The notes beneath the pieces are model-generated. The model ran no database searches. It was given only the letters and a program-made list of their open reading frames with translations, and was not told the DNA's origin. Shown here in pieces: positions 1-64,000 of a stretch of 64,000 bases of DNA; positions within the stretch are counted from its first letter, which is position 1; each line of letters starts with the position of its first letter. The translations under genes and the position numbers were made by a program. The stretch comes from Laccaria trichodermophora. Lineage: Eukaryota > Basidiomycota > Agaricomycetes > Agaricales > Hydnangiaceae. The stretch is from positions 372,001 to 436,000 of the forward strand of contig JACTVC010000033.1 of the NCBI GenBank assembly GCA_018417955.1, given 5' to 3'.

Positions 1-238
1 TTTCATGAATATGTTGACATTCAACATCCTCCTCAACTGCATAAATTGATTGTTAATTTGCCTTTCATGTGCAAGAGTGTCTGGTGCATTTAGGGTACAT
101 TTTATTTGAAACTTGCATACCTGCTTTTGCATGTGGTAAAATAAATTCCATGCAACTACCCAGATACAAGATTTTAGCCCATATTATGTAGCCATAGATA
201 TATTAGCTATTGAAGGATGGGCATCTAATTGCAGCTGC

Positions 239-575
239 CACTGCGGGCATTGGCTTATGTAAACGGCGGATAAATTGTGAAAAAATTGTGTAGAGATCAA
301 TAGATTTTACACCTTTTCTTGGCCAGATATATCGGGAAAGAAATTTAAAATATTTTCTTCAATATCTTTTCCAATTTAATGATCGGCATTATTATAAATT
401 TTGATGAAGGAGATATGGGAAAGATATGAGAAAGATATCTTTCCCTTTTATAGCAATTTTGTTATCAGATATTTTTGCAATGAGACCATCGGAAACATTG
501 AGAAGATATTGTAAAGGGCGGGTAACACTGTCACATTGCGAACATTTACTATGCATGGCAACTTTTCGCAAGCGA
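239..575 (+). repeat. Left copy of ~335-bp inverted repeat
   Basis: This segment, starting CACTGCGGGC, recurs in inverted orientation at 13,645-13,973 with high but imperfect identity along its whole length. Shared blocks include the gatatcttt-rich centre and the inner end near ggcgggt(a/c)acactgtcaca. No coding potential is seen. It could be one arm of a long TIR pair or one of two independent insertions of a short non-autonomous element. Confidence 0.8.
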
Positions 576-1290
576 CTACAATTCACTGTCCTCCACTCAC
601 TGTTCTCCCTCCATCCCTCCTGCCTCCCTGTCTCTTCTTTTTCTCTCCACCCCTCACTCTTTTGCTACCACTGCTATGACTCCCTGCTCATGCCATGCCT
701 TGATTTCGTGTTTCTTAAAGTCCTCAGGCCTCAGATCTTGCTCAGGTCACCACAACCCGTTCCACATGTCAGGTGTTCTCCACACCATCCAAGTTTAATA
801 CCGGCCTCTTTGAATACACCTATGGACACCGGACGATGTATGTATGTCATTTAGTCTGCTTGTTTTTGGCCCTTTACTCAATCTACCCACTTAGAGCCAA
901 TGAAGAGCTACGGCACATCGAAGCACATCAAGCACATCTGCTACTTCAACCTCTCCCATGTCCTCCTTCCTGCAGCGCAATCTGTCAACCGCTCATCTCA
1001 AGACATAGTTGAAAAACGTGCAGAGAGCAGGTTCAACTGTCAAAATGGTGGACACTGTAGGTAGTGAGGCTTCTATGCTCAGTTGATTTGCCTGTGCCGT
1101 TAATTCATGGATACTCTGCTACAAGTGAATGCAGTGGGGATGGAGTTTATCTTCATGGAGCTTACTATGGAGGGAAGTAATGGGGGAGGGTCTGAAATGA
1201 GTTGGACGTCATTGCGATATTGGAACAAGTTGTGGAGTTGGACTGTTGGAGAAGAGGATGATGGGGATCACATTTCTGGCAGGAGGCAGC
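576..1290. other. No supportable gene
   Basis: The stretch holds a pyrimidine-rich run near 595-660 and scattered short open frames without recognisable motifs. I see no gene, repeat or RNA that I can support. Confidence 0.4.
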
Positions 1291-1790
1291 TGAGGAATTG
1301 GAGAATGCACCAGGGTGTGTCTCTCAGCCTACTGAAGGCACGCCGCTCAAGGACAAGTAGTTCTGCATCGGTCTGGAGACAAGAAGGCCTTTGTCGTTCG
1401 ACGGCGATCACAGCTCGATGTAGATTGAGGACCATGTAAGTCATTCCTTTCCTTTTTGTAACTATACAACTTCACTGACTGGTGCATGCTAGATTCAATC
1501 GCCAAAGAAGCGCTCAAAAGAGGAGCTGAGAAGGAGCTCACCTTTTTTCAGCAATTCGGTCGCCCTTGTTGCCCTTCCACCGCGTATCATAACGTTGTGA
1601 AATACAATGGGAAGTTGTCGGAGTGTACGCTTCAAGAATTACAAGTGGTGGAGAAGATTGTATCCGCAACTGAAGGCAAAAAACTTGAGACGACTCCTAT
1701 GAAGGCTGCTCTGCAACGCAAGCTTATCGATTTTGATTGGAATCACGTCAATCCGCTATGTGTGATGCGAAATTTGGCTTGGTCTACCAA
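1291..1790 (+). pseudogene. Possible two-exon gene remnant
   Basis: A frame reading GDKKAFVVRRRSQLDVD, then a stop, leads to a donor-like gtaagtcatt near 1,436 and an acceptor at about 1,490 (tgctag). The frame then resumes with SIAKEALKRGAEKELTF and continues to the repeat at 1,767. Splicing keeps the frame, and the composition resembles coding DNA. I do not recognise the family. The stop before the intron and the truncation by the downstream repeat suggest a remnant, not a working gene. Confidence 0.3.
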
Positions 1791-2019
1791 CTTGCTGATC
1801 CTTACATGGGGTACATGCTTTTCGCTTATGCCATTTTCAATTTATTGAATAAGCCACTACAGCTTTAATCAGCCTGGATTATATGCTGTATGTATGCATT
1901 ATTTTTGCTCGCTGTCTATTGATCTCATGGAAATTTCAGATACTATTACTTTATTACCTACTGTTATTAAGTTTGACTGACTGATATCAAGCGTGCGCTG
2001 CTCAATCAGTTTTCTTAGT
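1767..2019 (+). repeat. Direct repeat copy 1
   Basis: This ~250-bp sequence begins gcgaaatttggcttgg and ends near gctcaatcagttttct. It recurs in the same orientation at 8,054-8,250 with indels. No polypurine tract, primer-binding site or pol gene lies between the copies, so they are not supported as LTRs. Confidence 0.7.
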
Positions 2020-2064
2020 GTACATCATGTACCCAGCGCTAGCAACAGCTCTTGAGTAAATTAT

Positions 2065-3370
2065 TTATAAGTGTCGCATTGACATTTCTATGACCTTCCT
2101 GCAAAACCACCAAACATGTTTGCGTTTCGGCCCATTCTCCTTCGCAGACGTCCCGCCATGCCACCAGGTCTCTTTGGCAGACCACACAAAATCCCCACTC
2201 CTAGTAGGTAGCCTCCGCGAACCAGAGAAAGTGTCACCCATCAGGACGCCTGAACCTCTCCTCAAGACACGACCCAAATCCTTGACTGTGACTGCAGCGG
2301 TTCGACCTCTTAGAATTCGGTCCACTCTCCCACCACATGTCGTTCGAACCCGCCCACTCCCATCCTTCCGAACTGTCACTGGCTGTCCATCCTAATCAGC
2401 ATCGACTCCTCACGGCATCGACTCCTCATTGATCATCCTCAGCTGTGCCCACGCCCTCTTTCTCCACACCACCCCCAACGCCACGTTTACGACCCAGCAC
2501 AACTAAAGCATGACAAATCCAACACAATCCTCTCCACCCCTTACTAGTCTTTGGGTTTTTCGAGGGATCAATGCCATTCTGAGGGCATTGTTGAGGCAAA
2601 TATGGAATTGAATGTTGGCTTTTAGTGTCCTCAGTGAGGGGGGATGGGGAAAAGATGACGACAAGTATGCTGAACGTGTATGAGCTTTGTATCTTGGCGT
2701 TCCGAGCCTGGTAGTATGATGGCAATATCGATGTGGGCCTGGTGCGTCCCTCCAACGTCCAACATCCACCCTCCTCAATCCTCCAGAACTGCACTCCACG
2801 ACATCAAAAAATCTATCCAACCATGGACGTTAGCTATAGGGGACAACGAGGAAAGGTGGAGAACATCCTGACTTCTGTACCTAGAAAATGAGTTGGAATG
2901 CCAGGTAGAAAAGGTTCAAAGTATGAAGGGAGGTGAGAAGCACGGCGTCACTGCAGAGGAGAGTGGTGTGAGCACGAATGCGTTGCAGAGGGGGTTTAGC
3001 TTGTCATTGGGTTCATTGGAGGGGAGGAATCGGGGCCGTAACTTAGAGTCCTTCTGAACACAGGTCAGGGTATCATCCTCATGGGTGCACTATGTAGTCT
3101 GACACTGAAGAAAATGAGAGGAGATCAGGACTACGACAAAGGGAAGTCTTGAATGTTACCCACCTTGAACAATCGAGTCTCCACCTGTTCGTTTCGTGAC
3201 CATTCCAGCAACGTCAGATGTCCAAGTATTCACTAGCTGGGATTGGAGTAATACAAAGGTTAACGGACAGATAAGCCGTGAAGAAAGTAAGGGTGTAGTG
3301 CCACACACACTACAGTCCATGTGGGCGGGTTGACTTTGAGTAGATGGAGATAAGGATGCCACTCGCAATC
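2065..3370 (-). pseudogene. Unrecognised host-like gene remnant
   Basis: On the minus strand several short frames look exon-like and have intron-like junctions. One near 3,156-3,320 reads MDCSVCGTTPLLSS and ends at a gtgggt donor. Another near 2,426-2,600 holds a Cys/Trp segment, WRGLCWICHAL, followed by a basic glycine-rich tail. I cannot name a family. The lack of one consistent spliced frame suggests a degraded gene. A plus-strand or non-coding reading cannot be excluded. Confidence 0.25.
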
Positions 3371-3886
3371 CGTTATTACTCGCTTTGAGGGGAATGAAAT
3401 GTCAGGAAAATACTACAAGCATGTCAACATGTAGTATTTCATGACAGCTGTAAACCTCGTACTCACCTTCCCGCCTGTCATAAATCACTCTCAACACATC
3501 AATCGTTGATGAATCAACTTGCATCTCTGAAACCGCCGAAATACCGCCACCTTGAGCGGGAATCTAGGAGGGAGTCACCAGGCTTCCTGCGGGCGTCGTA
3601 GTACGCTGTATGTCATGCAAGGTGGTGTCGCTCGTGCGGTTGGGCCAGATCACAGAACCGCACTTCTAGGGAAGTGCATCAACAGGGTATTAACTAATCC
3701 CATGAGCTCGTATGGAGTGAGACCGTTGCGAAAACCGGGAGTGGAGAACGCCAGGAGAGGTGAGGCCTTCGAAAAAACTTAGCAAAATAAACAGTGGCAG
3801 GATAGGAGAATTTGAGGAGAATCAGAGCCAGGCGTACCTTCGATCCGGAAAGATATCTTCCACTGGTCGGAATATTGTGAGAGCAG
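3371..3886. other. No supportable gene
   Basis: Ordinary-composition DNA with short open frames on both strands. Nothing can be assigned. It ends exactly where the mobile element at 3,887 begins. Confidence 0.4.
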
Positions 3887-5050
3887 TTATGAGTCCTTAC
3901 AAGTTTACGAGTAAGACTCATTCTTTATCAACTGAGGACTTAGGCAAATTTTTCATTCATTCATTCATTCATTGATTCACCTTTCATCACCGCGGGAACT
4001 TTTTCTCTTAAACAGAAAAGCAGCCATAAAATCAGGGAAAATAGCTAGAAAATTAGCAAAAAAAATGTAAAAAATCAGAATATTGCTTAGTAAGGTGAGG
4101 AGGCTGTGTTCAGGGGTCAGGGTCAATATCTAAATATAGAAACCACCTAAAAGTTGCCAGAAAATCAGAAAAAAATACCCAAAAATTAAGAGGCATCTTC
4201 TCTGTCACCATAGTGTTGAAGGGGCTGTGTTCAGGGTTCAGGGTCCATATCTAAATATAGAACAAAGGAAGAAAAATGGCTAGTAAATCAGAAAAAAATG
4301 AGTAAAAATAAAAATCATACTTTTTTGTTGCCATGATGTATGAGGGGCTGTGTCCAGTGTTCAGGGTCCATATCTAAATATGAAAAATTAACACAACTAT
4401 CTATTATGCAATATGACTATATCATCAGACCAGCCTTCTTGCTCTTTGAGATATTGGTCAAAAATGCATGACAATTTCCAAAAAGTATCCAATTTTTTCA
4501 GTATTTTGTGTTTTTCTCAATAAGGAATGGTCTGTATGACATTATTTATATATATGTGTAAAGGTAAGGAAAGGGGCTACAATTGTTGTTGGTGGAGCTA
4601 AGTGAGAGGCTGTGTTTCTGATACCATGGGAATTTTAACCTAAAAAGGAAATTCATTACAGATATATAGAGCATGCTATTATAGGTCACAAAATATAACT
4701 AACCATCCTCTTTCCTGAGATATATCAAACAGGACTGTGGGAATATTTTACTATAAACAGAAAAATAGTTATAAAATTGGGAAAAATTGCCATAAAATCA
4801 AAAAAAAAAAAAAAAAAAAGGAAAAATAAGAATAGCACACATTGTTGCTATGATGTTGATGGCTAGGCCCAGGGCTCAGGGTCTATTTACAAATATAGAA
4901 CAAAACTCAGAAAATCATAGAGTGATTGCATGTCATTGCAGCTGATGGAATGTCAGGAGGGTGGTCACATGACCATTTTCCTACTTTAAATTTAGAGTCC
5001 ACAGGAAGGACTCATACATGCCATGCAAAGCACTGGCCCACACCCACAAG
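3887..5050 (+). mobile_element. HLE-B element, full-length copy (1,164 bp)
   Basis: A non-coding element that starts TTATGAGTCC and ends CCCACACCCACAAG. The start forms a terminal hairpin (3,889-3,921) and is followed by an ATTC microsatellite. The interior repeats a module of the type gggctgtgttcagggt, then ccatatctaaatatag, then agaaaatcagaaaaaa. Near the 3' end, aaggactcat is complementary to the 5' GAGTCC, and a GCCATGC/GCACTGGC hairpin lies 13 nt before the terminus. Inverted copies lie at 21,058-21,967 and 45,189-50,351. Flanking bases are G on the 5' side and T on the 3' side, with no target duplication. The architecture is Helitron-like; the assignment is inference. Confidence 0.8.
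3889..3921 (+). other. HLE-B 5' terminal hairpin
   Basis: ATGAGT pairs with ACTCAT and CTTAC with GTAAG, with one bulged C, around the loop AAGTTTACGA. The outer pair is ATGAGT here but ACGAGT/ACTCGT in the HLE-A copies, so the stem changes while pairing is kept. Confidence 0.8.
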
Positions 5051-5169
5051 TGGAGAACGAGGGTATGAGCACGCAAAAGGCAACATCGTCAACGAGCTTT
5101 TGGTGGTTGAGATCAAGGTTTATCTGCCGAAACTCAAATTGATCACAACTACAAAAGGGTTACACCAAT

Positions 5170-5700
5170 GAGATGCTACGTCCTACATACTTGAATCCAG
5201 TGGTAGCGGGAAATAGGCGAGGGCTTCGTCTTCGTACATCCACCCCAGAAGATGAAACTGTCAGACCAGATCGTTCAAGTCTTCTCTCGCTCTTTTCGTC
5301 CATCCATCCACCACTCCACCAATTACGGCGTCACGTACTCGAGCATTCACCGCGACAGTCTTCGAAAGTTCCATCTGCAGCAGCACTTCCCTCCACACAT
5401 GCTCTTCCCTCTAAATCGCCTTCTCAAAATGCGGGACAGCCGTATCACCTCTTCCTCCACCTGAAAACCATCACCCATAGCAGGCACCGACCGGCCCTTC
5501 AGCTTCACATCCTGCCCAATCAACCTTCGCATGCTCCTCTCCTTTTTAAAAGGCACAAATTCACTCTTCTTCCGCACAGCCCTCAAAGATAGAGTTGACA
5601 ATCCAGTGCTCTTGCAACGGGTGCAAATGTATCGTGGTCCTTTCCACCTTGCGGTCCCTCGGGAAGATCGGTAGCTGATGCGATGGCAGCCTATGGAATC
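5170..5700 (-). pseudogene. Unrecognised host-like gene remnant
   Basis: Minus-strand frames here have coding character. One reads RRLIGQDVKLKGRSVPAMGD. A second, shifted frame reads MELSKTVAVNARVRDAV, then GGVVDGWTKRAREDLNDL, an in-frame TGA, and WMYEDEALAYFPLPLDSS. Overlapping good frames and the stop suggest a frameshifted pseudogene that lies just right of the HLE-B insertion. I do not recognise the protein and infer no function. Confidence 0.35.
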
Positions 5701-6039
5701 ACAATGTAAATTCTGCTGTTGGGGAGACCTTCTGATGAAGATGATGATTCAAGGGCGTCATTGAGAGGCTTGAGGAAAACTTCGAACCTCCTCGAAACCG
5801 AAGAACGGCATAAGGGGGAAAGCGAGCAGGATACCATATACACCCGGCCCCAGCAACTCAAAATTCACCCCTCCTTTATCTTTCTCATTGAGGGGTTTTC
5901 ATCCGAAGATCAGCCACAATATCTGGTAGTCAAATGACAATGAGTACCTCACTATCAACATCAGCCAGGAAAACAGTGTAAAAGGCGAACAACGTACTTG
6001 ACTTCTGCAACCGACAGGAGGTGGAATGTATAGTCCGAT

Positions 6040-6135
6040 GTGAACGTGAATCCATGTGAACGTGAATCCATGTGAACGTGAATCCATGTGAACGTGAATC
6101 CATGTGAACGTGAATCCATGTGAACGTGAATCCAT
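6040..6135 (+). repeat. 16-bp minisatellite, six perfect copies
   Basis: Six exact copies of GTGAACGTGAATCCAT in tandem. The unit is not a multiple of three, so long repetitive frames across it are by-products. Perfect identity indicates recent expansion. Confidence 0.95.
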
Positions 6136-6299
6136 GTGGGTAGAAAATCATCGTTTGCATCGATTCATGAATCGACAGCGTCCCGAGATCAACTTCATCT
6201 CGCTTTGTTACAGGCAAGGTGTGGGGAAAGATGGGAACATCTGATGATCATGAGTGTCTCAATTGAGAGAAAGAATGATTGTATGGTCGCACCTATAAG

Positions 6300-6720
6300 A
6301 TAGAGTATACCATTGTCCTCCGTCAGAATTCGTCCAAGACACCGTGTTTTCACTGGGGCATTTGTGACCTGAGTGTAACCTCGACGTTGTCGATTGAGAC
6401 TGGTGTGATCTATGCGAACTTTGAAAGACGTGGTACCAGAGGAGCTTCCAGACCTAACGAACAGGAGATATCACCAATCAAAAGACGAGGCTTTGAGGTA
6501 CTGAAAACTGCATAATCTCCTGGACTGACCCTGCGTTAAATAGCTTTGCCTTCAATAGATAAGGTAGATACTCACATATAGAGAGCTGAGCAGGACGACC
6601 CGCATTCTCTGGTAGCCGCGGTGCACGAAGCTGGTAAGTGTTGCAGAGATGATCGTTGGCGTTGATCAACACTTGTTTGATTAGCAACGTTTGGCTTCGA
6701 CTCGGACCCCTCCCGCTCAT
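6300..6720 (-). pseudogene. Possible spliced host-gene fragment
   Basis: A minus-strand frame starts near 6,720 (MSGRGPSRSQTLLIK) and reaches a donor gtgagt. A 45-nt intron fits at 6,531-6,575, ending cgcag. The next exon reads SPGDYAVFSTSKPRLLIGD and continues to a stop near the end of SKFA. The splice signals and the frame fit fungal norms. I do not recognise the family. The downstream sequence lacks a continuous frame, so the gene is either short or broken. Confidence 0.3.
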
Positions 6721-8053
6721 GAGCCCTTGAAAACCGCAGCAGCAAAGACAAGCAGGATCAGGTTATACAAGAAAGGTAAATATCCAGATTTTCTGATGTC
6801 AGTAGTCAATTTGATCTTTTTCCTGCATGGTTGTCAAAAACGCTGGAGACGACACGCAACGTTAGATGCCGTGCATGGAGTAGAATGGAGAGTTTGCAAA
6901 GGTGTGTCACCGCCAGCCTGTTGACACCCAAGTTGAACTAACGACTGAATTACAACGCAGTTATATCGTACTCATCATCCCAACACTTGTGGACAATCGT
7001 GATCACTCATCCAGGATGGAACTTGCAACTCCCTTGATTCCTGTTCTTCGCCAATTAAAATGTTTACTTCGAGGTACGCCTTCCCTCACCCATAATTCAA
7101 AAGGCTAAGCTAATCCGATGTTCAGCAGAATTCAATGTGACGATAACGCGTCTTCCGAGAGGCAAAACAGTTACCGAGAACGCCTTGAACACCTCTGTCA
7201 CCTTTTGACGCCGTCTTCATGAAACCCGTCGAGCGGCTCTCAACCCAACCTCACGCGTTATCAACTCCATCACACCCACACGCTATAGTCTCATTTGGAG
7301 ACATCATTATCTGACAAAACGACACGACAAGGACAGAAGAACTGCGAGAAATCGATAAGGGGTCCAAGAAGAAGCAGGGGAAAGTTGATGAGGAAAACCA
7401 GAAGATCGATGAAAGGATGGGGAGCACGAGATGGATGAAGATCAACACTGTCTCCGCCCGTCATGATCGAACAACCAGCGATGTTTTTCGGCTGGCCCCT
7501 CCCCTTCATGCAGCCTTTCTCAAAGGCAGTACTCCGCGCTGGTACATTGAAAGTGTTTACCATTCACACGTCGTCTAAGCCCGCTTTCTTCAAGGTCTGA
7601 TTCTGATTGATGTCATCTATTTCCGTATTCGTTCATTACTTGCCCAGGTCAATTCAATCTGACCCGTGTTCTGCAGGGTTCAACATGGCAATGACGCTTC
7701 TTGCGAAGGGCACGACCAATAAGCTTCTCCAGACCAAAAATTGCCACTCCCACTCCCACTAGATCCCCATTGAATGCCCAATTGCTCCTCTCTTTGCAGA
7801 GGGCCTCGAATGCCAGCCCTCGACTTCAACCCAAATGCGATTGACAATTGCATCCATAGTCTCGTTGGGAGACCTCATACACGTCTCTTGCAAAAGAAGA
7901 GGGACACGAGTTACTAGGAGAACCTGGTGTATTTTGGGAAGAAGCAGGGGGGGGGGGGTTAGGAAAGAACCAGATGACAGGTGACAAATGAGAATAATGG
8001 AGAGGACGAGCTAAAGGACCAGAGGAAGGGAATCACGTCAAAACCGCTATTTG
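6721..8053. other. Degenerate repeated segments, no firm gene
   Basis: The stretches at about 7,130-7,560 and 7,670-8,050 resemble each other in order: ttcaa(t/c)(a/g)tg, then a cgag(a/g) block, then atagtctc(a/g)tt(t/g)ggagac. They look like an old tandem duplication of a coding exon. A G-run of ten lies near 7,950. No intact frame or recognised domain is present on either strand. Confidence 0.3.
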
Positions 8054-8250
8054 CGACATGAAAACTGGCTTGGTCTACCAGCTTGCTGATCATTATATGG
8101 CGTACATGTGATTCTCATATGCCATTTTCAATCTATTGAATAAGCCGCTACAGCTTTTATTGGCCTTCCTTATTCGTTGTATGTAATCACCCACTAGTAG
8201 GTTTATTTGACTAATATCAAGCTTGCGCCTCTCAATTAGTTTTCTCAATG
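8054..8250 (+). repeat. Direct repeat copy 2
   Basis: A partner of 1,767-2,019 in the same orientation, with shared blocks ggcttggtctacca, gccattttcaat and attgaataagcc. It abuts the aspartic protease remnant. Confidence 0.7.
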
Positions 8251-8321
8251 CCAGTTCTCCTTCCGCCCCTTACGACAACCATTTGCCCTTGGAGATGACA
8301 GTCCTTGCCTTGACCAGGTCC

Positions 8322-10269
8322 ATGAAGAGTTCAGTCGCTTCACTGCTGGTCGCCCTCACCTCTGCGACGATGTCTGCCTATGGCTTGGAGCTCGAGTTTC
8401 AACGACGTTCAATTACAGTGGGATCGCAGTCCACCAATAATCGGTTTGACCTGCTGAAAACGTTAGGGGGAAAAGATGCAATGTCAAGTTCAACTTCAAA
8501 TGTCACGAATATTAAAATACAAGAGTAAGTCTGGCTGTAATCTCCTTTGGACTCTCTCTGAAAGTTCATTAGTATATGACGAACATCATGTTAAATGGGA
8601 AAACTAGGTTTCATACTGGTATATTGAGGTGGATCCTCATCATTCTGTAGAGGTTCTTGTCGCGTTAGACACAGGGAGCACAGATCTCTGTATGACCCAC
8701 TTCTCCTTTTACCCCTTCTCCCTTTTGGCATACTGCTAGAACTTCTCTACGGCGATGGCTCATATGGTGTCAGCGGAACGTTCGGCGTTGCACCATTCAA
8801 ACTGGGAATGTATGACGTACCACAACAAGGTACGCTCTTTATCTCTGACCTGGGATCATAGCCACTCAAACTGATGATACCCCAGCGTTTCTTTGTGCCA
8901 CCGAAGTGAGTTGGATGCATGTTTTTTATGATGTATCCCGTTTATCTTTGAACTGAACCCAGGGATCTGTAACAGGAATCATGGATATTGGGGTGTCAGG
9001 TCTGCTCGGTTTGAGCTTTGACTTTGTCTCCGCATCTCCATCAATGCCCACATCAGATCAATCCATGGAACTGACACAACATGGGGACGTTCCGTTCTCA
9101 AGAACATCCCCAACCAAAACACCTCAACCCAACTTTATTGCCATTGACCTTGCACGGACAGATGACTTGGAGGAAACGGCAGGCTAGGTGGACTACCTTG
9201 CTTGAAAGTGTTCATGTTAATGGAGCTGCTATTCCTCTCAAATCGAAGATAAAGGGTGTGCCTTCAGAACCTCCCAAGCTCTCCTTGATACAGGCGACCC
9301 GGCTGCGATTATGCCAACCTACCTCTTCGATGCAATCTACTCTCAATTTCCGGGGGCAGTAGCCTACGACAAGGGCAGCACTCATCTCTATTCTTCCTGC
9401 AACACAACCCAACCAGTTTCGCTCTTCTTTGGGTAATGTCAACTTTCACCCATCCTTGGCTTTTATCATGAGCTCATTCAATTTGTTCGTAGTGGCAAGG
9501 AGTACCCCATCCATCCTCTGGACTGACTTGTCAACGATCACCCAACTGCCGGAGATCGATGGTAAGCAATATGTTGCCTGAACATCGTCCTTCATGGCCG
9601 CGGACACCTGGGCCAGCAATGCTTATGAGGTATCCTTGGGTGATGCTTTCCTGCGAAACGTCTACACCATGTACATCTCGTTGGGTCTGATCCTGACCGC
9701 TTTGCTCATCACCCTTCACTTGCAGCTTCGATTTTAGCGACACTGGCGTGGATGGCAGCACTCATGAACCATACATGAAGCTCTTTGCCAAGACGGACCA
9801 AGTGAAAGCTGCCAGCCAAGTCACAACTATTCGTGGCAAGACAATGGCTGGCATGCCACCGGAGATCGCTCCCTCGACCCTTATAAAGCTAATTAATGGC
9901 GGCGGTGTTGCAGGTGAGCTACCTGGGCCAGTGCGATGGAAAAGCATCATGCTAACCGATGTGCACTATCTACCAGCTGCAGGTTCATCAGCCAACTCAA
10001 CTAAATCGGCTTCCAATCTCGATGCCTCTGTGATGTCGGTGTCAACCGAAACAATTGCGAAATCCGGTCTCATTGCTGTCCTCCTGCTTAGCGCCAACGT
10101 TATCACTGGACTTACCCCCTCCTCGTCTTTGCCATTTTTGAACTGCGTTCGAAGAGGGTCATCAAAGTCTGTGTCAAGGGCTGCCCCTCAGTACATTCCG
10201 GTGAAAGTGAGAGACGAGGAGTCAGCCCACTCAACGCCATATCATGATCAAAGCAAACAATCTCAGTAA
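8322..10269 (+). pseudogene. Pepsin-like (A1) aspartic protease pseudogene
   Basis: The gene would encode a secreted or membrane-anchored aspartic endopeptidase. A signal-like start (MKSSVASLLVALTSATMSA) is followed by VALDTGSTDLC, the first catalytic Asp motif, near 8,660. Then come the flap-like LYGDGSYGVSG, IMDIGVSGLLGLSFDF, PNFIAIDLARTDDLE, the second catalytic motif LLDTGDPAAIMP near 9,285, and a serine-rich tail with a hydrophobic segment (SGLIAVLLLSANVITGL). Several introns with gt...ag ends can be placed, for example at about 9,433-9,491. It is broken: the segment between the first Asp motif and the flap is missing, the frame shifts around 9,060-9,130, and a stop follows DDLEETAG. The family call is firm; loss of function is inferred from the breaks. 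Confidence 0.85.
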
Positions 10270-10484
10270 GTAATTTCCTGGGGGCGTTTTCTTTTAACGT
10301 TTGTAGTATTTATCATGATGGACGGACCAATGGACACTTCATATTCACAACTTATAATTATTACACACGCGCTTTCAATGTCTTGTAATGTTATACCCAC
10401 AACATGCTTAGGGCACCACAATGGAGCTTCCTCATATGAAGAGTGAGCCTGAGTGAAGCCTGAGTAGGTGACCACACAATAAAT

Positions 10485-11403
10485 TCATTCAACTGGAAGT
10501 CTACTACCTCTGTTTACTTGATCCTGCCCAAAGCTTCTCTCCAGCGCCACGGTTCTCATATCCGCCTCACTGCCCGAATCTTTGTCCTTCCTACTGCCCC
10601 TCTCCCTCCTTGGTGGAGTCCCATCCCTCTTATCACCAGACCTTGGTGATCGACTTCTGTCTCTCAGCTTCATCACAATCCCGCCCCCAGATGTCGTCGA
10701 GAGGTGTCCCACTTCTTGTATTTCCTCCAACCTTACCCTTCGATGAACTCACTGACATGGTCCTTGAAGGTGCGGTCAGTGTTACACTAGTAGGTGGCGT
10801 CGTCGGGCTCCCCTCCTGATTCCAAAATGCCATCTGACCTAACCACGTTCTGCCCTCTCCTTCTCTTCCTGTTCCCTTGTAAATGTTGCCCTGTGACGTT
10901 CATAACCCTCCCGGAAACTCTTGTTCACTTTCGATGAAAATATCAGCTCACCCAGGGAGTTCGCTGTTGGTGGTATCGTGGGTATTGGCCACGAGGTGGA
11001 GGCTGATCGTGTGCGGGCCTCAGGGGAGGTCGAGCGTGAGTTGTATCTGGATGCATTTGGGGACACCTCTGCTGGGCAAGGGAAGAAAAACGTTATGGGA
11101 TTCCAGTAGAACTTTGATTGGAGGGGTGGTCTACGGACATTGACATACATGTTGAATGAACGCAAGGCGCAGTTCGCGTGTGGTACATATCTTGAACACA
11201 ACCATGAGCAGTGTGATAACCAAGATCAGAATTACACAAACGTACTTGTTTGCAAAGCCAATCTTCTCTGAGTATATCCCACTGGCAAAGAACAAAACGA
11301 GCGTCGTGACACTCATAAATAAAAGACCACTCGCAAAATACGGAGGGAAGACTACGTCTTTCTCCACGGTATAGACGCTAGGCAGCACCCACTGCAAAAC
11401 CAT
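10485..11403 (-). pseudogene. Multi-pass membrane protein remnant
   Basis: Read on the minus strand, 11,403-11,150 encodes two strongly hydrophobic stretches (GLLFMSVTTLVLFFASGIY and VCVILILVITLLMVVF). A cytoplasmic-type tail follows: SFREGYERHRATFTREQ, then serine-rich TSVTLTAPSRTMSVSSS, and finally Arg/Ser-rich sequence. The pieces lie in different frames and no single spliced frame is evident. It may be a degraded or badly eroded multi-exon gene. I cannot name the family. Further coding-like sequence upstream (11,650-11,990, minus) may be its 5' part. Confidence 0.35.
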
Positions 11404-12862
11404 CTTGCATGGAACAACGAGGAGCGAATTCTCTGGTGGTTACAGAACTTCCCAGAGAAGAAATGCTATGACGACGAGTAATTGGAGTAGGAATACTGAA
11501 ATCAAGGCGTTAGAAACGAAAGTGAACGGCATGGAATGAACATACTTTGGTACCGCAATTTACAGTGCTGGAGGCTTGCAGCAGTTGTTTTGAGCCTCTC
11601 CTCAAACAAGAGAAGGTATCTGTATGTGGCACTGTCATTTTGAGGGAATACTACGCAGAGGAGGGGTTGAGCGCGAGGACATGAAAAGCAGGAGGAGGAG
11701 TGGTTGCAGGAGAAAAGCCCTCTGATTGCTTGGTAGTTAAGATAAGATGCGCCCAGTGTCGATATACAAAAATCCAAGCACCCTGTCCAGGTCCTCGACG
11801 AACAACATCTGCTTGTTTTTCTCTGGAAATTGCAGCAGCAAACGCCCTCCTTGCCAGCCTTGTTGTGGTCTTCTGCTCAGAACTGCACCTTGCGCCAGTC
11901 CCTTTGGATCCACTTCGCTTATACAGCAAAGTAAGCTTTATGCTCATCCCACACAAATACACGATCGAACAACCCAGAGACCTCAAGTATGCACATTGAC
12001 CAAATTAACACTGTCTAGGTGCCCTACGTCGACCCAACTTGAATTCCGAGCATAGGCGTTTCATACAAATCAGCAAAGTTGACCGCAGGTTTCGCGTCAA
12101 CTTTGGCATCTGGTGAATATGGACAAGAACCAAGACGACCAATGCAAACGAAGGCCCACATTGTCACCCCTTGCTGTGGTTTAGATGTTTTTTGTTCGAA
12201 GCGATAGTCTCAACGGTGCATGCAAACTCTACATAATGAGGTATATTAGTTAGTATGGAAGGGTTCGGTTGCCAATAACTCACACAACATTAATGGGATA
12301 GACATTGTTGCCGCCCTTTCCATATAAGTCACAATAATCGCCTAGAGCGCAAGGAACGACATCTAAGCCAACGAAATGACTTAACTTTGTGAGTAGGAGG
12401 TCCGAAACAGCGCTTCACCGGATAGACCAATGGGAGGTGGTGACAACAGTTTAGCGAGTGGTGGCGAGCTAGGGTGACGACGTGGATTTCAGAGGATCAC
12501 GAAGGACAGACGACACGTCGACATGTCCTGTTTGGGCAATGGGTAAGTCATCTACAACTCATAGTAGTCGTTGATGCTCACGTACCTTTCCACACAAGTC
12601 ACAGTGATGCCCCACAGTGCAAGAAACAACTTCAGATGAAGGTAAGCCGAGGAAATGACGACGTTGATGAGAGAGAAACGACTCATGTTCGTGAGTAGGA
12701 CGTCCCTACTTCGGGGTCACACCGACAAGCAATATCTCTGCCGTCACGAATGACAAAAGAACTGCTGGACGGCGAGAACTCCACAGAGAGGCGGTGCGAG
12801 AACGTATCCGTTGGCAAAGGAAAGGGGTGAGGACAGGTTGCAGTCAATCCAAAGGTGGAGTT
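11404..12862. other. Mostly unassigned; local duplication
   Basis: Besides the possible upstream exons of the membrane protein, I see a duplicated stretch: about 12,327-12,400 resembles 12,598-12,700 (gtcacaa/gtgat, aa(a/g)gaac(g/a)ac, gagtaggaggtcc/gagtaggacgtcc). No gene can be supported. Confidence 0.3.
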
Positions 12863-13532
12863 TCATTCCCCTGTTCCCCTGTCCTCCAAAATCCCCACTG
12901 CCAATAACATCTCATCATACTCGCCACCCAGCACCCTTGCCTGCTCGTATGCCCTCCACGGCTTCTTCTTGGCCTGCTTCTTGTCCATCTTTTCCCTTTT
13001 CCTCGCCTTGCATTTGTGTTTCTTGGCGGATCCCGGGTCCTCCTCGTACTCCCTGAATGCGTGCATTTGGGGAAGTTTTATATGTTCTTTTGGACCTCTG
13101 CGTCTCGTTCCGTGTCTTTCGAAGTGTCAGCCGTCAAGTAAGTAGAGAAAACACAACGTGACATACTCCAGTTGCATATTACATATACCTCCTCCGCCTC
13201 CTCACCATCTTCAAAGCTTCATACATAACCCCATGATCCATCCCCCTCGAGTGTCTCGATGGACGCGCACTTGTCCCGCCAGAATTACCATACCACGTAG
13301 GAGGCTTGGTTCCCGGGTCCTCGCCCTCAGCAGTGCAAAATGTTTCTGCGGTGAGTCGGATGTGGTGGGGGTGGAATCGAGGTGGAGCGCAGACCATGGA
13401 TTTGTTAGATCTTTGGTAGTCTGTGATTTGCAGTGGATTGTATGATGAGATTTGACTGTTGAAATACAAGAAGGAAGAACTCACCATAAGCCTGTTCGTG
13501 AAGTCCAGGGTATCCCTAGCCCAAACGGCCAC
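12863..13532 (-). pseudogene. Basic, Lys/Arg-rich hypothetical gene remnant
   Basis: Minus-strand exon candidates read TKPPTWYGNSGGTSARPSRH and RGMDHGVMYEALKMVRRRRR. After an intron-like gap near 13,140-13,190, an acidic-basic block follows: HAFREYEEDPGSAKKHK, then KREKMDKKQAKKKPWRAYEQ and ARVLGGEYDEMLLAVG. The composition suggests a nuclear or coiled-coil protein. The family is not recognised. It is unclear whether the gene is intact; the ends are not defined. Confidence 0.4.
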
Positions 13533-13644
13533 CAGCTACACTTGTCCACCATATCAGCAATGCTGTGTGGCTGTGCGGAGCTCCAGATCATTGTATCGAC
13601 CCACGGCGTGTTGGTAGTAATCCCTGCGGTGGGGTCTTTTCACT

Positions 13645-13973
13645 TAGAAATTGTCATACATGGAAAGTGTTCAGGATGTGACAGCGTGACCCGCCCTTTA
13701 CAATATCTTCTCAATATTTTGGGTGGTCTTATCGCACAAATATCAGAGAGCAAAATTGCTATAAAAGGTAAAGATATCTTTCCGATATCTTTCACATATC
13801 TCCATCATCAAAATTTATAATAACACCGATCATTAAATTGGAAAAGATATCGAAGAAGACAGCTTAAATTTCTTTCCCAGTATATCTGGCCAAGAAAAGG
13901 TGTAAAATCTATTAATTTCTACACTGTTTTTTCATGATTTATCCGCCATTTGCATAAGCCAATGCCCGCAGTG
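13645..13973 (-). repeat. Right copy of ~335-bp inverted repeat
   Basis: The inverted partner of 239-575. The outer end, CACTGCGGGC on the minus strand, falls at 13,973. Together the two copies bound about 13.7 kb of comparatively CpG-rich DNA with decayed genes. Confidence 0.8.
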
Positions 13974-14207
13974 TGCAGATGTTGCTTTACTATTTGTTTT
14001 TCTGCTCTTTTGATGCTAATTCTGCATCTTGTCATTGCAGAAATGCAGCAATGACTCAAGAGCTTCTACAACTTGTATACATTGACATTAATTTTTTTCC
14101 AATAGATTCCTCTCACAATCACATTGTCAGTCTTTTGTTTCTTACAATTATGCCCATTTTTGTAGAATAAATTTCAGACTGCCCATGGCTGCTATAGAAG
14201 TTGTTTT

Positions 14208-14285
14208 ACGAGTCCTCTGAGTTTACGAAGAGACTCGTTTATTCCCCAGGATCTCAAGACTTTTTTCAGCGCGGTAACGCTGAAA
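14208..14285 (+). other. HLE-A 5' terminal hairpins
   Basis: Two consecutive stem-loops. The first (14,208-14,238) pairs ACGAGT with ACTCGT and CTCT with AGAG around the loop GAGTTTACGA. The second (14,264-14,285) pairs TTTCAGCG with CGCTGAAA around a 6-nt loop. A small third one, CTTTC/GAAAG, follows. Equivalent stems occur at 35,808, 56,709-56,739 and 57,811-57,841. Confidence 0.75.
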
Positions 14286-14559
14286 TTTGACTTTCTCCCA
14301 CGAAAGTGATTTCTTCCCACGATCAGCTGCCTGCTTAGCATTGACGGCTTTGCTAGTTTACTTTACTATTCCTTACCTATCACTTGCTTTTAGTCCTATA
14401 CAAGTTGTCATTAATGTAGGTGGTAGCTGAGGTACTGCCCTATTTGGCTGTCAGACTCTAACATATGAATATATTGCCTCTATTTCACATTTATGTAACA
14501 ATAGTTCTTTATATTGAAGATATAATGATTAAGGACATGACAATTTTTGTGGCATATTT

Positions 14560-16530
14560 TTAGGAAGTGTATGGGTATCCGAACAAGCCCTCAATCACAG
14601 AAAATGGGGCATATTGAGGCCCTGGGGAGTTGTGAGCATATGGGCAAAAAAGCGAAAATACACACTGACCTAGCTCCACGAGACCTCAACCGTTTTGTAA
14701 GCGGTTTTGGGGAGCGTCTTCACGGAGTGTGGGGGTATCCAAACGAACCCTCGACCATGGAAAACGAAGCAGATTGAGGCCCTGGGGAGTTTTGAGCAGA
14801 TAGGCAAAGAAGCGAAAATACACACTCACCTAGCTCCACGAGACCTCAACCGTTTTATAAGTGGTTTTGGGGAGCGTCTTCACGGAGTGTGGGGGTAACC
14901 GAACGAGTGCTTGATCACAAAAATCGAAGCAGATTGAGGTCCTGGGAAGTTGTCAGCACAAGGGGAAAAGGAGCGAAAAGACAAACTTACCTAGCTCCAT
15001 GAGACCTCAACCGTTTGGTACGCGGTTTTCGGGAGCGTCTTCACGGAGTGTAGGGGTATCTGATTGAGTCCTCGATCGCAGAAATTGAAGCAGATTGAGG
15101 TCCTGGGGAGTTGTGAGCATAAGGGCAAAAGAGCGAAAATGGAAACTGACCTAGCTCCACAAGACCTCAACCGTTTTGTAAGCGGTTTGGGGGAGCGTCT
15201 TAGCGGAGTGTAGGGGTATCCGAACGAGTCCTTGATCACAAAAATCGGCGCAGATTGAGGTTCTGGGGAGTTGTGAGCACAAGGGCAAAAAAGCGATAAT
15301 AGAAACTACCTAGCTCCACGAGACCTTAACCAGTTTGTAAGCGGGCGTCTTAGCGGAGTGTAGGGGTATCCGAACGAGTCCTTGATCACAAAAATCGACC
15401 CAGATTGAGGTTCTGGGGAGTTGTGAGCACAAGGGCAAAAAAGCGATAATAGAAACTGACCTAGCTCTACGAGACCTTAACCATTTTGTAAGCTGTTTTG
15501 GGGAGCGTCTTAGCGAAGTGTAGGGGTATCCGAACGAGTCCTCGATCGCGAAAATCGGCGCAGATTGAGGTTCTGGGGAGTTGTGAGCATAAGGGCAAAA
15601 AAGCGATAATAGAAACTGACCTAGCTCCACAAGACCTCAACTGTTTTGTAAGCGGTTTGGGGGAGCATCTTAGCGGAGTGTAGGGGTATCCGAACGAGTC
15701 CTTGATCACAAAAATCGACCCAGATTGAGGTTCTGGGGAGTTGTGAGCACAAGGGCAAAAAAGCGGTAATAGAAACTGACCTAGCTCCACAAGACCTCAA
15801 CCGTTTTGTAAGCGGTTTGGGGGAGCGTCTTAGCGGAGTGTAGGGGTATCCGAACGAGCCCTTGATCACAAAAATCGACCCAGATTGAGGTTCTGGGGAG
15901 TTGTGAGCACAAGGGCAAAAAAGCGATAATAGAAACTGACCTAGCTCCACGAGACCTTAACCATTTCGTAAGCTGTTTTGGGGAGCGTCTTAGCGGAGTG
16001 TAGGGGTATCCGAACGAGTCCTTGATCGCGAAAATCGGCGCAGATTGAGGTTCTGGGGAGTTGTGAGCACAAGGGCAAAAAAGCGATAATAGAAACTACC
16101 TAGCTCCACGAGACCTTAACCAGTTTGTAAGCGGTTTTTGGGAGCGTCTTAGCGGAGTGTAGGGGTATCCGAACGAGTCCTTGATCACAAAAATCGACCC
16201 AGATTGAGGTTCTGGGGAGTTGTGAGCACAAGGGCAAAAAAGCGGTAATAGAAACTGACCTAGCTCCACAAGACCTCAACCGTTTTGTAAGCGGTTTGGG
16301 GGAGCGTCTTAGCGGAGTGTAGGGGTATCCGAACGAGTCATTGATCACAAAAACCGACGCAGATTGAGGTTCTGGGGAGTTGTGAGCATAAGGGCAAAAA
16401 AGCGCAAATGGAAACTGACCTAGCTCCCCGCAACCTCAACCGTTTTGTAAACGGTTTTTGGGAGCATCTTCACAGAGTGTGGGGCTATCCAAACGAGCTC
16501 AAGATCATGAAAATCGAAGCCGCGTTGACA
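14560..16530 (+). repeat. 160-bp satellite array, about 12 units
   Basis: The marker ctagctcc recurs at 14,670, 14,830, 14,991, 15,151, 15,310, 15,461, 15,621, 15,781, 15,941, 16,100, 16,260 and 16,420, giving a period of 159-161 bp with one shortened unit (151). Units contain accgttttgtaagcggtttt and gagcgtctt. Central units are nearly identical and keep CpG sites. Long open frames on the minus strand are by-products of the repeat. Confidence 0.95.
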
Positions 16531-16548
16531 GAGAACTTTCATTGTGTT

Positions 16549-17500
16549 TGGACTAGCCAAGACGGCAATGTACCATTCCACCAACAAACTACACACAGCC
16601 ACATGAGCAAGAGTCAAGACACACATTACAAGTTGACCAGATCCCCACCCAAATGAAATATTGCTGTGAGATGAATATGGTAGACATGTGGCACTCGAAT
16701 TGTTTGGACTGGCCAAGACAATGACAAGCATGCAAAGGAAACAGACAAGATGTGGTACATAGATACATTGCACAAATCGTTTGGACTGGCCAAGACAACA
16801 AAGAGTGCAAGACAGCAAAGCAAACAGCACACCACCTGCTTTGGATGTGGCATTATGTGTGTCGCGTTTGGATTGTTCAAGACGATGACCATGCTTATGT
16901 GGCATCACAGAATACTCTGTGTTGTGTTTGGATTAACCAAGACAACAACAACACAATGGATGTGGCATCACAGAATGCTCTGTGTCATGTTTGGATTGAC
17001 CAAGACGATGACAACAGGGTTTGTACTTAGCAAGCAGAAGTTGACGTTGAGTCTTCGGAAGTATCCGAAAATGACGTACTTCCCTTGCGGGCTACCCTCA
17101 AAATCAACCATAGCCCGCAAGGGAAGTACGTCATTTTCGGATACTTCCGAATTGTCACGTTTCGTGTGTCCTCTTCTGCAAAGACTCTCCCGTCTATTTT
17201 TGCCATCCGCTCATTATCATCTTGGCCAGTTCAAACACTTTGAGTGTGTTGTTATGAGTCCTCTGAGTTTAGAAAGAGACTTGTTTATTATTATCTGGTA
17301 ACTCGCAACCACATTTGGACTGGCCAAGATGATGGTAGCTAAGTAGAGAGTCAGAACAAGGGTGATGCATGTGCAAAATGCAAGTGACAATGTTATCTGC
17401 AAATGTCATTATTGGGTTTGGACTAGCCAAGACCACACTGACATAGCCTCTACAGAACACACATTTTAGTTCATTGGGTTTGGACTGGCCAAGACCACAA
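16549..17500 (+). repeat. Interspersed ggactggccaag motif repeats
   Basis: The motif gtttggactrgccaagac, followed by gaca- or acaa-type triplets, occurs at about 16,549, 16,711, 16,781, 16,868, 16,928, 16,989, 17,313, 17,416 and 17,478, and inverted at 17,218. Spacing is irregular (58-160 bp). The core TTGG/CCAA is self-complementary. The same motif recurs at 39,670, 39,766 and 39,838 inside HLE-A copy 2. Confidence 0.8.
17054..17151. repeat. Perfect foldback hairpin, copy 1
   Basis: Two 41-bp arms (17,054-17,094 and 17,111-17,151) are perfectly complementary around a 16-nt loop. The core holds aaaatgacgtacttcc and cttgcgggcta. Copies lie at 17,898-17,989 and 36,572-36,677. Confidence 0.95.
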
Positions 17501-17897
17501 TGAAGGCAACAGTTAACAGGACACATATACAGGTGCAACTTGCCGAACACTATTTGCAGTGGATTGGATAAGGTTGTATGGTGAGGATACATGTTGTGAA
17601 TGTGAAAGTACATATGCGTGTTGTATATGAAACTGTTTGTATTTGTTTCAAACCATGTGATATCACGTGGGTTCAACTTCAGCATACAGAAACCAAAGTC
17701 TGCTGTAGAGTATAAAATTTAATTTCAGACTATTTATTTATATTTACCTTCAACTATTCTCAATGAACAATAATCCTACAAATAAGGAGTGCATATTGCA
17801 AAAAAAACCGTGTCATTTGGACCAGAATTGGCAGAGCTACATAGAAATCTTTATTTTCGCAAAAATGATGACTAATCAAGTCACTTTCCTAAGTGTT

Positions 17898-17989
17898 GGA
17901 AATAGCCGAAAATGACGTACTTCCCTTGCGGGCTACCTCTGACTTCGAAGGTAGCCCGCAAGGGAAGTACGTCATTTTCGGAGATTTCC
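17898..17989. repeat. Perfect foldback hairpin, copy 2
   Basis: The 41-bp arms 17,898-17,938 and 17,949-17,989 pair except for two bases, with a 10-nt loop. The core is identical to copy 1; the outer arms differ from copy 1 but still pair with each other. Confidence 0.95.
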
Positions 17990-18079
17990 GATGCTTACAA
18001 ATCCAGCCTATACACATTATATTAGCTGTAAAGGGCTTGCTGCTTGCGACAATGAGCTTAGGGTGTTGCTCACTGTTGG

Positions 18080-19480
18080 TGGCGACGTCGGGGGTCGTTT
18101 TCAGGGTCCAGGGCGCATTTCTAAATAAGGAAATGTGCGCATTTTCAGATGTAAAATAGCAATAAAATAGCAGAAAAATCACCAAAATCACAAAAAATTG
18201 AGGGTAGTCTGGTAATGATGTTGGAGTTTGTTTTCAGGGTTCAGGGCACATTTCTAAATAAGGAAATGTGTGCATTTTCAGATGTAAAATAGCAATAAAA
18301 TAGCAGAAAAATCAGAAAAAAATTGAGGGTGCTGCTTACTGCTGGTAATGATGTTGGAGGTTGTTTTCAGGGTCCAGGGTATATTTCCAAATATGGTAAT
18401 ATAGCCAACAATAGCCAGAAAATCAGAAAAAAAAATGGAGGATAGTGGTGATAACCTTGGGTAATGTTGTCAAGGTTCAGAGGCTATTCTCATCATGGTA
18501 ATATAACCAGAGATAGCTAGAAAATAGCCAGAAAATCAGAAAGAAATGAGGGATGGTGCTTATTGCCAGTGATAACCTTGGGTAACATTGTCAGAGTCCA
18601 GAGTCTAGTTCCAAATAGAGTAATATAGACCCAAAAATAGCCAGAAAATAGCTAGAAAATCAGAAAAAAATGGGGGATGGTGCCCACTGCAGTGATAACA
18701 TTGGGTAATCTTGTCAGGGTCTAGTTCTATATATGGTAATATATCCAAAAAAAAGCCAGAAAACTGTTATAAAATCAGAAAGAAATGGAGGATGGTGCTT
18801 AGATATCATTGGGTAACATTGTCAGGGTCCAGAGTCTAGTTCCAAATATGGTAATATAACAAAGAATAGCCAGAAAATGGGCAAAAAATCAGAAAAAAAT
18901 GGTGGATGGTGCTCATTGCTGTGATAATGTTTGGTAATGTTGTCAGGGTCAAGGGTCCAGCTCCAAATATGGTAATAGATCCAAAAATTGCTGGAATATA
19001 GTGGAAAAATTGAAAAAAAAAAAAAAGTTTGAATGGTATGTAGAATGTCAGGCACTACCTTCAGAGTCCATACCAAAAAAGAAAATATCATCTACTTTGA
19101 CCAAAAACTGGAGAAAACCAAGCAAATAATAACTTTGTCCATTACGGCCTATTGGTAATGGGATGATGGGATGATTGTCACATGATCAGTTACCAAAAAT
19201 AGTCAACAAATGGAAGTTGTAGCCCTACACTGAAAGTGCTCCTGTTGTAGAGATAATGTAACTTTGTAGTCTATGTCTGATATCTGCAGTCTTTTATTGT
19301 ATATTAGTAAACTTTGTAGTATAAGTTTGCTAAAGTGTTCAGGGTATAGAGCAGACATCCAAATATGGTAATCCATTAAAAATAGTCATAAAATCTGTGA
19401 AAATTGAAGGATGGTGCTTATTGTTAGTAATGATGTTGGGTAACAGTTTCAGGCTCTAGGGTAGATTTCCAAATATGGTA
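18080..19480 (+). repeat. ~110-bp degenerate modules of HLE-A tail
   Basis: A repeated order: ttgtcagggtccagagtcta, then ttccaaatatggtaatat, then blocks of agccagaaaatcagaaaaaa, then gatggtgcttattg. Spacing is roughly 105-125 bp. The same modules lie at 40,640-42,600, inverted at 44,640-44,830 and 51,880-52,510, and in variant form inside HLE-B. Confidence 0.85.
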
Positions 19481-19734
19481 ATCTACCTGCATATAATGAG
19501 AAAATAAGAAAAAAATAAGAAAATCATAGAAATGTTTTTTATTGATGGTGATGATGCTGGGGTAATTTGTTTAGAATCCAGAAGAAGACTTATATAGGAA
19601 GATTTACTGGTTTGTGATAAAAATGTACCCAGAAAGACAGAAAAAAAGGAGAAAAAGTAGAAATTGGTTTCTATTGCCTTTGCAAAAAAAGGAGGACTCG
19701 TTTCTGCCATGCTTGCAATGGCCTCTAACACAAG

Positions 19735-21057
19735 TATTTTAATATTTTGAAGCTCAGAGAAGGAATCATCTTTGAATTAGTTGATTTTTGATTTTTTTTG
19801 TCAACCAGGTGGCATTACAGATTTCAGAAGGGTGGCTGATATCATTTTCTCAATTTGAGCACCTTTTGATGGCAATTTATTTCTTTATTATGACTGTCAT
19901 TGTAATGTACTATTTTTTGGTTCAGTTCTTCACTCTAAGTGAAGATATTTGGATGTGGCAATTGGGGATTGAATTTTGACTACAGATAATATGTGCTGTG
20001 GGCGATGTGAACAATTAGCCAAATCCATCAGCAATAGCCAGATTTGTACTAAATTCTAAAGTGGAAGGAGGCTGTGTGAACAAATTACTGCTTTCAGAAT
20101 TAGTAGCCCAAATCAGGCTATTGGAGGTTCCAGACACCACACAATAGCCCAAGATTTTACTAGCTTATTCTGAATATAAATTCAGATCATATTCAATTGT
20201 TCATTTTTTTGATCTGCCCCTTTTTATTATTATTGTAAGTTTGTTTTATGCATATGATGGATGTACAATTCCATCACCAAAATTAGAAATTGAGAGCAAA
20301 TATATCAGAACAAAAGAGATTACAGTGTATCCCACAGGTTTGAGTTGGTTTTGAGAGCATATGTTTATACATATGTAGCCCTACATATTTAATGCTGTCT
20401 CAAGTGTTTGGTGTATTTGCTTGTTGGTAGTAGCACTGGACACATGACAAGATAATTTGTGCTTGTGATACAGGATTGGAAGGGAATGCCTAGAGGCCAT
20501 ACACTGGAGGCAATCACCAGGGCAGTTGACAGTAAACTGCCTTAAAGGCAGTTGTCTCACAGTTGATTTCAACACAACATTGGCCCACCAAGGCTGTGTC
20601 AAAGGGTCTGATGTCAGATTTCAGGTCCATGGGATTCCTCACTCTTTCAGACTCTTCTTGTTCAATGTATTTGCTTTTCACCAACTTGCCACTTGCACTC
20701 AGATAGAACAGAGGAGCAGAGCACTCTGGAGAGGGGACCCATGAAGTGGGAGGCCTGCAATGTATGTGACCTTGCTGATGTGCCTCTTATTGTGGAATTG
20801 ACATTGATTTTAGATACTGTCATTGTATCTCTTACTCATTCACTCTGTGGGGGTCACCAACAACACATTAGTCCCTGTCATCCTCTCTCAATCACCCCAG
20901 CTAACACTCTCCACTTCACCCATGTCACAGCATTGTTGCACCACATCAATCGACGTTGGTTGCATACTTGTGACATGTTCAGGGTTGCACACATTGGGGT
21001 GATGGCAGGGACTATTCTCAGAGCCAGTCACATCATGTCCTTTGTTCTTCAACATGA
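19735..21057. other. AT-rich flank, no firm gene
   Basis: The left part is AT-rich without features. From about 20,600 a plus-strand frame is open to 21,057 and would continue past the HLE-B element into the leader of the gene at 22,068 if the element were removed. It shows no recognised domain and may be 5' untranslated sequence. A ~35-bp piece near 20,470 recurs inverted near 26,300. Confidence 0.35.
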
Positions 21058-21967
21058 CTTGTGGGTGTGGGCCAGTGCTTTGCATGGCATGTATGAGTCC
21101 TTCCTGTGGACTCTAAATTTAAAGTAGGAAAATGGTCATGTGACCACCCTCCTGACATTCCATCAGCTGCAATGACATGCAATCACTCTATGATTTTCTG
21201 AGTTTTGTTCTATATTTGTAAATAGACCCTGAGCCCTGGGCCTAGCCATCAACATCATAGCAACAATGTGTGCTATTCTTATTTTTCCTTTTTTTTTTTT
21301 TTTGATTTTATGGCAATTTTTCCCAATTTTATAACTATTTTTCTGTTTATAGTAAAATATTCCCACAGTCCTGTTTGATATATCTCAGGAAAGAGGATGG
21401 TTAGTTATATTTTGTGACCTATAATAGCATGCTCTATATATCTGTAATGAATTTCTTTTTTAGGTTAAAATTCCCACGGTATCAGAAACACAGCCTCTCA
21501 CTTAGCTCCACCAACAACAATTGTAGCCCCTTTCCTTACCTTTACACATATATATAAATAATGTCATACAGACCATTCCTTATTGAGAAAAACACAAAAT
21601 ACTGAAAAAATTGGATACTTTTTGGAAATTGTCATGCATTTTTGACCAATATCTCAAAGAGCAAGAAGGCTGGTCTGATGATATAGTCATATTGCATAAT
21701 AGATAGTTGTCTTAATTTTTCATATTTAGATATGGACCCTGAACACTGGACACAGCCCCTCATACATCATGGCAACAAAAAAGTATGATTTTTATTTTTA
21801 CTCATTTTTTTCTGATTTACTAGCCATTTTTCTTCCTTTGTTCTATATTTAGATATGGACCCTGAACCCTGAACACAGCCCCTTCAACACTATGGTGACA
21901 GAGAAGATGCCTCTTAATTTTTGGGTATTATAATGAGTCTTACTCGTAAACTCGTAAGGACTCATAA
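21058..21967 (-). mobile_element. HLE-B element, internally deleted copy (910 bp)
   Basis: Minus orientation: the 5' end TTATGAGTCC is at 21,967 with its hairpin at 21,933-21,965, and the 3' end CCCACAAG is at 21,058. It matches 3,887-5,050 except for a ~250-bp internal deletion next to the 5' hairpin. It lies upstream of the gene at 22,068 on the opposite strand. Confidence 0.8.
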
Positions 21968-22067
21968 CATGACATGTCGTGGCACAGGGATTGGCACATG
22001 GCCTTTCCTCTTTGTCAAGCTTGCTTTTTTGACATTCCCTCTCTCCCTCTTCTCAGCACCTATTGCA

Positions 22068-22933
22068 ATGCCTGACAATGATGTACCAATGTGCCCTCCA
22101 GCTTCCTCACCTCCACCCAGCTCACCAACTCTTGTCAGTACCCATGGCAGTGCCCCCAAACGGAAGCAATCACTGATGCTGCCTGAGCCTGGCCCATCAA
22201 GGACAAAGAGGTCTCGAAAGGGTGTTGTGCTGGCTCATTCTAAGAGGGGTAAAAGGCCAAGTGACTGGCACCTCACAAAAGGGGAGGTACCAGCAAAATT
22301 GGAGGCAACCAAGGTGCATAGATTTATTGTTTTCAATCTAATCCTACATTCATATCCTTCCAGCAAGCTCTTCAAGTCCATTGTTGAGCACTCTGGCAGT
22401 TACCAAGCCAGACTTTGGTTCCTCTGAAAGTCACGCTTGCTGATAGAGCTCATTATAACTCTTGTTTCTCTTCTGAGTCTGCTATCAAATCCTCTGTTCA
22501 TGCCAGCCTTGATGCCAATTCTGTTGACATCAACAAGGCTCAATCTAGGGTTCGACAGCTTCTGGACTCTCTGTCTGACTTGAATAGCACCACAGCAAAT
22601 CACATCCAGCATATTGATGAGAGTTTTCTTTGTCTCATGTTCAGGACCATCTCATTCTTTGGGCTTGCACACTGGGCTCCTGATGTTCTCAGTCAGGATC
22701 CTATTTCTATGTATAACTTGCTCCATGAGCACATTGCTCTTGTGACCTTTGAACAGGTTGCTGCTGGCTTTGGCTATTTGCATCTTGGGATTGATCTTAG
22801 CCTCATTCGCAATTTCACTCTCATGCAAAAGCTCTATTGCAACTTTGTTTATTCCTACATGCATGGCATTGCCAAATCAGAGAGTACAACTCTGGGGAGT
22901 GTTGCGAAATCAAAAACAATGACCAATGTTTAG
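22068..22933 (+). pseudogene. Mushroom-type hypothetical protein pseudogene
   Basis: The ATG at 22,068 follows a pyrimidine-rich leader and opens a Ser/Pro-rich, basic N-terminus (SAPKRKQSLMLPEPGPSRTK) and KRPSDWHLTKGEVPAKLEATK. A 52-nt-class intron follows (ends ccttccag, near 22,365). The second exon reads QALQVHC, a TGA at 22,385, then ALWQLPSQTLVPLKV and a helical region with ISFFGLAHWAPDVLSQDP and LLHEHIALVTFEQVAAGF. A TAG closes the frame at 22,931, and the family probably extended further through a next intron near 22,950. From memory this resembles a multi-copy Agaricomycete family of unknown function. The two stops make it a pseudogene. Confidence 0.6.
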
Positions 22934-23574
22934 AAGCGATGTAAAGAGGTATTTTTTTAATACTATCTTTATCTGCAGCTAGCTCACCACTGGGGTAGCT
23001 CTCTGCAGGACAAGTTCATATTCTGAAGGCACAGGGATCGAAGTAAGCGCTCGGAGACAGAAAACGTGACAGTCCAACATAGTCTGTGTTCCGACTACTG
23101 GGTGCGGTTCCACAGAAGTTGTGCTGATGAGATCTGCTTCTTACTCCCAGTATCTCAAGATTTGATGACTGTAGCCCTTGGTAAGGCTTCTCAGGTCAAA
23201 CTCGTAGAGGTAGTATGGGTGTAAAAAGGTGTCTTTCTCATGTTCTACATGAGGTACTAAATACAACGTGTGAGGCGTATGACGTAATACATGTGATGAA
23301 GTAAGCATATGTGTGAAGGCATGCATGCAAAGTATCCATGGGCAGAGGTGGAAAGTACGATGTGCAGGGTAGTAAGCTGTAGTAGACTGACCTGTTACAA
23401 AGCCCCCCACTTTCTAGCTCCTTGTTCACTCCATTCGTTGCTCGGGTAAGGTTATGTCCTCGACATGTGACTTGTGCCATGTCAGGCGGAGTCCAGCACG
23501 AGAAATGCTGTCCATGACGTCTTTGAAATCTTGAAGAGTAGGCAAATAACTTGGTCAGCATTGCCCACACTCAT

Positions 23575-23928
23575 TAGGGGAGCTCAGAGTTCAAAGGAGC
23601 GACACTTATAGATCCTGATTGTCACTGGCCGCTGGCCATATGTCATGGATTTGTCAGCGTAGTAACACATTAAGTTGGCATACATCGACGTCTTCACCAT
23701 CCCACTGTCCTTACTCTATTTTTCTTTGTAACTACTTACTATGGCTCGGGGTGCTAAAGGCAAGGCAGCCAAGACTCCAAAGACCTGAGAGTGGTATGTT
23801 TTACGAGCCATGGTTGATGTTGAGAAAACGCGTGAGCTAGTTACTCTATATGGTAGTCACGCGTGTTACAATTGGCCAACAACAATCAGGATCTATAAGC
23901 GTCGCTCCTTTGAACTCTGAGCTCCCCT
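23575..23928. mobile_element. TIR MITE, 354 bp
   Basis: The inverted termini (23,577-23,625 and 23,881-23,926) share about 47 bp starting GGGGAGCTCAGAGTTC, with a single mismatch in the core, and are flanked by TA on both sides. The interior carries a start-like atggctcggggtgctaaagg reading MARGAKGKAAKTPK before a stop, possibly the remnant of a transposase N-terminus. The TA duplication suggests the Tc1/mariner group, but a 2-bp call is weak. Confidence 0.75.
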
Positions 23929-26780
23929 ATTGTTGCGAATCCAATCCCTCCATTTCTCCCTTGTGCAAAGCTTTCCTTTTCCTCTAGCAATGAAATCCGC
24001 TAACCAGCTGTAGCAATGATTGAGAGCGGCATTCCATTCTCCTGTCCAAAGGGTAAATTTGTCTTCAAAGACATCCATTGGGGGGAAAAGCCATTGGCCT
24101 ATGCATCTGTTTGTGCCAGGGCAATATCCCAGTAAAAGATCCTTCTCTTGTTCTGAGATGATATCATGTGTGAGGTAAGTGGCATCTTCACTAGATGAAT
24201 TGTAGAATCCCTTGTTATGTACCATGACTTGGATTGAAGGACCTGACATAAATTCTTCGACTAGTCTTGGTCCTGCCCATCGACGTGCGATCCAGCTCAG
24301 TTGTCCGCCTTCTGCGATGAAAGCATGAGCGTGAGGCCGATGTAACATGTTGTTCATACAGGCCAGGTATGCAGTGCAGAATGTTGTGCTGTTATCCGTG
24401 GGCAAAAGAGTAGTTTCCTGGAAATTGACTCCATAGAGAGATGCTGCAGAACTGCGGTTGAGGCTGTCGACTATAATGGGCCTGAATTGTTGAGTGCAAT
24501 CTAGAGATATCGCCAGGTAGAAGCAGACTCTGTGTTCTATAGCTGTCGTGAGTAATCGTTTGACTGATCCTAAGGTGTTCCAGCAGTTAGCCCAGTATCG
24601 AAGCCATGCCTTGCTTTCGATGGCTGGGACAAAGATGTGGGCGACTTCTAGAAATTCTGGGTTCCAGGCAAAGGCTGGGGCTGACCAGAGACTCTCTGTA
24701 TATGTTATCTTTGCTGACTCGTCGCATAGCATTTGCCTAAACATGACCTCAGTTCTCTCATGTGCAATGTAGTAAGGGTCTGATAAATGGGTAGGTGATT
24801 GAGAGAGGCGATGAGAAGTATAATTCCCCTTTGACAGAACATTGGTCAGCTGCTTGATGTCTGGCTCTTTCCATTTTCTGGTCGTTGTTGCAGATCCACG
24901 TGGCTGGGCTGTTCACTGCTCGTGGGTGATAAAGCTTGTCCGAGAGCTCCTCAAATAAGAAGCAGAAGGAATCATTGTCCAATGAGTTGGTGTTCGAGCT
25001 AGTGTCATCAATTGACATCCTGTCCTTGTCCATGTCATCTGACAAGCGATCCTCTAGTGACTTTTCTTTCCTGTTGGTTGCGTTGCTGAGACGCTGAAGA
25101 AGCAAGGGAGGTTTGGGCTGGGTCTTTGGTTGCTTGGTGGCCAGGCCTGTCTCGATGTCATAGAGGATTCCTGCCTTAGGTCCATAACCAACTTTGTAAA
25201 GCTCGCAAATAGTTGCTGCATGATCTTTGCCAGGTAATGGTAGTCTTCAGTCAGTTGACGCTTTTGCCATCTCCAGAAGAGAATCGTCTTGTAATGACTC
25301 CCATCGTCATTATCGATTGCCATGTAGTAGTACAGTTTGGAAAGTAAGGCCAACATGTCGTCAGAGCACTTGATGGGTCTGTGCTTCCATCCTTCGAAAT
25401 CGATAATGAAGATACTGTAGGACTGAAGTATAGGAGGGTCATAAGGCTGTGTGTCATAAGGCTGTGTGTAGTGGAAGACTTCTTGAAAGAAATCGTCAAG
25501 CTTGAATGCCTGACGAGCAACCTTGTTCAAGTCTTCTTCTTCGAGATCAGTCAGTATGCTCAGTGAAGTACCTTTTCTGACGGACCAGTATGTCATGTTT
25601 AACGTGGGGTTCAAATGACTAAAACAGTTGTCAGGCCTGGCTTTGAAGTCCCAGAGGTAGAAGAATGGAATCTTGTTTTGTATATAAAGAGGAACATTGA
25701 TGACAGGCCAATCCCTCTCTAAGTTGCATATGACTCCTCTCCTCCCTTTAATGGTAGTGATGAAGCTGTTGACACGTTCCACCATCCCTTTGAGCAGCTC
25801 CGATTCCCAATCAGGAATGACCAGTGTCCACCAAGACATGAAGGTGAGAGCTTGTAGTATAGATCGTTTGGCTCACGCCATATCGATTTGTATGTGCTTT
25901 GCAGTGAGGTGGATCTTCTGTAATCATTGGTAGGGGTAGAGCTTCAGAATTCGTGCTTTGATAGTGAAGTGAGAGTATCCCTCAATGAGCCCTTGGACGC
26001 AGCCTTGCGCTTGTGTGAAGTGTTCACTCTGAACTTCTCCCATAACTGAAGCCAAGAGGGAAGGAGGAGGCAAGAATGGGTGGATCTGGGATCAACACCC
26101 ATGAGTGAGCAATGAGCAGTTACAAGATACTCAGCTGGCCCAACATGATTATGCATACTGTAGGAAGTACAGTTATACAAAGCACTACATGTAGTGCAAG
26201 AGGATGGCAAGACTGCTGACAAGGTGGTGGTTCAAGACAAAAGATCAATATATTATGTAAGATATCCAAATCTAGCTATATACCACTGTTTGACTATGGC
26301 CTCTGGGCATTCCCTTCCAATCCTATATAACAGCTTGGGTAAGGTCATTGGTGCAGAGCTCCCTGAAGTGAGGGGCCATGCACCATCTGCCTATACATTC
26401 TTTGACCAGGACAGCCATTTCCATTTGGTTGTACCATGGTCTTTCCATGAGGAGAAAAGAGGTTGGAGTCCAGGGCGCCCACTCTTTGCCTTTGCGATAC
26501 CAATCTGGGTCACAAGTGAAGTCAATGAGAATGATTTGTCCAGCATCCGAAAAGTCTTCCATGCTCCAGCCTGGATCCAGGAGATCTTTAAAGATTATGG
26601 TAGATTCTCAAATGAGAGACATATCTGAGTTGAGCCCCACCCAGATCGCATCCAGATCAAGTCTCAAAGAAGCGATCGCCAAGGGATTGAGATGGTGAAT
26701 GACATTGTCCATGAAGTGCCAATTTAACAGGAAGGTCCACTGTAAGATGGTGCTTCCCTCTAGTTCAAGTTTGTGGACAG
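23929..26780 (-). pseudogene. Mushroom-family hypothetical gene, decayed
   Basis: Minus strand, N to C. An exon near 26,780-26,340 reads LAIASLRLDLDAIWVGLNSD, a TGA at 26,608, then FKDLLDPGWSMEDFSDAG and WYRKGKEWAPWTPTSFLL. The middle part (25,839-25,110) reads MSWWTLVIPDWESELLKGM and IPFFYLWDFKARPDNCF. An acidic linker (25,090-24,900) is frame-shifted. The C-terminal part (24,744-23,930) contains LHRPHAHAFIAEGGQLSWIA and LFPPMDVFEDKFTLWTGEW. The last residues come from the MITE at 23,928. The domain order parallels the split gene at 35,189/42,804 and a lineage-expanded Agaricomycete family I know only from memory. Function unknown. Confidence 0.6.
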
Positions 26781-26992
26781 TCCCAAAGAACTTGGACCAG
26801 CAGTTGAGTCAAGGGGTAAAAAGTGGCACAATGGGGAGGGCAGATGGGCAGTGCACATGTCTTGATATAAGTAAAGATCAGAGTTGTAATTGTTTTGATG
26901 AAATTGTAAAAAGGGTCAGGTTCGTGAATATTATACTGAAGACATGAAAGGTTTGCATGGGGCAAAGTAGTCAGAATTTGTCATTCAATTGG

Positions 26993-27163
26993 TTATAGAT
27001 TGTGCTTTTTCTGATATTTGATCAAGAACTCTGCTGAGTTCTTCAAATCATGGGCAGTGGCCCAAGTATTAAATTGTGGGCCATAACCTGCCCACCTGAT
27101 CAGGTACTGTAAAGCTGCTTTCTTCCCGATTCTCTTATGACTGATTATCTTCTCAACTTTGTA
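26993..27163 (-). pseudogene. Chromodomain fragment, truncated by the Helitron
   Basis: The minus frame from 27,163 to a TAA at 26,993 reads YKVEKIISHKRIGKK, then LQYLIRWAGYGPQFNTWA and LKNSAEFLIKYQKKHNL. This matches the chromodomain pattern (YxVEKI, LVKWxGY, TWE, NL...LI..Y). Such domains cap Ty3/gypsy integrases of the chromovirus type and also occur in chromatin proteins; here the upstream part is cut off exactly at the Helitron 3' end, so I cannot tell which. No reverse transcriptase or LTR is visible in the window. Confidence 0.75.
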
Positions 27164-30100
27164 CTTGTGTCAGAGGCCATTGCAAGCATGGCAGATATGA
27201 GTCCTCTCCTTTTATTAGCCAATTTTATTTAAGCAGTCAATGCAAATTATAAATGTTTACATTACTTTATATAGCTTTAAAAATTCAACCATTTTCTAAT
27301 ATATATATATAGTATTTTTTTTGAATCTGTTATGTCCTTATTGTTTTAATATATATTTTCTAATATATATATAGTAGTTTTTTGAATCTGTTATATCCTT
27401 ATTGTTTTAATATATTTTGTAATATTTTATTTTTATCTGGCTAGGTCATATAATTTTAAGAAAGTAACTTGACCAAAAGATATTTTTAATTCATCATATA
27501 ATAAATAAAATATTTCAACAATTATTTCTTTGAATAAATTACTGTGACTGCTTGTCTTTCAAAAAATGCTCCATTTGAATTTTTTTCTCTGCAAGATTTG
27601 AGTGCATCCTCTGTGAACTCATTAAGATGGCCCTTTTTGATGCAATTTCTTCTTGTTGTCATACCATCATGATACCACACCTCTTTTCCAGGAGTGATCA
27701 CATAAGCAGTGAAATGAAAGCCACCAGAATAAATAATACCTCTTAATGGTAGAATTGTAGATCTTCCATTTATTCCCTTGATACGAATAGACTTGCTTAT
27801 TGCTACTCTTGAAGTATTTAAACTGAATGCAAGTAGTGAAGGGGGCTGATCATATATCCTTTTGATAATTGTGGGAGAGCCACAGTCACATATACTAGGT
27901 TCCTCTAGCCAATGCTGTAACCAATCATTGATTGATTTGTAAGTTCCATCTAAAACTGACATAACTCTTTCTGGAGGATTATCCATATCATGATTGTTGT
28001 TGCATCCAATGCATGATGACCTTCTGTAACCCAAAGAGACACTATGATCTGATGTGAAGAAATAGTAAAGTAGATCACGAATGTCAGTTCCAGTAGCTCC
28101 ATCTGGAAATAATACTGGGTTATCATGTTTGAGTGATCTATGAACTTCATTTCAAATATTTTCTAGAGTATCTACACTTCTAATAACTTTTTTGTATCCA
28201 TCTGCTAACAGTTTACCCTGATTACTAAATGTATAAAATGCTTTTGTCCAGTTTCTTGGATTGTAAATCCAGATCTCACATAAAATTGTAAAAAGTGAGT
28301 CATATGAACAGCTGTAATCAACAGAGTCCCAAACAAGTCCAATGGGAACTTCAGGTGTAGGGCCAAAACTAGTTCTAACTTTTTTATTTTTTGGCTCCTC
28401 AATTTCTGGATCATCAGCAGACTTTCTCTTCAAGTTAGTCTTAATCATATTAGATCCTTGGGCAGGAATAAAAGATCCACATAATTTTTTGTTTATTTTA
28501 TTTGTTTCAGTATTCACTTCATTAGTCAATTTGTCAGATAACAAACCATCCTTAGATGATTTATTAATAACTTGCCATGAACTGTCAGTTATAACTTGAA
28601 AAGTTTGCATAGGATATACCTCACTCCATCTGATGGGTCCCATTACATTCTCTGGGCAGTATCCTCTTCCTTTAAGTTGTTGATATTGACGTAAAATAGC
28701 ATTACATAGTTTTCCATTAATTGATCCAGGTAGATTGCCTGTATAGCGAAGATTTGTAATATCATCCAAAAGCTCAAGCTCTCTGAATTCTTGCTGCAGA
28801 TATCCAGATGCACCACGTGTTATCTTTGATGGATCAAAACCTTGTACAATTACAGTACCCTTACATGTAGCACTTTTGGAAAGAGCAGTATAGTAAGATA
28901 AGTGAGTTCGACAGCTATTCAAGTCTACAACATTAAATGGTCAAGTCTTTCCTTGTGATGCATAGTCTGTCATTGCAAAATTGGGTAACACAGAAACCTG
29001 AGAACGTGATATAGATATGGTAAGATCACTTGGACAGAGACACTCAATAGATGTGCTATTCTTTATTAGTGGGACAACATTTTCAGGTAGCCCCTCAATC
29101 TTTATGGTTTTGGCAGGGTGATCAAGTTTTACAAATAAAGTTTCCAAAATCCATTGACCACTTGGCCCCACCTTTGCATCCCATCCAACAACATAACCCT
29201 CTTGCCCCTTTGTTATACACAATTCAGTTGCATCATTGTTCTGTATCATTATAGGCATTCCAATACATAGTGAAAGTTTTCCAGGAATATGTTCAGATGC
29301 AGAATGACGTAAGTTCCAAAGTACATTTTGCAAACCTGGACTTATAGTTTTCTGAATGGCAGTTTTTTTAGGTCTTCCACAAGGCTTTTTTCCAGTAACT
29401 GGATCACTCTCAACCCCTAGTGTATCTATAGAATAAAAGACAGTTAGAGTTTGGCCAGTATCAGCTGCAAAACGTGCAGAACCTAGTTCATTAATTCAAT
29501 CTTTCTGTGAATTTAAAGCAGTAATAATAGAGACATTTCTAAAACATTTGTCAGCCAGCTTTGGTTGGTCAGGCCATCTTCCTGCAACACGACTTCTCAG
29601 AAATGTAATGTCATCAGCAGTACATGCTGCATATCTCATATTTTCCAAAGCAGTCCTCAACTTGGCATCTTCCACTGATTGTGTATTTTGTCTCATATTT
29701 TTTCTTAGAATAACAACAGTAGTAATTTGGTGCCAAAGTGCTCTGCCTATAGCAGATTGCTGTCCTCTCTCTGACATGGAGGCATCTACTGATGTACCAA
29801 CATATCCATCATAAAGAGCCTGTCCTTGAACTGGTTTGAGCTGTGCAAAGTCACCTGCAAAGATCATATTGAGTCCGCCAAAAGGTGCATCCATACTATT
29901 CCTTGCCTTAGCCAGTTGGGCACTTATCTTATACAATTCATAGCATGATATCATAGAAACTTCATCAATAAATATATAGTCTACACCATCTAGTCGTGAC
30001 CTAACCTGTGCCATAGTTGAATGCTCATTGCTATTTTGTCTTGATTTACTTTGCACACCTAGTGCTGAATGATATGTTGAACCATTTAATAGAGCAGCAG

Positions 30101-33100
30101 CAGATCCAGTTGGTGCCAATATCGTGATTCTGTGTGATTCATTATGTCTGTCAAAAAATGCTATTAATGCCTTAATAACCTGTGATTTTCCTGTTCCACC
30201 CATTCCTCCTAAATACATTTTAAGTTGTTCACTTTTTGTCATTGTAGCATGATTTGCCACTATGCGAAAAGCTCTTTCCTGTTCATCATTAAGACTGAAT
30301 TCATGAACAATTGTATCAATCAATTGCTGCTCATGTTCTTTCTCTGCTTTGAAAATTTTATTTAAATAACTTATATCATCTACAACTACCTCATCATTTG
30401 TTGTACTATTTTTATCTTTTATTGCTTTGGCTTCAGGTAAATTTTTAGAACGAGTAGCAATAAAAAGTTTTTTCAGTGATTGTACAAGTACATTCCACTG
30501 AGAGCCAGACTGTTTCTCTCCTGGTTTGAAAGATGTGTCTACTGGGTCAATATTTCCAATGCAAGAATCTAGCCACCCAGCATTTTTTACTACATTTTCA
30601 ATTCTGTTCATTTCATGAAGTTTCTGGTTATTAATGCTATTAGGATTACCTAACATATACATATCTTCATCAATATCTATGGGAATATCCTCATTGATGA
30701 GAGAACAGTTGGTATCAACTTCACCACTATCTTCCCATGACCCAAATATATCTTCTCTTGCATCTTTCTTTTTCATCTCAGCAGAATAATCATCTCGAGC
30801 ATCGTTGCATTTGTATTTTATATTGAAGTTCTTCATAAGTTCTAATTGTCGTGCTGAAAATGAATATCCAACAAATGCTTCATCCCATGACTCATTTTCC
30901 AATTTAAGATACTTTCCACATCGCCAAGGTTTGAAAAGTGCAAGCATTGTAGAGCAATAATACTCTCGATCTCCTTGGTCACATCTTGGTAATCCACCTC
31001 CAACAAAATTTGGAACAAGAGCATTTTCTTCATCAACAACTGTAACCTTATGAGTACAATACTGAGGATGCTCTGGAAGAAATTCATGGCTTTCATGTTC
31101 ATCATACATAATTTGGTAATCATTCAGTTCATCCTCAGAGTCTAGATCTTGATGCCCAACTTCATCTTCTATGTCATCATCTATACTGTCTCCTCCACCA
31201 AGAAAATTAATTTCATCTTCTCCTTCTGTGTCTGTGTCATCATCTTCTGCATTAGATTCTAGTTCATCCTTATCATAATGAACATCAAACTCTTGCTGTT
31301 CTTCTTTTGAACGCTTCTCTTTTTTGGCTTTACGTATCCAGTCATATAGAGACATGTGCTCATAAGCAGTTGGGCAGTAGATATAATCATATACACTTGA
31401 TATTCCAATGTATGTGCCATCATACTTCTGCAAAACTACTTTGTCTGGTGCATCTTTATATTCAGTGTTAAATGACTCTGTTGTATTATTTTCTGTATCT
31501 ATCCATGCACTTCGTGCCTCTCTTACATAATTTTTCCAATAGAAAAGAATGAATTTGTGGCTGGTATAATGGTCAGGATTTCCAAGCAGATAAAGAGAAG
31601 CCATGGGGCTTCCAATTTCCATCTTTGCAGTCAATGTGTTTACCATTTTTGTCATCAAGCGCCGAGCTGTGTTTTGCCTATCTGTACTACCTCCGATCAT
31701 CTCAGAATTTCTATTGAATACTTGTCAGACAGCATCAAATGTGGTATATGAACTTAATCCTGATTTTGTAACATAATCAGTGATATACCCTACAACAGCT
31801 TTGATCGCTGTACCTGACATCAAGCTAGTAACATCTGTATTGCATCTAATCATGTATGTAAGTTCTGGTGTAAAAGTATTTAACCACATTTCACCTTTCT
31901 TCATTTTTAAAGCACCACTAAGTGGATCCACCATTGTCTCTTCAACAATTTCTCAAGGAAAACGAGCTTTGCACTGACCACGTGAATTGAGGCACCCCTT
32001 ATGTTTAAGTTTAGTAGGGTCCTCCCCATCTATTTCAGGTCTACGGCATCCATGATGATTAGATCGAGACAGAATATATTCAGTGTCAGTGTCAGCAAAA
32101 TACAGACAGATGGGATGTTTGTTGTCTGTTGGTGATAGAGTAATAAACCATGAAGGTGCACCAATATAAGATATTAGAGACCAAACCTCATTTCTCATAT
32201 ATTTCTTTGATGTAATGGATCCCTGCACATGACCTCCCACTGAATCTAAATCGGTAAGTAGCTGGAAGCATTCTTTTTCCTGCTCTGTTTCAGGCTTCAC
32301 ATGCTCCCCCAATGCAAGTCATTTATTGATACCAGATAAAACATCCATATCAAGATTTAACAGGTGATCTGTGACCAAGGAAAATGAGGACTTTTTGGTT
32401 GTAAGATATCCACCTGTTGTACTTTGTTGTATTTGTTCATGGTTAAACCCTATCAATGGAAAATGTGGGTCCATCTGGAAGTGTTTATCATGATACATTA
32501 ATAGAAGACGCTTGTGTGCCATGGAAGAAATATTTTTAGGAATCATATTGTTACATATGCCACCAAAACCATATGGAAATAACCATGGTAACATTGAGGG
32601 AAAGAGTTGAGGATTATTATAAACTGAGTTAGGTTCATCAGAGTGGCCAACAAACATAATTTTTTTATTGGATGTAAGATGCTCCAATGCCTGTGCTTTA
32701 ATAGCCTCCAATGGCATTGTGGAGTATCCCTCTCCTGTCAACCCTTGGACAACAAATGTGCATGGACCTTCCATGGTTCCAATTTCCTCACCATCATCAT
32801 GTAAACTTGTAGCCTCCCTGTCCTTGTTAACAATAGATTGACGATAGTCAATCACAACTGGTGCATCACATAAAGGGTACTGACTTAGATTTTCCTTGGA
32901 AATTCCAATATCATAGTAATCTTCATGATTCAATCTCAACCATTCCAATGCTTTTGCAACATGCAATCTTCGTACAAGCAAAGGTGTATGTTGAACATCT
33001 TTTTTTGTGGGTTGGCATGGACCTGTAAACATTACTGCTAAGACTTCATCAAGATCTTCAATAGGTGGAGGGAGTGTATCATAGATTTTAGCAACAGGAT

Positions 33101-33950
33101 TATGAAATGTGATTGCATTTGCATGCATTTTATATCTTCCTGAAGCAACTTTTATAATACATCTATTATGTCGGACTCTGGAAATTAAAAGCTGCTCAAC
33201 ATAAGTTAGGGATGCAAGTTCTTCAGGTATTTTTCCAAGCCAAAATCCATTGCAAAGAGCTTTAGGAGGTGTTAATCCTTTTTTAAGAAATTTTAAGCAG
33301 TCCTTGCATATATGTTTGCAATCCGGATCAATAAAGTCGAGTCACTCCTCCCCTTATCAGTGGTTCAAAACTACATGTAACTTCACTGCAATCTATCATA
33401 TCCACAACTCTTGTGAGCTGGCCACATGCTGCACACCCAGCTTCAATTAAGTTTGAAGGGTGCCTCTACAAAACCCAGTTATAATTTTGTGAATTAATTT
33501 TTCAGAGGGTGGCTTTGGAGGAAATATTACATTTTTTGACTTTATATATGAAATTTTGTTTTCAATAGAACGGTTATTTTTGAAGGTTGACTTGGTTTTA
33601 CACTTGGACAACCCAACTTTGTTGACTTTTTTATGATCACTTTTACTCAATCCCTTATACCATCTTGCTTTACGTTCTGTAGTTGTAAGGGCAGGATTTT
33701 CAGGAGAAAATAGGGTATAATAATGGGCACAAAGTGAGGTGCACATATGTTGAGATAACAGTTCCATCACTTCAGTGACTGGAGCTCTAGCAAATACTGA
33801 TACATGGTGCTTTTTTGCAATTGCTTTTGCCTGTCCAATAGTAATAGAGTCTTTCAAAATCTCTAAGTGAGTATGTTTTACGCAACTCAGCTCTTGCAGC
33901 CTGTAAGACAAGTTGATCAACAAATTTATATTTGACTGACCCCTCCAATT
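27164..33950 (-). mobile_element. Helitron, formerly autonomous, 3' end defined
   Basis: On the minus strand the element ends at 27,164 with TGCCATGCTTGCAATGGC, then CTCTGACACAAG. This is the same 3' terminus as the HLE-A elements, including aggactcat upstream. It carries the Rep-helicase frame at 27,522-33,923. No 5' end of HLE type (TTAYGAGTCC on the minus strand) is found upstream, so the 5' limit is not defined and may have been lost. An AT-rich ~65-bp duplication sits at 27,296-27,425. Confidence 0.75.
27522..33923 (-). pseudogene. Helitron Rep-helicase fused to C19-like domain, decayed
   Basis: One continuous minus-strand frame interrupted by TGA at 32,319, 31,953, 31,725, 29,496, 28,941 and 28,152. 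Domains in order: a SAP-like helix (33,840), a Cys-rich finger with GCAACGQLTRVVDM in a shifted frame (33,440-33,390), FWLGKIPEELASL, the Helitron N domain (FPSMLPWLFPYGFGG), APSWFITLSPTDNKHP, the Rep tyrosine region (VVGYITDYVTK) and a PIF1-type helicase (Walker A GGMGGTGKS, IDEVSM, FAGDFAQLKPVQG, TDYASQGKT). The tail has DSVDYSCSYDSLFTIL and FHFTAYVITPGKEVWYHDG, like the Cys and His boxes of C19 deubiquitinases. The HUH segment expected between ICLYFADT and LSRSNHHGC (about 32,075) is missing. Frameshifts lie near 33,460 and 33,340. Confidence 0.85.
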
Positions 33951-35025
33951 TCATACTGGATGATGGTGTGTCAGATGTAATATATGGTTTGAGGCTCTCA
34001 AATGTTGTAAGTTTTTTTCCACCAGCAGTTTGTTGAGGTAGTATAGTAATCATAGGTTCATGGCAATAACAGCCATACCAATGGGTTATTGAATGGAGGT
34101 AACTAGAGTTAGCTTCTAGTGAACTAAGCACTCTATTAGACAATGGGAGTTCATAAGTATACCAAATTGATATAGATGACCAAGATTCATAACCCACAGA
34201 CCTGAAGACATCTACAGATTGAACTGATCTATGAAATAACATGAATTGAAGGCTAAAAGAGAATATGAAGAAATAAGAGAGAAGCTTATAAGAGCCTTGT
34301 AATCTCAATAATTTTTTAATCAAGTTACGGTATTCATGTTTCAGCATGCAATGCTGTTGAAATTGACACCATAAGGCCACACACAACCGAGAAGGTGTAT
34401 CGTTTGAACACAGATAGGCAAGTATACAGGTGTGTAAGATATATGGTATTGTGAGATGCACATATTCAAGCAGAGCATTCAGTATCATCCAACATATAGA
34501 GGGAAATGATGGTAAGGCGTTGGATAGATTTGTGATTCTAATCTTCGTGATATTGGTAAATTGAACTTGTATCTCATTCCATCCTTGCGATCGAAGGTAT
34601 GTGTAAAGTGTATGTGCTCTATTCAATCCCTGCAAAATGTATCTGTACTTTCTGTGTGTCTCATTCAATCCTTGCAATTGAATGTATGTGTACTTTATCT
34701 GTGCCTCATTCAATCCTTGCAATTGAATGTATGTGTCATTGACATGTGCTGTATCATGACTACAATTATGGTAGTCTGGTGCCAATAGGCCATGCCTCTC
34801 AACCAAGGTAGCTGGTCGAGTATCAAGTGCCAAAAGGCTGTGCCTCTCAACCAACGCAGCTGGTTGAGCAAAAAATGCCAAAAGGCTCGAATTGTTTCCA
34901 ATCTCTATATATGGTTTGAAGTGATGACAGGAGTCATCAAGCAAATGATGTGTGTTGAAAATCAGGGATATGCCGATGAGGATAAGAAGCATAATGAAGA
35001 AAGCAATGGCTCGTGTAGTATGCAT
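33787..35025 (-). CDS. Hypothetical membrane-anchored protein, repeat-bearing
   Basis: The ATG at 35,025 (context accatcatgc) opens 412 codons. Residues 1-22 form a hydrophobic signal or anchor (AIAFFIMLLILIGISLI). Residues 55-85 hold two tandem copies of a LVERHSLLA-type unit, and residues 95-155 hold four units like YTYIQLQGLNE. Further hydrophobic stretches follow at about 195-210 and 250-265. The last ~45 codons overlap the Helitron frame in another phase and are probably read-through into it. Two CACGTG boxes lie upstream at about 35,075 and 35,118. I recall similar single-copy-looking proteins in mushrooms but no function. It is open throughout, unlike its neighbours. Confidence 0.5.
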   Translation of the reverse strand: MHTTRAIAFFIMLLILIGISLIFNTHHLLDDSCHHFKPYIEIGNNSSLLAFFAQPAALVERHSLLALDTRPATLVERHGLLAPDYHNCSHDTAHVNDTYIQLQGLNEAQIKYTYIQLQGLNETHRKYRYILQGLNRAHTLYTYLRSQGWNEIQVQFTNITKIRITNLSNALPSFPSICWMILNALLEYVHLTIPYILHTCILAYLCSNDTPSRLCVALWCQFQQHCMLKHEYRNLIKKLLRLQGSYKLLSYFFIFSFSLQFMLFHRSVQSVDVFRSVGYESWSSISIWYTYELPLSNRVLSSLEANSSYLHSITHWYGCYCHEPMITILPQQTAGGKKLTTFESLKPYITSDTPSSSMKLEGSVKYKFVDQLVLQAARAELRKTYSLRDFERLYYYWTGKSNCKKAPCISIC

Positions 35026-35188
35026 GATGGTAAGATCAAGAAAGAAGAATGAAAAACTTACGCAATTGAACTTGAACCTTCACGTGACTGGACAAACAAG
35101 CGCTTATATTCATAACAACACGTGACCTATATGTACACAAATTCAGATGTCTTCTCACTCTCTTTGATTTTCGCTCGCGTGTATACTA

Positions 35189-35805
35189 TTATGCATGATC
35201 AAAAAAGGCTGTAGCTCGCTGTTCCCTCATAGATTTGAGTTCCCATGTTTCCTTATGTCCTTTGAGCTTATTCCTCCAATCTGATACTGTAAGAGGTTGA
35301 GCTGCACCCAAACGAATATCTTGCAAGCATTTAACATATGTTGATTCCAACATCTCATTCCAGTGACCATAACTTTCACATGCATTGTTGTTGTCAAAGA
35401 TGTTGTAAGGTGGCCACCATGATTTGTTGGAATATACTTTGGCAACTCCTTGATTTCACAGAATATTCAGAAAGTGAAGAGTTTCTAATCAGAAACATAC
35501 CTGTTGAGCACACATACATTCCACAGATCCAGTCCATTTCATTATGAGTCAGCTTATCATCGAGAAGCGGTGGATATCCTTTCCTATCATTGACAACAAG
35601 AAGGCTTCCTCCTCCAACAGGTCCTTCCAACAACTCATCTATGCTCACGCTTCCAATTGTCAATCGCCACAAAAAACCACCACAAAGAATAGCTGCCTGT
35701 ACACGGGGACGTCGAAGAATTCGTGATCGACATTGCAGATATGCCTCATAATCCAATTTGGTAAAGCGGTATCTGGCAGGATGCTGTGGAAGAAATAACT
35801 CAACA
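35189..35805 (-). pseudogene. C-terminal part of gene split by HLE-A
   Basis: The minus frame from 35,805 reads VELFLPQHPARYRFTKLDYE, then RPRVQAAILCGGFLWRL and DKLTHNEMDWICGMYVCST. A 52-nt intron (35,449-35,500, gtatgt...caag) joins in frame to VAKVYSNKSWWPPYN and a short C-terminus ending at a TAA (35,189). No stop occurs in this part. Its N-terminal half lies at 42,804-44,496. The family is the same Agaricomycete hypothetical family as 23,929-26,780, known to me only from memory. Confidence 0.75.
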
Positions 35806-36149
35806 TTACGAGTCCTCTGAGTTTACGAAGAGACTCATTTATTACCCAGGATCTCAAGACTTTTTTCAGCACAGTAACACTGAAATTTGACTTTCTCCCA
35901 TGAAAGTGATTTCTTCCCACGATCATCTGCTTGGTTTGCCTACATGACTTTCCTAGTCTACTTGACCATTCCTTGATTATTATTGTCTTTTAGCCCTATC
36001 CAGATTGTCGTTGATGTAGGTTGTGGCTAATACATTGCTCTATTTAGCTTCCAGACTCTGATGAATGAATGCATTGCCTCTATTTTCATGTTCACGCAAC
36101 TCAACTTGTTTACATTGAAGGTACAACAATTGAGGTCATGACAACTTGT

Positions 36150-36540
36150 GCAAATGAGCCCATGCTCAGGTGAAACAGGCCACAGGAATGTTCTGAGCAG
36201 TTGGTGAGCACAAGGCAAAAAAGCCAAAACACAAACCTACTTACCTGGATGGAAACTCAACCATTTTGTAAACGGTTTTGTGGAGCTTGTTTGTGGAATG
36301 TGTAGGTATTGAATCAAGTCCATGCTCATGCAAAATGGACCACAGGAAGGTACTGAACAATTGGTGAGCATAAGGCAAAAAAGCGAAAATACAAACCTAC
36401 TTACCTCCATGGGAAGTTGATTGTTTTGTAAATGGTTTTGTGGAGCTTATTTGTGGAATGTGTAGGTATTGAATTGAGTCCACACTCAAGTGAAACAGAT
36501 GGCAGGAAGGTACTGAGAAGTTGTGAGCATAATGGTGAAT
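36150..36540 (+). repeat. 160-bp satellite, two diverged units
   Basis: Units with cttacctggatgg at 36,236 and cttacctccatgg at 36,397 are 161 bp apart. They match the array at 14.6 kb in the same orientation but are CpG-poor. Confidence 0.75.
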
Positions 36541-36571
36541 TCCACTGATCAAAAGGAATGACTCACAAGTT

Positions 36572-36677
36572 GAGTCACGGAAATTTCAGAAAATGACGTA
36601 CTTCCCTTGCGGGCTATCTTCAAAATGCAAGGTAGCCCGCAAGGGAAGTACGTCATTTTCGGGCAATGCCGTGACTC
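36572..36677. repeat. Foldback hairpin, copy 3, at satellite inversion point
   Basis: The arms start gagtcacgg and end ccgtgactc. The inner arms hold gaaaatgacgtacttcc and are perfect. It separates satellite units of opposite orientation. Confidence 0.9.
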
Positions 36678-36679
36678 GT

Positions 36680-38045
36680 CTTTTTGCCCTTATGCCAACC
36701 TCTGCCCAGGACCTTCCTGTGGCTCAATTCGCTTCAACGTAGACTCGTTTGGGTAGTGCTTCACGTCCCGAAAACGCTCCAAGAAGCCGTTTACAAATCC
36801 GTCAACTCCTCGTGGAGGTACGTCTGTTTGTACTTTCGTGTTTTTGCACTTCTGCTAAACTCTGCCCAAGGCCTTCCTGTGCCTCGATTTCCTTCAACGT
36901 AGACTCGTTTGGATAGTGCATTATGTCCCGAAAACGCTCCAAGAAACCGTTTATGAAACCGTCAACTCCTCGTGGAGGTACGTCTATTTGTACTTTCGTG
37001 TTTTTGCACTTCTGCTAAACCTGCCCAAGACCTTCCTGTGGCTCGATTTCCCTCAACGTAGACTCGTTTGGATACTACTTCACGTCCCAAAAACGCTCCG
37101 ACAAACCGTTTACGAATCCGTCAACTCTTCGTGGAGGTACGTCTATTTGTATTTTCGTGTTTTTGCCCTTCTGCTAAACTCTGCCCAAGGCCTTCCTGTG
37201 CCTCGATTTCCTTCAACGTAGACTCGTTTGGATAGTGCATTATGTCCCGAAAACGCTCCAAGAAACCGTTTACGAAACTGTCAACTCCTCGTGGAGGTAT
37301 GTCTATTTGTACTTTCGTGTTTTTGCACTTCTGCTAAACTCTGCCCAAGACCTTCCTGTGCCTCAATTTCCCTCAACATAGACTCTTTTGGATACTAATA
37401 TACGTCCCGAAGACACTCCAACAAACCATTCACAAATCCGTCATCCCTTCGTGGAGGTACATCAGTTTGTAATTTCGTGTTTTTGCACTTATGCTCAATG
37501 CTACCCAAGACCTTTCTGTGGCTCGATTTCCTTCAATGTAGACTCGTTTAGACACTACTACACATCGTAAAAACGATCCAATAAACCGTTTACAAATCCA
37601 TCAACCCTTCGTGGAGGTACGTCTGTTTGTAATTTCATGTTTTTTAGACTTATAATACCCTATGCCCAGGACCTTCTTGTGGCTCGATTCCCTTCAGCAT
37701 AGACTTGCTTTGATACTACTACATGTCCCACAAATGCTCCAACAAACCATCTACAAAACCATCATCCCTTCATGGAGGTATGTCACTTTGTATTTTCATG
37801 TTTTTGCACTTATTGTAAACTCTGCCCAAGACCTTCCTGTGGCTCAATTTCCTTCAATGTAGACTCATTTGGACACTACTTCACATCTCGAAAACACTCC
37901 AACACACTGCTTATGAATCCATTGACCCTTTGTGGAGGTACGTCTGTTTGTAATTTCGTGTTTTTTGAACTTATGCTAAACTCTGCCCAAGACCTTCCTG
38001 TGGCTCAATTCCCTTCAGTGTAGACTCATTTTGATACTACTACAT
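36680..38045 (-). repeat. 160-bp satellite array, inverted, about 8 units
   Basis: The marker gtggaggta recurs at 36,811, 36,971, 37,130, 37,290, 37,450, 37,610, 37,771 and 37,931, spaced 159-161 bp. The unit is the reverse complement of the 14.6-kb satellite (cgctcc...aaccgttta...gtcaactcctcgtgg). CpG content falls from left to right along the array. Confidence 0.9.
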
Positions 38046-38188
38046 GTGTGCAAGTAGTAGAATAGCAGTGGATACCCTTCACACCTTTAACACTGGTCTG
38101 TTTGATGGCAGCACCCCCTAGATATTCCCCTTTGTTGTTTTTAGTTGGTGCATGCATCCCTGGTTATATCCTCAGGTTTGTCCAGTAT

Positions 38189-38772
38189 TAGTGTTTGAAA
38201 GTCTGGTTCGGTCTGGTTTTTTGATGCCCAGGGGCATTAACCGTAACTGTAACTGGTCTGCCTTTTCCCCAGAAGTCAAAAGACCAGACTGGACTGCAAA
38301 AAGACCACAGACCATGGTTTTTTGCAGTCTATAGACCAGTTTCAGTCTGCATCAGTTTTAACCAGTTTATGACCAGTCTTTAGGCAAATATTTTAAAATT
38401 ATGAATTGGTAAATTTATTAACATCTCTATTAGCTTCAAAACAAGCCCAAGAACGTTAAATTCCATTAGGAATTGGTACTTCTATAAAATAAGTCTGGTA
38501 CATCTATTATTCCCAAAAGTAATTTACATTTTAATTCATATCTCTCTCACTTTTTGACCAAATCGTACGTTCTTGGGTGCGTGTTAAAGGGTATTTAAGG
38601 GGCTACAAAAGACCAGTCCAAACCGGTTAAGACCGGTTCATGTTAACCGGTTTTTTTGCAGTCTTTACATCTCAAAAATAAAAAGACCGAACCGCAGGTC
38701 TGGTCTTTTGCAGTCTTGGTCCAGTCTGGTTATGGTCTTTTTCCAGTCACAAGACTGAACTTCCAAACACTA
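38189..38772. mobile_element. hAT-type MITE, 584 bp, with 8-bp TSD
   Basis: The termini TAGTGTTTGAAAG and CTTCCAAACACTA are inverted, and both sides carry TCCAGTAT (38,181-38,188 and 38,773-38,780). TAGNG ends and an 8-bp duplication are typical of hAT elements. The interior repeats agaccag, tgcagtct and gaccggtt-type blocks near both ends, as subterminal binding sites would. It is non-coding and nested in HLE-A copy 2. Confidence 0.85.
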
Positions 38773-39019
38773 TCCAGTATCATGCCTTGGACAATATACA
38801 ACTCTTTTACTACTTCAGGATTGAGGAGATGTTTTCTGGATTGTTATTTAACAATTTATTGTGTTACATTGTATTAATCTGCTTACCCCACCAAGCACCA
38901 TGAATTGATTACATCATATTCTGCCATCTGTAGTCCAGTTACTCAATCCTTAGGACAGTTCAACATGCAGGCGTATATGACAGTGCCATCCATGAGGCAA
39001 AGAAGCCCTGTGATAAAAT

Positions 39020-39345
39020 GTTAAAGACAACAGTGTTGATCCACTTGCATTTGCTTACCATGTTGAGCCATTGTGGTGTCTGGACCAAGGGAAATGCATA
39101 AGGTGTCTTCCCATGCAGCTTTGTGTTTTAATGCTGCAGGATCCATGTCTACCATGTACATGAGGATGCATTTGACATTGATGGTGTTATGCACCAGGGG
39201 ATGGGTGGCAACTTTGTATAGGTAGGGGAAGCATTCATTCCAGTGTTCATTGTAGACAAGACATCTGCCATCAACCACAAATCACTTGTCTTCTGGTCCA
39301 TTGGGTCACATGGTCTGGATCTTATCCACAAGATATGTTGGAGAC
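39020..39345 (-). pseudogene. Unrecognised coding fragment
   Basis: The minus frame reads PNGPEDK, TGA, FVVDGRCLVYNEHWNEC, then YKVATHPLVHNTINVK and YMVDMDPAALKHKAAWEDT. TGA codons at 39,306 and 39,282 again fall where arginine fits. Coding character is good, but I cannot name the family. It may be a host gene piece carried inside the HLE. Confidence 0.45.
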
Positions 39346-39659
39346 ATTACTATGAGATGGAACTTGATATAAGTGCCTGGTAACATGTAATAAGGATATG
39401 CATACCTGATAACTTGACATGGATGAAAGAGTTGTGTATGAATTAGGTTTGGTAAATGTACAGGCATTGGAGGGAAGGAAATAATGGGGGGGCGTTTATC
39501 TTGAATAAAGCCCTGGCACAGTTAATGGTAACTAAATCTACATGCTCAGATCTTGGCACTTAGCATGTGCCAACAAAGAGGAAATAGCAGGATTGGATAA
39601 TCCAGGAGTAATCTGGATAATCCAGCAGATTACTCCACAAGACAATTGTGGTAGGTTCT

Positions 39660-39870
39660 TCATGCTCAAAGTGTTTGGACTGGCCAAGATGACAATGGGC
39701 ATGCAGAGTTGGTGTGGATGTATTGCTGTGAGATGAATATGGTAGACACATGGGACTTGAAGCATTTGGACTGGCCAAGACAACAACAAGCATGCAAAGG
39801 AAACAGACAATATGTGGTAGATACATTGCATGAATCATTTGGACTGGCCAAGATGACAAAGAGCACAAGA
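39660..39870 (+). repeat. ggactggccaag motif repeats, second site
   Basis: Three motifs at 39,670, 39,766 and 39,838. The stretch 39,720-39,870 matches 16,660-16,820, including gcatgcaaaggaaacagaca. Confidence 0.8.
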
Positions 39871-40639
39871 TGACAAAGTGCACAGCAAAAGACAGGGTGC
39901 CCTGAATTTGCACAGCTTTGGAGTGAAGAGCCAGAATTGATGACACATGAACATTTCCTAATCATTTGATGTGTCATTGGAATCTATGATGAATACTACT
40001 GAAGTTGCACAGCCTTGGTACAAAAGCTCAAGATTCTATGATGCATGAACATTCCCTGATTGTTTGATGGGGGGAAGTTTCATGCATCATCAGAATCTGT
40101 GATGCCAAGATGACAAGAGATGAGAGATGAGATCTAAGATGTACCCCCCAAGATTTGCCTCCCCTGCATTTTTAGATTGTGGGAAAGATTGTTTAGAAAG
40201 GAAATAGATCATGAATCTTTATTTATTGCCGAAAATGGTAACTGATCTGATATCTACTATGACATACAAAACTGTCCCCCATCAAATGATCAGGAAATGT
40301 TTGTGTGTCATCGCTTCTTGAGTACCAGTGTTGCCTAAAGAAAAATGTGTAACTTTACCAAATCAAGTCCAATTCAGATGAAGTAAAATGCACAAAAAAT
40401 GTAAAATTTCAGGGATCATGATTGTATACAATTCATTAAGACATATTATGTAATAAGGTCAAAGTCTGAATAAACATACTTATATAAAGAAGAGTCTGAA
40501 GCTCACCAACATAAAATCTAAATTGAATGAAATAAAACACCAAGAAAAAAATATAGTCTGTTGTTAGGTATATTATGTAATAAAATCCATATGCACAAAT
40601 AGACATATATTTGCACAAATCAAGTTAATGCAAGCTTTT

Positions 40640-42780
40640 TCAATGAAGAAATAGCAATAAATGAGCACAAAATCAAAAGAAAATGACTGATGGTGCTCAC
40701 TGTTGGTGACAACATTTGGAAACACTTTCAGGGTCCATGGTAAATTTCCATATAAGGCACTCAGCATTTGTCCAACTGAAAAATAGCAATAAATGGCAGA
40801 AAATTTGAGAAACAATTGAAGAATGGTGCTAACTGTTGGGGCTAATGTTAGGACTGTTTCAAGGGTCCCAGGTGCATTTTCTTAACTGGAAATTTATCTA
40901 ACAATTGCCAGAAAATAACACAAAAATCACAGAAAATTGGACTAAATCTTGTCTTTCTCCCATAAAATTTGATGGTTTGATGATGTAGAATAATGTTGTT
41001 GAACATTTTCTGAAAGGAAATATAGCAATAAAAATAGAAGACAAATCAGAAACAAATGGGGGACAATGTGCACTATTGATGACAATGTTACATAGCATAT
41101 TATTTCTAAATAAGGAAATGTGCGCTTTTTCAGATGTAAAATAGCAATGAAATAGCAGAAAAATCAGAAAAAATTGAGGGTGGTGCTTACTCCTGGTAAT
41201 GATGTTGGAGGTTGTTTTTAGGGTCCAGGGGACATTTCTAAATAAGGAATTAGATGTAAAATGGCAATAAAATAGCAGAAAAATCAGAAAAAATTGGGGG
41301 GTGGTGCTTACTGTTGGTAATGATGTTGAAGGTTGTTTTCAGGGTCCAGGGTACATTTCCAAATATGGTAAAATGGCCAAAAATAGCCAGAAAATCAGAA
41401 AAAAATGGAGGATAGTAGTAATAACCTTGGGTAATGTTGTCAGGGTTCAGAGGCTAGTCCCAATATGGTAATATAACCAGAAATAGCCAGAAAATAGCCA
41501 GAAAATCAGAAAGAGATGGTGCTTATTGTCAGACATAACCTTGGGTAACATTGTCAGGGTCCAGAGTCTAGTTCCAAATAGAGTAGTATAAACCCAAAAA
41601 TAGCCAGAAAATAGCTAGAAAATGAGAAAAAAATGGGGGATGGTGCCCATTGCAGTGATAACATTGGGTAATGTTGTCAGGGTCCACTTCTGAATATGGT
41701 TATATATCCAAAAAAAAGCCAGAAAACTGTTATAAAATCAGAAAGAAATGGAGGATGGTGCTTATTGTTAGTGATAACATTGAGTAACATTGTCAGAGTC
41801 CAGATTCTAGTTCCAAATAGAGTAATATGGTCAAGAATAGGAAAAAAATGGGGCATGGTGCTTATTGCTAGTGATAACATTGGGTAACATTGTCAGGGTC
41901 CAGAGTCTAGTTCCAAATATGGTAATATAACAAAAAATAGCCAGAAAATAGGCAAAAAATCAGAAAAAATTGGTGGATGGTGCTCATTGTTATGATAATG
42001 TTTGGTAATGTTGTCAGGGTCAAGGGTCCAGTTCCAAATATAGTATAGATTCAAAAAAACATGGGAAAGTAGTGGAAAAATTGAAAAAAAGTTTGAATGG
42101 TATGTAGAATGTCAGGCACTACCTTCAGAGTCCATACCAAAAAGAAAATATCATCTACTTTAACCAAAAACTAGAGAAAACTAAGCAAAGAATAATTTTG
42201 TCTATTAGGGCCCATGTAATGGGATGTTGGGATAATGGTCATATGACCACTTACAAAAAATAGTCAACAAATGGAAGTTGTAGCCCTACACTGTAAAGTG
42301 CTCCTCTTGAAGAGATAATCTAACTTTGTAGTCTATGTCTGACATCTGCAGTCTTTTATTGTATATCAGTAAACTTTGTAGTATAAGTTTGCTAAAGTGT
42401 TCAGGGTACAGAGCAGACATCCAAATATGGTAATCCATTAAAAAATAGTCATAAAATGTCAAGAAAATCAGTGAAAATTAAAGGATGGTGCTTATTGTTA
42501 GTAATGATGATGGGTAACAGTTTCAGGCTCTAGGGTAGACTTCCAAATATGGTAATCTACCTGTATATAATCAGAAAATGAGCAAAAAACAAGAAAAACA
42601 TAGAAATGTTATTTATTGATGGTGATGATGCTGGGGTAATTTGTTTAGAGTCCAGAAGAAGACTTATATAGAAAAATTTACTTGTGTGTGATAAAAATGT
42701 ACCCTGAATAACAGAAAAGAGAAGAAAAAATAGAAATTGGTTTCTATTGCCTTTGCAAAAGAGGACTCATTTCTGCCATG
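40640..42780 (+). repeat. ~110-bp modules, HLE-A copy 2
   Basis: The same order as 18,080-19,730 over its whole length, ending in the shared 3' terminus with ggactcatttctgccatgc. Only point changes and small indels separate the two copies. Confidence 0.85.
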
Positions 42781-42803
42781 CTTGCAATGGCCTCTAACAC
42801 AAG

Positions 42804-44496
42804 TCGGGGTACAATATTGAGCGTGGCATAAGTGGCTCAGTCAGCAAAGTGCAGAATGGAATCCCACGTAATGCCAAGAAACATGCAATATCTACATCCA
42901 GAAATTGAGCATCAAGACGGCAAACCAGCAATGCATCAGAGGCTGTTGTTACAGCTAGCCTCCAGTGAACTGTGACTTTATCGAATAAAAATACGTAAAG
43001 CCATTTCGCCAGTACATCGGTGTCAGAATTTCTGTACAAGGCAATAGAATCAAGGCGTTCACGAAAAGAAGAAGATTTTGGAAGTTCAAGATCAGAGATG
43101 ATTTGCTGCCCTTTGAGAATTTGACATGTAAATTCAACAAAAAAATGGCCCTGTGCAGTTGGCCAGAAATGAGAAACAACAGATTCAAGCTTTTTCTCTT
43201 CACAAACTCCAATCCACCACAGCCAGAATTTCTTCTCTTGGTCTGAAACCTCCTTATGATTGGCTTGGTTAAGATCTGGCAGAACCATGCCATAGTGAAG
43301 GGTCAAGATCTCCTGTACTTCTGAAATTAAGCTGGCAATTGTTGACTGGGGGCCATCTTGAAAGATATCTGGAGGTACATCTGTTTGCTCATACAGATCA
43401 TCAGGTAGAGGGGTTGGGCATTGTTGTTCACGAGGGATGAAATCAATATCATATTCAGAAGCTTGTTGATCTGCAGAGGGGGCCATATCCATGTGCTCAT
43501 CTTCCATTTCATCTGGAGATGGAGTACGGAACCTTCCAAATTCAAAACAACAATCCCATTCATTCCAATAGGAATCATATTGTTTCTGTTTAGGGCCATA
43601 TTCCTCCAAAGTCTCGATACGTTCACTAGCAAGGACTTCTTCTCAACCAGGGAGTTCAGGGTCACGGTCCCATACAAAAACCTTTGCAGATTTTATGGGT
43701 GGATTTCGTTCTCGATTCAAGCATCTTTCATGCTCCAATGCTGTCTCCAGACTTAAAAGACGGGGACGATTTTCCTCATGTCTTTCAAAGAATTCTCTCC
43801 AAGTGATTGTTTTGACTGTGGTTGCAGGAGAGCCAAGAGGATTTGCAGATGACTCTGGTATTCCACCACTTTGCGGGGGACCAAATTGAGCAAATATTGG
43901 GTCATGCTTTGCCCACTCTATTTTGTCCACATCCCATTGATACCAGATCGGAATGTTGTGAGCGATTAGCCAGTGAACAGAAGGTTGGTGAGTCTTTTCG
44001 ATGTCATCTTTGGTAAGATAGATAAACGCTCCAATGCGCTGAACTTCGTGTGAGAACATGCCAAGGTCAGATGCCTGAATTAAATCAGCAATGGCAGGAT
44101 GGAATTGCAAATGATTCTTGAGAAGAGAAGGCCATTCATAGCCCTTTTGCGATAAGCTATCTGCTCCTGCTATTAAGAATGATAATAGGCCAATCCACAG
44201 CACAAATATATCACAAGAAGCTCAGGCTTCCAGATGTGCTACTGATTGATAAGCATGTTGCCTCTGATATCCTCTGGCTGCAGGATAGGCAGGACCGATA
44301 GAAGGTATTTCATACATGCCCCCCAATATCACGATGACACTGCGAATTATGTATTCAAGCTTTGTCCAGCTATTTATCAAGTCTTCAGGCATTGAATACT
44401 TTCCCTCGATTTCCTCAATATGTATGTCTGCCAGTCGCCCCAGTAGACCACCACCAAAGAAAGGCCTTTTAGGTGTAAAGGACAGCCAACCAAAAC
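42804..44496 (-). pseudogene. N-terminal part of gene split by HLE-A
   Basis: A single minus frame with TGA at 44,222 (after AHLEA) and 43,643 (after DPELPG), both where arginine fits. It reads FGWLSFTPKRPFFGGGLLG, then VLWIGLLSFLIAGADSLS, FIYLTKDDIEKTHQPSVHW, HNIPIWYQWDVDKIEWAKHD, YGPKQKQYDSYWNEWDCC, WWIGVCEEKKLESV and ACFLALRGIPFCTLL. It ends LYPD at the HLE junction and resumes at 35,805. From memory this is a large Agaricomycete family of unknown function. Its start is cut by another HLE-type 3' end at 44,497. Confidence 0.75.
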
Positions 44497-44830
44497 TTGT
44501 GTAAGAGGCCATTGCAAGCATGGCAGGAACAAGTCCTATTTTGCAAGAGTGATAGTAACCCATTTCTGCTTTTTTTTTTTTGGTTTTTTTTTTCTGAATT
44601 TCTAGCTATATTTTTTACAAACTAGTATATCTTTCTATTTGAGTGCCACTCTGGGCTTCAAGCAGAGTACCTCAGTATCATCACCATCAATGAGCAATAT
44701 TTCTTATTTGGAAGTCTATCTAAACTTGACATCATCACTATTAATCAGCACCATCCTCAATTTTCTCTGATTTCTCTGCCATGTTATGACTATTTTTATT
44801 AGCTTACCATATTTGGATATCTACTTTAAA
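44497..44830 (-). mobile_element. HLE 3' end fragment, minus orientation
   Basis: Starting at 44,497 (plus cttgtgtaagaggccattgc) the sequence is an inverted copy of the HLE-A 3' end, followed by inverted modules (ccatatttggatat, gcaccatcctcaattttc). It has poly-T tracts near 44,570. The flanking base on the 3' side is T. The 5' end of this copy is not identified. Confidence 0.7.
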
Positions 44831-45322
44831 CCCACATTATCTAATGAGGATCCTACAATTAAGGAGTGCATACTGCAAGAAGAACCATGTCATTTGGACC
44901 ACAAGTGGCAGAGCTAGGTAGAGACTATTTATTTGCATTTACATACATTTTTTTATCCTCATTTCAGAATGATCCTACAATTAAGGAGTGCATACTGCAA
45001 AAAAGACTATATCATTTGGGCTACAAGTGGCAGAGCTAGGTAGAAATCTTCAAGATGGATTACTAATCATTCAACATGTGCAAGCAACTTTACCTCCTTG
45101 GTGGTAAAGTTGTTTGCATTTGTTTTTAACCATATGATATCATGTGGATTGAAGTTCAGTATACAGAAACCAACATTTCCTAAGAGTACTTGTGGGTGTG
45201 GGCCAGTGCTTTGCATGGCATGTATGAGTCCTTCCTGTGGACTCTAAATTTAATTTTCAGAAATTGGTCATGTGACAACCCTCCTGACATCCCATCAGCT
45301 GCAATGACATGTAATCACTTTA

Positions 45323-48300
45323 CTGTGACTGATGGGGATCCTGGTCACACTAATGTTTCTGTGTAATTACTCAAATAATATCATGTCTATGTTTCTAAAA
45401 TTTTACTGACGTACTGGCTAGTATCTCATATACTCAAAATCAAAATTTCCTGATTTTTAGAGAAAGAATTGCAGATGAGGTGAATATTTTACGAAAAGGT
45501 GACCATTTTTGGCCAAACCTGGGAACCTGGTCATGCGCGGCAATTCCATCAAACTTTCGCACTGATTCGATTCTGACACAATCTACTCTGTTCCACAACA
45601 TCACCACACACAATGAACGAGTCAGGTATGTAATTTACTTTGTCTACTTCGTTATAAACTAACTACTTCATCTATAGCGCCGTTTTGGACTCTTCAACGG
45701 GCTTTGTGGTGTTTTAACCCGTGAACTTCGTCGCAGTTGCGGGGCCGGCTCTGCAGATGGTGCCATTATCAGTGCATCCATGCTGGCACCTGTCATTCGA
45801 GATGGCACGCGTTGTCGGGTTGGTCTAGTGGGAGATGGAGGAGGACTCTCTTCTCCCTCCTCAGAGAACACATGGATGATCGGCTCTAGTTGGAATCTGA
45901 GGCGTTGCAGGGGCTGCGATGGTCCAGCACGAGGACTTGTAATCAAGGGCATCGGTGTCGTCGTTGGTGAGGGTACCTGTGCTTGGTGCGGAGGAGTCTT
46001 GTTTCCAGAATGCTCTAGGGGAGTGGCATGCTCCCAGAGCCGGCGACGTCTAGGATGCCATGCAGGAGTAGATGGCGATTTATCTTGGTTAGTGTGCATG
46101 GGTGAGAGATTTCTTTCGGTATTCTTTTTCACTGGTCGCGGACGCGGACGCGGTTGTTGGTTCACTTGTGGTTGTGGTTGTCGCTGGGGTTGTTCAGGTG
46201 TGGATACAGTATCATTGCGTGTCTTGGCCTTCTGAGGTGTTGGTGCCAGTCCGGCTTGTGGAGTTGGGCTGTTGGGTGATAGCATCGAGAAATCAAAGTA
46301 CTCCTGGTCTGAAGAATCGGAGTCGGTGGATGGTCGCTTGTTAGACTTTGCATGACTCCGACAACTCCCTTTTCTCTTTGGTGTTTCTCCCTCCTTCGAT
46401 TGCTGATTACGCTCACTCCTCTCCCGTAGGCGTGTAGATTTTGCAGCTTTCGTGGCCTTTGCCTTTCGTGGCGGCAGCTTCTTCTTCAACTTTTCCATCT
46501 CCTCCATTGCAAATTTCCCAAGCCCAGCCATCTCACGACGCCATCGTACCAACTGTTTCTCTGCCTCTGCCTCTGCCTTCTTCTTCTCAGCAGCGTGGCG
46601 TTTGTCTAGTGCACGTTCCCGCTTCTCCTGCTCCAAGGCTTTCTTGTTGTGGTTAGCAATGTCCTTCTCCTGTGTTTTGCCGCGCTCTCTGATAAGTTTA
46701 AATGTAGCTTGCATCTCTGTCTTCCAGTCAGAACACGCCAGCTTTTCAAGATTCTCTGTCGACGTCATGTGGCGTGCATCAGATGATTCGCGCTGGTCCT
46801 TCCCTTTCTTCTTGGCCTTTGTGTACGCCCGTTGACGAAGGCGGCCATTTTCATCATCCATCAACCGCATCTGTGCATAATCGGCTTGGATCTGTTGGTC
46901 TGCACGGTGGAGGAGGTCGAAGAGTGTTGCATTTTGCAGACATAGTGCTTGTCGCGATGCCGTGTGATGGAGGGGTGATGGGATGGCAAGCCGGAAATGA
47001 GCCCGGATTGTGAGGTTGGAATCAGGTGTAGTTGTAGGGATGGGGTTGGTGTTATCGTCATCAGATGTTGGTAGTATGAGCTCGATTGGAACAAGGTCGG
47101 GGATAATTGCTGGTAGTGGCTGGGCTGACTTTATTGTTGTGTTCAACGAAGGTTCGAAAACAATTGGATCAAGGGCATCTCGATCTGTTGGCCAGATACC
47201 AGTCCGTTTGAAGGCTGATTTGATTGTTGAAGGCTGGAAAGCCTTAACACGAGCCCGTGAATAATGACCGATAAGATTGGATTTGGTTATTGGGACGTGA
47301 CCACGGGCTGCTTTGTTGACCTCGCTTTTCCAGCACGACGAAAGGGGGCCGAAAACGCCAACATCGCAAGGTTGCAGGACATGAGTTGTATGTGAAGGAA
47401 GACAAATAATGATGATTTTATGTCTCTCCGCAAATTGGCAAAAGGAGTACGTGCAGTGGGAATTATGACCATCCAGAATTAACAACCGATAGCCATCCTT
47501 GTTCTTCATACGTGCGGCACTTGCAGGCTCAAAGTCCTTCTCCAACCACATAGTCCCCAGTTCTTGGTCAGTCCAACCATTGGGCGAGCACGATACACTG
47601 TAATTGGGTGCTTAGATAAAGTCATCTGATCTTCAAGTTCCATACTCACCTCGCATGACAAGGATTATCACGTCCCCATTCAAGATTGATTCTTGCACCC
47701 TTGAAGATGAACGAAGGGGGCAATGCAGTTCTGTCAGTGCTGACTGTTTCAATAACAGTGACAAGCTCGCGATTACCATCTTCAAGACTGTAGACCTCCT
47801 TCTGGTCGCAGTCAATAATTGCCGCTACTCGCTTTCCAACCCCAAGCTGAATGCCTTTCTCGTCCATGTTGTATATGTCAGACTCATCAATATTATACTC
47901 CTTGACAACCTCTTCAAAAACGTCAAAGAATTTGTTGATTGTGGCAGGGTTGTCATTATTTGCACGGCACTTCTCGAGGCTTTGGGTATATCGTGTTTTG
48001 AGATCGGGATGGCGATCCATGAACCTTTTGGGCCATGACTTGCCAATGGAACACCCTGCGATGGCCTCAGCATGGTCGCCAAGAGTTGATGGGGAGATAG
48101 GAACACCGCGTCGGCCTTGGACCTTGATCCAGTCAGCAAGGATACGCTCCTCCGCTTTTGTAAGCTTCTGCTGATGTTCGTGTGCATCATTCCAAGCAGG
48201 AATACCATTATAGCGGGCAGTAAGAGTAGATCTGGAGACGTCAAAATCCTTTGCCGCCTGTCGGAGTGATAATTGGTGTCGACCATCAGGTAGAATTGGA

Positions 48301-49306
48301 CTCTCATTGACAGCCTGCAGCGCAAGTGTTATCCGTTGCTCAACACTGAGATTGGAAAGATCAGGAACAGTGTAAGTGTAGGACATCGTGTGCAAATGGG
48401 GTTCTGAGTGCCGTTGATTGATACTAACGACACACTTGACCAGAGGTTTATAAAGCTGCGATAATGCTCATTCAAGTAAGAAAATAGAGTGGAGCAACTC
48501 CGAGAAAGAGAAGTGTAACGGAATAGAAGAGTGACATTCAGGAAGACTCGGAGCAGATGTGCTCTGATTTGGTGCTAGCAAGTGTTCGAAAATTCATTGA
48601 AGCAGAGCAGTCATGTCCGAAAGGTGGGTCATATACCTAGAATACAATGACCATACCTTGGGCAATAATACCTAAGTGTTGCCTCTCCTTGCCTTTAGCT
48701 AGTGAAGAAAATATTCATTCAACAAGTCAAAGGCCCAAAAAATGTTCATTATAAAAGATACATGTGTGAGAGACTCAAAAAAATTGCTAAAAATATGTGG
48801 TTAGGCTCAGAGACATGATTAACATGGAATTAAAATACTCCATCCATTTTTGCGCCCATATCGCTTGCAATGTGCCTCTCAGCCAACCTAACATCATGAT
48901 CTCTGAACTCAGTACGAAGAGTGACGCCGCTTAACAAATTGGTGGTAGCAGCATGAAAAGAGATCTTCAATGCCAGAATGGCACTATTAATAGCAGGTTA
49001 GATGTCTAGCATTGCGCCGCTACAGTTGTTTCCATCTAAATGGATTTTGAGCAGACTTAAATCGATCCGCTTCTTCACCGGAGGTCGTCCAAATTAAGAA
49101 AGTCCCATGATGTCAATCAAACTCCCCACAGATGAACAGATTTCTTCACAAGGTACTGTCGTACAAGTGTCAAACTGTCTTGATTACTGAGAGATTACCT
49201 TACACTAAAGCTTACAGGAAAAAAATTGAATCAAATCGCTCATTCCCTTGCTCTAGAGTGGTTGTGACCAGCTTCCCAGGTTGACCTGGTTCCTGATTAC
49301 GTACAG
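45323..49306 (-). mobile_element. pogo-type DNA transposon, 3,984 bp
   Basis: It is flanked by TA (45,321-45,322 and 49,307-49,308) and interrupts HLE-B at a site that reads cactctatgatttt in the uninterrupted copies. The imperfect ~25-bp inverted ends start CTGT and share GGA.CC.GGTCA. It encodes one spliced transposase. It is CpG-rich compared with its surroundings, which fits a young insertion. Confidence 0.85.
45668..48386 (-). CDS. pogo/Tc1-mariner superfamily DDE transposase
   Basis: It catalyses cut-and-paste transposition of its own element in the nucleus. The ATG at 48,386 was chosen because the frame upstream has only a TTG. Exon 1 runs to 47,650 and exon 2 starts at 47,597; the 52-nt intron has gtgagt...attacag ends and joins in frame to GWTDQELGTMWLEKDF. 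The product is 888 residues. A psq-type HTH (LSLRQAAKDFDVSRSTLTA) and a Tc5/CENP-B-like HTH come first. Catalytic Asp residues fall at about 175 (YNMDEKG), 288 (LILDGHNSH) and 324 (LQPCDVGVFG), a DDD triad. A ~560-residue tail carries a Lys/Glu-rich coiled coil and a basic, Pro-rich end. No stop or frameshift is seen. It is probably functional. Confidence 0.9.
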
Positions 49307-50351
49307 TATGATTTTCTGAGTTTTGTTCTATATTTGCAAATGGACCCTGAGCCCTAAGCCTAGCCATCAATATCATAGCAACAATGTGTACTATTTTTAT
49401 TTTCCCTTTTTTATTTGTTATTTTATAGCAATTTTTCCCAATTTTATAACTCTTTTTCTGTTTATGTTAAAATATTCCCACAGTTCTGTTTGCATATATC
49501 TCATGAAAGAGGATGGTAAGTTATATTTTGTGACCTATAATAGCATGCTCTATATATCTGTGATGAATTTCCTTTTTGGGTTAAAATTCCCACAGTATCA
49601 GAAACACAGCCTCTCACTTAGCTCCACTAACAACAATTGTAGCCCCTTTCCTTACCTTTACAAATATATATAAATATTGTCATGCAGACCATTCCTCATT
49701 GAGAAAAACACAAAATGCTGAAAAAATTGGACACTTTTTGGAAATTGTCATGCATTTTTGACCAATATCTCAAAGAGCAAGAAGGCTGGTCTGATGATAT
49801 ATATAGTCACATTGCATAATATGATAATATTTTTACATAGTTGTCTTAATTTTCTATATTTGGACATGGACCCTGAACACTGGACACAGCCTCTCATACA
49901 TCATGGCAACAAAAAAGTATCATTTTGATTTTTTACTCAATTTTTTCTGATTTGCTAGCCATTTTTCTTCCTTTGTTCTATGTTTAGATATGGACCCTGA
50001 AGCCTGAACACAGCCCCTTCAACACCATGGTGACAGAGAAGATGCCTCTTAATTTTTGGGTATTTTTTTCTGATTTTCTGGCAACTTTTAGGTGGTTTCT
50101 ATATTTAGATATTGACCCTGAAGCCTGAACACAGCCTCCCCACCTTACTAAGCAATATTCTGATTTTTTACTTTTTTTTTGCTAATTTTCTAGCTATTTT
50201 CCCTGATTTTATGGCTGCTTTTCTGTTTAAGAGAAAAAGTTCCTGCGGTGATGAAAGGTGAATCAATGAATGAATGAAAAAATGAAAAATTTGCCTAAGT
50301 TCTCAGTTGATAAAGAATGAGTCTTACTCATGAACTCGTAAGGACTCATAA

Positions 50352-51835
50352 CATATGTCATTTTAGACTATTTATTTGTATTTACCTACATTTAGCCTCA
50401 TTTCAGAATAATCCTACAATCAAGGAGTGCATACTGCAAAAAAAACCACATCATTTGAACCAGAAGTGGCAGAGATAGGTAGAAATCTTCATTTCCACCA
50501 AGAATCATTCAACATATGCAAACAACATTACCTCCTGTGTGGTAAAGTTATTTGCATTTGTTTTTGACCTTGTGATATCATGTGAATTGAAGTTCAGTAT
50601 ACAGAAACTAACATTTCCTGAGGGTACATATGTCATTTTTGACTGTTTATTTGTATTTACCTACATTTATCCTCATTTCAGAATGATCCTACCATTAAAG
50701 GGGTACATACTGCAAAAGAAACTATGTCATTTGGACCAGAAGTGGCAGAGCTACATATACATCTTCATTTTTGGTGGACCAAGACTGATTACTAATCATT
50801 CAACATGTGCAAACAATTTTACCTCCTGTGTGGTAAAGTTGTTTGCATTTGTTTCTAACCATGTGATATCAGATGGACTCAAGTTCAGCATACAGAAACC
50901 AACATATTCTGAGAGTACATATGTCATTTCAGACTATTTATTTGTATTTACCTACATTTATCCTCATTTCAGAATGATCCTACAATTAAGGAGTGCATAC
51001 TGTAAAAAAAAACCATGTCATTTGGACCAGAAGTGGCAGAGCTAGGTAGAAATCCTTGCTTTCACCAGATTGGATTACCAAGCATTCAACATGTGCAAAC
51101 AATTCTACTGCACATGTGCAAACAATTCTACTGCACATGCAGTAACTCAGTTTGCATTTGTTTTTAACCATGTGATATCATGTGGATTCAAGTTCAGTAT
51201 ACAGAAACCAATGTTTTCTAAGAGTATACATGTCATTAGATACTATTTATTTATATTTTCCTACATTTATCCTCATTTTAGAATGATCCTACAATTATGC
51301 AGTGCAGACTGCAAAAGAAACCATGTCATTTGGACCAGAAGTGACAGAGCTACATAGAAATGTTCATTTCTATCAAGATGGATTACTAATCATTCAACAT
51401 GTGCAAACAAAATTACTGCATGCCTGGTAAGTCAGTTTGCATTCATTTTTAACCATGTGATATCATGTAGATTCAAGTTCAGTATACAGAAACCAATGTT
51501 TCCTCAGAGTACACATGTCATTTCAGACTATTTATTTGTATTTATCTACATTTATCCTCATTTCAGAATGATCCTACAATTAAGGAGTGCAAACTGCAAA
51601 AAAAAACCATGCCATTTGGACCAGATTTGGCAGAGCTACATAAAACCAACGTTTTCTGAGAGTACACATGTCATTTCAGACTATTTATATGTATTTACCT
51701 ACATTTAGCCTCATTTCAGAATAATCCTACAATTAAGGAGTGCATACTGCAAAAAAAACCATGTCATTTGGACCAGATTTGGCAGAGCTACATACAAATC
51801 TTCATTTTCGCTAAAAATGATGACTAAGCGATGAC
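50352..51835 (+). repeat. ~290-bp tandem repeats
   Basis: The marker gactatttattt occurs at about 50,366, 50,642, 50,932, 51,240, 51,526 and 51,678 (short unit). Units contain gatcctacaattaaggagtg, ccatgtcatttggaccaga, tcattcaacatgtgcaaaca and aaccatgtgatatcatgtgg. Single units lie near 17,729, 44,880-45,185 and 52,709. No coding potential is seen. Confidence 0.85.
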
Positions 51836-51879
51836 ATGTGCCAAAGATTGTCTGAACCTGTGCTTTTTTCGATATATTA

Positions 51880-52510
51880 CCATATTCAGAACTGGACCCT
51901 GACAACATTACCCAATGTTATCACTGCAATGGGCACCATCCCCCATTTTTTCTGATTTTCTAGCCATTTTTCTGGCTATTTTTGGGTTTATTTTACTCTA
52001 TTTGGAACTAGACTCTGGACCCTGACAATGTTACCCAAGGTTATCACTGGCAATAAGCACCATCCCTCATTTCTTTCTGATTTTCTGGCTATTTCTAGTT
52101 ATATTACCATATTGAGACTAGCCTCTGAACCCTGACAACATTAGCCAAGGGTATCACCACTATCCTCCATTGTTTTCTGATTTTCTGGTTATTTTCTGGT
52201 TATTTCTGGCTATATTACCATATTTGGAAATGTGCCCTGGACCCTGAAAACAACCTCCAACATCATTACCAACAGTAAGCACCACCCCCAATTTTTCCTC
52301 ATTTTTCTGCTATTTTATAGCCATTTTACGTGTGAAAAAGTGCACATTTCCTTATTTAGAAATGCACCCTGGACCCTGAAAATGACCTCCAACATCATCA
52401 CCAACAGTAAGCACCACCCCCAATTTTTTCTGATTTTTCTGCTATTTTATTGCTATTTTACATCTGAAAAAGCGCACATTTCCTTATTTGGAAATTTGCC
52501 CTGGACCCTG
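51880..52510 (-). repeat. ~110-bp HLE modules, inverted
   Basis: This is the reverse complement of the 18.1-18.9 kb modules, with ctggaccctgacaatgttac and agcaccatccctcattt blocks. It lies between two partial ~290-bp repeats. Confidence 0.8.
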
Positions 52511-52861
52511 AAAGACACTGCAAAACAAACTATGTCATTTGGATCTGAAGTGGCAGAGCTACATAGAAACCTTTGTTTTTGCCAAAAGAGATTACTAAGC
52601 ATTCAACATGTACAAACAGATTTACCGCACGCGATATGTTTTAAACCATGTGGCTCAACTCCAATACATACAAACCAAAGTTTACCAATAGACTACAAAA
52701 TTTAGTTTCAGACTATTTATTTGTATTTACCTACATTTATCCTCATTTCAGAATAATCCCACAGACAAGGAGTGCATACTGCAAAAAAAAAACCATGTCA
52801 TTTGGCCCAGAATTGGCAGAGATACATACATATTCATTTTCGCAAAAATGATGACTAAGCG

Positions 52862-52921
52862 ATGACGTGCATGTAAGCTTGTCTGAGAGCTGGGGTTCAG
52901 ACGAGCTTACACGGACGTCAT
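52862..52921. other. Two-stem hairpin with TGACGT outer arms
   Basis: ATGACGT pairs with ACGTCAT and GTAAGCTTGTCTGA with TCAGACGAGCTTAC (one mismatch), with a 10-nt loop. The outer TGACGT resembles the foldback hairpins at 17.1 and 36.6 kb, but the inner arms differ. Confidence 0.8.
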
Positions 52922-53449
52922 TGCTTATGTCATCGCTGCAGGTCATATTCACAATTCTGAAAGAAAATACTGTAACTCTATCAGATTTACTCCAAATTAC
53001 ATAAAATAAAATGGAGAAAAAAGGTAAAATTCCCTGCAGTCTGATTACATAAAATGTAGTGATATATTACATAATTGGTGTCACATCACCCAGGTTCTAC
53101 CAGTGATTCTGAAAGAAAATACTGCAACTCTGCTATATCTACTCCAAATTACATAAAATAAAATGCAAAAATCTTTTAAATTTGCTTGAAATTTAATTAC
53201 ATGCACTGTAGTACAATGTATTACATAATCAGTTCTCAAAACACTACCAATGTATTCACCATAAAAGCTGCAATTTACCAGATACCATCTCTACAAAACC
53301 ACAATATTGAGTGAGAGTTCACACCATCACCAGATACTATCAACTACAAAAATGATGGCAGAAGCCTATAAATAGCTACAGTGCCTGAACCCCTGAACAT
53401 AGAAGACTACAAATAGCTAGAGACCCTGGAACTCTGAACATGGGAAACC

Positions 53450-53545
53450 ATCTTATATATAAAGGCACAATGGTCCGCTTAGCTAAGATTTGTAAGATTA
53501 TCTAATATAATGACTAAGCAACCATTCTGTCTTTATACTGAGCCA
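53450..53545 (+). repeat. Dispersed repeat near ataaaggcacaatgg, copy 1
   Basis: This stretch matches 54,640-54,725 closely (cttagctaagat, taagcaaccattctgtctt). The stretch 52,936-53,450 around it is AT-rich with local repeats (taccagaatgcaac-type blocks), and I see no gene there. Confidence 0.7.
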
Positions 53546-54464
53546 CATGAGCAGCATTTGCTGGGAACTCTGGCCACAGGCTGTCCCACCAGACCTCATA
53601 ACTAGATTCTGTAATATTTAAGTGCTGTGTCCAATAATTGTCATGCTTTTTTGTGGGTACAGCTCCTTCAGCAGCCTCAATTTCGCTTTTTTCCCATCAT
53701 TTTCAACCTCCACTTCCCTCTACACCTGTGTGAAGCCCCTGTCAGTATATATATATGTTTCTCTTTTTGCTTATTGTTCACCTGTTTTGTCTGATGCTAT
53801 CTTGTTAATCCAGTTCTTTTTGACCTTTCTCCAACCTTTCTCTTCTCATTTGTATTTTTCTATGCTTTGTGTGTATCCTGCTTCTTTTGTGATTTGGAAA
53901 AAATTGGAGGATTAAGGACCTTTCTGTATACATGTATGCCAGCTGCTATCAATATTTTGCTTCTTTTGCACAGTATAAATATGGGCAGTTCTTCCTTTTT
54001 GAAATGTAAGAGGGTTAGGCCAATAAATAATAGCTAGATTTCTATGGCTGGCTACAGTTACAGTATGGCATGTAGCTCAATGTAGGGGTGGATCAAAATG
54101 TAACTTTGATGATTCAAATGGAAGATGTGTGCCAGAACTGGGAGTGAACATGTGTTGGGTGGGAGATTCAGAGGGCTTTCATCTGGCAAGCTGGCAAAGT
54201 GTGGTAAGCTTTCCCCTGGGCAAGGCATGGCCAAGTGAAGTGAGTGCTGTGCCATAAGTTCAGGTCCAAGTGTAACATTGCAGAACTTGGAAAAAAAGAG
54301 GATATATATATCCTAACACACTCCCTGAATGGGGAATTCAGGCATTCCCTAATTCTAACTGAGAACATGCGACAAAGAACACACTACCAAGAACATGCTA
54401 CAATTGAACATGTCCATTAGAATTGGGATTGAGCATGTGTATAAAAACTGGGATTGAGCATGTG

Positions 54465-56435
54465 TACTGGGGGGTCCAGGGGGCATGCCCCCAGCAAGCT
54501 GTGACCTGCACCAGAGGCATGGCCAAGTGTTAGCAAGCACCATGCCATAGGTGTGGGTCTAAAGCTTAGGGATTTAAGGTCAGTGCCATTTTTGTTGTGA
54601 CATTGGAAGGTAGGCTAAATTATTTTACATATTGTATAGTCATCTTATATATAAAGGCACAATGGTTCACTTAGCTAAGATTGTAAGATTAGCTAATATA
54701 ATTATTAAGCAACCATTCTGTCTTTTACTCAGTGGCATTTGCTGGGAATGGCAGTTGCTGAGAACAGCAAGTACAAACACCACATGGGCAGGACATGTTA
54801 AAAATTTCCCCCACCACAACACATTGCATTGGTGTTTCTTGCCCCCATATCACCTTCCAAACACTCAATTTCGCTTTTTGGCACTATATTTTCACTCTCC
54901 ACACCTGTGTGGGGGTCTCTGTCAGTGTATTTTCACTTTTTTGAATGAGGGCAGTTTAACTTTGATGATTAAGATAAAATGTGTGTGTCAGAACTGGGAC
55001 TGAACATATGCACTGGAAGGGCCAGGGGGCTTGCCCTGACAAGCTGGCCAAGTGCAGCCATTGCCACTGCAGGTTAAAGTGTATTTTTGAAAATTTAAAT
55101 AAAGTGTAAGTACCAAAACAGGAATTAGTATAAGTTTGAGAAACATGTACACCACAGCTATCAGATTTTTATGAGATAGTCCAAGGGTCTTTCCTTTGGC
55201 AAGCTGGCCAAGTGCAGTGAGTGCCAAACCATAGGTGCAGGTCAGAGCATAATTTAAATCTTTTAAATTTAATAAGATGTAGGTACCAAAACAGAGATTG
55301 AAAATGTGCACTGGAACTGGAATAAAAATATGTACTGGGGGGACAGCTTGCCTCTGGCAGGCATGGCCAAGCGAAGCAAGTGCTGTGTCCAGGTCTAAGC
55401 CTAACATTGATGATTCAGATGAAAGGTATACACCAGATCTGGGATAAAGAATGTGTATCAGAATGGAGATCGAATATGTGTACCAGAAGTGGGATTAAAC
55501 ATGTGCACTGGAACTGGGATAAAAGATGTGTACCAAAACTGGAATTAAACATGTGTACTGGGGGTCCACACCATAGGTGCAGAAAGTGTAACTTTGAGAA
55601 ACATGTACACCACAACTGTTAAATCTGTATCAGATAGTCCAGGCAAGCTGGCCAAGCACAATGAGTGCCACTGCAGGTTAAAGTGTACTGTGGTATTTTG
55701 ACCAACTGTTCAGCTGATGTGATGCATGATGGCCTCGAACAGATGGGAGGGGTGTTTGAAATTGGGATGACTTGTGACATAGCAACAAAAGCATTCAGCC
55801 AGCAGCAACTGTTCATTGAGCAGTTGACATGGCATATAGTAGCAACCTTCTTTTCTCCTCCACAACCTCCCAGATTAGTGAATGGTATATAATTTTGGAG
55901 TAAATGTATGCCGCACAGCAGAAAAAATGAATTTGTGGAGAGTGTTTCCTTTTTAGGGTAAAATGTCACCCTATTCGACCTTCCTGAGTGACTGTGTCAA
56001 GTGTCAAGATCTGTTCGGTTCACAGCTCAATGTGACAAGTGACCGAACAGTCAGTTGAAATACCACAGTATCTTTGAAAATTCAAATGAAGTGTAAGTAT
56101 CAAAACAGGGATTAGAGATGTGTACCAGAACTGGAAACAAACACATGTGCTGGGGGGACAGCTTGCCCCCAGCAAGGCATGACTGAGCAAAGTGAGTGCT
56201 GTACTATAAGTCCAGGTTTAAGTCTAACTATGTGTACTAAAAGTGGGGTTAAATATGTGTACCAGAAGTGGGATTAAACATGAACTGGGATAAGAAATGT
56301 GTACCAAAACTGGGATTAAACATGTGTACTGGGGGGTCCAGGGGGCATGCCCCTGGCAAGCTGTGACCAGCACCAGAGGCACAGCCGAGCATTAGCGAGT
56401 GCTGTGCCGTAGGTGCAGGTCTAAAGCTTGTCTAT
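54465..56435 (+). repeat. GC-rich palindromic dispersed repeats
   Basis: A unit ggggtccagggggcatgccc, then agcaagctgtgacc, then gccataggtgyrggtctaaag occurs in full or in part at about 54,470, 55,015, 55,190, 55,340, 56,150, 56,335, 56,535 and 60,090. Its core GGGGGC(A/T)TGCCCCC is self-complementary. It is often preceded by gggattaaacatgtgtact. No coding sequence is seen in the AT-rich DNA between units. Confidence 0.75.
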
Positions 56436-56635
56436 ATAGAATGGCACAATGTTTTTAGCCTTTTGATGGCTGAGTAAGGCTGACTCAGCTGAGTCAGTGA
56501 TGACTAAGGTTTGTCAGCATCCTCCCATTGTGTCTTAGGGGGTCCAGGGGGCTTGCCCCCAGTGAGCTGTGACCCATGCTGAAGGAACGGCCGAGTGCCA
56601 GCAAGTGCCGTGCCATAGGCATGGGTCTAAAGCCT

Positions 56636-56741
56636 GTCAATTTTTGTGGGAGAAAGGCAAAGTTCAGCGTTAGAACACTGAAAAATTCCTTGAGATCAAG
56701 GGTAATAAACGAGTCTCTTCGTAAACTCAGAGGACTCATAA
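56636..56741 (-). repeat. HLE-A-type 5' end, solo
   Basis: About 105 bp on the minus strand from TTATGAGTCC at 56,741, including the hairpin at 56,709-56,739 and the second stem, ending near cccacaaaaattgac. No matching 3' end is identified. Confidence 0.75.
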
Positions 56742-56798
56742 ATGCATTGGGAGTCGACATGCGTCGTATTTGTGTCGTTGTGCATGGTGTTGAGTCAA

Positions 56799-56968
56799 TT
56801 GAAAACAAAGTAGAGAAGACAGTGTCTTTGTTTTCAACATCATTGAAAACAAATAGGTGCAATCTGAACTACTGCATGCATGGTAGTTCAGATTGTCTTT
56901 GTTTTCAACGTCATTGAAAACAAATATGTGCAATCTGAACTACCACATGTGTGGTAGTTCAGATTGCA
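56799..56968. repeat. Alternating palindromes
   Basis: 56,929-56,968 is a palindrome with perfect 19-bp arms (tgcaatctgaactaccaca) and a 2-nt centre. A related one lies at about 56,859-56,896 with 13-bp arms. Between them gaaaacaaa and tttgttttc pairs alternate (56,799-56,838 and 56,897-56,925). Confidence 0.9.
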
Positions 56969-57738
56969 TATGATGATTACTATTTGCATTGAACATTCCC
57001 ACCAAATTATGACATAGGCTATTTCGCACAACATCACCAAAGGCCACAGCCTGTGCCATCCACCTGCCGATGCCCTACACCTGCTGCCTCATAACAACAG
57101 CTCCCCAGTAACGAGTGCTCGCAACAGCGTGCAATGCATTGCCACATCGCTGCCAGGTGACATGACAACGAGATGACGAATGACATGATTTCGTCATCTT
57201 AGGTGAGTCCTGACTGCCCTGCCTTTTACTGACACCATTATGTGAAGGCAACGTCACCCAGCAACGCCACTTACTGAACTACCATGGGTAGTTGATTTGA
57301 CTAACATTTTGATACACTTTGTTGACTGTCAAACAACTCCTCAAAATTACTCAACATACTTACCAGCCAACTACATTTAAAGTGAGCTGTTGCCTACATT
57401 ATGAGACAGGCTTAACATTCTAAGTTGATACCATAGATCTAAGAACCAGACTGCAACTAAGAGTGAGGACATACACAATGTTGTTGAAGCTAGCTCAAAA
57501 TACTTCTATGATATGTCTACATTTCCTAGTACTGTCTGCCAATCAAGTTCAACAAATGCATGGCTGTCTACAGCACTACAGGACTGATTCAAATAGACAA
57601 AACCTTGTACTGTGTACCATCAACTACAAAGATGATGATGGAAGCGTACAAATAGCTTGAGTGCCTGAAACCCTGAAACCCTGAATATGAAAGACTACAA
57701 AAGGCCCAAAACCCTGAAACCCTGAATGTGGGAAACTA

Positions 57739-57843
57739 TCAATTTTTGTGGGAAAAAGGCAAAGTTCAGCGTTAGAATGCTGAAAAATTCCTTGAGATCA
57801 AGGGTAATAAACGAGTCTCTTCATAAACTCAGAGGACTCGTAA
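57739..57843 (-). repeat. HLE-A-type 5' end, solo, head-to-head with HLE-B
   Basis: This is the same ~105 bp as 56,636-56,741, with its hairpin at 57,811-57,841. It ends at 57,843, three bases before the 5' end of an HLE-B copy. Confidence 0.75.
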
Positions 57844-57846
57844 CAG

Positions 57847-58717
57847 TTATGAGTCCTTATGAGTTTACAAGTAAGACTCATTCTTTATCAACTGAGGACT
57901 TAAGCAAATTTTTCATTCATTGATTGATTGATTCATTTACCTTTCATCACCGTGGGAACCTTTTCCCTTAAACAGAAAAGCAGCCATAAAATCAGAAGAA
58001 ATGGCAGGAAAAATGGCAAAAAATATGTAAAAAATCAGAATATTGCTTAGTAAGGTGGGGAGGCTGTGTTCAGGGTTCGGGGTCAATATCTAAATATAGA
58101 AACCACCTAAAAGTTGCCAGAAAATCAGAAAAAAATACCCAAAAATTAAGAGGCATCTTCTCTCTCACCATGGTGTTGAAGGAGCTGTGTTCAGGCTTCA
58201 GGGTCCATATCTAAATATAGAACAAAGGAAGGAAAATGGCTAGCAAATCAGAAAATAATGAGTAAAAATAAAAATCATACTTTTTTGTTGCCATGATGTA
58301 TGAGGGGCTGTGTCCAGGGTCCATATCCAAATATGGAAAATTAAGATAACTATGTAAAAATATTATCATATTATGCAATGGGACTATATATATCATCAGA
58401 CTAGCCATCTTGCTCTTTGAGATATTGGTCAAAAATGCATGACAATTTCCAAAAAGTGTCCAATTTTTTCAGTATTTTGTGTTTTTCTCAATGAGGAATG
58501 GTCTGCATGACATTATTTGTATCTATTTGTAAAGGTAAGGACAGGGGCTACAATTGTTGTTAGTGGAGCTAAGTGAGAGGCTGTGTTTCTGATACTGTGG
58601 GAATTTTAACCCAAAAAGGAAATTCATCACAGATATATAGAGCATGCTATTATAGGTTACAAAATATAACTAACCATCCTCTTTCCTGAGATACATGCAA
58701 ACAAGACTGTGGGAATA
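57847..58717 (+). mobile_element. HLE-B element, 5' part
   Basis: It starts TTATGAGTCC with its hairpin at 57,849-57,881. It follows 3,887-4,745 closely, then is cut after ctgtgggaata by another HLE-B copy at 58,718. The 3' part is missing. Confidence 0.8.
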
Positions 58718-58915
58718 TTATGAGTCCTTATGAGTTTACGAGTAAGACTCATTCTTCTTTTATCAACTGAGGACTTAGGCAAATTTTTCATTGATTGATT
58801 GATTGATTGATTGATTCATTTACCTTTCATCACTGTGGGAACCTTTTCTCTTGAACAGAAAAGCAGTCATAAAATCAGGAAAAATGGCAAATAAATTGGC
58901 AAAAAATATCTATAC
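58718..58915 (+). mobile_element. HLE-B element, 5' end nested in another copy
   Basis: TTATGAGTCC starts at 58,718, with its hairpin at 58,720-58,752 and an expanded (attg)n tract. It ends after about 200 bp. In the intact element the base after the insertion point is T. Confidence 0.75.
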
Positions 58916-58929
58916 ATGAAAACACAAAG

Positions 58930-59890
58930 GATTGATGGCTGACAAATTCAGCTTTATTTTACTAAGCACTTCACACCCTCACGAGATCTCTTTCACTGAG
59001 CTGTGCGAGCGGCATTTGCTGGGAACATTACATTGTGTCAACAAACAATCATTTCCCTTCTCAATGTTCTCAACCACCACCACCTCCCCTTCATGTCGAC
59101 GATTGCCCACAAACGAAGGCGACCGGCCACAAACACAGATGAACCATGATGACCAGCACCCACAAACAGACCAGGGTGGCGATGGGCACAGGTGAGCATG
59201 CTCCCCTCTACTACTACTCATCTCTAATACGAAATGCAGGTGCCATGTTGCTGACAGTGACATGGCAACCAAATGATGAACCACCTTCATCGTTGTTTAC
59301 TTTAGGACACAGGACAATGACGTTACAAGGACATGGTGAGTACCCCCCATCCTATGTCCATCCCAACCCACCTTGCTGAGACACAGGAAAACAACAGGAC
59401 AACGACATCAGATGACAACGAATGAGGAAATGGGGACGACGAGGACCCCACAGTGACAACATGGCATAATGATGTCATGAGGACATGGGATGACAATGCC
59501 TGCTCCAACCACCACTGCACACCCCAACAATGACGCAGATGCAGGCACTACGTCGTGTTGGCAAGGTGGCAACCATACCATGGCTACATACAACGAGGTA
59601 GTAAGTCCCATCCCACCTCATCCCTTGCCCACCCAAATAACACCTCACCAGACAAATGATGGGCCACAGCCACAATGCCCCTCCCCAGCAACAACCAACT
59701 ACAACCAATCATGACTGACGACTGACAACAAAATGACAAGACAACTATGCAACAACCACAGCACAACAACACCATGCAACCATATCCACAGACTATGACA
59801 GGATGGACACCACAGCAATGCGACGACGACACCACGATGCGACAACCACACAACCACCACAACCACACCATTATGAGGCCCTTTCTCCTC
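58930..59890. other. CpG-richer stretch without firm gene
   Basis: This DNA is richer in CpG and in repeated gac/cac/aac triplets than its flanks. Open frames occur on both strands but are low-complexity (Asp/His/Gln or Val/Gly-rich), with no recognised domain. It could be an eroded gene or a young insertion; I cannot decide. Confidence 0.3.
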
Positions 59891-60089
59891 ATCCCAATAT
59901 GTCTGTCTGCTCATGTGTTCTATTTTGTATTTTTTTATTTAGTTATTTATAGCTGTTGTCAATTTCATCAATGTGTCTTTGATTCTTCAACAAGTAGTTC
60001 CTATTTTAAGTGTGGGCTTATGCTTATAATTACATGTTGGTAACTTTGGATAAAGTATGTGTGTACCAGAACTAGGATTAGACATGCAT

Positions 60090-60650
60090 ACCAGGGGGTC
60101 CAGGGGGCTTGCCCCCAGCAAGCTGTGACCAGTGCTGGAGGAACAGCTGAGTGCCAGCAAGTGCCATGCCATAGGCACAGGTCTAAAGCTTGTGTAGAAA
60201 ATCAGAATATTGCTTAGTAAGTTGGGGAGGCTGTGTTCAGGGTGCAGGGTCCATATCCAAATATAGAAAGCTGTCTGAAAAATGGAAACAGATAGGTAGA
60301 GAAGCTGCAAAAAAACAGCATGATATTCACCATTGCTATGATCATGAAGGGGCTGTGTTCAGGGTTCAGGGTCCCTCTCTAAAAATAGAACAAAGCCAGA
60401 AAGCTTGTGTAAAATGATTATAAAGTAAGCCAAAAAAGGGGAGAAAAATAGAAATGATATTTGTTGTTGTTATGATGTTGAAGGGGCTGTGTTCAGGGTC
60501 CATATCTAAATATAGACAGAGCAAAAAAAAAGAACTCAGAGAAAATAGCTGGAAAATGAGGAAAAAGTGAAGAAACTTGTAGACAATAATTTAGCTATAT
60601 TTGGGCAGATTTCCATATTTGGAAGTGTATCCTGGACCCTGAATACAGCC
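60090..60650 (+). repeat. GC-rich palindrome plus HLE-B-type modules
   Basis: A copy of the ggggtccagggggcttgccc unit (60,095-60,190) is followed by three gggctgtgttcaggg modules like those in HLE-B. The modules continue in diverged form to about 61,130. Confidence 0.75.
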
Positions 60651-61130
60651 TCTCCAAAAGTTTAGCAACATTAAATATCAGAAATATGATTATATCATCT
60701 GACTAGCCTTCTTTCTTATGCAGATATTGGTCAAAGTACATGACTATTTTGAAAAAGTGTCCAATTTTTTTTCAGTATTTTGTGTTTTTCTCAACAAGGA
60801 ATGATCTGTGTGACATTATTTATATATATTTGTCAAGCTAAGCAAAGAAGCTACAATTCTTGTTAATAAAGCTAAGTGAGAGGCTGTGTTTCTGGTACTG
60901 TGGGAAATTTGACCCAAAAAGGAATTAGTGACAGTAGTATAGAGCATGCTGTTATATTTCTCAATGTGGTCACAAAATGTGACTAGCTATTTTCTTTCCT
61001 GAGATATATGCAAAGACACTTGTTTATTCATGTTTTTATATATTTTTCTTAATAAGAAATCATTCTGGTCATATGATTTCAGTACATTTAGAAATGTATG
61101 ACAAGGGGCTATAACTCATGTACTGTGGGA

Positions 61131-61904
61131 AAAAGTTCCCAAATAAGGAATGTGGACATGCCCTAAACTTCCTGGGTACTTCAAAGCTTCTGGTAAACAA
61201 TAGTAAACTTTCACTTTTGAACTTGAACCACCATCATCTTGCTTTGCTGGCACCTTCTTCACTCCATTCTGAGTCAACCACTGATGCTACTGCTACAATT
61301 CTTTTTGCTATGGCTTCTAGGCCTTCTCTGCTACACTTCTATGCCCTCTGTGTTCTGGAACATGCTCAGATCTGGAAATACTGGTCTTAGCTCTGAACTT
61401 GGTCATTTTTGGCCATGTAAGCCTATTTCTATATTTCTGTAGATACTCTGCTAATCTTTCTATATTCTAGATCAACAAACTCTCTGTTCTCTGGCTATTT
61501 TGAGCCCAGAAGGTATGTAACTTGCCCTTTTTAGTGCATATTCTCAAATTTAATATATTTAACCCAGAAAACACATCATTGGCTTTCTGCCAGTTAAATC
61601 CTATGGATTTCTATGCCACCTCTTTCTTAAACTATGGTAAGACCTTAGCTTGATCATATGTAACTCAGAACTGAGCACTCTTTTAGATCTTTTACACTGG
61701 GATCAAGGAAGTTTTGGCAACTACCTTGATCCCAGTGAGGTTGATTACAACCCTAGCCCTTGGGCACCCTCTATAGTGATTGACACTTCAGTCACCCACT
61801 AACAACTGACTATTAGTCTTGCAAACTCCATGAATACTACAGGACTAAATGTCAGGGTGTATATCTATATTGTATATAATCTGGGCTTGTATATTTCCAC
61901 TTTT
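61131..61904. other. No supportable gene
   Basis: AT-rich DNA. A short inverted pair, gatcaaggaagttttggcaa/ctaccttgatccc, lies near 61,700-61,735. Nothing else can be assigned. Confidence 0.35.
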
Positions 61905-62120
61905 ACCTAAATATATTTTGTTGTCCAGTGTCACACTAAATATATTTCTAGTGTGTCACACACCCCAAAATATATTTCCTCACTGGAATGGACTCCAAAT
62001 ATATTTCCTATGGCTGGACCCTGAATTGTGACTGTCACAATGTAGAAATATATTTCTTGTCTGGGATGGACTTGGGATATATTTTGCAGCTAGGGTTGAC
62101 TAAGGATATATTTTTTCAGC
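61905..62120 (+). repeat. Phased rrATATATTTy motifs
   Basis: Seven motifs of the form aaatatattty/ggatatatttt occur at about 61,908, 61,938, 61,967, 61,996, 62,047, 62,078 and 62,106, roughly every 30 bp (one gap of 50), in otherwise unlike sequence. Confidence 0.7.
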
Positions 62121-62284
62121 CACAAGGGGTGTCTGGGGTCCTATATTTAAGAGAAAAACTTGGGATTTTTTAAATATAGGGGATAGGGTATTTACCTATT
62201 ATTTTGTAGGCAGAATACCCTCATTGGGATGTTTGTTGACAGATATTTACCAATGGGTTTGACCCATGTGTAGTATATGCATTG

Positions 62285-63125
62285 ATGTGTGCACTATTTC
62301 CTAATTGGGAAAAGTGTTACACTTTTTTCTGCCACACCTGATGTCAGGCACAGTGCACATTTGGGTGGGTAACTGTTTCCCATGCTTTTTGGGCCAGAGG
62401 AGTTAATGGCTAGCATGGTGTGGTCATTGTTAGTGACGATGTGCACACTATTTCCTAATTGGGCCATTTCCTAATTAAGAAAAGTGTTACACTTTTTTCT
62501 GACAAACCTGGTGTCAGGCACAGTGCACATTTAGGTTGGGAACTGTTTTATATGCTTTTTGGGCCAGAAGAATTAATGGCTAGCATGGTGTGGTCATTGT
62601 TAATGATGATGTGCACACTATTTCCTAATTGGGCAACTTCCTAATTGGGAAAAGCGTTACACTTTTTTCTGACAGACCTGATGTCAGGCACAGTGCACAT
62701 TTAGGTTGGGAACTGTTTCCCATGCTTTTTGGGCCAGAAGAGTTAATGGCTAGCATGGTGTGGTCATTGTTAATGATGATGTGTGCACTATTTCCTAATT
62801 GGGCGACTTCCTAATTAAGAAAAGTGTTACACTTTTTTCTGACAAACCTGATGTCAGGCACAGTGCACATTTAGGTTGGGAACTGTTTCCCATGCTTTTT
62901 GAGCCAGAAGAATTAATGGCTAGCATGGTGTGGTCATTGTTAGTGACGATGTGCACACTATTTCCTAATTGGGCCATTTCCTAATTAAGAAAAGCATTAC
63001 ACTTTTTTCTGACACATCTGATGTCAGGCTGCGCATTGGGGTGGCGAATTATTTCCCACGCTTTTTGGGCCAGAACAGTTAATGGCTAGCATGGTGTTGT
63101 CCTTGTTAATGACGATGTTCGCATA
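62285..63125 (+). repeat. 170-bp satellite, five units
   Basis: The marker aaagtgttac (aaagcgttac, aaagcattac) recurs at 62,311, 62,481, 62,651, 62,821 and 62,991, exactly 170 bp apart. Each unit holds the palindrome AAAAGTGTTACACTTTT and ctgatgtcagg. Confidence 0.95.
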
Positions 63126-63149
63126 TTTCCCAATTGGGAAAGTCATTAC

Positions 63150-63830
63150 ATAATATCACTTTGGTTTGTAGTGTCTGCTTTTTTCATTACAACACTTTGT
63201 AGTGTCCGCTTTATTGATTAGAAAATTGTGTAGTGTCCACTTTTTTCATTAAAACACTATGTAGTGTCCGCTTTATTCATTAGAAAATTGTGTAGTGTCC
63301 GATTTTTTCATTAGAACACTTTGTAGTGTCCGCTTTTTTCATAAAACACTTTGTAGTGTCCGCTTTGTTCATTAGAAAATTGTGTACTGTCTGCTTTTTT
63401 CATTGCAACACATTTTAGTGTCTGCTTTATTCATTAGAAAATTGTGTAGTGTGCGCTTTTTTCATTACAACACTTTGTAGTGTCCGCTTTATTCATTAGA
63501 AAATTGTGTAGTGTCCGCTTCTTTCATTAAAAAACTATGTAGTGTTCACTTTGTTCATTAGAACATTGTGTAGTGTCCGATTTTTTCATTAAAACACTTT
63601 GCAGTGTCCGCTTTGTTCATTAGAAAATTGTGTAGTGGCTGCTTTTTTCATTACAATACTTTGTAGTGTCCGCTTTATTCATTAGAAAATTGTGTAGTGT
63701 CCGCTTTTTTCATTGCAACACTGTGTAGTGTCCGCTTTATTCATTAGAAAACTGTGTAGTGTCCGCTTTTTTCATTAGAAATGTGTGCAGTGTCCAATTC
63801 TTTCATTACAAAACTTTGTGGTTTGCCTTT
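63150..63830 (+). repeat. ~31-bp satellite, about 20 units
   Basis: The unit gtgtagtgtccgctttttt, then cattaraaaa(t/c)a or cattacaacact, alternates as a ~62-bp dimer. It directly follows the 170-bp satellite. Confidence 0.95.
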
Positions 63831-64000
63831 CTGATATCCTGCAGCTTCTTGGAAATATAGCTTAATGTTTCAGAGAAACTGACTCCAGCCAAAGACCTCT
63901 TCATCATTTAGAATCCATACACAAATTGTGTGTTGACTGACCATCAAGTGTTCTATTTGTTCCCTTGGCTAGCTTCAGTGATGTTGTCCAACATTCATTG

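Follow-up and report, generated by a model that had tools for sequence, protein, structure and literature searches.

A probable non-autonomous Helitron inside a broken copy of its likely helper in Laccaria trichodermophora

Results

An interrupted gene and the elements around it

We analyzed a window of 64,000 nt from L. trichodermophora (contig JACTVC010000033.1, positions 372,001 to 436,000 of the forward strand), in which a minus-strand gene is split by a 7-kb element (Table 1). The longest stop-to-stop stretch inside this element is 146 codons. Its interior carries satellite and degenerate repeats, a palindrome and a nested MITE, which alone breaks the collinearity with a RepHel-coding unit on contig C4. 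Rather than an ordinary host gene, the interrupted one is part of a RepHel-coding relative of the element, present here as a truncated copy. We also sought the 5' end of this broken unit and did not locate it. The AlphaFold2 model of P0002, a homolog of the interrupted protein, has a mean pLDDT of 52 and was set aside.

Table 1. Features of the locus, with positions in the window
Feature	Position	Strand	Details
Further full-length family member	14206..19734	+	
Broken RepHel unit hosting the insertion, left part	27164..35805	-	3' terminus at 27164, CTCTGACACAAG followed by T
Broken RepHel gene, PIF1 helicase part	29496..31700	-	
Broken RepHel gene, parts with Helitron_like_N (Rep, contains a stop) and DUF6570	32091..33128	-	
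Interrupted gene of the RepHel unit, C-terminal part	35189..35805	-	
7-kb element, probable non-autonomous Helitron	35806..42803	+	6,998 bp; empty sites in paralogs, ends repeated genome-wide
5' hairpin	35810..35836	+	GAGTC(C)TCT...AGAGACTC; includes 5' arm GAGTCCTCT of asymmetric inverted repeat; fold z -1.0 here
160-bp satellite array	36173..38041	.	Two blocks, 36173-36532 and 36676-38041 (inverted)
Palindrome of ~100 bp between the satellite blocks	36569-36677		
Interior segment	38045..40098	+	75-85% collinear with interior of 33-kb RepHel unit on C4
Nested hAT-like MITE	38189..38772	.	584 bp; TIR TAGTGTTTG, 8-bp TSD TCCAGTAT
Degenerate repeats of ~100-121 bp	41132..42090	+	3' region of element
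3' arm of asymmetric inverted repeat	42760..42768	+	AGAGGACTC; ends 35 nt before 3' terminus
3' palindrome	42775..42791	+	GCCATGCTTGCAATGGC; 12 nt before 3' terminus
Interrupted gene, upstream part	42804..44495	-	Stops at start of second member
Second family member, inverted	44496..57843	-	3' end 44496, probable 5' end 57843

A second, inverted member of the same family interrupts the gene between 44495 and 44496. The preliminary description had placed the right gene half at 42,804-44,496; its start stands, while the last gene base is 44,495 and this end is not a natural one, as the inverted 3' end of the second member begins at the next base. The second member has a diverged alternative 5' end at 56741, and its far flank was sought on the contig and not found. 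Pieces of a Tc5/pogo-like DDE transposase lie within it, which we take for a putative nested element. For the further member in the window, joining the flanks gave no empty counterpart in the sequence searched. The inverted copies CTTGTGT...ACACAAG that flank the gene piece could suggest one element bounded by terminal inverted repeats. We rejected this reading, since each copy is the 3' end of a separate member and the two members lie face to face.

Limits of the element and its empty sites

The limits of the 7-kb element are exact, with 35806 as the first base (TTACGAGTCC) and 42803 as the last (CACAAG), so that both termini are as first described and its terminal letters read 5' TTACGAG...CACAAG 3'. 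The insertion lies between ACTCAACA and TCGGGG, with nothing duplicated and nothing missing, and the joined flanks read ACTCAACATCGGGG. We aligned these flanks (100 + 100 nt) with nine uninterrupted paralogous copies in the same genome (L002-L008, L012 and L014; L009, L015 and L018 are repeat views of three among them), and found 200 of 200 nt aligned ungapped at 96-96.5% identity. The junction splits the Asp codon of LYPDVELFLPQHPARYRF. The closest homologs outside the genome (P0001-P0004) also run through it without an indel, and the distant homologs P0005, P0007, P0010 and P0011 differ in length by 1-3 residues a few residues away. These alignments confirm the earlier proposal that the two halves form one gene, re-joined cleanly when 35,806-42,803 is deleted.

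The further claim that no base was duplicated or lost agrees with the clean paralogous empty sites, and carries an ambiguity of one base. T is both the first base of the element and the base that follows the element, so an insertion without duplication has the same letters as a 1-bp T duplication by an element one base shorter. Beyond this single T, no duplication was found.

Ends and target of the family

Genome-wide, in 59 Mb, each end pattern gave 97 exact matches. Allowing one mismatch at most, we found 158 matches for the 5' end and 124 for the 3' end, against 8 and 15 with reversed control patterns. Exact ends formed 48 same-strand 5'-3' pairs closer than 20 kb, whereas in 1000 strand flips, likewise of exact ends only, the number averaged 33.5 and never exceeded 44.

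The canonical 5' TC and 3' CTRR are absent from the aligned ends, which read TTACGAG (TTACAAG in one) and CACAAG; they were collected by similarity to the 7-kb element, and their uniformity is therefore partly selected. Among the 39 3' ends aligned, L078 lacks one base through misreading of its limit. The base after the element was T at all 40 sites examined, and the base before it was a purine at 35 (A 20, G 15, T 4, C 1). This distribution rules out a strict target between A and T, suggested by the first site. None of the 40 sites has a T-run upstream, so the Helitron2 target, TTTT followed by T or C, is not matched.

In the asymmetric inverted repeat, the 5' arm begins at nt 5. The GGACTC core of the 3' arm lies at the same distance (35 nt) from the terminus in six of the seven distinct 3' ends listed, the 7-kb copy included, and has a mismatch in the seventh. 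The 5' hairpin folded better than shuffled sequences in two other copies (z -2.3), compared with the value in Table 1. The 3' palindrome takes the form GCCG..CGGC in other copies, with one compensatory pair. It is short, and the folding energy of the 3' ends did not surpass that of shuffles (z -0.1 to 0.7; the sixth sequence of the fold test, 27177-27225, lacks the last ~12 nt of that end); in the 7-kb copy the lowest-energy 3' fold differs from the palindrome fold. We discarded the opposite orientation, in which the hairpin would mark the 3' end, since the direction of RepHel sets TTACGAG as 5' and CACAAG as 3'.

Empty counterparts across the genome

A gap-free empty counterpart was identified for 18 of 40 joined sites, compared with 43 of 774 mispaired controls and none of five deliberate cross-contig joins. 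Four of the 18 are local tandem arrays and 14 are other loci. The remaining 22 gave no counterpart in a search that covered part of the sequence. The pair C4:704903/711743 was left out as mispaired, its 3' flank being that of an inverted duplicate. We observed no target-site duplication of 2 bp or more, as LTR elements and TIR DNA transposons leave, at the joined sites or in the nine paralogs.

RepHel-coding units with the same ends

RepHel genes lie between such ends. The RepHel units span 29-50 kb (gross), and the join test was passed at 6 of 8 loci. In the 29-kb case on C39 the match is weak, with 68% identity across 107 nt. No empty site was found in the sequence searched for two large candidates, C12:4715430-4746683 and C12:3212454-3259892, or for the outermost C4 pair 715733/772717. 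The 33-kb C4 unit shares with the 7-kb element 190 bp at the 5' end (80%), 44 bp at the 3' end (89%) and about 1.4 kb of the interior. Both ends of the 7-kb element, and some of its interior, are thus present in fuller RepHel copies, and the element sits inside a broken copy of its likely helper.

RepHel ORFs here measure 2,330-2,716 aa. A long RepHel ORF contains DUF6570, Helitron_like_N and PIF1 in Pfam scans, and the RepHel frame stops ~300 bp short of the 3' end. Loose HUH and YxxxY patterns occurred, without a control, in all 120 homologs listed (of 647), and Walker A in 100. A PDB search matched the helicase part only, with Helraiser (7lcc) among 19 matches. The Pfam scan of the 2,330-aa ORF gave no endonuclease domain, a Helentron trait. 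No DDE or tyrosine recombinase domain was found in the 12 ORFs scanned, a subset of all ORFs; the other scanned ORFs of the RepHel unit, also a subset, had no further Pfam domain above the cut-off (one hit, PF19662, fell below it).

Discussion

Origin of the element

Taken together, we put at about 0.92 the probability that the 7-kb element is a non-autonomous Helitron2/HINE-like rolling-circle transposon, moved by the RepHel of its family and lying inside its broken likely helper. RepHel (HUH-Y2 nickase and PIF1 helicase), encoded by the large (~30-40 kb) members, would recognize the ends common to large and non-coding members and would peel off or copy one strand of the element. This strand would be joined ahead of the target T without duplicating it; the target here would have been a gene carried by a RepHel unit, now broken. 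We infer movement by this enzyme, and by rolling-circle chemistry, from RepHel-coding relatives that have both ends in common with the element, which also bear out the Helitron-like identity first proposed.

A cut-and-paste or integrase element, TACGAG...CACAAG between two Ts with a 1-bp T target duplication, would leave identical letters at a site whose 3' flank always starts with T, and a transposase of the DDE type does lie inside the second member. We consider it improbable, because the two ends are not terminal inverted repeats of one another and bear Helitron-type subterminal repeats, and the larger units with common ends encode RepHel, with no DDE or tyrosine recombinase among the scanned ORFs. 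The nested MITE, with its 8-bp duplication, displays what plain duplication looks like. Little or no duplication is expected of a Crypton-like element moved by a tyrosine recombinase, which would suit the fixed target T, but the same RepHel-coding units and the lack of a tyrosine recombinase domain in the Pfam scans made render it very improbable. That two unrelated gene pieces form an open junction by chance or assembly artefact is practically dismissed: no point was found in support, the continuous paralogs and outside proteins already refute it, and the window contains another element that shares these ends.

Meaning

Elements of this kind are known; what stands out is how large the RepHel units are, and the stacking. 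For this fungal Helitron family, in which large RepHel units occur beside small non-coding dependants, the analysis defines the two ends, a rule of T after the element and many empty sites. Structure-based Helitron finders rely on the TC/CTRR rule. Such families are probably overlooked by them, since the ends violate it. Elements of this family insert into one another, so the order of insertion can be read.

Clean empty sites for RepHel units of ~30-40 kb lead one to ask how a rolling-circle mechanism copes with such lengths. Tentatively, and against the odds, the autonomous partners may be giant Helitrons that move as one unit (~30-40 kb, with several other genes) and that, together with their non-coding dependants, nest into one another as Russian-doll islands, perhaps centromeres; these odds are lowered because exact ends are confined to 16 of 77 contigs, some with more than one island, a pattern short of one island per chromosome. 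No match came from literature searches on giant or long fungal Helitrons or on DUF6570 together with Helitron, with most subscription journals outside coverage.

Comparison with known systems

Canonical Helitrons (Helitron1) have 5' TC and 3' CTRR, insert between A and T and carry a hairpin 10-12 nt before the 3' end. Helitron2 elements have an asymmetric terminal inverted repeat, a hairpin at both termini and the T-rich target given above. The family here shows the Helitron order traits of empty sites without target-site duplication (with a one-base phase ambiguity) and same-end members encoding RepHel (Rep HUH-Y2 and PIF1-like helicase). It has the asymmetric repeat of Helitron2, and neither the TC/CTRR ends nor the A-T insertion of Helitron1. 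HINE traits found in the 7-kb element are the absence of coding, ends common with a RepHel partner and tandem repeats, which are possible in HINEs.

FoHeli Helitron2 elements of Fusarium oxysporum resemble this family in the asymmetric terminal inverted repeat, in RepHel, in pre-insertion sites that are clean and in short 5' termini (typically <200 bp) that occur as duplicates; likewise, some have hairpins at the ends, and one non-autonomous member lies inside a putative autonomous one (PMC5148889). Unlike the family here, FoHeli elements end in TCAG/ATTTT or TGCCT/CTCCTGT, FoHeli1 and 2 insert between TNAT and A, and their size is 5-11 kb versus ~30 kb and above for our RepHel units (PMC5148889).

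A non-coding, repeat-rich Helitron had been called unusual, and is less so, given DINE-1/HINE elements, the non-autonomous Helentrons (PMC4067079). These are likewise non-coding, with a 3' palindrome, unmodified empty sites and tandem repeats (up to about half of the length in some copies), and their subterminal inverted repeats are separated from the 5' terminus by a few nt and from the 3' terminus by ~38-60 nt (PMC4067079). HINEs target T-rich sequence, whereas any base (mostly purine) and then T is used here, and Helentrons encode an endonuclease domain, which the Pfam scan did not find in RepHel here (PMC4067079). Proto-Helentron-Pi of Phytophthora also has 5' TT and no duplication, and inserts between A and T, A being the commonest base before T here; it is ~14 kb and ends in 3' CTAG, in contrast to CAAG (PMC4067079).

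HELPO1 and HELPO2 of Pleurotus ostreatus are likewise mushroom Helitrons with RepHel and captured genes, and the 3' end of HELPO2, CTTG, departs from CTRR as well (PMC4289320). They differ in size (1.5-13.7 kb), T[C/G] 5' ends, AT target and a RepHel of ~1400 aa, well short of the ORFs here (PMC4289320). The largest Helitron we found quoted is 35.9 kb, from maize (PMC4289320), and the RepHel units of L. trichodermophora are near or above this figure.

A clean insertion in a minus-strand gene

The window covers positions 372001-436000 of contig C27 in a 59-Mb genome of 77 contigs. The 7-kb element is 6,998 bp long (35806-42803), starts with TTACGAGTCC and finishes with CACAAG. Among the gene copies fetched from the same genome, we found nine paralogs of the interrupted gene without this stretch. 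The joined window flanks (200 nt) aligned to all nine over 200/200 nt, ungapped, at 96-96.5% identity, and the junction letters were displayed for three of them. The clean open junction left by removing 35,806-42,803, as proposed in the preliminary description, is thus upheld, with a phase ambiguous by one base: T is both the first base of the element and the base after it. Comparison with the empty copies moved the last base of the gene half, formerly placed at 44,496, to 44495.

Homologs from outside the genome had been expected to cross the junction without a gap. This holds for P0001-P0004 (46-73% identical to the query), which have no indel across the junction peptide, but not for the distant homologs P0005, P0007, P0010 and P0011, in which differences of one to three residues lie close by, at most a few residues from it. 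One homolog of the interrupted protein is named, from Pholiota molesta (30% identity).

Family ends and empty sites

In genome-wide Blast and pattern scans, the 5' end and the 3' end patterns had 97 exact matches each. With up to one mismatch there were 158 and 124; the reversed control patterns matched 8 and 15 times. Once 12 tandem 5' ends had been collapsed, the exact ends formed 60 adjacent same-strand 5'-3' pairs, 48 of them less than 20 kb apart, a count that averaged 33.5 and peaked at 44 in 1000 random strand flips. Exact ends were confined to 25 of ~236 bins of 250 kb on 16/77 contigs, a clustering whose pattern may be centromere-like.

For 40 elements (32 smaller and 8 large, a subset of the pairs) we joined the two flanks and looked in the fetched part of the genome sequence for a counterpart that aligns over the junction without a gap. 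Such a counterpart was found for 18/40 joins (12/32 smaller elements and 6/8 large RepHel candidates), compared with 43/774 shuffled partners and 0/5 deliberate cross-contig joins. Four of the 18 matches were the neighbouring unit in a local tandem array and 14 were other loci; no target duplication beyond one ambiguous T was seen in these 18. The base after the element was T in 40/40, and the base before it was A in 20, G in 15, T in 4 and C in 1 (n=40).

Nesting and the inverted second member

Family-like flanks were found at 22/40 tested insertions. The family makes up more than half of the 64-kb window (gross, taking 57843 as the end of the second member), so nesting may simply reflect where the elements live. 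On contig C4, a 6.2-kb member appears to lie inside a RepHel unit inside another small member, three levels stacked; we infer that the outermost ends, 715733 and 772717, belong together. C4:711729-717484 is an inverted duplication in which two RepHel-unit tails face each other and the 3' flanks of the nested members are identical.

At the right end of the gene, the empty copies read on as AACCAAAA followed by TTTGCTGTCC, whereas the window has CTTGTGTAAGAGG, the reverse complement of the family 3' end, indicating that a second, inverted member starts there. The sequence expected beyond its 5' end had no match on this contig, and a clean insertion therefore cannot be claimed for it. Its far side is thus deleted, rearranged or lost, with the RepHel unit truncated or rearranged there.

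Features of the window and large RepHel units; unit sizes are gross lengths, and several enclose smaller members
Feature	Position or contig	Strand	Size	Join match	Remarks
Full second copy of family	14206-19734	+			
hAT-like MITE inside 7-kb element	38189-38772		584 bp		TIR TAGTGTTTG, 8-bp duplication TCCAGTAT
Second member, inverted	3' end 44496, likely 5' end 57843	-			Diverged alternative 5' end 56741
Pogo/Tc5-like transposase pieces	45668-48395	-			DDE_1; HTH_Tnp_Tc5
RepHel unit	C11		47 kb	96.7%, 120/120	Encloses 4.5-kb member
RepHel unit	C23		42 kb	95.8%, 119 nt	
RepHel unit	C4		50 kb	98.3%, 120/120, to window 19475-19594	Encloses 6.2-kb member
RepHel unit	C2		33 kb	95.8%, 120/120	
RepHel unit	C39		29 kb	Just 68% over 107 nt	
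RepHel unit	C4		33 kb	92% over 78 nt	Local tandem array

The hAT-like MITE is absent from the matching place in the 33-kb C4 relative. A ~100-bp palindrome (36569-36677) lies where a 160-bp satellite array switches orientation, and a related stretch is found at 17046-17149. Repeats of ~1.1 kb (3886-5051, 21054-21929, 49307-50358, 57846-58719), possibly TA-flanked, are also inserted in the C4 RepHel unit.

The probable RepHel partner

The interrupted gene belongs to a larger repeated unit, and RepHel (Rep HUH-Y2 and PIF1 helicase) is encoded in this unit as well. One relative has a 2,330-aa ORF with DUF6570, Helitron_like_N and PIF1, its last ~28 residues coming from a nested member; other relatives have open frames of 2,716 aa. 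Among the homologs listed (best 120 of 647), loose HUH and YxxxY patterns occur in 120/120 and the Walker A pattern in 100, all as patterns without a control. By eye, at 12 loci a RepHel gene is followed, in matching orientation, by the family 3' end. In the 33-kb C4 copy, the RepHel frame is split by a small repeat and stops ~300 bp before the 3' terminus. The unit in the window has its 3' terminus at 27164; a search for its 5' end found none. Three RepHel-unit 5' ends have 1.3-2.0 kb inside in common (98.6-99.7%), and their flanks differ.

Two candidates on C12 (31 kb and 47 kb) had no gap-free counterpart in the join test. A ninth candidate, C2:880694-931265, contains the 33-kb C2 unit; on its two sides lie the halves of a single sequence, which meet at query position 217.

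Shared between the 33-kb C4 copy and the 7-kb element are 190 bp at the 5' end (80%), 44 bp at the 3' end (89%) and 1.4 kb of collinear interior sequence. The interior match could reflect derivation of the small element from a large one, or an older repeat carried by both.

Mechanism and classification

The family has clean empty sites, a fixed T, an asymmetric inverted repeat, a 5' hairpin and RepHel relatives. By analogy with the Helitrons described in PMC5148889, PMC4067079 and PMC4289320, RepHel would nick the 5' end of the element, the helicase would then unwind it up to the 3' signal, and the released strand would be joined in front of a T in the target. This analogy suggests trans-mobilisation by RepHel and rolling-circle chemistry.

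The 7-kb element lacks the 5' TC, 3' CTRR and strict A|T target of canonical Helitrons, and its family does not have the Helitron2 and Helentron target. As in Helitron2, its inverted repeat is asymmetric, and it fits the description of HINEs. By its ends and structure we classify it as a non-autonomous Helitron, Helitron2/HINE-like.

At loci L092, L022, L032 and L045-L048 the 5' ends are doubled at a spacing of ~185 bp, and the inner flank is constant. Tandem short 5' ends occur at 12 loci among the exact ends, and short tandem 5' ends are likewise described for FoHeli (PMC5148889).
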